Source of the DNA: an uncultured Flavobacterium sp.
GTDB taxonomy: Bacteria > Bacteroidota > Bacteroidia > Flavobacteriales > Flavobacteriaceae
Assembly (NCBI RefSeq): GCF_946479975.1
Contig: NZ_CAMLIX010000016.1
Span: forward strand, 1 to 39,886
Direction of reading: 5' to 3'
Length of the DNA: 39,886 nucleotides
The first letter of the stretch is position 1. Each line of letters begins with the position of its first letter. Below the pieces are notes generated by a model that worked only from the letters and a program-made list of their open reading frames with translations, did not search any database and was not told where the DNA came from. Shown here one piece after another: positions 1 through 39,886 of the stretch. The position numbers were made by a program, and so were the translations under genes.

Positions 1-4
1 TCAT
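1..4 (-). CDS. Possible first codon of the next gene (expected SusD), cut by window edge
   Basis: On the minus strand an ATG lies at positions 4-2, twelve bases after the SusC stop codon at 19-17. The same spacing separates susC and susD in the second pair of this window. SusC genes are almost always followed by susD, so this is probably the susD start. Nothing else of the gene is visible. Confidence 0.35.
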
Positions 5-16
5 GAGAATTAGTTT

Positions 17-3000
17 TTAAAATTTAACATTTAAACCTGTCATAAAGGTTTTGACAATAGGATAAGAGATAGCATCTACTTCAGGATCTGAGCCTTTTGG
101 AAATTTGCTGATCGTAAATACGTCATTAGCCGCCACGTACAAGCGAAGTCCTTGTATGCCTAACTGGTCTGTAATTTTTTTATTAAAATTATATCCAAAA
201 GTGATATTCTTAATTCTCAAATAACTGCCATCAACAAGCCAGAAATCAGACATTGCATAGTTGTTTCCGCTGCTTGCATTAGACAATCTTGGATATTCTG
301 CGGCAGCATTTTGTTCCGGCGTATTGCCAGCACTCCAAAATTTGCCGTCAATCAGCGTCGGCACATTGCCGAATGTTTCCTGAAATGGCTGCACAGCATA
401 ATTGCTTAATCTCACCTGCTGTTTGCCGACCCCATACGCCACAAATGAAAAATCCATTGTTCTATAAGTCAGTCTGCCATTGAACCCGAAAGTATATCTT
501 GGCAGCGACCCGCCTAAAATAACCCTGTCCTTGTCAGGAGTTATTTTTCCGTCACCATCTATATCAACATATTTGACATCTCCTGGCTTGGTGCTGGCGC
601 TTGTTACCGGAGAAGCGGCAACTTCTGTAGCTGTCTGGAATATTCCGTTTGATTTGTATCCGTACCAGGCTGCAAATTCCTGCCCTTCAATGTTGGATGT
701 ATCCCCTAGTATCGAGGTTCCTTTCAAGTCGTCGATATTTGTTTTGGCATCAGCCAGATTTGCTCCTAAGCTGTATTTCCAATCCGTTCCAATATTGTCT
801 GACCAGCCGACTGTAACTTCAAAACCTTTAGAACTCACTTTTCCTGCATTCTGAAACGGTGCATCATATCCCAGATATAGGGGAATATTCAATTTAAGCA
901 ATATATCCTTGGTCTGTCTATAAAATACGTCCCCGCTTAAGGTCAGCCTATTATTTAAAAATGTGGCATCCAAACCGATATCTGTACTTTCCTGTGTCTC
1001 CCATGTAATGTCATTGACAGCATAATTCACCTGGGAACCTGAAGTCGGGGCAACCACAACGCCGTTTTGATAAAATAAGGCATTATATAAACTGATGCTG
1101 GCCTGATAAGGATAATTCCCAATACGCTCATTGCCCGATTGCCCCCAGGATGCCCTGATTTTTAAGAAATCAATTCCCAATTCTTTGGCTGATTTAAAAA
1201 ACGGTTCTTCCGAAACTGCCCATCCAGCACCCAAAGACGGGAAGAAAGCCCATCTCTGGTCAGCATTGAATCTTGAAGAGCCATCATAACGTCCGCCCGC
1301 CTGCACATAATATCTGTTTTTGAAATTGTAGGATACCCTGCCGAAATAAGAGCTTAATGCCGTTTCAGAAGCCGAGCCTCCATTATCCCTGAATGTCGGA
1401 AGCCCGTTGTCCAGATATGGAAAGTTGGACAAGGTATAGGTTGCACGGGAAGCGGTGATGCTTTCATTGTATGCGTAGTTGCTTTCATAACCTGCAGTAG
1501 CGTCCAGATTATGCTTCTCAGCGAAACTATTGGAATAATTGGCAACAAATTGTCCATTGAATCTATAAAAGTAAGGCCTGTCTTCTCTCAAAGAAGAAGA
1601 AGCCGGCTGCTGTCCTACTGCAACTTTCTTTGAAGGATCCAAAACATCTGTAAATTCAACTACTTTAATGAATTGCTTGCTCGGTGAAAAAATTATCGTT
1701 GGCGCAGCCTGAGCCGTCAATGTAAGTCCCTTGAAAGGTTTGTAATTTACCGCAATACGCCCAGTAAGATTAATTATGACATCCTTTTTAAAACCGCCCT
1801 CGCCGATTTGCGCCAATGCATTTCTGCCGTCCTTGCCCAGAGCATATCTTCCATCAGAATAATAATCATCATAGATGGCAGGCATTATTCTGGCATCAAG
1901 AAAAATATTGTTGTTGAATATATTGACGTCCTTGTTTTCAGTTCTTACAAAGCTCATATCAAAATTGGCTGTCAGTTTTCCGTTGAATTTAAAATCATTG
2001 TAAATTCCAGCATTTAGCTTTTTAAAGCCACGATTATCATATAATGCTTCACTTGAGGAATACCCCAAAGTGGCTCTGCTTTTAATATTTTCCGAACCTG
2101 CTGAAAACGACAGATTGTGGATCATCCTTGGAGCACTATTTTTGATGATGGCAGATTGCCAATCTGTATTAGGGTATAAGTCAGGATTCGCTGCATTATT
2201 GGCCATATAATTATCAATGGTTGCCTGTGAGTATAAAGGAGCGGCTCCATCATTTTTTAGATATTCATTGTACAGCTGCATATATCTTACTGCGCCAGTC
2301 GTACCTGGCTGGTTTACAGGCATCGCTTCCGCGTATTCATAGCTATAATCCAAGCTCGCTTTTCCTGACTTCGCTCGTTTTGTGGTAACCAGCAACACTC
2401 CGGCAGCAGCTCTTGAACCATAGATTGCGGTAGATGCGGCATCTTTTAAGGCTGTTATCGATTCTATATCATCCGGATTCAGATAATCGATATTTCCGGA
2501 AGGCACGCCGTCTACTATAATTAAAGGATCATTCCCTCCTGTGTCTCCTAAAGTTGTTACCCCGCGAAAGCGTATTTTTGATTGGGAACCAGGAGCTGCG
2601 CCATTTCTGGAAACCGTTACTCCCGCCATAGCACCCTGCAAAGCATCAGAAACCTGGACTGTTCTTCTTCCAGTAATCTCTTGGGACTTGACCGATGCAA
2701 TTGCACCTGTCAAATCTTTCTTTTTGGAAGATCCGTATCCGATTACTACAATTTCCTGTAATTCTTTGCTGGAAACCTTCAAAACTATATTTAGATTGGT
2801 TTGTCCGCTTAATGCGATATTCTGCGTTTCGAATCCCATAAACGAAACCGCCAGAACATTTCCTTTTTCAGCCTTGATTTCAAATTTTCCGTCAAAATCG
2901 GTCGTGGCACCAACTTTTGTTCCTTTGACTTGGATCGTTACGCCTGGAATAATGAGTCCAGCTTCATCTTTGATAATTCCCTTTATAGTGGAATTTTGTG

Positions 3001-3073
3001 CAAAAGTGTCCACGCAGAACAATAGTCCCATGATACACAAAATGCAGCGAATTTTGAGAAATAACTCGTACAT
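17..3073 (-). CDS. SusC/RagA-type TonB-dependent outer-membrane receptor
   Basis: A 1018-residue protein with a signal peptide (about 1-25, ending FAQ), a carboxypeptidase-regulatory-like beta-sandwich (about 28-105, 'IKGIIKDEAGLIIPGVTI'), a TonB plug domain (about 110-235, including 'VIGYGSSKKKDLTGAI' and 'DAASTAIYGSRAAAGV') and a long beta-barrel ending in an aromatic-terminated strand (LNVKF). These features define the SusC/RagA family, which imports oligomers with a SusD lipoprotein lid. The partner is not in the window but an ATG follows 12 bases after the stop. The gene diverges from a zinc-ribbon LacI regulator and lies next to a GH16 beta-glucanase, so a beta-glucan such as laminarin is the likely substrate; that is inference from context. 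Start ATG at 3073 gives the full signal peptide. Confidence 0.93.
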   Translation of the reverse strand: MYELFLKIRCILCIMGLLFCVDTFAQNSTIKGIIKDEAGLIIPGVTIQVKGTKVGATTDFDGKFEIKAEKGNVLAVSFMGFETQNIALSGQTNLNIVLKVSSKELQEIVVIGYGSSKKKDLTGAIASVKSQEITGRRTVQVSDALQGAMAGVTVSRNGAAPGSQSKIRFRGVTTLGDTGGNDPLIIVDGVPSGNIDYLNPDDIESITALKDAASTAIYGSRAAAGVLLVTTKRAKSGKASLDYSYEYAEAMPVNQPGTTGAVRYMQLYNEYLKNDGAAPLYSQATIDNYMANNAANPDLYPNTDWQSAIIKNSAPRMIHNLSFSAGSENIKSRATLGYSSSEALYDNRGFKKLNAGIYNDFKFNGKLTANFDMSFVRTENKDVNIFNNNIFLDARIMPAIYDDYYSDGRYALGKDGRNALAQIGEGGFKKDVIINLTGRIAVNYKPFKGLTLTAQAAPTIIFSPSKQFIKVVEFTDVLDPSKKVAVGQQPASSSLREDRPYFYRFNGQFVANYSNSFAEKHNLDATAGYESNYAYNESITASRATYTLSNFPYLDNGLPTFRDNGGSASETALSSYFGRVSYNFKNRYYVQAGGRYDGSSRFNADQRWAFFPSLGAGWAVSEEPFFKSAKELGIDFLKIRASWGQSGNERIGNYPYQASISLYNALFYQNGVVVAPTSGSQVNYAVNDITWETQESTDIGLDATFLNNRLTLSGDVFYRQTKDILLKLNIPLYLGYDAPFQNAGKVSSKGFEVTVGWSDNIGTDWKYSLGANLADAKTNIDDLKGTSILGDTSNIEGQEFAAWYGYKSNGIFQTATEVAASPVTSASTKPGDVKYVDIDGDGKITPDKDRVILGGSLPRYTFGFNGRLTYRTMDFSFVAYGVGKQQVRLSNYAVQPFQETFGNVPTLIDGKFWSAGNTPEQNAAAEYPRLSNASSGNNYAMSDFWLVDGSYLRIKNITFGYNFNKKITDQLGIQGLRLYVAANDVFTISKFPKGSDPEVDAISYPIVKTFMTGLNVKF

Positions 3074-3148
3074 GTTTTCTTTTGGTTTAGATTGGTTAGT
3101 AAATTTTAAATATTGTATTATTAGGCCCTAATATCAAAACTTATGTAC

Positions 3149-3156
3149 CAAATGTA
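3149..3156 (-). promoter_or_regulatory. Candidate -7 box for the susC gene
   Basis: Minus-strand TACATTTG matches the Bacteroidota -7 consensus TAnnTTTG. ATTG, close to the -33 TTTG, lies 20 bases upstream (3177-3180). It would give a leader of about 70 bases before the ATG at 3073. Confidence 0.4.
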
Positions 3157-3214
3157 GACTTTAAAGACTTTCGTCACAATGTCTTGCGAGGCTATAAAAT
3201 CATTTTTTCTATCT

Positions 3215-3224
3215 CAAACGTTTG
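3215..3224. promoter_or_regulatory. Palindrome CAAACGTTTG, candidate LacI-family operator
   Basis: A perfect 10-bp palindrome with a central CG, typical of LacI/GalR operators, lies between the two divergent promoters of susC and the zinc-ribbon LacI gene. One repressor bound here could act on both. A second small inverted repeat (TATCG/CGATA, 3228-3241) follows. Confidence 0.4.
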
Positions 3225-3240
3225 CAGTATCGTTTTCGAT

Positions 3241-3262
3241 AGATAGAAAATTTCTATCTTTG
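3241..3262 (+). promoter_or_regulatory. Promoter of the zinc-ribbon LacI gene within an inverted repeat
   Basis: AGATAGAAA and TTTCTATCT form a perfect inverted repeat around one central base (3241-3259). Its right arm overlaps TATCTTTG (3255-3262), an exact match to the TAnnTTTG -7 box. The ATG follows 20 bases later. A repressor on this repeat would block its own promoter, suggesting autoregulation. Confidence 0.45.
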
Positions 3263-3282
3263 AAAATAAAATAAGAAAAATC

Positions 3283-4458
3283 ATGCCTAGAGTCAAATGC
3301 CCGAAATGCAGCAAGGTAGAAACTGTCTTAAAATCAGGCTTTATCAGACAAAAGCAGCGCTACTATTGCAAAGAATGCAATTACAACTTTACGCTGAATC
3401 ATGAGAGCAGAAAGGCAAAGAACAAGACGCGCAAAAATTATCAGACCACTATTGTGGATATCGGGAATGCAATGGGCATATCGGCCACTACAGTCAGCCG
3501 TGCTTTAAGGAATCATCCCGATATCAGTCCTGCTACTATTTTAGCTGTAAAACAGGTTGCTTTGGAAATGGAATACCGTCCAAACCTGCTTGCACGAAAC
3601 TTTGCAAACAAGCAGACCCAGACGATAGGGGTTATTATTCCGCATCTGCAGTCTACGTTTTTCTCTTCCATGCTAGGAGGGATTCAGAAGGTTGCCTCAA
3701 AAAATGGATTCAAGGTAATCATATGCCAGTCTAATGAAGATTATGAAACCGAACTGGAAAATGTACAGGTATTGATGGACAGCAGGGTTGACGGGCTCCT
3801 AATCTGTCATTCCTCCACCACTACCTTATTTGATTATATAGCTGCCTACAGCAAAAGAGGAATTCCTATAGTAAATTTTTACCGCATCAATCCGTTGAAC
3901 AACATATCAAAGGTTCTGGCAAAAAATACCGAAGGAGCAGAAAAAATTACCCAGCACCTTTTGGAACAGGGATGCAAAAGAATAGGCATCATATTAGGTC
4001 CAAAATCTTTATCAATTACTGAGGAACGTCTGCAAGGCTATTTAAATATTTTGAAAAAGAATAAAATCAAAGTTGACCAAGAACTCATAGCATATACTGA
4101 CTATTCCAATATCAGCATCAATAGCGTAGTAGATGACTGGCTCAATCTCGAGCAGAGGCCGGATGGCATTTTCTGCATATCAGACCGCTCAGCCATATAT
4201 GTAATCAAGCATCTGAAAAAAAGAAGAGTCAAGGTACCGTCAGAAATATCTGTGGCAGGTTTTGGAAATGATCTTATGGGAGAACTCATAGATCCTCCTC
4301 TCACGACCTATAATATACAGACTTCATTGATTGGCGAGACTACAATGCAATTGTTTCTGCAGCAATACAATAATGATTCAGAAATTGAAACAGAGATTCG
4401 GACAATTGATGGGGATCTTCTGATAAGAGAATCCAGCCTGAAGAAAAAGCATTATTAA
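3283..4458 (+). CDS. LacI/GalR-family regulator with N-terminal zinc ribbon
   Basis: A 391-residue protein with an unusual order of domains. Residues 1-40 form a small zinc ribbon with paired cysteines (C6, C9, C29, C32; 'KCPKC' and 'YYCKEC'), resembling the N-terminal ribbon of IS1/IS1595-type transposase proteins. After a basic linker (41-53) comes a LacI helix-turn-helix (about 54-102, 'MGISATTVSRALRNHPDIS') with the usual hinge ('EYRPNLLARNFANKQTQTIGVIIP'), then a periplasmic-binding-protein-like sensor domain to about residue 380. Family members bind operators and respond to a sugar; the ribbon may add DNA contact. The gene diverges from susC, with palindromes between them, and converges with a second LacI gene 12 bases away. 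The ligand is unknown, probably a beta-glucan fragment. Confidence 0.88.
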   Translation: MPRVKCPKCSKVETVLKSGFIRQKQRYYCKECNYNFTLNHESRKAKNKTRKNYQTTIVDIGNAMGISATTVSRALRNHPDISPATILAVKQVALEMEYRPNLLARNFANKQTQTIGVIIPHLQSTFFSSMLGGIQKVASKNGFKVIICQSNEDYETELENVQVLMDSRVDGLLICHSSTTTLFDYIAAYSKRGIPIVNFYRINPLNNISKVLAKNTEGAEKITQHLLEQGCKRIGIILGPKSLSITEERLQGYLNILKKNKIKVDQELIAYTDYSNISINSVVDDWLNLEQRPDGIFCISDRSAIYVIKHLKKRRVKVPSEISVAGFGNDLMGELIDPPLTTYNIQTSLIGETTMQLFLQQYNNDSEIETEIRTIDGDLLIRESSLKKKHY

Positions 4459-4470
4459 GAAGCATTCAAA

Positions 4471-5487
4471 TCATTTTCTTGTAGATTCTCTTATAATAAG
4501 TTTTGGCCTGAATAGATTTCTAATTTTCTGGCCAGGCATATCCATAATAACATCATTAATCAAAATTTCAGCCGCCAGCTCTCCCAGTTTACGTGGATTT
4601 AAGTCTATAGTCGTAAGAGATGGATTCAGGAAATGAGAGAAAGAATCATTTCCACAACCTGCGACAGCAAGTTTTTGCGGAACACTGATTTTCTGCTGAT
4701 TCAAATAATGTATTATTTCTATTGCTCCTTTATCATAGATACAGAAAATCGCATCTGGTTTTTCTTTTTTATTCAATAGCTGAGAAACGGCATAAATTTC
4801 CCTTTCTCTCTGCAGATCGCAATAGAGAATATTTTCTGTCTTAATTTTTATACCAGCCGACTCCGCTCCTGCAATACAGCCGTCAACCCGCTGTCTGCTC
4901 ATCATGAGATGTTCCGGTCCTGCGATGATTGCAATATTTTTATATCCTTCCTGCCCTAAATGCTCCCCAATCATAAAACCGGCAACAAATTGGTCGTTGG
5001 ATACAAAATGGGTATCAATTCCTAGCAGCTCTCTGTCAATAGCTAGAAGCGGAATATTATTTTTGACAATGCTGTGATGTTCTGCAAAATTGCTAGTCTC
5101 TTTTGAATGCACAATAGCAATGCCGTCTACATTAAGTCCAATGAGCGTCTGAATGCCTTTAATCTCATCCATAAATGAATCTTTCGACTGACAGGTCACT
5201 ATAAAAAACTTCTGCTCAATAGCCCTTTCCTGCATCCCGCTTATAATAGAAGCATAATAGCCACGCTCAATATCAGGAACAAGAACCCCTATAATATTGC
5301 TTCTGTTGCTTTTAAAATTCTGGGCAAAAAAGTTTGGCAGATAGCCAAGATCTTTCGCTGTATCCCTGATAATCTGCTTTGTTTTTTCTGTAATATCCGA
5401 ATGATCTTTTAGAGACCTTGAAACAGTGGAAATTGAAAATCCTGTTTTATCTGAGATATCTTTTATTGTAATCATTTTCTTCTTCAT
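4471..5487 (-). CDS. LacI/GalR-family transcriptional regulator
   Basis: A 338-residue protein of canonical LacI architecture: helix-turn-helix at about 6-30 ('ITIKDISDKTGFSISTVSRS'), hinge helix around 50-62, and a sugar-sensing domain (about 63-335) with 'IIGVLVPDIERGYYASII' and a C-terminal 'KLIIRES' typical of the family. It is divergent from the GH16 glucanase gene, with three copies of an ATTTGCGCAAAT-type operator between them, so it very likely controls that gene and itself. A -7 box ends only five bases before ATG 5487, which would make that codon nearly leaderless; the fifth codon (ATG at 5475, protein MITIKDIS) is an equally good start. The effector cannot be told from sequence. 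Confidence 0.9.
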   Translation of the reverse strand: MKKKMITIKDISDKTGFSISTVSRSLKDHSDITEKTKQIIRDTAKDLGYLPNFFAQNFKSNRSNIIGVLVPDIERGYYASIISGMQERAIEQKFFIVTCQSKDSFMDEIKGIQTLIGLNVDGIAIVHSKETSNFAEHHSIVKNNIPLLAIDRELLGIDTHFVSNDQFVAGFMIGEHLGQEGYKNIAIIAGPEHLMMSRQRVDGCIAGAESAGIKIKTENILYCDLQREREIYAVSQLLNKKEKPDAIFCIYDKGAIEIIHYLNQQKISVPQKLAVAGCGNDSFSHFLNPSLTTIDLNPRKLGELAAEILINDVIMDMPGQKIRNLFRPKLIIRESTRK

Positions 5488-5491
5488 TGTA

Positions 5492-5499
5492 CAAATATA
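5492..5499 (-). promoter_or_regulatory. Candidate -7 box of the LacI gene (minus strand)
   Basis: TATATTTG on the minus strand fits TAnnTTTG and abuts the first operator. Transcription would begin at about 5486, favouring the internal ATG at 5475 as translation start. Confidence 0.4.
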
Positions 5500-5502
5500 A
5501 TG

Positions 5503-5557
5503 ATTTGCGCAAATTTTGATTTCGTTTGCGCAAATAAATATCTTTATTCCCGCAAAT
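5503..5557. promoter_or_regulatory. Three tandem LacI-type operators, ATTTGCGCAAAT
   Basis: A perfect palindrome ATTTGCGCAAAT at 5503-5514 is followed by GTTTGCGCAAAT at 5524-5535 (11 of 12) and ATTCCCGCAAAT at 5546-5557 (10 of 12). Starts are 21 and 22 bp apart, about two helical turns, so all sites face one side of the DNA. They sit between the divergent lacI and GH16 genes. The central GCGC palindrome is typical of LacI operators. Confidence 0.65.
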
Positions 5558-5574
5558 TATATTGTTTTTTATAA

Positions 5575-5582
5575 TAGTTTTG
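5575..5582 (+). promoter_or_regulatory. Candidate -7 box of the GH16 gene
   Basis: TAGTTTTG fits TAnnTTTG. The third operator ends 18 bases upstream and so covers the -33 area, consistent with repression. It implies a leader of about 115 bases. No good -33 TTTG is seen. Confidence 0.3.
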
Positions 5583-5704
5583 ACTGTTTTGCAGCTGATC
5601 AACAATTTCATTTTTATCATTTTAAGCCTTAAAAAATCCGTTTTAGATATCTAAAAAAAATTGTTTCTGCAGAATCATTACTAACTATAAACCAAAACAT
5701 TTTT

Positions 5705-8239
5705 ATGAAAAAAACACTAACCTTGCTTAGTGCAAAAGCTTTTTTTTGCACGCTATCATGCTTGCTACTTTTTAGTTCAAGCGCAAAAGCCCAAAACTAT
5801 CAATTAGTATGGTCCGATGATTTTATAGGGACTGGAGCTCCGGATCCCAACAAATGGGGATACGAACTGGGAGGCAATATCCGGAACAGCGAGTTGCAGT
5901 ATTACACAAACAGCTCAAATAACGTAAGGCAGAACGCCGGCAACCTCGAAATAACTGTTGTAAAAGAAGACTTCGGCGGCAAACAGTATACTTCTGCGAG
6001 TGTTATTTCCTTGAATAAATTTTCGCTCAAATACGGCAAGATTGAAGGACGTTTTAAGATGCCGAATGGAAAAGGATTGTGGGCCTGTTTTTGGACGTTA
6101 GGCTCTAATTTTCCACAAATGGGATGGCCAAAATGTGGTGAAATAGATATTTTCGAACATTTAAACAGTGAAACTATGGTGCATGGAACAACACATTGGG
6201 CGGGAGCCAATGAGATACATGTCCAGGATGGCTCAACTTACAATGTTGATGTAACGCAATGGCACGTTTATGCCATAACTTGGGACGCAAACTATATCAA
6301 ATGGTATGTTGATGACGTCCTATATAAACAATTCAGGATTACCGACGGCTATAATTATACTGGTGAATTCCATATGCCCCACTATATACTCATCAATCTG
6401 CCTATTGGCGGTACATGGCCTGGTCCGCCAGACGCTACAACTGTTCTTCCCGCAACAATGTACTGCGATTATGTCAAAGTATACAAGGATACCGACACAA
6501 CGCAGATAGCGGCAACAGGTTTTTCAATATCTCCAAACACCCTTACATTAAACCAAGGTGGCAAACAGATAATCAATACAACTTTTACGCCTGCAAACAC
6601 AACAAATCAGATTGTATCATGGGCATCAAGCAACAGCTCTGTAGCAATTGTAAACAACTGGGGACTGGTTACAGGAACTGGAATCGGATCAGCCACAATA
6701 ACGGCGACAGCTTCTAACGGAAGCACATCGACTTGTACGGTTTCTGTTCAGAATCTGGCGAATGTAAACAAATTGGTAAACGGAAATTTTGATGCCAACA
6801 CAACCGCAACCCAGACCCCGACAGGATGGAATGAATGGGGCAGCGTTGCAAATGCACAAACTACTGCAGCCACGCCACACTCTCCAGCGTATAAGGGCAT
6901 TCAATGGGGAACCACGGCTTATGAAGTTGCTGTGTCCCAAACCTTAACAGGAATAGCAAATGGTAATTATACGATGAAGGCTTGGGTGCGAAGTTCAGGC
7001 GGACAAACCTGGGCCACCATGTATGCAAAAGGCTACGGAGGCGCCGATCAGAATTATTCTGTTGCGACAAGCATTCCAAATTGGACCCAGATACAAATCA
7101 ACAACATCAAAGTTACCAATAACACATGCGAGGTAGGCTTTTATCAATCGGCAAAAGCCAACAATTGGCTGGACTACGATGATGTGGAATTCTATTTGTC
7201 TCCAGTTGCCATCACTGCATTTGGAGTCTCGCAAAACAGCATGACAATGCCAATTGGAGCGAACAGGGCTTTAAATACTGTTTTTACCCCGACTAATGCC
7301 ACTGACCAGAATGTTGCATGGACATCCAGCAATAATGCAATTGCTACAGTAAATAATTTAGGAATAATCACTTCTGTAAGTGTTGGAACAGCAACCATAA
7401 CAGCAACTGCTTCTGATGGAAAAACTGCAACTTGCAATGTATCTGTACAGGATTTGGTAAATTTCAACAAACTCAATAATGGGAATTTTGAAGCTAATAC
7501 CGGTGTTACGCAGACTCCTACAGGCTGGACGGAATACGGAGCTGGCAGTGCCAATGCGCAGACCTCGACAAGTTCTCCTCATTCTGGAACTTACAAAGGC
7601 ACTCAGTCAGCAGCATCGGCCTATGAAGTTGCCGTCTTCCAATCCCTTAGTTATATTGTCAACGGAAATTATACGATGAAAGCCTGGGTACGCAGTTCAG
7701 GAGGACAAAGCACTGCTCTGATGTATGCAAAAAATTACGGAGGAAATCCATTGAATTACAATCTGAACACGAGCATTCCTAATTGGACCCAAGTACAGAT
7801 CAACAATATTCTTGTGACCAACAACAGCTGTGAATTAGGATTTTACCAATATACAGGCGGCACTGATAAATGGCTGGATTATGATGACGTTGAGTTTTAC
7901 TTGACCTCAGCGGGATCTGCAAATACTTTGAGTTTAAAGAAAAGCAACAATTCAACAGCAAGCTTGACTAATGAAGATCTGAAAACCGCTACAGATGAAG
8001 AAGAATTTTTAATTTACCCAAATCCTATCAAATCAGGATCGATACTCAATATTCAATCAAAGAGCGATCTGCCTTTCGAAATTGGAATTATCAATTTTAA
8101 TGGCCAAATTGTTTACTCCAACTTAAACAAAAATGTAAATAATGCTACCATTCAAATTCCAAATTTACCACGAGGACATTACTTCCTTCAACTCAAAAAT
8201 AATACAAGAGTTAAAATAAAAAAGATAGTATTGGAATAA
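5705..8239 (+). CDS. Secreted GH16 endo-beta-glucanase with Big2-CBM repeats and T9SS tail
   Basis: An 844-residue multidomain enzyme. Signal peptide about 1-29. The GH16 catalytic domain (about 31-262) carries the family signature GEIDIFEH, with E146 as nucleophile, D148 and E151 as acid/base; GH16 enzymes with this ExDxxE motif cleave beta-1,3 or mixed-linked glucans. Two repeated units follow, each a Big_2 immunoglobulin-like domain (about 268-350 and 501-583) plus a CBM4/9-like carbohydrate-binding jelly roll (about 351-498 and 584-733). A linker and a type A T9SS sorting domain (about 765-844, 'IYPNP') end the protein, so it should be exported through the outer membrane and held at the surface or released. 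It is controlled from a triple-operator promoter and probably feeds the neighbouring SusC. Exact substrate (laminarin or other) is inference. Confidence 0.93.
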   Translation: MKKTLTLLSAKAFFCTLSCLLLFSSSAKAQNYQLVWSDDFIGTGAPDPNKWGYELGGNIRNSELQYYTNSSNNVRQNAGNLEITVVKEDFGGKQYTSASVISLNKFSLKYGKIEGRFKMPNGKGLWACFWTLGSNFPQMGWPKCGEIDIFEHLNSETMVHGTTHWAGANEIHVQDGSTYNVDVTQWHVYAITWDANYIKWYVDDVLYKQFRITDGYNYTGEFHMPHYILINLPIGGTWPGPPDATTVLPATMYCDYVKVYKDTDTTQIAATGFSISPNTLTLNQGGKQIINTTFTPANTTNQIVSWASSNSSVAIVNNWGLVTGTGIGSATITATASNGSTSTCTVSVQNLANVNKLVNGNFDANTTATQTPTGWNEWGSVANAQTTAATPHSPAYKGIQWGTTAYEVAVSQTLTGIANGNYTMKAWVRSSGGQTWATMYAKGYGGADQNYSVATSIPNWTQIQINNIKVTNNTCEVGFYQSAKANNWLDYDDVEFYLSPVAITAFGVSQNSMTMPIGANRALNTVFTPTNATDQNVAWTSSNNAIATVNNLGIITSVSVGTATITATASDGKTATCNVSVQDLVNFNKLNNGNFEANTGVTQTPTGWTEYGAGSANAQTSTSSPHSGTYKGTQSAASAYEVAVFQSLSYIVNGNYTMKAWVRSSGGQSTALMYAKNYGGNPLNYNLNTSIPNWTQVQINNILVTNNSCELGFYQYTGGTDKWLDYDDVEFYLTSAGSANTLSLKKSNNSTASLTNEDLKTATDEEEFLIYPNPIKSGSILNIQSKSDLPFEIGIINFNGQIVYSNLNKNVNNATIQIPNLPRGHYFLQLKNNTRVKIKKIVLE
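6506..7903 (+). repeat. Intragenic duplication of the Big2-CBM unit
   Basis: The two units span 6506-7198 and 7205-7903. They share long motifs such as 'NYTMKAWVRSSGGQ', 'IPNWTQ(I/V)QINNI' and 'WLDYDDVEFYL', and align without large gaps. This is an in-gene duplication that doubles binding modules. Confidence 0.8.
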
Positions 8240-8251
8240 TTTAGTTAATTA

Positions 8252-8300
8252 ACAAAATCTTAAATTTCTTAGTGATAAGAATTTTAAGATTTTGTTTTTA
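8252..8300 (+). terminator. Rho-independent terminator of the GH16 gene
   Basis: A perfect 13-bp inverted repeat (ACAAAATCTTAAA at 8252-8264, its complement at 8283-8295) with an 18-base loop, followed by a run of T, begins 12 bases after the stop codon. Confidence 0.7.
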
Positions 8301-8429
8301 AAGGAGGATAACAATTTAGCGTCTTGATTTTTTTCACCAAACAAATATTAAAATATTCTTAGAGTCGTAGTTTGGCGTTCATAAAAATATCAAAAATTAA
8401 AAAACGGTCAATTAAGAATTGTTACTAAA

Positions 8430-10139
8430 TCACTTCCACTCAGGAATATCATTTCCTGTTGCGTTTTCCTTTATTTGTTCAAATTCCTCTTTACTTAAGT
8501 AATGCTTAATTGGGTGATATTCTTTTAAAAATCCTCGGCTGTTTCTGCCTATTAGACTTTTGTCAAACTCAGTTCCGCTCCAGGTAGATTTAGCCCATGG
8601 CAGATTTATTTCGTTTGGTGAGAAATCAAAATTCCATTCAGGGAATACAGAAATCCATCGGAGTGTGATCGACTGTGTAGAAGTTTTTCCCCAATTGACC
8701 CACGTTATGCCATTCTCGGCAGTAGCATTTTTAGGACGATCCTCTTTTCTTGAATAGACTATGATATATTCCCTATTCCTATTTAGTATTAGCTCATCAT
8801 CCATTACCGAAGTATTTTCCAGGCCTTTGACACTTGAAAAAGGAAATTCTGCATCGTAAGTCGTAATACTCCAATACCTGCATTGAGCTGGTCTAAAAAT
8901 ACGTTCTCCTGATCTGGTATCTGGAAATGTCGGTAATTTGCCTGTCAGTACAAATACTTTTCCTTTTTTTATTGAAATGCCTGTAGTCAGATATCCCGTA
9001 TAATTGCTTCCAGTCGCGTGAGGCTCATAATTTGCGGGAGCCGGCTGTTTCTCCCCTCTTCCGTTTACTCCTAAATCCAACATTCTAATATACTCTTTAT
9101 CTTTTGGAGTTTCTTTGTATAAAGCGCGGGAAAGCCCTGTTGAGATTTGAAGAAATATGCCAAACTGCTTGTCCCAGCCAATTTCAGGACCATTGTATTT
9201 TGCAGGATCACTATTGCCTTTGTCCCTGTTAGCCATTGTGGTTTCTGAGGCTTTTTTGAATTCATCCAAGTCTGCAATTATAAAAAATTTCTCCCCTGTT
9301 TTCAGTTGGAAGTATAATTTTGGCAACTGCACCCCAGCCATAGCATCTTTATTTTTATCTATGCCATAATATCTTATCCATACATCTCCAAAATCGAAAT
9401 AACCGCGATTATGTCCGCTCTTTTTATCAATTCCCCAAGGCCCTTGAAACTGGATACCGCTGGCATATAATTTTTCGCCATTGCTTCTGTAGGGAAATTT
9501 ATGAGAAGGATTTAATTTGGTAGAATTTCCTAAAGCCATTTCAAAAGTTACCGAATATTTTCTTTTATCAGACAATCGATTCGCATTAGGCAGAAATGGA
9601 TTTACACTACCGTCTTGCGGTTTAATATCCGAATCCACGATTCCTATTTCTCCTTTGCCCGACCACTTGTCATAACGATATTCTGAAGGATCAAAACTCG
9701 ATGATGCCTGTATGCTGAAAAATCGGCAATAAGGATATTCTCCTTCAATGTGCAATTCGGAGCCAAAAGGGGCATATATTATCGGAGCCAATAAGTAAGA
9801 ACAATTCGGATCGGGAAAACTGCCGTACAAAGATTCAAAATTTATTTTGTGAGCAGGTCTGAAAACCCATTCATCTTCAGTTCGTATATCTTCATATTTT
9901 ACCAGCCGAATATTTTTATATCTTGTATAGTCATATCCTTTTGGCAACAAATTCTCTGGCAAAATACTGGAACATTTTCCTTGATGCCATTCCTTAATGT
10001 ACTGTTCTAATTTATTAGATAAATCGATGGCTTCCTTATTTATTTCCTCATTTTCAAAATAAGGATATTTTGGCGCTTTGGGAAGACAGCTAATGAATGC
10101 TGTGCAAAATAAAAAGAGTATTACTTTCAGTTTTTTCAT
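8430..10139 (-). CDS. Lipoprotein of unknown function, 569 aa
   Basis: The N-terminus is a lipoprotein signal (lipobox 'AFISC', Cys18). The residues after Cys (LPKAPKYP) are not acidic, so retention on the periplasmic side is more likely than surface export. The body has no domain I can name with confidence. The C-terminal third holds conserved-looking segments: 'VFVLTGKLPTFPDTRSGE', 'QCRYWSITTYDA', 'EYIIVYSRKEDRPKNAT' and 'GITWVNWG'. These resemble uncharacterised proteins of other bacteria in which a 'RYWS' and an 'RP.NA' block also occur. It is read in the same direction as the cyanophycin genes but separated from them by 174 bases, so probably its own transcript. No catalytic site can be pointed to. 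Confidence 0.7.
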   Translation of the reverse strand: MKKLKVILFLFCTAFISCLPKAPKYPYFENEEINKEAIDLSNKLEQYIKEWHQGKCSSILPENLLPKGYDYTRYKNIRLVKYEDIRTEDEWVFRPAHKINFESLYGSFPDPNCSYLLAPIIYAPFGSELHIEGEYPYCRFFSIQASSSFDPSEYRYDKWSGKGEIGIVDSDIKPQDGSVNPFLPNANRLSDKRKYSVTFEMALGNSTKLNPSHKFPYRSNGEKLYASGIQFQGPWGIDKKSGHNRGYFDFGDVWIRYYGIDKNKDAMAGVQLPKLYFQLKTGEKFFIIADLDEFKKASETTMANRDKGNSDPAKYNGPEIGWDKQFGIFLQISTGLSRALYKETPKDKEYIRMLDLGVNGRGEKQPAPANYEPHATGSNYTGYLTTGISIKKGKVFVLTGKLPTFPDTRSGERIFRPAQCRYWSITTYDAEFPFSSVKGLENTSVMDDELILNRNREYIIVYSRKEDRPKNATAENGITWVNWGKTSTQSITLRWISVFPEWNFDFSPNEINLPWAKSTWSGTEFDKSLIGRNSRGFLKEYHPIKHYLSKEEFEQIKENATGNDIPEWK

Positions 10140-10313
10140 CTAAATCAGGCTTTATAGGTGAAATCAAAATAAATCTTATTCTATTTTAAACTAAAAAACT
10201 ATAAACAAATATAAATGGATAAAATATATTTGATTATAGTTTTTTTAATATTTTTTGCTCAAAACTTGAGACTATTTAGCAGGTCTTTAATGCTATTTGA
10301 CGAAGCAATCGAT

Positions 10314-11174
10314 TTAATCAACAGACAGCAACAGACCTCTAAGCCCCATATCAACCGGTATTTCGCCAGCTGTTGGTTCGTATTTTCCGTCTTTGTTTAC
10401 CTCGTTCCATTCAAAACTGTTGTTTATTGAAAAGGAAATTGTAACCGTGATATCTTTTGACTCATTTCCTGTTATGGCCAGAGCTTTGTCAAATTTACCT
10501 GTTAATACGCACGAACCTTGAGGAATAGGTGAACTTTGGAACAACGGATTTGGAACTGTTATAGCCCCTTTAGGCGCTTGCCCTTGTACCACGTTGCCTA
10601 AAGCCTCAAAGCCCCAGTATCCTTGAAGCTTATTCGCTTGAACAGTCACTTTCTTGCCATTGATTGTATAATTGTCGATATAAGTATTATATCCTAAAAA
10701 ACTTGTAAGTGTTGCATCGTTCTCTGTAGCATTGTAAAGCATTTTTACTTTTCCGTTTTGATAAGCCACAGATATGCGAAGCCATTCATAATTTCCGTTT
10801 TTAATGTCTTTTAGCGGAATTTTTAAAAACGTTTCGCCATCCTTTACAAAAATTTCCTTGCTGAAATCTATTGCATTATCGCCGCCTTTTTTTGTTTCTT
10901 CTCCTTTATAAACAATGGTGCCTTGACCTAGCAAAGTATTGGCATTAGGTGCTAATTCTAAATAATGCGCACTCATTTCATTTATTGTTGGTGTCTGTGC
11001 CGCATTTCCTTGTGCAATTGAGGATGGTTTTCCCAAGTTGTCTAAACGGACTTGGTTTTTATCAAATTTAAATTTCACGATCAAATTTGCATTTGAAGTT
11101 GTTTCATCTGATGAACTGCAAGAAGCTAAAATAGTTAGCATTACAGCTAATGGCAAAAAAAGTTTTCTTTTCAT
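10314..11174 (-). CDS. Conserved hypothetical lipoprotein, 286 aa
   Basis: Lipoprotein signal with lipobox 'LASC' (Cys19), followed by SSSDE, an acidic stretch of the kind linked to surface export in Bacteroidota. The mature part is probably all beta: 'LIVKFKFDKNQVRLDNLGKP', 'AIDFSKEIFVKDGETFLKIP', 'GNYEWLRISVAYQNGKVK', 'QGYWGFEALGNVVQGQAP' and a C-terminal 'DKDGKYEP'-like loop (NKDGKYEPTAGEIPVDMGLRGL). I recall similar flavobacterial hypothetical proteins but no named family; a distant relation to MbnP-like lipoproteins is possible. It lies 75 bases after ctlX on the same strand, so it may be the last gene of the cyanophycin operon, where a surface binding lipoprotein would fit. That role is a guess. 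Confidence 0.7.
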   Translation of the reverse strand: MKRKLFLPLAVMLTILASCSSSDETTSNANLIVKFKFDKNQVRLDNLGKPSSIAQGNAAQTPTINEMSAHYLELAPNANTLLGQGTIVYKGEETKKGGDNAIDFSKEIFVKDGETFLKIPLKDIKNGNYEWLRISVAYQNGKVKMLYNATENDATLTSFLGYNTYIDNYTINGKKVTVQANKLQGYWGFEALGNVVQGQAPKGAITVPNPLFQSSPIPQGSCVLTGKFDKALAITGNESKDITVTISFSINNSFEWNEVNKDGKYEPTAGEIPVDMGLRGLLLSVD

Positions 11175-11249
11175 ATTTAATTTATTTGGGGTTTAGATGG
11201 AAAAATAATATTTTTTAATTTACAATATAAAATATTGACAAATAACACA

Positions 11250-12230
11250 TTAACTCATTTTCAGCTTAATGTTAATTTTTTGACGAGAAGCATTCCGGTT
11301 CTTTGACAAGAAAACTTCAGCCATCATACAACGGGCACTTCCGCCTCCACAAGCTTCAATTGTATCCAGACTTGAACTCAAAATTTCAGCATGTTCTTCT
11401 AATTGTGCAATTTGTTCTGGAGTAAGACTCTGATGTGCTGATGCACTTATTACAATATATTTTTTATCATTTAATCCTCTAACTTCCAGCATGTTACCCG
11501 AAAAATTATTAACCTGATCTTCTGTAATTAGAATAACTTCCTTCTTGTCATTTTTCAAACTATCAAGAACTATTTTACGCTTGTTTTTATCATCTATACA
11601 ATCGGCACAAATAACTGCGAAAGTTTCTCCAAGACACATCATCACATTGGTATGATAAATCAATTTACGCTCACCATCGACTGTCTGAAAAGCTTCAAAA
11701 ATTACTGGCTCATAATCAAAATCTTTACAAAATTCTCTAAGCAATTCTTCGTTAGCTCGGGGTGATAAAGCACAATACGCTTTTGCATTGGCACGATCCA
11801 AAAGCAGACTTCCGGTTCCTTCTAAAAAATATCCACCATCTTCTACAGAAGTGTAATCCATTATATTAGAAATTTTGAAACCTTTATTTTCTAGAATTTC
11901 CAAAATATCTTCACGACGTTCCTGACGACGATTTTCAGCAAACATTGGATACAACACTACATCACCATGTTCATGAAATGAGACCCAGTTGTTTGGAAAA
12001 ATACTATCCGGAGTATCTGTTTCCAAAGTATCATCTATGACAATGACATCAACTCCTACTGTTCTCAATTTTTCCACAAAGGCATCAAATTCCTGTTGTG
12101 CTTTCGCATTTACTGTACTTGGTGATAGCCCGTCTAATACTTTTTGATAATAATTATTAACTGCGGTCTGTTCGTTCATTCTAAAAGCAACAGGCCGAAT
12201 CATTAGGATTGCATTTGTTGTTTGTTTCAT
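11250..12230 (-). CDS. ctlX: Citrulline hydrolase CtlX (amidinotransferase-fold)
   Basis: A 326-residue protein of the guanidino-group-modifying superfamily, closest to the citrulline utilisation hydrolase CtlX, which converts citrulline to ornithine, carbon dioxide and ammonia. Visible signatures: 'DSIFPNNWVSFHEHGD' (75-90), 'EDGGYFLEGTGSL' (130-142), His193 in 'IYHTNVMM' and the nucleophile Cys301 in 'GGGSARCMMAEVF'. I chose ATG at 12230; the reading frame is open to a GTG at 12254, but those codons lie in a TTTCANN repeat and the family begins 'MKQTTNAILMIRP'. It follows the arginine-deiminase-like gene by 63 bases and would complete arginine to ornithine. Cytoplasmic, no signal peptide. 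The assignment to citrulline rests on family resemblance. Confidence 0.85.
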   Translation of the reverse strand: MKQTTNAILMIRPVAFRMNEQTAVNNYYQKVLDGLSPSTVNAKAQQEFDAFVEKLRTVGVDVIVIDDTLETDTPDSIFPNNWVSFHEHGDVVLYPMFAENRRQERREDILEILENKGFKISNIMDYTSVEDGGYFLEGTGSLLLDRANAKAYCALSPRANEELLREFCKDFDYEPVIFEAFQTVDGERKLIYHTNVMMCLGETFAVICADCIDDKNKRKIVLDSLKNDKKEVILITEDQVNNFSGNMLEVRGLNDKKYIVISASAHQSLTPEQIAQLEEHAEILSSSLDTIEACGGGSARCMMAEVFLSKNRNASRQKINIKLKMS

Positions 12231-12241
12231 TTTTTTGTTTA

Positions 12242-12287
12242 TTTCAGGTTTCACGTTTCAGGTTTCAAGTTCTATAAAACGTGAAAC
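12242..12287. repeat. TTTCANN heptamer repeat with 11-bp inverted repeat
   Basis: Four copies of TTTCA spaced exactly seven bases apart (12242-12269) lie between ctlX and the upstream gene. One arm, GTTTCACGTTT (12248-12258), is the exact complement of AAACGTGAAAC (12277-12287), giving an 11-bp stem with an 18-base loop. No T-run follows on either strand, so it is not a normal terminator. Confidence 0.75.
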
Positions 12288-12293
12288 AATTAT

Positions 12294-13208
12294 CTAATCT
12301 CTAATTAATGGCAAAGTGGAGCATCGCAACAACCCCTCTTGTTTAGCAATTTCGGCATACGGAATTTCTTCAACTACAAATCCGTTTGCTCTCAACCAAT
12401 TGTTTAGTCTTGTAAAATTTTTCTCTGAAACTACTACATTTTTATCGATCGAAAATACATTCGAAAACATATGATACATTTCTTCTCTTTCAATATGAAA
12501 TAAGTTTTCTTTTCCGAAAAGATTTACCAAATACAGATAATCTGCCTCTTCACGAAAACCATTTTTATAAATAATTCCTTTTTTTTCACCAACTGGCTGA
12601 AAACAACAATCCAAATGCAAAGCATTGTCTCTGGCTTCTAATTTAGATTTAACCAAATCAAATTCTTTTACAATTTTATTAGGAAACAGTTCTTTTATGA
12701 AATTAACACCCTCCATATTAGTTCTAGCGGTGATGTAATCTTTATAATCACTTCCTTTATATGTTCCAATAAAAATATGGTCATTCCAAAGCATAACATC
12801 GCCACCTTCAATATGAACTTCTTCTGGAGGGCGAACAACTTTTTCCTCATGGAATTGGTCGATTATATACTGGATAGCATCTAATTCGCGTTCACGATCT
12901 GGCAATATATTCGATTTTACAAATACATCATCAATAACAAAACCGATATCCCTGGAAAAAATCTGATTGTAATTCTCTATTGTTTCCGGACGATACACTT
13001 TTACCCCATATTTTTTAAAAACAGCATTAAAAGCTTCCATCTCAGAAACCATGTCTTTTTCTAACGGATATGTTCCTGCTTTGATATGTTCCAATGACTT
13101 AGGATCATATGCCTCATCTAAGGTTGGTGTTGGTCCATTGTGAACGGATGAACCTAACACTACAGCCCGTAGTCTTGAGGTTTCGTTTTTTATATTTAGT
13201 TTCAACAT
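12294..13208 (-). CDS. Arginine-deiminase-like / DDAH-family hydrolase
   Basis: A 304-residue cytoplasmic protein of the amidinotransferase/dimethylargininase superfamily. The expected catalytic elements are present: 'FSRDIGFVIDD' (84-94), 'HIEGGD' with E134 and D137, His198 in 'ALHLDCCF', and the nucleophile Cys296 in 'GLLRCSTLP'. Superfamily members act on guanidino compounds (arginine to citrulline, dimethylarginine hydrolysis, amidino transfer, or arginine to ornithine). Next to CtlX and downstream of cyanophycin-degrading genes, conversion of arginine to citrulline is the most economical reading; full dihydrolysis to ornithine, as in ArgZ, is an alternative. ATG 13208 (MLKLNIKNETSRLR) is preferred over ATG 13244, whose extra residues (MNYFYHQQYDKF) do not look like the family start. 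Confidence 0.82.
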   Translation of the reverse strand: MLKLNIKNETSRLRAVVLGSSVHNGPTPTLDEAYDPKSLEHIKAGTYPLEKDMVSEMEAFNAVFKKYGVKVYRPETIENYNQIFSRDIGFVIDDVFVKSNILPDRERELDAIQYIIDQFHEEKVVRPPEEVHIEGGDVMLWNDHIFIGTYKGSDYKDYITARTNMEGVNFIKELFPNKIVKEFDLVKSKLEARDNALHLDCCFQPVGEKKGIIYKNGFREEADYLYLVNLFGKENLFHIEREEMYHMFSNVFSIDKNVVVSEKNFTRLNNWLRANGFVVEEIPYAEIAKQEGLLRCSTLPLIRD

Positions 13209-13300
13209 GAATTTATCATATTGTTGATGATAAAAATAATTCATCTTCAGTTTTAGTGACTTTCTTTTTTATGATTAATTAAAATATATTCTCTTCTGCT

Positions 13301-14350
13301 CTACTCTTTCAGTTTGCCACTTTCAACATACCATTTTTTCCATGTACCTCCCGTTCCGTCCTTCCAATTATTCAAATTGAATGTATTGGTTCCTGTGCTG
13401 GTTCCTTTTACTTCATAAACATTAATCGCTACTTTATTGAGATTCCATTCTAATGGAGTATTTGCCTTGCAAACTTCTGGCTTGTTGTCTGGAACATCAA
13501 AATTTGGCATTATAAAGTACGCGACATCTTCCTTGGAAGGATAACTGCCAAAAACTCTTGCTGATCCTTTTTCATCTATACATACCGAGGTGTATTCATC
13601 GCAAGCAATTCCTTTTGCTTGAACTTTATAATCATTTATAATTCGGGCTAAAAAGGTTACATGCCTTCCTTTTCTGTCTGGGTTGTCATAATGCGTATCC
13701 GTAATAACGTTCTCTAGTATTGTGTTATCTAAAAAAGCATCATTTGATACTGCCATTTTAGGATCAAAAGGATTTAAAAGTGCTTCTTGCGAAGTTACCG
13801 TTCCGTTTTGAGCAGAAAAATAAAAACCTCCCTGTATAGCCATACCAGCGCTGGTTCCGCCCACAACTGTCTTTCTTTTGATTGCTTTATTGATTGCTTC
13901 AGAAATTGGACTGTTTCTCCAATACGAAATATATTCCCATTGGTCACCACCAGCAAACCAAATCGCCTCTGCATTATTTATTTTATCCAATATATACTTA
14001 TCAGAATTTGCTTTGGCATTCTTAAAAACTATAGTTTCAACTGAATTAACAGCGATACCTAAGGAAGTATAAAAATAAGAATTATAACCATCAGAACCCG
14101 AAGTCCTTAACACCAAAATATCGCCACCATCAGCCCTTTGCAAAAACCATTTCATGGCCTCATCATTCTCTGTAGCTCCTCCCATCAAGCAAATACCGCC
14201 TATAGGAGTCGTGATTTTATCTAATTTGTTTCCAGTAAAATAAGACTGGTAGTTTTTGACTTCCGGCGTTTGCGGAACTGGTTTTTCTGAGTTGTTTTCA
14301 GATGAGCAAGCGCCTAAAATTAACAGAAAAGTTATTGTTAGTGTTTTCAT
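13301..14350 (-). CDS. Lipoprotein cyanophycinase (peptidase family S51)
   Basis: A 349-residue lipoprotein: signal with lipobox 'LGAC' (Cys15), then SSENNSE, mildly acidic and compatible with surface display. The S51 core (about 45-300) shows 'GGICLMGG' (51-58), 'FAGGDQ' (132-137), the nucleophile Ser167 in 'GGTSAGM' and His220 in 'DTHYDNPDRKGR', matching the Ser/His motifs of cyanophycinases, which release beta-Asp-Arg dipeptides from cyanophycin. It aligns along its whole length with the secreted S51 enzyme at 21864-23645, roughly half of residues identical by eye, but lacks the GEVED and T9SS domains. ATG 14350 is chosen over an upstream TTG (14368) because it starts the signal peptide and lies 11 bases after the transporter stop. 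It may trim fragments at the surface or in the periplasm. Confidence 0.88.
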   Translation of the reverse strand: MKTLTITFLLILGACSSENNSEKPVPQTPEVKNYQSYFTGNKLDKITTPIGGICLMGGATENDEAMKWFLQRADGGDILVLRTSGSDGYNSYFYTSLGIAVNSVETIVFKNAKANSDKYILDKINNAEAIWFAGGDQWEYISYWRNSPISEAINKAIKRKTVVGGTSAGMAIQGGFYFSAQNGTVTSQEALLNPFDPKMAVSNDAFLDNTILENVITDTHYDNPDRKGRHVTFLARIINDYKVQAKGIACDEYTSVCIDEKGSARVFGSYPSKEDVAYFIMPNFDVPDNKPEVCKANTPLEWNLNKVAINVYEVKGTSTGTNTFNLNNWKDGTGGTWKKWYVESGKLKE

Positions 14351-14361
14351 TTTTGTGGGAT

Positions 14362-15750
14362 TTACCAATTAAACAAATACAACGGAGGAAGAATCAACAA
14401 CATCGATGCAATTAAAAAAACCAGCATTCTAGGCAGCATCCATTTGAACCACTTGCTGTATGGTATCTTGGCCAAAGAAAGCGCTCCCATTGTAACACCG
14501 CTTGTTGGAATAATAAGATTAGTAAAGCCGTCGCCTAACTGAAAAGTAAGCACGGCCATTTGCCTGCTTATTTCCGAGGCATCACAAATAGGAATAATAA
14601 TAGGCATCGTCAAAGAAGCTTGACCTGATCCTGAAGGAATAAAGAAGTTTAAAAACGATTGAAAAAAAAAGATGCATATAGCAGATACAGCCGTGGGCGT
14701 GTTTTGCGTTATTGATACAATAGAATTAAGTATGGTATCTATAATTTTGCCTTCCTGAGCAATAATCAAAAGCCCTTTAGCTAGTCCGATTACCAAAGCT
14801 GCAGTCATCATATCTTTGGCTCCCAATACAAAAGCATCTATCGCTTTTGACATAGACATTCTATAAATAATGGAAACAAAAATAGCTAAGGCTAAAAATA
14901 AAGCCGCGATTTCGTTAATGTACCAATCATAATTGCTGACCCCATAAATTAATATGAGAATTGTAGCAAACAGGGCGTATAAGATTACTTTCCTAGCTCC
15001 GTTCAATTCAAAATCCGACACCTCAACATTGCTTTTCTCTTTGTCCTCTGCAATACCATACAATAAACTTCTCTGAGGGTCTTTCTGGATTTTTATTGCA
15101 TAATGCGTAATTACGGCGCAAGCGCATGCTGTCAAAACAAACCACACAAAAATCCTATATTCCATGCCGCTAAAGATTGGGATTTGGGCAATTCCTTGCG
15201 CAATACCAATAGTGAACGGGTTACTGAAGGCTCCTCCAAAACCAACACCAGTGCCCACAATCGGAATAGCGGCGCCAACAATTGCATCATAACCCATCGC
15301 TTTTGCCATGGGCACTGTAATCAAAATAAAAATCAAGATCTCTTCACTCATTCCAAAGGTAGCTCCGGCAAAAGAAAATAATATAATTAAAAAAGGAACA
15401 ATGAGAATTTTATGATTTGGCCTTTTCTGGCTAAACTCGATTACATTAAATAACCCCGCATTTATAGCTCCCGTCATATTTATGATGGAAAAAGCGCCGC
15501 CAACCAAAAAAACAAATGCGATAATTTGCGATGCTGAAATAAAACCCTTTATTGGAGCTTCTAAAAAAGCTTTAATTCCTTGAGGGGATTGTGCAACATG
15601 CTTGTACGATCCCGCAATAATTTTCTCCGTATTGTTTACCGTTGATCTATCAAACTCTCCAGCAGGAATTACCCATGTCAAACCAATAAAAAGAATCGTG
15701 ATTACTAAAATAATCGTGATGGTGTCCGGGAACTTTTGGATTAATTTCAT
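14362..15750 (-). CDS. YfcC/ArcD-type inner-membrane transporter (DcuC superfamily)
   Basis: A 462-residue protein with about twelve hydrophobic segments, opening 'FPDTITIILVITILFIGLTW' and containing 'VGTGVGFGGAFSNPFTIGIA' and 'FFIPSGSGQASLTMPI', signatures of the YfcC group (Pfam DcuC, TCDB basic amino acid antiporter family). Relatives occur beside arginine deiminase genes and are linked to arginine/ornithine exchange or dipeptide and amino-acid uptake. Here it sits between an isoaspartyl dipeptidase gene (64 bases upstream) and a cyanophycinase gene (11 bases downstream). It may import beta-Asp-Arg, or exchange ornithine for arginine; sequence cannot decide. It is the only inner-membrane carrier in the locus. 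Confidence 0.87.
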   Translation of the reverse strand: MKLIQKFPDTITIILVITILFIGLTWVIPAGEFDRSTVNNTEKIIAGSYKHVAQSPQGIKAFLEAPIKGFISASQIIAFVFLVGGAFSIINMTGAINAGLFNVIEFSQKRPNHKILIVPFLIILFSFAGATFGMSEEILIFILITVPMAKAMGYDAIVGAAIPIVGTGVGFGGAFSNPFTIGIAQGIAQIPIFSGMEYRIFVWFVLTACACAVITHYAIKIQKDPQRSLLYGIAEDKEKSNVEVSDFELNGARKVILYALFATILILIYGVSNYDWYINEIAALFLALAIFVSIIYRMSMSKAIDAFVLGAKDMMTAALVIGLAKGLLIIAQEGKIIDTILNSIVSITQNTPTAVSAICIFFFQSFLNFFIPSGSGQASLTMPIIIPICDASEISRQMAVLTFQLGDGFTNLIIPTSGVTMGALSLAKIPYSKWFKWMLPRMLVFLIASMLLILPPLYLFNW

Positions 15751-15814
15751 TTTCTTTAATTTAAATTTTTCTTTTAGAAAAACATTTCTATAATATGATC
15801 ACCTGCTGTATATT

Positions 15815-16765
15815 TTAAAGCTCTTCATCATCCCAAATAAACACTTTTTTTTCCTTCTTTTTTTCACTCACAAAACCGCGATACATTCCTTGAGAATTAT
15901 AAGAAAAATTTATGTTTCCTTTTTTGTCAATTGCTATAAGTCCGCCTTCGCCGCCTAGCTGGGTCAAATGCCCTTTAATGGCTGATTCTGTTGCCATCTC
16001 TAAAGACATTTTCCCAAATTCCATTAGATTTGAAACCATTGAAGCCACTGTGGCCCTGATAAAATATTCTCCAACACCTGTACAGGATACGCCACAAGTC
16101 TTATTGTTGGCATAAGTGCCTGCTCCAATAATGGCAGAGTCACCAATACGACCGTCCAATTTATTAGTCATTCCTCCAGTTGAAGTTGCTGCCGATATAT
16201 TGCCATTTCTATCAATAGCAACAGCTCCAACAGTTCCCATCTTTAAACTGGTGTGGTCAAGAAAAGTTGCTGTTTCAGAAATTTTTTTCGCCTGTAAAAA
16301 TTGCTCTTTTCTAAAATTGGTATCAAAGTAATCGTTTTCCACTAATTCATGATTAGTTTGCTCTGCCAAATTATCAGCAGCTTCTCCAGATATCATTATT
16401 ATATCTTTATTTTCTAATAAGCTTTTAGCAAATAAAACAGGGTTTTTAATTTTCATGCTGTTCGCTACTGCACCGGCCTCTAAGGTAGCACCATCCATTA
16501 TTGACGCTTCCAGCAAATGTTTGCCTTCTCGCGAATAAACAGCTCCTTTTCCTGCATTAAAATGGATGCTATTCTCTAAAGCTACTACTGCAGCAGTAAC
16601 GGCATCAACGGCATTGCCACCTTGTGCTAATATTTCTTCTCCTGCATTCAGCGCAAGAATTAGGTCATCTTTTATTTCTTTTTTATCTGTTTCTGATAGA
16701 TCTTCGGGAGTTAATACACCCGCACCTCCATGTATACAAAGTGCAAATGGCATTTTATTTATCAT
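15815..16765 (-). CDS. iaaA: Isoaspartyl dipeptidase / plant-type asparaginase (Ntn hydrolase)
   Basis: A 316-residue member of the plant-type asparaginase (IaaA, EcAIII) family, which self-cleaves and hydrolyses beta-aspartyl dipeptides. Seen: 'ALCIHGGAG' (8-16), 'GGNAVDAV' (49-56), the cleavage site and nucleophile Thr178 in 'KMGTVGAVAID', 'STGGMTNKLDGRIGDS' (195-210) with Arg206 and Asp209 as substrate contacts, and 'GAGTYA'. There is no signal peptide, so it acts in the cytoplasm. In cyanophycin breakdown this is the second step: beta-Asp-Arg to aspartate and arginine. ATG at 16753 is an alternative start. A stem-loop lies between it and susD. Function is firm at family level; beta-Asp-Arg as substrate comes from context. 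Confidence 0.92.
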   Translation of the reverse strand: MINKMPFALCIHGGAGVLTPEDLSETDKKEIKDDLILALNAGEEILAQGGNAVDAVTAAVVALENSIHFNAGKGAVYSREGKHLLEASIMDGATLEAGAVANSMKIKNPVLFAKSLLENKDIIMISGEAADNLAEQTNHELVENDYFDTNFRKEQFLQAKKISETATFLDHTSLKMGTVGAVAIDRNGNISAATSTGGMTNKLDGRIGDSAIIGAGTYANNKTCGVSCTGVGEYFIRATVASMVSNLMEFGKMSLEMATESAIKGHLTQLGGEGGLIAIDKKGNINFSYNSQGMYRGFVSEKKKEKKVFIWDDEEL

Positions 16766-16799
16766 TTCTTTTTTTCTTTTTTTTTGATTTTAAAGAAGA

Positions 16800-16843
16800 C
16801 TGCTATGCGAAATACTTTTTTGTAAAGAATTCCGCATTAGCAG
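16800..16843 (-). promoter_or_regulatory. Stem-loop between susD and the isoaspartyl dipeptidase gene
   Basis: On the minus strand CTGCTAATGCGGAAT (16843-16829) pairs with ATTTCGCATAGCAG (16813-16800): 14 pairs with one bulged A and one G-U, and a 15-base loop. It lies 17 bases after the susD stop. No clear T-run follows, so it may be an mRNA-stabilising or partial-termination element that sets a susCD excess over downstream genes. Confidence 0.5.
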
Positions 16844-16859
16844 CTTCTCATGGAGATTT

Positions 16860-18209
16860 TTAATATCCTGGATTTTGTTCTAATTTTCCACGTGCAATCG
16901 TAATTTCATTTTGTGGTATTGGATAGGCTGTCCTGAAAGCAGGAATATTTAGGATTGACGTTGCTTTGCCTAATCTAACGAGCGTAAACCACTGGTGTCC
17001 TTCAAAACCTAATTCCCTTTTATTTTCTTCAATCAAAACACTTATAAAAGCATCTAAATTTGGAATCGACGCTAAAGTGTATGGCTTGGCAGGCAAAGCT
17101 CGTTGACGCACCACATTTAAATCGGCCAAAGCCAAAGTCAAGTTTTGTGGATTCTTTTTTGCCAATGCCTCTGCACGGATCAGATAGATTTCTGAAAGTT
17201 TTATGATAATCGCATTTCCATCTATTTCACTGTCGCGGGTTCCGTACTTATCACAAAATACTTGCTTTCCCGAATCGTAATATTTATAACTTCTTGGGTC
17301 ATCGTCAGCATCCATAGCTTTAAAAAAACTGATGTAGTTAGCAGAAACCTCTGGAGGAGAAACAGATAAAAACTCCGTCAAACTGTTGCCGTCAATACCT
17401 AAAAACTGTAATTCCAATATAGCTTCAGGCGAGCCCTCAACATCATAAATATCATTAAATTTTGTATTTAATTTATACGCAGTATTGCTAATTACCTTAC
17501 TTGCATAAACTATAGCGTTGTCATAATCGCCTTGATATAAATAAACTCTTGCAAGCAGAGCTTCAGCAGCTGCCTTGGTGATAAAAAATCTATTGCTTTC
17601 ATATTTTAAAATTCCAATGGCATCTTTCAAGTCCGAAATAATCTGCTGATAAGACTGCGCAACAGTGGCTCTGGAAACTTCAGCCGCTGATTTTGAATCT
17701 AAATATTTAGTTGAAACTGGGACACCGTATTTTGAATTTGAATCTGTAAACTGTCCAAATTGACGCAAAGCATCAAAATGTCCTAATGCCCTGCAAAAAA
17801 GTGCTGTTCCTTTAGAATTATCATCTTTGAGCTGAAGCTCTTCCATTTTAAGCAAAATCAAATTACTGGCATTTACAAGTGAATAATCATTTACCCAATT
17901 GTTTTGAATATAAGCATTGGACGGTGGCACAATTGCATTGTCCAACTGCCTAAAACGTTCCTGAAATCCAGTTGCGTCAGCATTTCCACCTGTTAATTCC
18001 TGAGCTAAAATGAATTCTCCTCCATAATAAGTACCACTTTGCAGCACGTCATATAGTCCAACAGCAGCAGCTTTTAATGAAATATTATCTGTTATTGCAG
18101 TTGCCGCTGGAATTTCATCATCTAATTTAGTGTCTAATACATCATCACATCCTAAAACTGTCAAGGCAAAAAGCATAGACAAGAATAAATATATCTTTTT
18201 ATTTTTCAT
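16860..18209 (-). CDS. SusD/RagB-family outer-membrane lipoprotein
   Basis: A 449-residue lipoprotein: lipobox 'VLGC' (Cys21) followed by the acidic DDVLDTKLDDE, as expected for a surface-exposed SusD. The body is helical with TPR-like segments and has the family's C-terminal features 'KLSEIYLIRAEALAK', 'LADLNVVRQRA' and 'ELGFEGHQWFTLVRLGKA'. SusD proteins close over the SusC barrel and bind the ligand. It starts 11 bases after the susC stop. With cyanophycinases on both sides the expected ligand is a cyanophycin fragment or beta-Asp-Arg oligomer rather than a sugar; that is inference. At 449 residues it is at the short end of the family. Confidence 0.92.
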   Translation of the reverse strand: MKNKKIYLFLSMLFALTVLGCDDVLDTKLDDEIPAATAITDNISLKAAAVGLYDVLQSGTYYGGEFILAQELTGGNADATGFQERFRQLDNAIVPPSNAYIQNNWVNDYSLVNASNLILLKMEELQLKDDNSKGTALFCRALGHFDALRQFGQFTDSNSKYGVPVSTKYLDSKSAAEVSRATVAQSYQQIISDLKDAIGILKYESNRFFITKAAAEALLARVYLYQGDYDNAIVYASKVISNTAYKLNTKFNDIYDVEGSPEAILELQFLGIDGNSLTEFLSVSPPEVSANYISFFKAMDADDDPRSYKYYDSGKQVFCDKYGTRDSEIDGNAIIIKLSEIYLIRAEALAKKNPQNLTLALADLNVVRQRALPAKPYTLASIPNLDAFISVLIEENKRELGFEGHQWFTLVRLGKATSILNIPAFRTAYPIPQNEITIARGKLEQNPGY

Positions 18210-18220
18210 AATATTAAATT

Positions 18221-21220
18221 TTAAAATGTTGTACTTAATCCTAATGTAATAGTGCGCGCCTGGCCTAAAGTTCCAAAATCTTCCCCTTGCATGCTATTCA
18301 AATCCTGCTGATTTGAAGTATTGGTCGAAACCTCAGGATCAAAACCTAAATAATCTGTTATCGTAAATAAATTTTGAGCTTGTACATAAAGTGAAAGATT
18401 AGACAGACCAATTTTCTTAATAACATTAGAAGGCAGCTTATAGGCAAGGCTTAAAGTTTTTAACCTGATATAATCACCATCTTCCAAAAACTGCGTGCTG
18501 AAGCGCTGCATTTGTCCGTCTTTAGTAGAAGGCCTTGGCACATCAGTAATTTGCCCTGGCGTTCTCCAATAATTGTCATATACTCTTTCGCTAATATTAG
18601 AATAAGGTATGCCACTTTTTGTATAACCGTAGTTATCATAAACATGGCGGCTTTGATTAAAAATTTTGTTTCCTCCTGAGAATATGAAGTTTGCTGTCAA
18701 GGTAAATCCTTTGTAGCTAAAATTATTGGTCCATCCTCCAAAATAATTTGGCAATGCGCCACCAACAATCTGTCTGTCAGAGAAATCAATAATTCCATCT
18801 TTATTAACGTCATCAAATTTTGCGTCTCCGGTTTGTGGATCCACGCCTAAAAATTTAATTAGATACAAAGTACTTACCTCCTGTCCTTCTTTAAGAATGT
18901 GATTTCTTCCTACTTCCTCGCCATCATTGATTAATTTTTTAATTTTGTTGTCCAGCAGCGTTAGATTTACTCCTGTATTCCATTTAAAATTTCCATCAAA
19001 AACAGCTGCGTTTATCCCAAATTCAAATCCTTTATTTTCTATCGCTCCAACATTTTGGTAAACAGAGTTAAAGCCAGTAAGTCCCGAAACTTTTGCCTGC
19101 AATAAAAGATCATCTGTTTGTTTGTTGAAATAGTCAGCTGTAATATTAATTCGGTTTTTAAATAATCCCAAATCCAAACCAAAATCAAGCTGTTTTGTTT
19201 TTTCCCAGCCCAAGTCCGGATTTTCCAATCGATTAGGCGCTATTCCCGGAACTCCATTATAATTAGCATTCAAAGTATAAGTTCCTCTCCAGTTTGACCC
19301 AATTTCCTGATTTCCTGTAAGTCCATAACTCGCTCTGATTTTAAAATCAGAAATAGTTTCAATTTTAAAGAATTTCTCTTTATTGATTCTCCATGCCAAT
19401 GATCCTGAAGGGAAATAACCATATTGATTGTTCTCTCCAAAACGAGAAGAACCATCAGCTCTCACTGTAAATGAGGCAATATATTTTTCATCATAAACAT
19501 AATTCGCTCTTCCGAAAAAAGACTGCAGCCCAAATTGATTTCTACCCGAAGAACTAGCGATGATCGTACTTGCTGCCGAAATGCTAGAAGTTGTGTTTGT
19601 AGCATATCCTACTCCAGATTGGTCAGAAAAACGAGTTTCATTTTCTTGTATTGTCCAACCTAAAATGGCTCCAAAATTATGTTTTTCGCCAAATTGTTTG
19701 TTATAGTTCAACGTATTCTCAACAAGCCAGTTTGTTTCTTCATAAGTCGCATAAATCCCCTCGCCTGTCTTAGATTTATTTGTACCAGAAGGAACGTAAG
19801 AATCCTCAACCAAATTGGAATACTCTAATGAAAAAGCTGTTTTAAATTTCAGGTCTGGAATAATTCTCCATTCAACATAAGCTGAACCTTGCAGACGTGT
19901 AGATTGCGAGGTATTTTTATATTCCTTGGCAATCTGCACAGGGTTTTCAAGAGGCCACCAAGTATTGTATTTGAATGGATTGGTATAATTTCCCTTATCG
20001 TCATAAATTGGTTCTGTTGGATCCCAGCCTTGTGCATTGATTACAACTCCATATTCATCATTTTCTCCAATTGTTCTTTGGTGGTCGCTTCGTGTTATAA
20101 AAAAGGTATTTCCAATTTTAAATTTTTCATTGATATTATGATCAAGATTCATACGGGCACTTAATCTCTTAAAGCCTTGACCTATCTGGATTCCTTCCTG
20201 ATTGTAATAATTCCCGCTTAGATAATAGCTTGTTTTTTCACTCCCGCCTTTAACACTAAGATCTAAATTTTGCGTTACGCCAACTCTGAAAATTTCATCA
20301 TAAATATTGGTATTGATTCCTTTTGATGTATCAATCCAGTCAAAATAATCTGAACCAAGTCCGTCAAATTCAGCAGCGGTGTTAAAAAAGCTTTTGAACT
20401 TTTCGCTGTCTACCATTTTTGGATATTTCGAAATTTGAGCAAAAGCAGTGTAATAATTTACATCCACAATACTTTTACCAGTTTTACCTCTTTTCGTAGT
20501 AATTAAGATTACTCCATTTGCGCCTCTTGATCCGTATATGGCGGCGGCGGCGGCATCCTTTAAAATTGTAAAAGAATCAATATCATTTGGGCTCAAATCT
20601 GCCAAGGGATTTACAGGTTGTATATTCGAATTCAATGCTGAATTATTTCTAGATACTACCGGAATTCCGTCGATAATATACAAAGGCTGGCTACTGGCAG
20701 AAATAGACGAAACCCCACGGATATTAACACTCACAGCACTACCCGGCGTGGCAGATGATGAACTTATATTAACCCCTGGAGTTTGTCCCTGTAGGCTGTT
20801 TTCAAAACTTGAAGAAGTTCCCTGAGGCAAATCTTTTGTTTTTATGGATTGAATACTAGAACTTACATCTTTTTTGGATTGCGTTCCGTAACCAATAATC
20901 ACTACTTCATCGAGGCTTTGGCCTTGGCCTGATGTCATAAAAACAGTGTAATTGGATTTCCCATCCAGAGTTATTTTTTGGGTCTGGTATCCTATATAAG
21001 AAAGTTCAATTGAAGTGCTATTTTCAGGTACCTGAAGTTGAAATTTTCCATCAAAGTCAGTAACTGTACTCACTTTTGAATTAGGAACAATAACATTGAC
21101 GCCAACCATTGGTATATTGGATTGCTTGTCTGTAACAGTCCCTTTTATAGTTTTTTGTGCATATGTTGAAATGCATGACAACAGCACAATAATTAGTTTT
21201 AGTTTTTTGTTTAGTTTCAT
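18221..21220 (-). CDS. SusC/RagA-type TonB receptor of the cyanophycin locus
   Basis: A 999-residue receptor: signal peptide about 1-21, carboxypeptidase-regulatory-like domain (about 23-100, 'IKGTVTDKQSNIPMVGVNVI'), TonB plug (about 105-225, 'VVIGYGTQSKKDVSSS' and 'DAAAAAIYGSRGANGVILI') and a beta-barrel ending 'ITLGLSTTF'. It pairs with the SusD gene that follows. Upstream lies a 643-base leader carrying two small conserved ORFs that recur upstream of the secreted cyanophycinase. Imports fragments released by the surface enzymes, powered by TonB. The substrate call (cyanophycin fragments) depends on the neighbours. Confidence 0.92.
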   Translation of the reverse strand: MKLNKKLKLIIVLLSCISTYAQKTIKGTVTDKQSNIPMVGVNVIVPNSKVSTVTDFDGKFQLQVPENSTSIELSYIGYQTQKITLDGKSNYTVFMTSGQGQSLDEVVIIGYGTQSKKDVSSSIQSIKTKDLPQGTSSSFENSLQGQTPGVNISSSSATPGSAVSVNIRGVSSISASSQPLYIIDGIPVVSRNNSALNSNIQPVNPLADLSPNDIDSFTILKDAAAAAIYGSRGANGVILITTKRGKTGKSIVDVNYYTAFAQISKYPKMVDSEKFKSFFNTAAEFDGLGSDYFDWIDTSKGINTNIYDEIFRVGVTQNLDLSVKGGSEKTSYYLSGNYYNQEGIQIGQGFKRLSARMNLDHNINEKFKIGNTFFITRSDHQRTIGENDEYGVVINAQGWDPTEPIYDDKGNYTNPFKYNTWWPLENPVQIAKEYKNTSQSTRLQGSAYVEWRIIPDLKFKTAFSLEYSNLVEDSYVPSGTNKSKTGEGIYATYEETNWLVENTLNYNKQFGEKHNFGAILGWTIQENETRFSDQSGVGYATNTTSSISAASTIIASSSGRNQFGLQSFFGRANYVYDEKYIASFTVRADGSSRFGENNQYGYFPSGSLAWRINKEKFFKIETISDFKIRASYGLTGNQEIGSNWRGTYTLNANYNGVPGIAPNRLENPDLGWEKTKQLDFGLDLGLFKNRINITADYFNKQTDDLLLQAKVSGLTGFNSVYQNVGAIENKGFEFGINAAVFDGNFKWNTGVNLTLLDNKIKKLINDGEEVGRNHILKEGQEVSTLYLIKFLGVDPQTGDAKFDDVNKDGIIDFSDRQIVGGALPNYFGGWTNNFSYKGFTLTANFIFSGGNKIFNQSRHVYDNYGYTKSGIPYSNISERVYDNYWRTPGQITDVPRPSTKDGQMQRFSTQFLEDGDYIRLKTLSLAYKLPSNVIKKIGLSNLSLYVQAQNLFTITDYLGFDPEVSTNTSNQQDLNSMQGEDFGTLGQARTITLGLSTTF

Positions 21221-21326
21221 TTTCTTAGTTTAAAATTTAATAAAATTGACAATAGAAATGCCTTAACGATTCATGAAAATGAAGCGTTTTGGGCATAAAA
21301 ATCTGTAAACTGAGAAGGGAAACTTT

Positions 21327-21410
21327 TTAACAATTGAATATTGGCTGCAAACCTTTTAGATAAAGTGACTTGCAATCAATACAACGGTTTAATAAATTGG
21401 TAAAATTCAT
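21327..21410 (-). CDS. Leader sORF 2 upstream of susC (27 aa, ends GLQPIFNC)
   Basis: An ATG-started ORF of 27 codons and a TAA stop, 106 bases upstream of susC. The C-terminal 18 residues, CIDCKSLYLKGLQPIFNC, are identical to those of the sORF at 23881-23964, although codons differ (AAG/AAA, CTA/TTA, CAG/CAA and the stop TAA/TGA), all silent. The first nine residues vary. The motif KSLxLxGLQPIFNC-stop also ends the upstream sORF at 21495. Silent divergence shows selection on the peptide. A C-terminally conserved, N-terminally variable leader peptide resembles arrest peptides such as TnaC or SpeFL, but no function is proven. Confidence 0.65.
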   Translation of the reverse strand: MNFTNLLNRCIDCKSLYLKGLQPIFNC

Positions 21411-21494
21411 TTGGTTTGGTTTGGTTGAGAAAATAAAAAAAATACAATAATGATATGACACACTCAAGAGCGGTGTTTAAATATCAAATTTTCT

Positions 21495-21575
21495 TCAACA
21501 ATTAAAGATAGGCTGAAGACCTCTCAAAGTAAGAGATTTTGATTTTGTGATTGTATTTGCCTTTCCTGCAATCAA
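21495..21575 (-). CDS. Leader sORF 1 upstream of susC (26 aa, TTG start, ends GLQPIFNC)
   Basis: The frame ends KSLTLRGLQPIFNC-TGA, and matches residue for residue the end of the sORF at 24053-24133 with silent changes (TTG/TTA, GGT/GGA, CAG/CAA, ATC/ATT). The frame is closed by a TAA about 45 bases upstream of the TTG and has no ATG; TTG at 21575 gives 26 residues, the same length as its partner, which also has TTG-ATT at the same place. The start is therefore likely but not certain. A TATTTTTA box (21599-21606), one base off TAnnTTTG, lies 24 bases upstream. Confidence 0.5.
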   Translation of the reverse strand: MIAGKANTITKSKSLTLRGLQPIFNC

Positions 21576-21863
21576 AATGAAATGGTGTTATTTGATGATA
21601 AAAATAGAAAAAAATTCGAACTAAAAAATAAAAACCAACCTTTTTATTAAACTTTATTTATATTTTTAGTTTTTACACTGATTTTTCTTCATAATTTTAA
21701 GATTTATATCAAATAAAACAAATACAATTTGCAAATATTCAATACCAGAAAGCCAAGTCATTTGACAAATAGCTTCCCAATATTAAAATATGCGTCTCTA
21801 GTACAAATAAAAATTGCAAAATAGATTGATCGCTATTATTTGGGAAATACTTAAAACAAAAAA

Positions 21864-23645
21864 TTATTTAGAGATTATAAATTTAGAACGTTTTACGACT
21901 TCGTCACCTCTTTTTATAGAAAGTAAATATTGACCCACTTTAAGGTCTGAAACATTTACATCTATACTATTTTGTCCCGAATTTCCCTTTGCATCGATTG
22001 TTTTTAAAAGTGAAGCATTCAAATCATAAATAGAAACTTGAATATTCTCCTTTTCTGCCAATCCAAAATCAATTTTAAGGAGATCTACCGTCGGATTTGG
22101 GTAAATTACAATTTCAGTATTAGTCTCTTCAATATTTTTACTTTCCTTAAATTTTGCAGTTCCGCCAGAAACATTCAATGTATAATCTTCTGTTTCTCCA
22201 TAATTATAATTACCGCAAGAAGATGTAATTGAATTATAGCTTACTATGATTCGCATTCGTATATTTCCATTAACTGCCGATGTCGGTATAGTGATTTGAG
22301 GCGTCAAGGTTGCACTGCTGAAAACAGAATACACTTCTTCTCCTGAATCACTGAAAACTCCGTTATTATTGAAATCTATAAATACTTTCCAGTATAATTT
22401 TCTAGTTGCACTAAATCCGGGTGTTAATGTCAAAGTAGCAGCCGTACCTTTAGAGATGGTCGTTACTTGCGAAGAAAAATCGGCATAACCTCCGTTTGAA
22501 TTGCTTAAATTACTGATACTGCCAATTGCCACTTTTTTGATCCATTCCCTGCTAGCATCACTGCCTGCAGAAGAACAATAAGTCACCTTACCACCTCCGC
22601 CACCTGACGTTCCAAGTGTTTCTGTCAAAGTTCCATTAACTAATTTAATGACGCCATAACTTGCTTTAGATCCTGAAACTGTCGCCCAATCGTTTAAATT
22701 GAGGGTAGTCGAACCTGTCGTATCTCCTTCAATTTTGATGATTTTTACTCCCTTTCCGTTATTGTTCCAAGTTAAAGCCGAGCCTGAAGTTACAGTTTCC
22801 GGCAATGAAGTGGTATCAAACTGATAAAGATAAGCATAGTTTCCTGTTGCAGGAGCAAAAACCTTAGCAATACCATTCTGGTCAATACAAACAGCCGTTT
22901 TTTCATAAACCCCGATTCCTTTAGCATTCAATCCCGCTCCTAAATCCTTCCACATTCTGGCGATAAAAGCAGTTTGCCTCCCTCTTCTATCAGGATTATT
23001 ATAATGCGTATCCGTAATTACGTTAGCCAATATCGGGTTGTTTAAAAAATCATTTGCTCCTATCGTCATATCTGCATTATAAGGATTAGCCAAAGCCTGA
23101 GCCGAGGTAACACTTGCGTTTGCGGCACTATAATAGTATTTGCCTTGAATGGCACACCCGGCGCTGGTTCCTCCAACAGGTACTTTCTTTGTATTGATAA
23201 GATAATTTATGGCATCTTCTACCGGAGTATCTTTCCAATAGGAAACGTAAGTGGCTTGATCTCCGCCAGCAATAAATAAAGCTTCGGCATTTCTAATTTT
23301 TGTGGCAATTTCTGCAATACTTGCCTTTGCTCTGGTATCTATTAGGATGGTTTCTACAGAGTTTACTGTTCCCAATCCGTAAATATAATCGTTGTAAGCT
23401 CCTGTGCCAGCAGATCTAATGACAACAAAATCTCCGCCTCCTGATTTTTGTATCATCCATCTTATGGCATCGTCATTGTCTGTGCCGCCTCCCATCAAAC
23501 ATGTACCTCCGGTGGTCGTGGTGTTGACATCTGAAGCGCTGCCGGTTATCCAGCTTGTATAAGTTTGTGAATATGTAAAATTTACTGTTAATAGAAATAA
23601 TAAAACATTCAAATGTTTTATATTGATGTGGTTAATATTTTTCAT
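21864..23645 (-). CDS. Secreted cyanophycinase with GEVED and T9SS sorting domains
   Basis: A 593-residue secreted enzyme. Signal peptide about 1-26. Peptidase S51 domain (about 45-345) with 'TCLMGGGTDNDDA' (48-60), 'FIAGGDQ' (124-130), nucleophile Ser161 in 'GGTSAGC' and His214 in 'DTHYNNPDRRGR', the arrangement of cyanophycinases. A glycine-rich linker (348-352) leads to a GEVED beta-sandwich (about 360-492, 'FIDFNNNGVFSDSGEEVYS', 'NYGETEDYTLNV') and a type A T9SS sorting domain (about 513-593, 'IYPNPTVD'). It should be exported and attached to the cell surface or released, where it cuts solid cyanophycin to beta-Asp-Arg. First gene of the locus, with a 666-base leader holding two sORFs shared with the susC leader, so the two are probably co-regulated but separately transcribed. 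Confidence 0.88.
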   Translation of the reverse strand: MKNINHINIKHLNVLLFLLTVNFTYSQTYTSWITGSASDVNTTTTGGTCLMGGGTDNDDAIRWMIQKSGGGDFVVIRSAGTGAYNDYIYGLGTVNSVETILIDTRAKASIAEIATKIRNAEALFIAGGDQATYVSYWKDTPVEDAINYLINTKKVPVGGTSAGCAIQGKYYYSAANASVTSAQALANPYNADMTIGANDFLNNPILANVITDTHYNNPDRRGRQTAFIARMWKDLGAGLNAKGIGVYEKTAVCIDQNGIAKVFAPATGNYAYLYQFDTTSLPETVTSGSALTWNNNGKGVKIIKIEGDTTGSTTLNLNDWATVSGSKASYGVIKLVNGTLTETLGTSGGGGGKVTYCSSAGSDASREWIKKVAIGSISNLSNSNGGYADFSSQVTTISKGTAATLTLTPGFSATRKLYWKVFIDFNNNGVFSDSGEEVYSVFSSATLTPQITIPTSAVNGNIRMRIIVSYNSITSSCGNYNYGETEDYTLNVSGGTAKFKESKNIEETNTEIVIYPNPTVDLLKIDFGLAEKENIQVSIYDLNASLLKTIDAKGNSGQNSIDVNVSDLKVGQYLLSIKRGDEVVKRSKFIISK

Positions 23646-23880
23646 AGTGTGTTTTTTTGTTTATTGTTAAAATTTAAAAACTTGCAATAGTCTTAAAATT
23701 GCAAATCATACTGCTGTATAATGCTTAAAAGACATTACAACACTGATTATACAATTTTAAACACTATTGAAAATTATATTTCAATCTTTTAAAATTTAAT
23801 AAATGGAATATAGCTTTTCAATCCAATTTCTTGAGTAGAAATTAAATGCTGAAAGCTGTAAACTATGAAGAAAGTTATTT

Positions 23881-23964
23881 TCAACAATTGAATATTGGTT
23901 GCAAACCTTTTAAATAAAGTGATTTGCAATCAATACAAACGAATGCTAAATTAGAATAGTTCAT
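23881..23964 (-). CDS. Leader sORF 2 upstream of secreted cyanophycinase (27 aa)
   Basis: ATG start, 27 codons, TGA stop, 235 bases before the cyanophycinase ATG. It agrees with the sORF at 21327-21410 at 22 of 27 residues, including the whole C-terminal CIDCKSLYLKGLQPIFNC. Differences in the conserved part are all silent; those in the first nine residues are mostly conservative (F/Y, T/S). The CxxC pair and terminal Cys could bind metal, but an in-cis leader function fits the position better. Confidence 0.65.
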   Translation of the reverse strand: MNYSNLAFVCIDCKSLYLKGLQPIFNC

Positions 23965-24052
23965 TTTTTTGTGATTAAGAAAATTAAAATAAAACAACTA
24001 AATGGCAAATGAGAAACTTTATGAAGAAGGCAAAGTTTCATTCCAATTTTCT

Positions 24053-24133
24053 TCAACAATTAAAAATAGGTTGAAGTCCTCTTAAAGTAAGAGATTTAGT
24101 TTTTAAAATTTTATCTATTTTCCTAGAAATCAA
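24053..24133 (-). CDS. Leader sORF 1 upstream of secreted cyanophycinase (26 aa, TTG start)
   Basis: Frame ends KSLTLRGLQPIFNC-TGA as in the sORF at 21495-21575; N-terminal half is different and lysine-rich. TTG at 24133 (context TTTTGATT, same as its partner) gives 26 residues; there is no in-frame ATG. Its stop is 88 bases upstream of sORF 2. A perfect -7 box (TACTTTTG, 24154-24161) lies 20 bases upstream, so both sORFs would be on the leader mRNA. Confidence 0.5.
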   Translation of the reverse strand: MISRKIDKILKTKSLTLRGLQPIFNC

Positions 24134-24153
24134 AACTGTAGCTTTTATTTTAT

Positions 24154-24161
24154 CAAAAGTA
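24154..24161 (-). promoter_or_regulatory. Candidate -7 box for the cyanophycinase leader transcript
   Basis: Minus-strand TACTTTTG matches TAnnTTTG. It sits just upstream of sORF 1, giving a leader of roughly 500 bases. ATTG (24177-24180) is only 15 bases upstream, closer than the usual -33 spacing. The susC leader has a weaker box, TATTTTTA, in the corresponding place (21599-21606). Confidence 0.3.
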
Positions 24162-24311
24162 TGAAAAAAAATGATTCAATAAAATAAAACTTACGGTTTC
24201 ATTATATTTAATTCATCAATTATTCTTTTTACCTGAATATAATTCACACAAAACGAAATTTTATTGCGTATTCAAAAACATCTATTCAAAAAAAACAAAG
24301 TTTTCCGAAAA

Positions 24312-25727
24312 TCAATCTATTAATTTATTGATCATACCATTAAAAATAAATCCATGAAAAGGCAAAACAGAATACCAGTATAATTTTCCTAATATTCCCT
24401 TTGGCCTAAAGGTTGCTGCCTGATATAATGTATTATTAAAAATTTTAAACTCCAGCCAAGCTTCGCCGGGAAGCTTCATCTCGGCATAGAGAATTAATTT
24501 TCCTTGTTCTTTGTCGGCATAAACCACACGCCAAAAATCCAATGCATCTCCTGAATGAATCTCATGTTTGTTTGTTCTTCCGCGTCTGACGCCCACACCT
24601 CCGAAAATCTTATCAATAAAACCCCGCAGACTCCATAGCCAGTCTGCATAATACCAGCCAGTTTCTCCACCTATAGACCAAATTTTGGCAATCGTAGTAT
24701 CTCTGTTTATAATTTTTCTTTTTCTTCTGTCAATAAAACAGTCCTTTTTAGGGACTTTGAGATAGTAGGACACACTTCCTTTAAACTGTCCGCTAATTTG
24801 TGAATCTTTCCAGCTCGAAGCTACTGAATCTTCATCAATCTTCACGAGTGCCTTTTGCAAAGCCTGTTTGTAGCTAATGGGTTTTACATTCAATAAATCA
24901 TTAATCCTATTGTCGCTGCAAACGACTTCCACTTTCATGCTGCTTACTAATGCCGAAGCCAGTTTGAAGGACGTAGAAGTAATAAAATAGAGCCAATACG
25001 ATGATAATTTTGGTGTCATTACCGGAAGCGTATAAATATATCTTTTGAGTTTCTTCTCCTCGGCAAATTGAAGCAACATTTCCTTGTAGGTCAGAATATC
25101 AGGACCGCCAATATCAAAACTCTGGTTATAGGTTTTAGTATTTAGCAATGCTTTTATCAAAAAATCTAAAACATCGCTAATCGCAATGGGCTGGCATTTG
25201 GTATTCAGCCATTTTGGTGTAATCATTACCGGCAGTTTATGAACCAAATCCCGTATAATTTCAAATGAGGCACTGCCGGAACCTACAATAATTCCGGCTC
25301 TGAGTGTAGTCGTTGAAATCTTTCCGCTTCTTAGAATTTCTTCTACAGCTTTTCTTGAAGATAAATGCTTGGATAAGGATCTGTCATTGACTATTCCGCT
25401 TAAATAAATAACTTGCCGAGCGTTTGTCTTGTTTATTTTTTCTTTGAAATTATTTGCCGAAATTCTTTCCAGTTCATCATAGTTATCAGCAGCAGACATC
25501 GAATGAATTAGATAATAAGCGGAGTCAATATCATTAGGAATATTCTCAACACTCTCCTTGTTTAGAAAGTCTACTTGAATAAGCTGTATATTTGGAGAAG
25601 CTTTCTCAGGATAATAAAACCTGTTTTTATCCCGCGCACAGCAGATTACTTCATGTCCCTGATCAAGCAGTAAAGGCAATAGCCTTTTGCCAATATATCC
25701 TGTTGTGCCTGTTAATAAGATTTTCAT
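24312..25727 (-). CDS. SDR-family NAD(P)-binding protein with C-terminal DUF2867
   Basis: A 471-residue protein. The N-terminal half (about 1-290) is an atypical/extended SDR Rossmann fold beginning 'MKILLTGTTGYIGKRLLPLL', with the TGxxGxxG nucleotide-binding motif, 'VDFLNKESV', 'YYLIHSMS', and 'SFDIGGPDILTYKEML', as in complex-I-NDUFA9-like and nucleoside-diphosphate-sugar epimerase-like proteins. The C-terminal part (about 320-470) matches DUF2867 ('GGVGVRRGRTNKHEIHSGDALDFWRV', 'EAWLEF', 'ATFRPKGILGKLYWYSVLPFH'). This fusion is common in bacteria but has no established reaction. It is preceded by a short SDR gene 11 bases upstream, probably an operon. Unrelated in function to the cyanophycin genes as far as I can see. 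Confidence 0.85.
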   Translation of the reverse strand: MKILLTGTTGYIGKRLLPLLLDQGHEVICCARDKNRFYYPEKASPNIQLIQVDFLNKESVENIPNDIDSAYYLIHSMSAADNYDELERISANNFKEKINKTNARQVIYLSGIVNDRSLSKHLSSRKAVEEILRSGKISTTTLRAGIIVGSGSASFEIIRDLVHKLPVMITPKWLNTKCQPIAISDVLDFLIKALLNTKTYNQSFDIGGPDILTYKEMLLQFAEEKKLKRYIYTLPVMTPKLSSYWLYFITSTSFKLASALVSSMKVEVVCSDNRINDLLNVKPISYKQALQKALVKIDEDSVASSWKDSQISGQFKGSVSYYLKVPKKDCFIDRRKRKIINRDTTIAKIWSIGGETGWYYADWLWSLRGFIDKIFGGVGVRRGRTNKHEIHSGDALDFWRVVYADKEQGKLILYAEMKLPGEAWLEFKIFNNTLYQAATFRPKGILGKLYWYSVLPFHGFIFNGMINKLID

Positions 25728-25738
25728 GCTTTTGTAGC

Positions 25739-26422
25739 TTATATTTTAAAACTGACCAAACCATAATCCATTTGAAAAATCTGGCCAGAAATTGATCCTG
25801 CTGCTTTAGAAATCAGATAATCTGTCATTTGTGCTACTTCATGAGGTTTTAAATAATTTTTAAGCGGATGGCGTTCTGCCATATTTTCTTTCATACGATC
25901 ATTTCGTAATATGGATGCAGATAATGACGTTTCGGTAATCGTTGGTGCAATGGCATTAATTCGGATCGTAGGTGCCAGTTCTGCTCCTAACGATTTAACA
26001 AGGCCTTCTACTCCGCCTTTTGCAGCCGCAATACTGGAGTGAAAAGGCATTCCTAGTTTTACTGCAACTGTACTAAAAAGGACAATGGACGGATTTTTAC
26101 CTTTTTTTAAAGCCGGCAGATACTGCCGTATAGCTTTTACAGCGCCAATAACATTGATTTCGAAATCATGTCTAAAATCATCAATACACAAACTCAAAAT
26201 AGGTTTCAGATTTATAGACCCCGGACAATAAATTAGAGAATCAATGCTTTCTATTTCGGGAAGAGTATCCATTAATACATCGGCACTATAATGAATCAAA
26301 TTTGGGTGTGAAATTTCAGGAACGCTCCTGCTGATGTTGTAAACTGTCTTATTTTGTATTTGTTGCTCAACTATAGCGCTTCCAATTCCTTTGCTGCCTC
26401 CAATTACTAATATCTTTTCCAT
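25739..26422 (-). CDS. Short-chain dehydrogenase/reductase-like protein, catalytic Tyr replaced
   Basis: A 227-residue Rossmann-fold SDR: 'ILVIGGSKGIGSAIV' (GxxxGIG cofactor motif, 4-18), Asn90 in 'EINVIGA', Ser117 in 'LFSTVAV', and the C-terminal 'QIFQMDYG'. At the active site the usual YxxxK reads IAAAK: Ile131 stands where the catalytic tyrosine should be, Lys135 is kept. A sub-group of SDR-like proteins with 'SxAAAKG' exists, so this is not a sequencing error. A redox role is uncertain. ATG 26422 is chosen because the protein then starts directly with the first beta strand; an in-frame ATG at 26449 would add nine residues. It precedes the SDR-DUF2867 gene by 11 bases. Confidence 0.82.
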   Translation of the reverse strand: MEKILVIGGSKGIGSAIVEQQIQNKTVYNISRSVPEISHPNLIHYSADVLMDTLPEIESIDSLIYCPGSINLKPILSLCIDDFRHDFEINVIGAVKAIRQYLPALKKGKNPSIVLFSTVAVKLGMPFHSSIAAAKGGVEGLVKSLGAELAPTIRINAIAPTITETSLSASILRNDRMKENMAERHPLKNYLKPHEVAQMTDYLISKAAGSISGQIFQMDYGLVSFKI

Positions 26423-26580
26423 AATTTTCCATCTAAAAATTAAACTCATATAGATTGTATTTTAAGTTCGCTCAAGAAATTCTGTTGGTTTAAAAACAAT
26501 CAGATTTATAGCAATCAAATATCAATGTGCAATAACAAAACACACAATTTAGGTTTTGCGCTGGAAATAATGAAGTCTAA

Positions 26581-26613
26581 AAAAGCGATTAAAAATATTT
26601 TTTAATCGCTTTT
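26581..26613 (-). terminator. Terminator of the fasciclin gene
   Basis: Perfect 15-bp inverted repeat (AAAAGCGATTAAAAA, 26581-26595; complement 26599-26613) with a 3-base loop, about 60 bases after the fasciclin stop, with T-runs at the 3' side on the minus strand. It also isolates the downstream SDR pair. Confidence 0.7.
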
Positions 26614-26671
26614 AAATTTCTAAAACTTAAGGAACGAGCCTATATTTCAGTGAAAGCATTTATTTATACAT

Positions 26672-27649
26672 TTAAAATTTTGGCAACAATACTTTATCAA
26701 TTACATGAATTATTCCATTGGAACATTGTACATCCGTTGCTATAATACTACTCACTCTTCCACTGGCATCTGTAATTTTTGGACCACCGGTTAAGCCTAC
26801 TGTAAAATTTTGTCCTGCAAACGTACTAACCACCTGGCCATTTGTTAAAGCGGATGATTGTACATTTGCTCCAACAACTACATGATACTTCAGCGTAGTT
26901 TCAAGAACGTTGGCTGGGATCGCAGCAAGTCCGGAAAATCCAGTTTCTGTCAGAAAGGCAGCAAAAGCAGCATTGGTAGGAGCAAAAACTGTAAAAGGGG
27001 AATTGGTTGTTCCTGATAATGTTCCAGCAAAACCTGATGCAGAATTGTAAGTCAAAGCCGCTACTAATGTTGTAAAATTCTTATTGGCAATTGCATGATT
27101 TACAATTGTCGGAAGTCCGATGACACCATCAACGATATGAACGACTCCATTTGAAGCTTCAATATCAGCTGCTGCTACCGCTGCTCCTCCATTATTTTTA
27201 CCGCCGTTTATATCAACACTACTACCTTTTTCAAGATACATGCTAATCGTATTGGAAGATGAGGCACTGCCTTTTGCTAATGTTTTAACGTAGCCTGTTG
27301 CAATTTCGGATGATTTAACTTTCGTGCTTAAAACATGATTGAGTAATATTTCTTTTAATGCTGCCACTGGAACCGCATCAAGATTAGCATAGCCTTTGGC
27401 TGATAAAAAGGCAGTGAATGCAGCATTAGTTGGTGCAAAAACGGTATAAGAACCGGAAGAGTTCAATGTTGCTGTAAGGCCTGCTTTATCTAAAGCGGCA
27501 ACCAAAGAACTGAGATTCGAATTTGTTTTAGCAATAGATACTATAGTCTGAGGCTGCTGAGATGAATTATCATCATCATTACTACATGAAGTACTTGCTA
27601 AAACAATTAGGGCTAAAAAAGCCATTAATTTAATTTTGATAGTTTTCAT
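26672..27649 (-). CDS. Fasciclin (FAS1) repeat lipoprotein
   Basis: A 325-residue lipoprotein: lipobox around Cys22 ('STSC') followed by SNDDDNSS, an acidic surface-export-like stretch. Two FAS1 domains (about 37-178 and 180-325), each with the H1 motif ('SYTVFAPTNAAFTAFL', 'PFTVFAPTNAAFAAFL') and the H2-like end ('NGVVHIVDGVI', 'NGIIHVIDKVL'). FAS1 domains mediate adhesion and cell-surface interaction. Stands alone between its own promoter region and a strong terminator; not linked to the neighbouring loci. Confidence 0.9.
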   Translation of the reverse strand: MKTIKIKLMAFLALIVLASTSCSNDDDNSSQQPQTIVSIAKTNSNLSSLVAALDKAGLTATLNSSGSYTVFAPTNAAFTAFLSAKGYANLDAVPVAALKEILLNHVLSTKVKSSEIATGYVKTLAKGSASSSNTISMYLEKGSSVDINGGKNNGGAAVAAADIEASNGVVHIVDGVIGLPTIVNHAIANKNFTTLVAALTYNSASGFAGTLSGTTNSPFTVFAPTNAAFAAFLTETGFSGLAAIPANVLETTLKYHVVVGANVQSSALTNGQVVSTFAGQNFTVGLTGGPKITDASGRVSSIIATDVQCSNGIIHVIDKVLLPKF

Positions 27650-27691
27650 AAGTCTCTTTTTTTGATTTGTAGCACTAAATTAATAAATATT

Positions 27692-27786
27692 GTTTAACTA
27701 AAATTAAAAAAGGTTAAACAAAATTAAAAATTTAACATTTTAACATACTAAATATCATACAGTTAAACTAAAAAAAACGTTTAAAC
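27692..27786. promoter_or_regulatory. Cluster of GTTTAAC/GTTAAAC motifs upstream of the fasciclin gene
   Basis: GTTTAAC (27692), GTTAAAC (27713), GTTAAAC (27762) and the palindrome GTTTAAAC (27779) lie within 95 bases. A -7-like TAATTTTG (minus, 27719-27726) overlaps the second. They may be operator or alternative-sigma elements; base composition is AT-rich, so chance is possible. Confidence 0.3.
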
Positions 27787-28051
27787 AAGGATAACTTTGC
27801 TTCCACCTCTGGATAATGTGTTCTTAAAAATATCGTCGTACAAATTGACCTAATTTAGCTAATTCAATAGAAGATTAAAAAAGTTTTGTTTGCTATTATT
27901 TTGTCCAATTTTGTTCAGATTAATACTTTATTTGTACCTCGGTATCTGTGAAACCCAATAAATACTGGCTGTTAATTTCTGCATCGGCAAATAAGATAAC
28001 ATAAAGCGATTAAAAGTCGGGGGACTTTACATTTCTATTGCTTCTCAACAA

Positions 28052-28095
28052 AAAAGTTGTGCAATCCCGAAAACTTTCAGGATTGTATAACTTTT
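28052..28095 (+). ncRNA. Long hairpin in the 761-base intergenic region 27650-28410
   Basis: AAAAGTTGTGCAATCC (28052-28067) pairs with GGATTGTATAACTTTT (28080-28095) over 16 positions, two of them G-U only if the plus strand is transcribed. The loop is 12 bases. A shorter hairpin AAAGTC/GACTTT precedes it (about 28013-28028). The rest of this gene-free stretch shows no ORF or tRNA that I can support. It may mark a small plus-strand RNA or its terminator. Confidence 0.3.
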
Positions 28096-28323
28096 AGAAG
28101 TCTTTCTTTAAATACAGATGTTTTTAATAAAAAACAAGGTCTGGCGAGTTTAGGTTCGAAAATTTAGAATCCTCGTAACCTGTAAATCATATAATTTGCA
28201 GGCTTTTCTTGTTTTATGACACTTTCCCTTTTTTTAAAGTTCAAAATAGCTCATAGATATTGAAGGTGTAATTTCTAATTTCTTTTCCTTTATTATATCT
28301 TCAAATAGAAAATAATTAAGATG

Positions 28324-28357
28324 AAAAGGCTGCCTCAAAATTGAGACAGCCTTTTTT
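28324..28357 (-). terminator. Terminator of the secreted amidase gene
   Basis: AAAAGGCTGCCTCAA (28324-28338) faces TTGAGACAGCCTTTT (28341-28355). One internal pair is G-U on the minus strand and a C/A mismatch on the plus strand, so it is made for the minus-strand gene that stops at 28411. Followed by TTTT. Confidence 0.75.
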
Positions 28358-28410
28358 ATGCTTGGAATCTAAAAGCAGACAATCTGCCTAAAATTTAAAT
28401 AATTATAAAA

Positions 28411-30516
28411 TTACTTATTTAAAATAATTTTCTTGGTAGACGTTTTGCCATCAGTTACAACCTGAAGCAGATAAATTCCTTGGTCAAAATTGTTTAAATC
28501 AAGTTGTTTTTCATTTCCTTCAAAAGTTGTATTCAACAATTGCTGACCTAAAATGTTATACAAATAAACATCTGATTTTGTATTATTTTCTAAATTCAAG
28601 TTCAAGATTCCGTTTGTTGGATTTGGGTATACTACCAAGCCTTCCGTAATTTTTACCTCTTCAACATCAGCCACATCCAACATTTTTCTAGTTCCAGAAC
28701 ATCCAGAAATATAGTTATGCTGAATATCATCAATCCAAACTGTCATTGTATTTGCGGTGTTACTTTGTTTGATAACAATTGCGTCTAAAGTTACAGATGC
28801 ACCACCAACGATTCCGTTTCCAGTTGTAATCGTTGTTCCAACTGCGGTTGGCAAGAACCATTCGTAGTAATTCCAAGCTCCGTTGTTGATGATTGCAATT
28901 GGAGGCAATTCTTCCAATCCGTCAGCATCATCAATCCAAGCTGTTACGACAGCTCCAGCGTTTGCTGTACTTGTTTTCAGCCAAAAACCGAAAGATCCTT
29001 GATTCCCGACAAATGCCTGATTGCTTGCCGGAGTTCCGCCACCAGAAAGTAAACGAACCAGCCAGTTTGTAGTTACTGAGGTATTATCAATCAAAACTGC
29101 TTTTAAACTTGCTGTACCATTTTTGAACCCATCTGTAGCTCTTGCTAAAGTTGAAGTTGTTGTAATACCAACTGTCGAACCAGAAGTAGTTGGGCTTTGC
29201 GTAAATCTTCCAGCAGAAGCTTCAAAAGTTTCTAATGCTGAAGTTGTATTTGAGCCCACGCAAACTGTCATTTGATAAGTGCTAGAGCCGCAAGCGTTAG
29301 TAGCCACTAAAGTAATCGTTTTTGAGCCAGCAGTTGTAAAACTTACTGATGGGTTTTGAGCCGTACTTGTTGCAGGAGAACCATTAGGAAAAGTCCACGC
29401 ATATAAAGTTGCTCCCGTCGAAGTATTAGTTATCGTCATGCTTTCTCCTATTGCTAATTCTACCAAAGGAGCTGTGAAACCTGCTACTACAGTCGCTGCA
29501 GGGTTTACTGTTACTAATCCTGTTACTGTCTTAGTATCTGAACCTACACTGTTTGTAGCTGTTAAACTTGCGTCGTATGTTCCAGCTGTATTATAAGTAA
29601 TTACCGGACTTGCTGCAGTACTCGTACTTGGCGTTCCTCCTGGAAATGACCAACTGTATGAAGTTGCATTTGTAGAAGTACTAGTATAAGTTACCGTTTG
29701 TCCTTCACAAACTGCAGCAGTTGCTGGAGTAAAATTAGCAACTGGGGCTGTATTTTCTGGCAAACAATCAATAAAAGTAAATTTAAATGCATCTGCAATA
29801 ACAACTCCTGTTGTGCCGGTTGTACGAATCACAGCTTTGCCTGTAGAACCAGCGCTAAAATTGTATCTGCCTAATGAAACCCATGTTGCATTATTAATTT
29901 GCTGATTTACCGTCACAGTAGTTGTTCCGTTTTCGTCAATAATATCTACTGGAACATTTGTTGGACGGTTTGTACCTGCTGTAAAGTTGATAAATACTTC
30001 ATATTTGCCTCTCTGTGCAATTGATGGAGTAAAAGTCGCTGATTTAGTTGCTTTTCCTGTATCGCCATCATGGATATAATCTGTTCCAATGTATCCCGTT
30101 GTTGCAGATGTTGAAGTCCAAGCGCCAACCAAAGTTGCCGCTAAATTATCAACAGTAATTGAGGTTGACCCAGGCAATGTACATCCAGCGCTTTTTGGCG
30201 TAAAACTTACTGGAGCAGAATATTTTGAAGTTCCTGTTGCCGAGCTATAACTCCTGATAGTGTAATAATATACAGTTCCGCCTATTGGCGATTCAGTAAC
30301 TGCCGCATTTATGGCATTCCATGAATAAGTTTTTACAGTATTGACAACATCATTTACAACTACAGTACTATTTGGCGCAGCTGCCGATGTAAATCCGTCT
30401 GTATCATTCCATCCTGAATTCGATTTGGAAACCTGAATGCGGTAATCAGCAATTGAAATTGTTGAGTCCCAAGTAAAATTTACCGGAGTACTCACATATA
30501 TTTGACCCGACGTTGG
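28411..30516 (-). repeat. Duplicated C-terminal module block, copy 1
   Basis: This stretch, encoding fibronectin-like, golvesin-C-like, two PKD, jelly-roll and T9SS domains, is closely similar to 32049-34185. Long identical runs include 'GTPASNQAFVGNQGSFGFW' (one residue different) and 'IVGG(A/V)SVTLDAIVIKQ'. A gene-tail duplication or recurrent conversion explains it. Confidence 0.85.
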
Positions 30517-31917
30517 CGCTGTTGGAGTTGGAACATTTGTTGTGCTTCCTGCGGCAATTTTTGCTAATAAAACATTCCAACGAGCTGTTGTAAGATTAGG
30601 ACAATCTGTTCCTGAATTTACGTCGTTATGACCGTAAATCCCGCGGTTCCCATTTGTAACACGTCTTGTTTTTGGAACGCCATTTCTGTCACAAACATCA
30701 ATTGCCAAGGCTGCGGCCGCATTCAGCATCGGCTGGCTGTCCCACATTGATAAATTGGTAGCCAAAACTTCATGTTCTGTACTCACTCCTGCTCCATTCC
30801 ACTGTGGATATCCAGAAACTCCCTGAGAATAAGAGCGGTCTGCTTCACGAACAACCTGCGAAATCTGGCCATCTGAATTACGGATACAATAGTGCGCAGA
30901 TGTTGGGGTTGTTCTGCTGCAATCATTGAAATAAGAGATTGCGCCCTCATAAGTACCTGTTGCCATGTAGTGAACAAAATAATAATCGATACCATAACCA
31001 TTACGCCCCACGCCATAATTACAAGCTGTAATTCTTGATAAAGCGCCTGGATAATCAACCGCCATAGTTGCTTCGGTCGCACTAATTTTTGCTGTAGAAC
31101 CTTTTGAAGTCTTAGCTGGTGGAATTGTTACTGTATTTCCTTTGATATCAATAATTTCTTTCCAAAGCGTAACGGTTTTAGAACCATCCTTAATTACTTT
31201 AAAGAAACGTTCAGCCAATGAAGTTTTCATTGTTTCATCTTTAAGACCAGTCAATTCTCGGGTTGCATCGAACCAATCTTCCAAACTTTTTGGATTTACA
31301 TTTTTCTGATAACTTTTAAGCAAAGCCGCAGCGGCTCTAATATTAGTTTTGGCATCAGTCTTAATAGCTTCTGGAGTAGATTTGATAAGTTTTGCTGCTA
31401 CAGCAATTTGGTTGTTGTAGTCGCTTTCGATCAATCCCATTACACCCCAAGATCCATAGAAAGATGAAGAAACCTGAGCCCAGTTACTTTGTACTTGCCC
31501 AACAGCCATCAAAATTTCTACAGGGACACCAAATTCTTTGCTTGCATCTGCAAAATATTTAGCCATTGTTGCAACAGAAGGATGTGGCCTATTTAGATAC
31601 TCTTTCAAAAGTTCTCCGTTATGTTCACATTCTAAATCATCATGTTTATCCGCTAAACCCGGTTTGCTAGTTACAGCATTTTTTTTATTTGCAAACGCCA
31701 AATAATCGCCCATATCTCTTTGTAGAAATACTTCGCCATCAGGCTTAACTTCTTTTTTGATAGAAGATTTTAAATATTTGTCGGCCAAAGAATAGAGCTG
31801 CGCATCACTTGGCTTGTTGGAGTCTGGCGTCGTTTGCGCCAAACCGGATAGAATAGTAAATAAAACCATAATTGCAGCAATTTGGTTTCGTAAATTAATA
31901 GGTTTGTTTTTCTTCAT
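28411..31917 (-). CDS. Secreted N-acetylmuramoyl-L-alanine amidase, multidomain, T9SS-exported
   Basis: A 1168-residue protein. Signal peptide about 1-28. An N-terminal lysozyme/SLT-like helical domain (about 110-240; 'FGVPVEILMAVGQVQSNW...GSWGVMGLIE') has Gln143 where the catalytic Glu of lytic transglycosylases stands, so it is probably a binding domain. An Amidase_2 domain (about 285-455) follows with likely zinc ligands His316 ('FVHYMA'), His430 ('IYGHNDV') and Cys439 ('GTDCPNL'). Then come a fibronectin-like domain (about 470-575), a golvesin-C-like domain (580-712), two PKD domains (718-895), a carbohydrate-binding-like jelly roll (905-1070) and a T9SS sorting domain (about 1090-1168, 'VYPNPTNGILNL'). 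The last 700 residues nearly duplicate those of the GHL10 protein upstream. Predicted to cut peptidoglycan stem peptides outside the cell. Confidence 0.9.
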   Translation of the reverse strand: MKKNKPINLRNQIAAIMVLFTILSGLAQTTPDSNKPSDAQLYSLADKYLKSSIKKEVKPDGEVFLQRDMGDYLAFANKKNAVTSKPGLADKHDDLECEHNGELLKEYLNRPHPSVATMAKYFADASKEFGVPVEILMAVGQVQSNWAQVSSSFYGSWGVMGLIESDYNNQIAVAAKLIKSTPEAIKTDAKTNIRAAAALLKSYQKNVNPKSLEDWFDATRELTGLKDETMKTSLAERFFKVIKDGSKTVTLWKEIIDIKGNTVTIPPAKTSKGSTAKISATEATMAVDYPGALSRITACNYGVGRNGYGIDYYFVHYMATGTYEGAISYFNDCSRTTPTSAHYCIRNSDGQISQVVREADRSYSQGVSGYPQWNGAGVSTEHEVLATNLSMWDSQPMLNAAAALAIDVCDRNGVPKTRRVTNGNRGIYGHNDVNSGTDCPNLTTARWNVLLAKIAAGSTTNVPTPTAPTSGQIYVSTPVNFTWDSTISIADYRIQVSKSNSGWNDTDGFTSAAAPNSTVVVNDVVNTVKTYSWNAINAAVTESPIGGTVYYYTIRSYSSATGTSKYSAPVSFTPKSAGCTLPGSTSITVDNLAATLVGAWTSTSATTGYIGTDYIHDGDTGKATKSATFTPSIAQRGKYEVFINFTAGTNRPTNVPVDIIDENGTTTVTVNQQINNATWVSLGRYNFSAGSTGKAVIRTTGTTGVVIADAFKFTFIDCLPENTAPVANFTPATAAVCEGQTVTYTSTSTNATSYSWSFPGGTPSTSTAASPVITYNTAGTYDASLTATNSVGSDTKTVTGLVTVNPAATVVAGFTAPLVELAIGESMTITNTSTGATLYAWTFPNGSPATSTAQNPSVSFTTAGSKTITLVATNACGSSTYQMTVCVGSNTTSALETFEASAGRFTQSPTTSGSTVGITTTSTLARATDGFKNGTASLKAVLIDNTSVTTNWLVRLLSGGGTPASNQAFVGNQGSFGFWLKTSTANAGAVVTAWIDDADGLEELPPIAIINNGAWNYYEWFLPTAVGTTITTGNGIVGGASVTLDAIVIKQSNTANTMTVWIDDIQHNYISGCSGTRKMLDVADVEEVKITEGLVVYPNPTNGILNLNLENNTKSDVYLYNILGQQLLNTTFEGNEKQLDLNNFDQGIYLLQVVTDGKTSTKKIILNK

Positions 31918-32006
31918 ACATTTTGTTTTTTGTTAATAAATAGCTTACGATAGTGTGGTTAATAGTAAGAAATCACATAAAAAAATATTTATTTAAGCAT
32001 AAAAGA

Positions 32007-32026
32007 ACCGCCAGTAAATTGGCGGT
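32007..32026 (-). terminator. Terminator of the GHL10 gene
   Basis: ACCGCCA (32007-32013) and TGGCGGT (32020-32026) form a 7-bp GC-rich stem with a 6-base loop; on the minus strand it is followed by TCTTTT. It lies 23 bases after the stop at 32049. Confidence 0.65.
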
Positions 32027-32048
32027 CTCTTAGCGTAAAAACCAAAAA

Positions 32049-34185
32049 TTATTTATTTAAAATGACTTTTTTAGTAGTGATTTTTCCATCTGTTGTAACC
32101 TGAAGAAGATAAATTCCATTTCCAAAATTGTTCAGATCAAGTTGTTGTTCTGTACCTTCAAAAGTGGTATTTATTAATTGCTGTCCAGTGATATTAAATA
32201 ATCGAACATCTGATTTTACATTGCTGTCCAGTTTCAAATTTAAAATTCCGTTGGTCGGATTTGGATATACAATCAATTCATCTGAAACTTTAATGTCTTC
32301 AACCTTTTCCTCTTCAAGCGCCGCAACATCTTCTACATTAGACATTTTTCTGGTTCCAGCACAAGCCGAAATATAATTGTGCTGAATATCATCAATCCAA
32401 ACTGTCATCGTATTTGCAGTATTATTTTGTTTGATTACAATGGCATCTAATGTTACCGAAACACCACCAACAATTCCGTTTCCTGTTGTGATAGTTGTTC
32501 CAACTGCAGTTGGCAAAAACCATCCATAGTAATTCCAACTTCCGTTATTGATAATGGTTTGCGGAGGCAATTCTTCCAAGCCATCGGTATCATCAATCCA
32601 AGCCGTTACTGTCGCTCCTGCATTTGCTGTACTTGTTTTCATCCAAAATCCAAAAGAGCCTTGATTCCCAACAAAAGCCTGATTATTTGCAGGAGTTCCT
32701 CCGCCAGAAAGCAAACGTACCAACCAGTTTGTAGTTATTGCTGTGTTGTCATTTAAAACGGCTTTTAAACTCGCTGTTCCGTTTTTGTAGCTGTCTGTAG
32801 CTCTAGCTAATGTTGATGTTGTTGCAATTCCTGCTGTCGAGCCCGATGCAGTCGGAGCACTTGTAAATCTTCCAGCTGAAGTTTCAAAAGTCTCCAACGT
32901 AGTTTTGGTATTTGTTCCAACACAAATTGCCATTGTATACGTATTGCTTCCACAGGCATTTGAAGCCACAAGAGTAATAGTTTTAGTTCCTGTTGTTGTA
33001 AAATTCACTGTTGGGTTTGCAGATGTACTTGTAGCTGGAGAACCATTCGGGAAAGTCCAAGCATAAGCTGTAGCGCCTGTAGAAGTATTGGTCAATGTCA
33101 TATTTTCGCCCGTCGCTACTTCTGAATAAGGAGCAGTAAAACTTGCTGTAACTGCGCCAGAAGGATTTGCAGTAATTACATTAGTTAGCGTTTTCGTATT
33201 TGAACCTGCTCCATTAGTCGCTGTTAATGCAACATTATAAGTTCCTGCAGTATTATAAGTTACAACAGGATTCGCAGCTGTACTCGTACTTGGGGTTCCG
33301 CCTGGAAATGACCAGCTGTAAGAAGCAGCATTAGTAGAAGCATTAGTATAAGTTACGGTTTGTCCTGCACATATTGTTGCTGAAGCCGGAGTAAAATCGG
33401 CTACAGGTGGCGTTGCATCTGGCAAACAGTCTACGAAATAAAAACGGACAGCATCGGCAATAACAACTCCCGAAGTACCAGTTGTACGAATGACAACTTT
33501 ATTGCTTGTACCAGCACTTAAATTATAAGTTCCCAACGAAACCCAAGTTCCGTTGTTAATTTGCTGATTTACAGGAACGGTTGTTGTTCCACTTTCGTGA
33601 ATGATATCCACGGGGACATTATTAGCGCGATTAGTACCCGCAGTATGATCGATAAAAACTTCGTATCTTCCTCTTTGAGTGATTGTTGGCGTAAAAGTTG
33701 CCGTTTTTGTACCTTTTGCAGTATCACCGTCATGAATATAATTTGATCCAACATAACCCGCCGTTGCTGAAGTTGCAGTCCAAGAGCCTACAAGTGTTGC
33801 ATCAGGATTATCAACTGTAATTACAGTTGTTCCCGGCAAAGTACAATTGGCGCTTTTTGGAGTAAAACTTACCGGAGCAGAATATTTTGAAGTTCCCGTT
33901 GCAGCACTGTAACTTCTTATTGTATAGTAATAAGTCGTTCCTCCTGCTGGAGCTTCATAAACTACAGAATTGGCTTGATCCCAAACATAGCTCATTGTTG
34001 TATTCACAACAGCATTTACAACTACTGCAGCATTTGGAGTTGTTGCGCTTGTAAATCCGTTTGTTTCTGTCCATCCTGTTGCTGATTTTGAAACCTGAAT
34101 ACGATAGTCTCCATTGCTAACACTTGAATTCCAAGAAAAGTTTACAGGAGAACTTACATACAATTGCCCTTCCGTTGGACTTACA
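32049..34185 (-). repeat. Duplicated C-terminal module block, copy 2
   Basis: Partner of 28411-30516 in the same orientation. The two blocks differ mainly at silent or conservative positions and in a short insertion before the sorting domain (VAALEEEKVEDIKVSD in this copy). Confidence 0.85.
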
Positions 34186-35768
34186 GCTACCGGCGCATCT
34201 GGCAAACTGCTGTATGAAACACCTGTAATATTAGCACTTTCATTATTGTTTTTATCCAAAGCTGTTACCAGGAAATAATTATTTGGAGCAGTCAATTGAG
34301 CTGTAGTCAATACAAGTTGAGTTGCATTTACAATGTCCACAACTTTAGTTCCGTCTTGTTTAAAATTTGGGATATCTGCCTGCGTAGCAAATGCATACAC
34401 TACATATTTTATTGCCAAATCACCATCAGAAGCGGCAACTGGAGCATCCCATTTCAAAACATTTCCTTCAAATCTAATATTTGTTGGCTGCAATGGACAT
34501 ACATTATCTTTCCACGGCATTGACGGCGGGAAAGATTTAAATTTATATTGATTATTCTGCAAAGTCGTGGCTATTCCTTTTTCGTTGCTCATTATAAATT
34601 GAGTCGAATACGAAGTCTGACCAAAAGTATTTGTCATTCCAGGAATTCGGTTTTGATCTATTTGATTTTGAATTTCCGAAGCCGGCCAATTCTGAGATGA
34701 AGTACTCGGCAAGCGATCATAACCTTGGCTCACATATAAATGTCGGCCGTAAGTTGCTGCTTGATCATTCCACCATTGCGAAAGTTTGATATAATCTTGA
34801 GAACCGCCAATTTTCCAATACAATTGAGGCGAAATAAAATCTACTTTGCCATTTTGAAGCCAGTTTATTGGATCACAATATAAAGCACTGTAAGAAGGGT
34901 TTCCAACAATTCCGGCTGGAACACCACTTTTCCAAATACCAAATGGAGCAACTCCAAAAACAATATTTTTATTATTATTGGCATTAATAACCTGCAAAGC
35001 GTCATAAACACCTGCAATCATTTTATTAACGTTATCACGGCGCCAATCATCAATATTGCTTATTCCCGTTGGGTTGTTATTGGCATAAGTTGCCGCATCC
35101 TGATTGTTCCCCATTCCTTGATCCGGGTAAAAATAATCGTCGAAAACAATTCCGTCAATATCATATCGCGAAGCAATATCCTGCACAATACTTATAATAT
35201 AGTTTTTTACAGCAGGCAAACCTGGATTCAAAATCTTAAGATTAGCATTATTAGAAGCCGTAAAAACCCAAGAAGGATTAAGTTTAGAAACATGATTATT
35301 AGCCAAGGTATAGCCTCCAACACTCGCACGATATGGATTCAGCCAAGCATGCAAATCTAATCCACGTTTTCTGCATTCTGTTATCGCAAAACTCAAAGGA
35401 TCCCACATCGGATTTGGAGCAACGCCTTGTGTTCCTGTAAGCCAGTATGACCAAGGCTCAATCGATGAATTGTAAAGAGCATCACATTCTGGTCGAACTT
35501 GAAAATAAACCGTATTGATTCCGGTAAGAACCAATTTATCTAAAATGGTAATCAGCTCCGCTTGTTGAACTGCAGGAGTTGCAGTTCTGTTGCTAGGCCA
35601 ATCCAAGTTATAAACAGACGTCAAATAAGTACCTCTTAAGTCCACTTTTGGACTCATGCTTATTTCCGCACCACTATTAGAACAGCCCGGTATTATATTG
35701 GTTCCTTGACCAATTACAAGGCTATTGACAATTATTAAAAAGAATAGATTAAGTAGTTTTTGCTTCAT
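32049..35768 (-). CDS. GHL10-family glycoside hydrolase (DUF187), multidomain, T9SS-exported
   Basis: A 1239-residue protein starting at ATG 35768 (MKQKLLNLFF, signal peptide about 1-20); an ORF start at 35828 would place 20 residues before the signal. Residues about 40-400 form a GHL10/DUF187 TIM barrel ('DLRGTYLTSVYNLDWP', 'GINTVYFQVRPECDALY', 'GLDLHAWLNPYRA', 'DIDGIVFDDYFYP', 'FGVAPFGIWKSG'), a family linked to hydrolysis of peptide-free or denuded peptidoglycan glycan strands. After a linker and a fibronectin-like domain come the same golvesin-C-like, twin PKD, jelly-roll and T9SS domains as in the amidase downstream. The LacI regulator upstream on the same strand (377 bases away) probably controls it. 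With the amidase it could strip peptides and then cut the glycan of murein fragments. Confidence 0.9.
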   Translation of the reverse strand: MKQKLLNLFFLIIVNSLVIGQGTNIIPGCSNSGAEISMSPKVDLRGTYLTSVYNLDWPSNRTATPAVQQAELITILDKLVLTGINTVYFQVRPECDALYNSSIEPWSYWLTGTQGVAPNPMWDPLSFAITECRKRGLDLHAWLNPYRASVGGYTLANNHVSKLNPSWVFTASNNANLKILNPGLPAVKNYIISIVQDIASRYDIDGIVFDDYFYPDQGMGNNQDAATYANNNPTGISNIDDWRRDNVNKMIAGVYDALQVINANNNKNIVFGVAPFGIWKSGVPAGIVGNPSYSALYCDPINWLQNGKVDFISPQLYWKIGGSQDYIKLSQWWNDQAATYGRHLYVSQGYDRLPSTSSQNWPASEIQNQIDQNRIPGMTNTFGQTSYSTQFIMSNEKGIATTLQNNQYKFKSFPPSMPWKDNVCPLQPTNIRFEGNVLKWDAPVAASDGDLAIKYVVYAFATQADIPNFKQDGTKVVDIVNATQLVLTTAQLTAPNNYFLVTALDKNNNESANITGVSYSSLPDAPVAVSPTEGQLYVSSPVNFSWNSSVSNGDYRIQVSKSATGWTETNGFTSATTPNAAVVVNAVVNTTMSYVWDQANSVVYEAPAGGTTYYYTIRSYSAATGTSKYSAPVSFTPKSANCTLPGTTVITVDNPDATLVGSWTATSATAGYVGSNYIHDGDTAKGTKTATFTPTITQRGRYEVFIDHTAGTNRANNVPVDIIHESGTTTVPVNQQINNGTWVSLGTYNLSAGTSNKVVIRTTGTSGVVIADAVRFYFVDCLPDATPPVADFTPASATICAGQTVTYTNASTNAASYSWSFPGGTPSTSTAANPVVTYNTAGTYNVALTATNGAGSNTKTLTNVITANPSGAVTASFTAPYSEVATGENMTLTNTSTGATAYAWTFPNGSPATSTSANPTVNFTTTGTKTITLVASNACGSNTYTMAICVGTNTKTTLETFETSAGRFTSAPTASGSTAGIATTSTLARATDSYKNGTASLKAVLNDNTAITTNWLVRLLSGGGTPANNQAFVGNQGSFGFWMKTSTANAGATVTAWIDDTDGLEELPPQTIINNGSWNYYGWFLPTAVGTTITTGNGIVGGVSVTLDAIVIKQNNTANTMTVWIDDIQHNYISACAGTRKMSNVEDVAALEEEKVEDIKVSDELIVYPNPTNGILNLKLDSNVKSDVRLFNITGQQLINTTFEGTEQQLDLNNFGNGIYLLQVTTDGKITTKKVILNK

Positions 35769-35815
35769 AGATCTGGATGTTTTCGTTAAAATAATAGTAA
35801 ATATATTATAAAAAA

Positions 35816-36135
35816 GACGCAAAAACACTTATTTAATAACGGGATTTATAATTGAAAAACGCAACAAAACGCAAAAATGAGATTCAAAAATGCACAAAAC
35901 CTTATGAACACACGAAAATTTTTAGCAGGAAATAATCAACAATTGTTAATAAAATATTTTAAAATTGTAGCATTTTTTTTGGTTTTTAGGAAAAACACTA
36001 CAATATTTCGATTTGAAGATGATAAAATAAACGCAACAAAAAGAGCTACCACTCTGCTAATCAAGAGTAAAAAAGTTTGAATTGAGTAATTTACCGGAAA
36101 AAATTATTGGGGAAATAGATTTAAATAAAACGCAA
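35816..36135. promoter_or_regulatory. Repeated (A)AACGCAA motifs in the 377-base region before the GHL10 gene
   Basis: ACGCAA cores occur at 35817-35822, 35859-35864, 35869-35874, 36031-36036 and 36130-36135, most of them within AAAACGCAA. Two are exactly 10 bp apart. All point the same way. An AACAATTGTT palindrome lies at 35938-35947. They may be half-sites for the adjacent LacI regulator. No gene is seen in 35769-36145. Confidence 0.35.
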
Positions 36136-36145
36136 AAAGTCAATA

Positions 36146-37177
36146 TTATACACAGATTCTTACCGAAGATTCTCGAACTCTTAATTCTGCATTAAATTCA
36201 AATTTTTCAAAAGACTTATTAATTTCCTTTTTTGCCAATAGTCCAAGCATCACTTCCATGAGTTTGTTTGCCATTGCTTCTAAAGGTTGTGAAACTGCAG
36301 TAATTGTTGGACTATAAATTTTAAATAGCTCGTTGTCATCAAAAGTTATCATTCCTAAATTTTGAATGCGATCCGATTTATTTTCTCTAAAAACTTCTAG
36401 TCCCGCTTGCGTCAAACAATTTGTTGCAAAAAATACAGCATCCAACTCCTTGTTTTCTTCAATAAATGTTTGAATTAATTTTTTTGAATTGCCATCAGGA
36501 ATTTCCTTGCAAGGAATTCGTAGGACATACGATTTTAAACCATGATTAATAATTGCTTTTTCGTAACCCGATGAACGCTGGCGCAATTGCATTTGGTCAG
36601 AATCTGTTGTGATAAAAGCGATGTTTTTAAATTGGTTGGCAATTAAATGATTTGTTGCCTCAAAGACAGCATCAAAGTTCTTAAGGAGAATGCTATGGCA
36701 TTCCAAATCATCAAAAGCGCGATCAAAAAGAATAACAGCGATATCTTCGTCAATCAGTTCTTTTATTGTGCCTTCTATTCCAGGAGAAGGAACTATAATA
36801 AAGCCATCAACTTGCTTATTTTTATACAAATTGATGAGTTCAATAGATTTTGAATCTTGATTTTCGGTACTACAAAATACAAAACGGTAGCCATTATCAT
36901 AAGCAATAGCCTCAACAATTCTTGCTAAACGTGCATAAAAAGGATTCGAAATATCTTCAACCATAAAAACAAGGATTTTCGTTTTTCCTGTTCTAAGGCT
37001 CTGCGCAATTTGATTCGGTTTATAATTTACCTTTCGAGCGTAATCTAAGACTTTCTCTGTCAGCTTATTAGAAATATGTTTCTCTTTTGCTTTGCCATTT
37101 AAAATAAAGGATACAGTGGTAATTGAAGTATTCAATTCCATTGCGATCGTTCTTATAGAAACAGATTTCTTTATCAT
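36146..37177 (-). CDS. LacI/GalR-family transcriptional regulator
   Basis: A 343-residue LacI regulator: helix-turn-helix (about 5-30, 'VSIRTIAMELNTSITTVSFI'), hinge ('VNYKPNQIAQSLRTGKTKIL'), and a ligand-binding domain (about 60-340) with 'VFMVEDISNPFYARLARIVE', 'QVDGFIIVPSPG' and the terminal 'ELRVRESSVR'. ATG 37177 is preferred to a TTG two codons earlier. It lies upstream of the GHL10 gene on the same strand. Local control of the peptidoglycan-scavenging genes is the natural inference; the effector may be an amino sugar. Confidence 0.9.
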   Translation of the reverse strand: MIKKSVSIRTIAMELNTSITTVSFILNGKAKEKHISNKLTEKVLDYARKVNYKPNQIAQSLRTGKTKILVFMVEDISNPFYARLARIVEAIAYDNGYRFVFCSTENQDSKSIELINLYKNKQVDGFIIVPSPGIEGTIKELIDEDIAVILFDRAFDDLECHSILLKNFDAVFEATNHLIANQFKNIAFITTDSDQMQLRQRSSGYEKAIINHGLKSYVLRIPCKEIPDGNSKKLIQTFIEENKELDAVFFATNCLTQAGLEVFRENKSDRIQNLGMITFDDNELFKIYSPTITAVSQPLEAMANKLMEVMLGLLAKKEINKSFEKFEFNAELRVRESSVRICV

Positions 37178-37250
37178 TGGCAAAAATTATAATTTGAGCG
37201 AATTCTTAGAAAAACAAACTAACTTATTCTAATATTTTATTTTAAAAAAA

Positions 37251-37258
37251 CAAATATA
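37251..37258 (-). promoter_or_regulatory. Candidate -7 box of the LacI gene
   Basis: Minus-strand TATATTTG fits TAnnTTTG, 73 bases upstream of ATG 37177. A 16-bp AT-only palindrome (ATTTTATTAATAAAAT, 37280-37295) lies just upstream and could be an operator, though low complexity weakens this. Confidence 0.35.
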
Positions 37259-37379
37259 TAAATAGTTTTATCAATTTACATTTTATTAATAAAATATTTT
37301 AATAATTAAATATTTAAAAATCGGTTTCATTTTTAAGACAAAACCAATCTCAGTTTTTAGGAGCTATAAAATTTGAATG

Positions 37380-38519
37380 CTAATTAGCTTTTTTGCTTTC
37401 CTTCAAATTTAAATCATAAAAAGCTCTCCCGAGTTGCGCTAAAAAGGGCAAGCCAATATCTTCATAATTATAGTGATCATCATTAAAAATTTGATCTTCG
37501 TTCACTAAAAGTGTAGCGCTGATCATAAATTCTATACCATTATATTCATCCACTATGTATGCGCAATCAACTAATGTTCCGTAGGCATCTCCTACTTTAT
37601 TGTAAATTTTTATGTTGCTTGGAATGTCGTCTTTCGTGTCACCAAACATGAAAAACTTGCAATATCCATCGTAGTACGTTTTTGGATCATAACCAGCATT
37701 TTTCGGTAGATTTTGCATGTCATATAAAAAAAGCTCTCTGTTTTTTGCTGACAAATCAAAACGTTCTTTGCTTGAAAAATTATCGGGAAAAACGACTCTT
37801 TTCAAAACACCATGTAAGGTTTCAAGCGGCAAATAATTCTTTGTACTGAAATCCATTGGAGAGTCAACTAATTTACCATCGCTATTGTAACCTTTCCCCT
37901 TTGAAATCTTATTCAGTTTTAAGGGAACTATTGGGCTATCTTTGACACTAGGAATACTAATTTCTTCGCCATTCTCTTTATAAAATATAATTTTCTTTGT
38001 TTCTGATGCTCCCGATTTCGGAGTCGACAAACGATGTACAATACTAACAGGTTTTAATCCTTTATCGCTAAGTGTTTTATTGATATAATCGCGCCCCATA
38101 AATTCATAAAAATCATTGTTAGCCTCATTTGAACTTACCGCAAAAACTTTTCGCAAATCATCTGAAAATGAATGTTTTTCATCTGAACCATCAACGGTAA
38201 AAGTGGTATTTACGTCAACACCATTCATCTTATTAAGCTTTTCTAAAGCCAGGACTGCAATAGGAAGCTTAACCGTGCTTGCTGGATAAAAATAATTTGA
38301 AGCATCAACATTGTACTTATGATCCTTTAAAATAACTTTACCTTTTTTATCTCTTTTTATAGAAGTATAAATAATCTGCAATTCGTAATGATCTGGCTGT
38401 TCTGCCACTTTTTTAATCGCAATATTATCACTTTTTAGAACTTGAGTAATGGGATTTTTTGTTGACTTGCAACCTGAAAAAAGACATAGAAGACTAAATA
38501 AACAAAGAGATTTATACAT
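37380..38519 (-). CDS. Serine hydrolase lipoprotein, class A beta-lactamase fold
   Basis: A 379-residue lipoprotein (lipobox 'FSGC', Cys17). The fold is that of class A beta-lactamases: active-site Ser81 and Lys84 in 'YPASTVKLP', an SxN motif at 129-131 ('VSSNEANND'), and 'YNKVGDAYGT' (K308-V-G310) in the place of KTG. Extra segments around 160-235 make it longer than true beta-lactamases, and KVG replaces K(S/T)G, so a D-Ala peptidase or other murein-related esterase/amidase is as likely as antibiotic hydrolysis. Such proteins occur with MFS transporters and muramyl-sugar genes in Bacteroidota. It lies between the LacI regulator and the MFS gene, with a terminator upstream. Confidence 0.8.
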   Translation of the reverse strand: MYKSLCLFSLLCLFSGCKSTKNPITQVLKSDNIAIKKVAEQPDHYELQIIYTSIKRDKKGKVILKDHKYNVDASNYFYPASTVKLPIAVLALEKLNKMNGVDVNTTFTVDGSDEKHSFSDDLRKVFAVSSNEANNDFYEFMGRDYINKTLSDKGLKPVSIVHRLSTPKSGASETKKIIFYKENGEEISIPSVKDSPIVPLKLNKISKGKGYNSDGKLVDSPMDFSTKNYLPLETLHGVLKRVVFPDNFSSKERFDLSAKNRELFLYDMQNLPKNAGYDPKTYYDGYCKFFMFGDTKDDIPSNIKIYNKVGDAYGTLVDCAYIVDEYNGIEFMISATLLVNEDQIFNDDHYNYEDIGLPFLAQLGRAFYDLNLKESKKAN

Positions 38520-38565
38520 AAAATTAATTTTAGCAGTTCGTTCCTATACAATTGGATTAATATTT

Positions 38566-38594
38566 AAAAAGGAAGGCATTTCTACCTTCCTTTT
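38566..38594 (-). terminator. Terminator after the MFS gene
   Basis: AAAAGGAAGG and CCTTCCTTTT form a 10-bp stem with an 8-base loop (CATTTCTA); on the minus strand a T-run follows. It lies 160 bases past the MFS stop and just upstream of the serine hydrolase, so the two genes are mostly separate transcripts. Confidence 0.6.
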
Positions 38595-38752
38595 CCATTA
38601 AATTATTTACAAAAACAATCTTCATCAATAATCTACAAGCAAAATTGAATTTACTAAAAAATAACCGTTTTTATTGAATTCGACCGGTGCGATTGATAAC
38701 CAAACCATTCAAGCACACAATAGGTAAATGAAATAATTTAAATTGATTTTTA

Positions 38753-39886
38753 TTATGCTTTTTCAGAATAATCTAAATCTACAGAGAAAGTTTCTTTCAA
38801 TTGTGACAACGCCAGCAATGAAATCAGTGATAGCAAAGTTCCTACGACCATTCCTGCACAAATGATATCGCCATCAAAAATTGAATCTCTAAAATAAGAA
38901 TACACCAATATGATCAAAGGCAACGAGCCGCGTACAAAATTTGGTGCTGTCGTGGTGACGGTTGCACGAATATTGGTGCCAAATTGTTCTGCTGCAATTG
39001 TAACAAACAAAACCCAATAACCTACCGATGCACCCATTATCAAGCATAGAAAATAGAATGCTGCAGTTGAAATTCCATCGGCAAGAAGGTATACAAAAAC
39101 CATTGCAAGATTGAATGTCAAGAACCAATACATTACTTTTTTTCTGCTTTTCAGCCACTGGCTCAAAAGTCCGCTGGCGATGTCTCCAAAAACCAATCCT
39201 GCATAACAAAACGCAATAGCTTTTCCGGCTTCGATAGTTTCGGCCTGCTCTATGTTTAATGCTTTTGCAAATTCAGGTGAAAAGGTAATCAATACGCCAA
39301 CCAAAAACCATAAAGGCATTCCGATCAAAATACAGTTTAAGTATTTAAAAAATCTTTTTCTATCGGTAAACAAAGACAAAAAATCACCTTTCTTTTCATT
39401 CTCTTCCTGAACTCTTTTAAAAATTCCAGACTCCGTAATACTGATTCTCAAAAACAACAACAAGATTCCTAAAACACCGCCTGCATAATAACACAAGCGC
39501 CAATCTTGAAAAACGTCATAAATAATATAAGCGGCAACAGCTCCCGAAACTCCAACCGAAGCTACAATCATAGTTCCGTAGCCGCGTTTTTCTTTTGGAA
39601 GTGATTCTGCTACCAGCGTAATTCCTGCTCCAAGTTCTCCGGCAAGACCAATTCCTGCGATAAGTCTCCAAAAGGCATACGCATCAATTGTATGAACCAT
39701 TCCGTTTGCGATATTGGCAACCGAATAAATAAGAATTGAGCCAAACAAAACAGAAATTCTTCCTTTTTTATCGCCAAGGATTCCCCATAAAATTCCGCCA
39801 AACAACATTCCGAACATCTGCATACTGATGAGATATTCGCCTTGATTTCGGATGGCATCACCTGTAATTCCGAGATCTTTCAAACT
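38753..39886 (-). CDS. MFS transporter, sugar-porter-like, 5' end outside window
   Basis: At least 376 residues with about eleven membrane segments; the frame stays open to the window edge, so the start and probably one segment are missing. Major-facilitator signatures: 'GGILWGILGDKKGRISVLFG' (loop 2-3 motif GxLxDxxGRR-like), 'AFWRLIAGIGLAGELGAG', 'LPKEKRGYGTM', and 'GVLGILLLFLRISITESG'. The N-terminal half is close to sugar and organic-acid porters. Near peptidoglycan hydrolases it may import muropeptide sugars (MurNAc or anhydro-sugars), but that is inference from neighbours. Confidence 0.88.
   Translation of the reverse strand, partial: SLKDLGITGDAIRNQGEYLISMQMFGMLFGGILWGILGDKKGRISVLFGSILIYSVANIANGMVHTIDAYAFWRLIAGIGLAGELGAGITLVAESLPKEKRGYGTMIVASVGVSGAVAAYIIYDVFQDWRLCYYAGGVLGILLLFLRISITESGIFKRVQEENEKKGDFLSLFTDRKRFFKYLNCILIGMPLWFLVGVLITFSPEFAKALNIEQAETIEAGKAIAFCYAGLVFGDIASGLLSQWLKSRKKVMYWFLTFNLAMVFVYLLADGISTAAFYFLCLIMGASVGYWVLFVTIAAEQFGTNIRATVTTTAPNFVRGSLPLIILVYSYFRDSIFDGDIICAGMVVGTLLSLISLLALSQLKETFSVDLDYSEKA

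Follow-up and report, generated by a model that had tools for sequence, protein, structure and literature searches.

Downstream genes on the minus strand of a 39,886-nt stretch of DNA from an uncultured Flavobacterium sp. (contig NZ_CAMLIX010000016.1, here called the window) belong to a cluster for the use of cyanophycin, in which cyanobacteria store nitrogen. Two of them, encoding a secreted cyanophycinase and a SusC-type transporter, are preceded by leaders with very short open reading frames (sORFs), which raises the question of what these sORFs do.

Short reading frames in two leaders

Translation of the minus strand confirmed the first-pass annotation in that each leader holds two sORFs and that all four C-termini read KSL[TY]L[RK]GLQPIFNC-stop (Table 1). 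The translations are LIAGKANTITKSKSLTLRGLQPIFNC-stop (sORF1) and MNFTNLLNRCIDCKSLYLKGLQPIFNC-stop (sORF2) for the susC leader, and LISRKIDKILKTKSLTLRGLQPIFNC-stop (sORF1) and MNYSNLAFVCIDCKSLYLKGLQPIFNC-stop (sORF2) for the cyanophycinase leader. The pattern GLQPxFNC-stop matched the window exactly four times, at the four sORFs, also when two mismatches were allowed; in 100 shuffles of the window the mean was 0.02 matches and the largest number 1. Since same-numbered sORFs share identical last 14 residues across both leaders, the codon differences there are silent, as had been claimed. Within the susC leader, sORF1 and sORF2 differ at 9 of these 14 codons and at two residues; the further claim that both changes are conservative holds for Arg to Lys but not for Thr to Tyr.

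Table 1. Features of the cyanophycin locus in the window
Feature	Position	Strand	Remarks
Citrulline hydrolase CtlX family	11250..12254	-
Arginine-deiminase-like protein	12294..13244	-
Second cyanophycinase-type S51 protein	13301..14368	-
YfcC/DcuC-type transporter	14362..15750	-
Isoaspartyl peptidase	15815..16765	-	Asparaginase_2
SusD-like lipoprotein	16860..18209	-
SusC/RagA-type TonB-dependent transporter	18221..21220	-	gene behind second leader
Hairpin ATGCCC...GGCAT	21258..21296	-	behind susC sORF2; conserved in the susC leaders of Flavobacterium
sORF2, susC leader	21327..21410	-	27 aa, ATG start, A-rich context, ends KSLYLKGLQPIFNC-stop
Predicted terminator-like hairpin	21451..21486	-	after susC sORF1, followed by T-rich tract
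sORF1, susC leader	21495..21575	-	26 aa, putative TTG start, ends KSLTLRGLQPIFNC-stop
Secreted cyanophycinase	21864..23645	-	Peptidase_S51, GEVED, T9SS sorting domain; gene behind first leader
sORF2, secreted-cyanophycinase leader	23881..23964	-	27 aa, ATG start, ends KSLYLKGLQPIFNC-stop
sORF1, secreted-cyanophycinase leader	24053..24133	-	26 aa, putative TTG start, ends KSLTLRGLQPIFNC-stop
TACTTTTG	24154..24161	-	likely promoter of cyanophycinase leader

Both sORF2s of the window begin with ATG and both sORF1s with TTG. A putative TTG start lies 26 aa out in 18 of 19 Flavobacterium sORF1s, the exception being L039 with 24 aa. We call this start putative because codons 2-12 of sORF1 lack a coding signature (pN/pS 0.70 in frame, 0.48 and 0.44 out of frame) and because an in-frame ATG giving 18 aa is also present in 2 of the 19 (the second leader of L001, and L029). 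The probable promoter of the cyanophycinase leader begins 109 nt ahead of the end of its sORF1 and matches the Bacteroidetes -7 consensus TAnnTTTG, as quoted in the excerpt of PMC6847099.

Selection on the peptide and linkage to one pathway

For Flavobacterium, with 18 distinct sequences of sORF1 and 20 of sORF2, pN/pS was 0.07 over the C-terminal 14 codons of either sORF; for the N-terminal codons of sORF1 and sORF2 it was 0.70 and 0.40. The shifted frames of the conserved part gave 2.65 and 8.21 for sORF1 and 0.52 for sORF2, where the other frame yielded no usable value because of zero synonymous changes. A wider profile was built from 80 leaders, namely the 84 core matches minus L040, L148, L163 and L176. 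Much of its last eight residues was set by the search patterns; no scan constrained K-14, L-12 or L-10, while F-3 and I/V-4 were free in one scan and residues -8 and -4 in the scans of 1,086 genomes. Lys was found at -14 in 77 leaders, Leu at -10 in 76, and Leu or Phe at -12 in 70. Stop identity is free (TGA 42, TAA 20, TAG 18), third codon positions vary freely and Leu is encoded from both codon families. The N-termini are variable, and 72 distinct natural variants of the peptide were collected across the phylum. The low pN/pS, the retention of off-pattern K-14 and L-10 and the free stop codon bear out the earlier proposal of selection on a translated peptide, which sequence comparison thus supports well for the sORF C-terminus.

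The general motif [GN]LQP[IV]F[ND]C-stop occurs in genomes of Flavobacteriaceae, Schleiferia, Flammeovirga, Cytophagales and Saprospiraceae. In 1,086 genomes, relatives of the window's cluster proteins are encoded no more than 1.5 kb from 40 of the 41 motif matches but from only 3 of the 25 other matches, which speaks against an occurrence of the motif at random genomic places. The proportions were 32/32 versus 1/14 in a set of 738 genomes (Fisher 1.4e-10) and 8/9 versus 2/11 in 348 further genomes; in the three new genomes of the latter set, wider stretches hold isoaspartyl peptidase, cyanophycinase-type or YfcC genes. With both positions left open, G or N at -8 was accompanied by I or V at -4 in 41 of 41 matches, compared with 7 of 25 for the others. 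These others, with different residues at -8 (25 of 66 pattern matches), were taken as chance, as was a Chitinophagaceae match (L040/L138/L207; GLQPIFNC-stop, 11 aa) that runs antisense inside a large ORF. In one motif search 11 of 45 stretches did not fit GLQP[IV]FNC-stop, ten of them non-Bacteroidota and one the Aquimarina match L005. The motif match L199 is followed 898 nt on by an ORF of 2,648 aa with no assigned role.

Separate units of the same genome (for cyanophycinase, isoaspartyl peptidase and SusC), found on different contigs or some 16-28 kb from one another, each have their own leader, and we therefore speak of a regulon. The position upstream of catabolic genes that the first-pass annotation pointed out for the window is thus found genome-wide, separate transcription units included, which strengthens a regulatory reading. 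Leaders are arranged singly, divergently or in tandem; tandems were seen in Flavobacteriaceae only, many of which have two leaders per unit, and the other lineages examined have one per transcription unit. The cultured species F. defluvii has four sORFs with the motif. The distribution is patchy: among 21 phylum-sample genomes whose S51-type match was strong (E no higher than 3.4e-44) three, all Flavobacterium, have the leader, and the remaining 18 have none in the stretches fetched. No other common leader was found in 19 leaderless cyanophycinase loci. Literature searches for the motif letters and for Bacteroidetes combined with nascent-peptide terms gave no match; subscription papers were mostly outside their reach and an earlier description of the motif is possible.

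A possible nascent-peptide switch and its alternatives

We propose, with a probability of about 0.6, that each sORF encodes a cis-acting arrest leader peptide that senses a cyanophycin breakdown product and prevents premature termination. The leaders share with metabolite-sensing arrest leaders of the TnaC and SpeFL kind the amino-acid conservation up to the stop, the position directly before pathway genes (a likeness of position only) and the link to one metabolic pathway with a possible ligand metabolite. Near-identity of the last eight residues across several orders suggests that the translating ribosome may be the sensor that switches the cyanophycin genes on. The conserved last ~15 residues (K-x-L-x-L-x-[GN]-L-Q-P-[IV]-F-[ND]-C) would sit in the ribosome exit tunnel during synthesis. 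A breakdown product, most likely beta-Asp-Arg or arginine, would block termination at the stop, and the ribosome would stay there and cover the RNA just behind it. The covered pyrimidine-rich, C-over-G stretch would be kept from Rho, and in Flavobacterium the stalled ribosome would also keep the left arm of a terminator-like hairpin unpaired. RNA polymerase would then continue into the gene downstream (cyanophycinase, SusC/SusD or isoaspartyl peptidase). Flavobacteriaceae would often have two of these sensors in series.

The RNA behind the stop was compared between 30 dereplicated non-Flavobacterium leaders and 124 control 5' regions. As means over lineages, and with controls that may include promoters, C+T was 0.60 versus 0.51 (p 8.6e-7) and C minus G 0.084 versus 0.007 (p 5.2e-6). 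The comparison left out the close relatives L131, L132, L139, L140, L204 and L196 and one strand of L195, as well as L138 and the Flavobacterium loci L141-L145. Terminator-like hairpins that beat at least 90% of 30 shuffles follow sORF1 in 13 of 19 and sORF2 in 11 of 21 Flavobacterium cases; outside the Flavobacterium pairs they follow only 6 of 39 leaders. The predicted hairpin after susC sORF1 begins 11 nt beyond the stop codon's first base. Covariation is thin, with both-sided changes in 2/10, 1/12 and 0/5 pairs of three consensus structures, and a simple terminator scan of positions 21200-24320 returned one site, inside the cyanophycinase gene, and none at a leader. Intrinsic terminators were therefore demoted as the general readout, being supported in Flavobacterium and unsupported elsewhere. 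The patchy distribution of the leader and the large ORF behind L199 also count against the proposal.

This lack of general terminators would also fit an arrest that is read out in translation, by freeing or hiding the downstream start, or a constitutive arrest relieved by a signal other than a cyanophycin product. The sORF stop mostly lies only 42-110 nt ahead of the downstream start codon, which agrees with such a readout, but in other leaders the distance is 142-441 nt, far for a translational switch, and the composition directly behind the stop also argues against it. We consider this alternative unlikely. A role of the released peptide in trans, whether as a signal peptide or as a small protein partner for the regulon, is quite improbable: strong C-terminal conservation, the terminal Cys and a second Cys at -15 in 39 of the 80 leaders would suit such a role, but separate transcription units of one genome have their own copy directly upstream, tandem copies occur, and the variable N-termini, judged by eye, are unlike export signals.

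Attenuation of the trpL type, in which the ribosome is slowed, and so positioned, at codons whose amino acid (such as Arg or Asp) is in short supply and thereby selects between RNA structures, is very improbable. The short leader ORFs would fit, as would the hairpins that follow them in Flavobacterium, and attenuator-like leaders are suspected for amino-acid biosynthesis operons in a Flavobacterium (excerpt of PMC9723704). However, the 80-leader profile has no Arg/Asp codon run, conservation concerns the peptide sequence and not a control codon, with L, Q, P, F and C kept in the last positions before the stop, and the downstream genes are catabolic. Hardly credible is a nucleic-acid element (operator or RNA motif) whose frame is open by accident, since despite the location in 5' leaders and a weak predicted stem across the stop in the consensus of 19 sORF1 regions, in which Gln and Cys wobble bases could pair, third positions, Leu codon families and stop identity are free, in-frame and shifted-frame pN/pS point to the peptide, and no Rfam family matched the window at gathering score.

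Returning to the arrest peptide, we advance only tentatively the broader idea that a regulon-wide nascent-peptide sensor of beta-Asp-Arg or arginine replaces a dedicated transcription factor across several Bacteroidota orders, with the Flavobacteriaceae tandems as a sharper two-step switch. If true, the proposal would explain the control of cyanophycin uptake in many Bacteroidota. The 72 variants amount to built-in mutational data on a tunnel peptide with a clear pathway and few candidate ligands, and leaders in tandem or divergent arrangement offer a direct way to test how nascent-chain switches work in series. To our knowledge few metabolite-sensing arrest peptides have been described, and the familiar examples each belong to a single operon.

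Comparison with known leader systems

The trpL and hisL attenuators have a leader ORF with hairpins behind it, as do the Flavobacterium cyanophycin leaders, which differ from them in having a conserved peptide end, catabolic genes downstream and no control-codon run. The Sec/YidC-related arrest peptides of Bacteroidota (NAP-stop and NSP-stop uORFs) share a C-terminus conserved up to the stop, but according to the excerpt of PMC10987492 they precede protein-localisation genes (secDF for NAP-stop), whereas the genes here are cyanophycin genes and the peptide sequence is different.

Like TnaC, the cyanophycin leaders are short ORFs before a catabolic operon, with critical residues in the C-terminal half and their end at the stop codon. 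TnaC prevents premature termination in response to tryptophan. Counted from the end of the peptide, the Lys at -14 corresponds to Lys11 of TnaC, which has 24 aa, but the leaders have no counterpart of Trp12, Asp16 or the terminal Pro, and no other sequence likeness was noticed. Furthermore, the cyanophycin family spans a regulon and several Bacteroidota orders, has tandem copies and uses all three stop codons. TnaC reportedly inhibits RF2 preferentially, to go by the title of a study, and the use of all three stops therefore counts against the proposed arrest. SpeFL precedes an ornithine-catabolism operon of enterobacteria. It is a leader peptide too, with termination arrested by L-ornithine in the account excerpted from PMC8429421, but of another sequence, phylum and pathway, and the ligand of the cyanophycin leaders is only a candidate. 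The same excerpt (PMC8429421) places a rut site for Rho immediately behind the TnaC stop codon, the place where the cyanophycin leaders show their C-over-G composition, and by analogy with TnaC and SpeFL we infer that a similar arrest mechanism may operate in them.

Tandem sORFs and constraint on the peptide

The first-pass annotation had placed two tiny ORFs (sORF1 and sORF2) in each of two leaders, one preceding the secreted cyanophycinase and one preceding susC, and all four were present where it located them. A search of the window for GLQPxFNC-stop with up to two mismatches returned these four sORFs and no other match (shuffles gave a mean of 0.02). In the two pairs, the distance from one stop codon to the other is 168 and 172 nt. 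An element ahead of sORF1 in the cyanophycinase leader (see table) fits the -7 consensus of the phylum, as quoted in PMC6847099. Two proteins encoded at the downstream end of the cluster lacked Pfam or NCBIfam matches, and by eye their N-termini resemble lipoprotein signals. Three LacI-type regulators and a secreted GH16 protein of the window apparently have no relation to the cluster.

A profile was built from 80 leaders (72 distinct), which are the 84 core matches minus loci L040, L148, L163 and L176. Counting back from the stop (Cys = -1), Lys occupies -14 in 77 leaders, Leu or Phe -12 in 70 and Leu -10 in 76. The remaining end reads G (67) or N (13) at -8, L-7, Q-6, P-5, I (74) or V (6) at -4, F-3, N (61) or D (19) at -2, C-1 and the stop. 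Since the search pattern and filter constrained these last eight residues to those choices, the independent evidence in the profile consists of K-14, position -12 and L-10. Elsewhere residues were left open, namely -8 and -4 in the scans of three genome sets and -4 and -3 in a scan with GLQPxxNC-stop. The stop codon is TGA in 42, TAA in 20 and TAG in 18 leaders.

In Flavobacterium, pN/pS over the last 14 codons, part of which are also residue-fixed by the search, was 0.07 in both sORF1 (18 sequences) and sORF2 (20); the N-terminal parts gave 0.70 and 0.40, respectively. A TTG lies 26 codons ahead of the sORF1 stop in 18 of 19 Flavobacterium cases. Because the N-terminal part of Flavobacterium sORF1 carried no coding signature, only this fixed position argues for TTG as the start.

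Distribution and linkage to cyanophycin genes

Scanning 84,980 species, with one genome per species, for GLQPxFNC-stop gave 45 stretches, of which 34 read GLQP[IV]FNC-stop. By record title all 34 belong to Bacteroidota, the carriers being Flavobacterium, Tamlana, Robertkochia, Schleiferia, Flammeovirga and further Flavobacteriales, Cytophagales, Cyclobacteriaceae and Saprospiraceae genomes. One match, in a Chitinophagaceae genome (L040), was judged to be due to chance. In 30 of the other 33 loci the stretch itself contained one or more relatives of the window's cluster proteins. The weakest of the 30 are L015, which lies at a contig end and has a SusC-like protein of 30% identity, and L002, with CtlX alone; for L002 the whole cluster was visible in a wider stretch (L142). 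The stretches of L008, L023 and L039 held no downstream cluster gene; SusC was seen on the same contig for L023 (stretch L027) and L039 (stretch L141), and on another contig of the genome for L008 (L042). When the 29 genomes to which these loci led were scanned with the relaxed GLQPxxNC-stop pattern, it returned solely GLQP[IV]FNC-stop, comprising the leaders already known and the chance match, in G026; the reversed pattern gave 0 matches.

Specificity was examined with xLQPxF[ND]C-stop in 397 genomes from the family of a Flavobacterium, 341 from the order of a Flammeovirga and 348 from the order of a Saprospiraceae genome, sets that include genomes already known from the species-wide scan. 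A match was scored as linked if a relative of the cluster proteins lay no more than 1.5 kb away in either direction. Of the 46 matches from the first two scans, 32 fit the motif [GN]LQP[IV]F[ND]C-stop; linkage was found for 32/32 motif matches versus 1/14 others (Fisher p 1.4e-10). In the third (20 matches) it was found for 8/9 versus 2/11, with six of these 8 showing, within 3 kb, nothing beyond YfcC or a SusC-like match of 28-34% identity. Longer stretches from the new genomes G1364, G1394 and G1396, and likewise L136 from G024, showed isoaspartyl peptidase, cyanophycinase-type or YfcC genes adjoining each leader-bearing operon. Summed over the three scans, linkage was 40/41 for motif matches versus 3/25 for others. 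Ile or Val occupied -4 in 41/41 matches with G or N at -8 versus 7/25 others.

The leader is a widespread but patchy solution. Among 395 Bacteroidota genomes searched for an S51-type match to the secreted cyanophycinase, 21 had a strong one (E up to 3.4e-44), and three of these, all Flavobacterium (G014, G021, G027), carried the motif. In the other 18 it was not found in the DNA covered, which comprised 19 loci, each 11-17 kb long and some truncated by a contig end; these 19 loci showed no substitute leader. YfcC-type transporters were seen in 19/32 leader loci (L126-L145 and L192-L204; L138 and L205 omitted, several stretches short) versus 2/19 leaderless cyanophycinase loci (L106-L124), a difference that may point to a link between the leader and the use of exogenous arginine. 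In the literature searched, with incomplete coverage, no paper contained the motif letters, and none of the papers listed described a leader for cyanophycin genes, as judged from titles and the beginnings of abstracts.

Leader arrangements and targets

In Flammeovirga-order genomes separate transcription units each have their own leader, the pattern of a regulon. Such units occur on three contigs in G943 and on two in G973, about 16 kb (G1100) and 28 kb (G1088) apart, or as three units of one cluster (G1052), and the genes served are those for cyanophycinase, isoaspartyl peptidase and SusC. The G943 match L199 adjoins a cyanophycin operon, but its target is ambiguous because a 2,648-aa ORF follows 898 nt on. 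The L201 leader stands before a SusC with 71.5% identity to the one adjoining the cyanophycin genes of L197.

Tandem pairs were found in Flavobacterium, Tamlana (L133), G662 (L202) and G489 (L203). The G489 pair deviates in its first copy, whose end is GLQPIFNN-stop rather than FNC-stop. Divergent pairs occur in three Saprospiraceae-type genomes (G024, G1364, G1394), serving SusC on one side and an operon with cyanophycinase on the other. In L136, L226 and L229 one motif sORF per strand lies in the common intergenic region between these operons.

Several further arrangements were observed. L008 has three motif sORFs in series, the third merely 220 nt past the second with no cyanophycinase between them, for which a deletion or an assembly effect near the contig end is offered as a reading. 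In Flavobacterium sp. Root935 an F420-type oxidoreductase is preceded by an additional leader, accompanied by a second, decayed copy that ends SFYLKALQSIFNY-stop. At L210, a locus that also has a SusC-like match, the variant lies 72 nt ahead of a large ORF; it could be a leader that has diverged or a chance occurrence. Repeatedly, the first gene after the leader, ahead of cyanophycinase, isoaspartyl peptidase or YfcC, encodes a protein of about 290-300 aa whose start resembles a signal sequence.

Positions of features in the window and in loci fetched from other genomes (L-numbers)
Feature	Sequence	Position	Strand	Remark
Secreted cyanophycinase	window	21864-23645	minus	cyanophycin-catabolism cluster
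SusC, SusD, isoaspartyl peptidase, YfcC-type transporter	window		minus	further cluster members
Second cyanophycinase-type protein, arginine-deiminase-like protein, CtlX	window		minus	same cluster
TACTTTTG element	window	starts 109 nt ahead of sORF1 end		cyanophycinase leader
Two proteins without Pfam/NCBIfam match	window	8430-10139, 10314-11174	minus	
Three LacI-type regulators and secreted GH16 protein	window	3283-4458, 4471-5487, 36146-37183, 5705-8239		
Three motif sORFs	L008	7545, 7710, 7930	minus	
Variant ...MMQPIFNC-stop	L210	G1363:C77:9590-9612		
First copy of G489 tandem pair	L203	2630-2656		
Root935 extra leader	L142	3036-3059		same site as L062
Protein of ~290-300 aa	L136	11201-12103		
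Protein of ~290-300 aa	L226	9721-10590		
Protein of ~290-300 aa	L227	4606-5517		
Protein of ~290-300 aa	L229	9745-10638		
Protein of ~290-300 aa	L130	8474-9358		

RNA behind the stop and proposed mechanism

In 16 of 19 Flavobacterium cases a hairpin begins 5-11 nt past the first base of the sORF1 stop codon, mostly followed by a T-rich tract. Compared with 30 shuffles each, the hairpin outperformed at least 90% in 13/19 cases after sORF1 and 11/21 after sORF2 in Flavobacterium, and in 6/39 of the remaining leaders; covariation support is thin. Taken across lineages, the first 60 nt after the stop are rich in pyrimidines and contain more C than G, as expected of Rho sites. The C+T content was higher in 38 non-Flavobacterium leaders than in 160 control 5' regions taken from the same loci (p 6.9e-10), and with close relatives removed (30 versus 124) p was 8.6e-7 for C+T and 5.2e-6 for C minus G. 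For Flavobacterium composition (19 leaders versus 22 controls) p was 8.2e-4.

By analogy with TnaC, the leader peptide of the E. coli tryptophanase operon, we propose that a cyanophycin product would induce ribosome arrest at the leader stop and that the arrested ribosome would permit antitermination into the downstream genes. We infer translation as such, the arrest, its ligand and the sign of regulation from the shared anatomy. Beta-Asp-Arg is favoured over arginine as the putative ligand because the targets are cyanophycin-specific; arginine and its products are possible ligands as well, since the window operon has arginine- and citrulline-handling genes. In TnaC, according to PMC8429421, ligand-induced stalling at the stop bars Rho from a rut site just downstream. 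The cyanophycin leaders resemble it in their peptide conservation up to the stop, in having one leader per transcription unit and in preceding catabolic genes, and may resemble it in the RNA straight behind the stop, whose composition would fit a Rho site.
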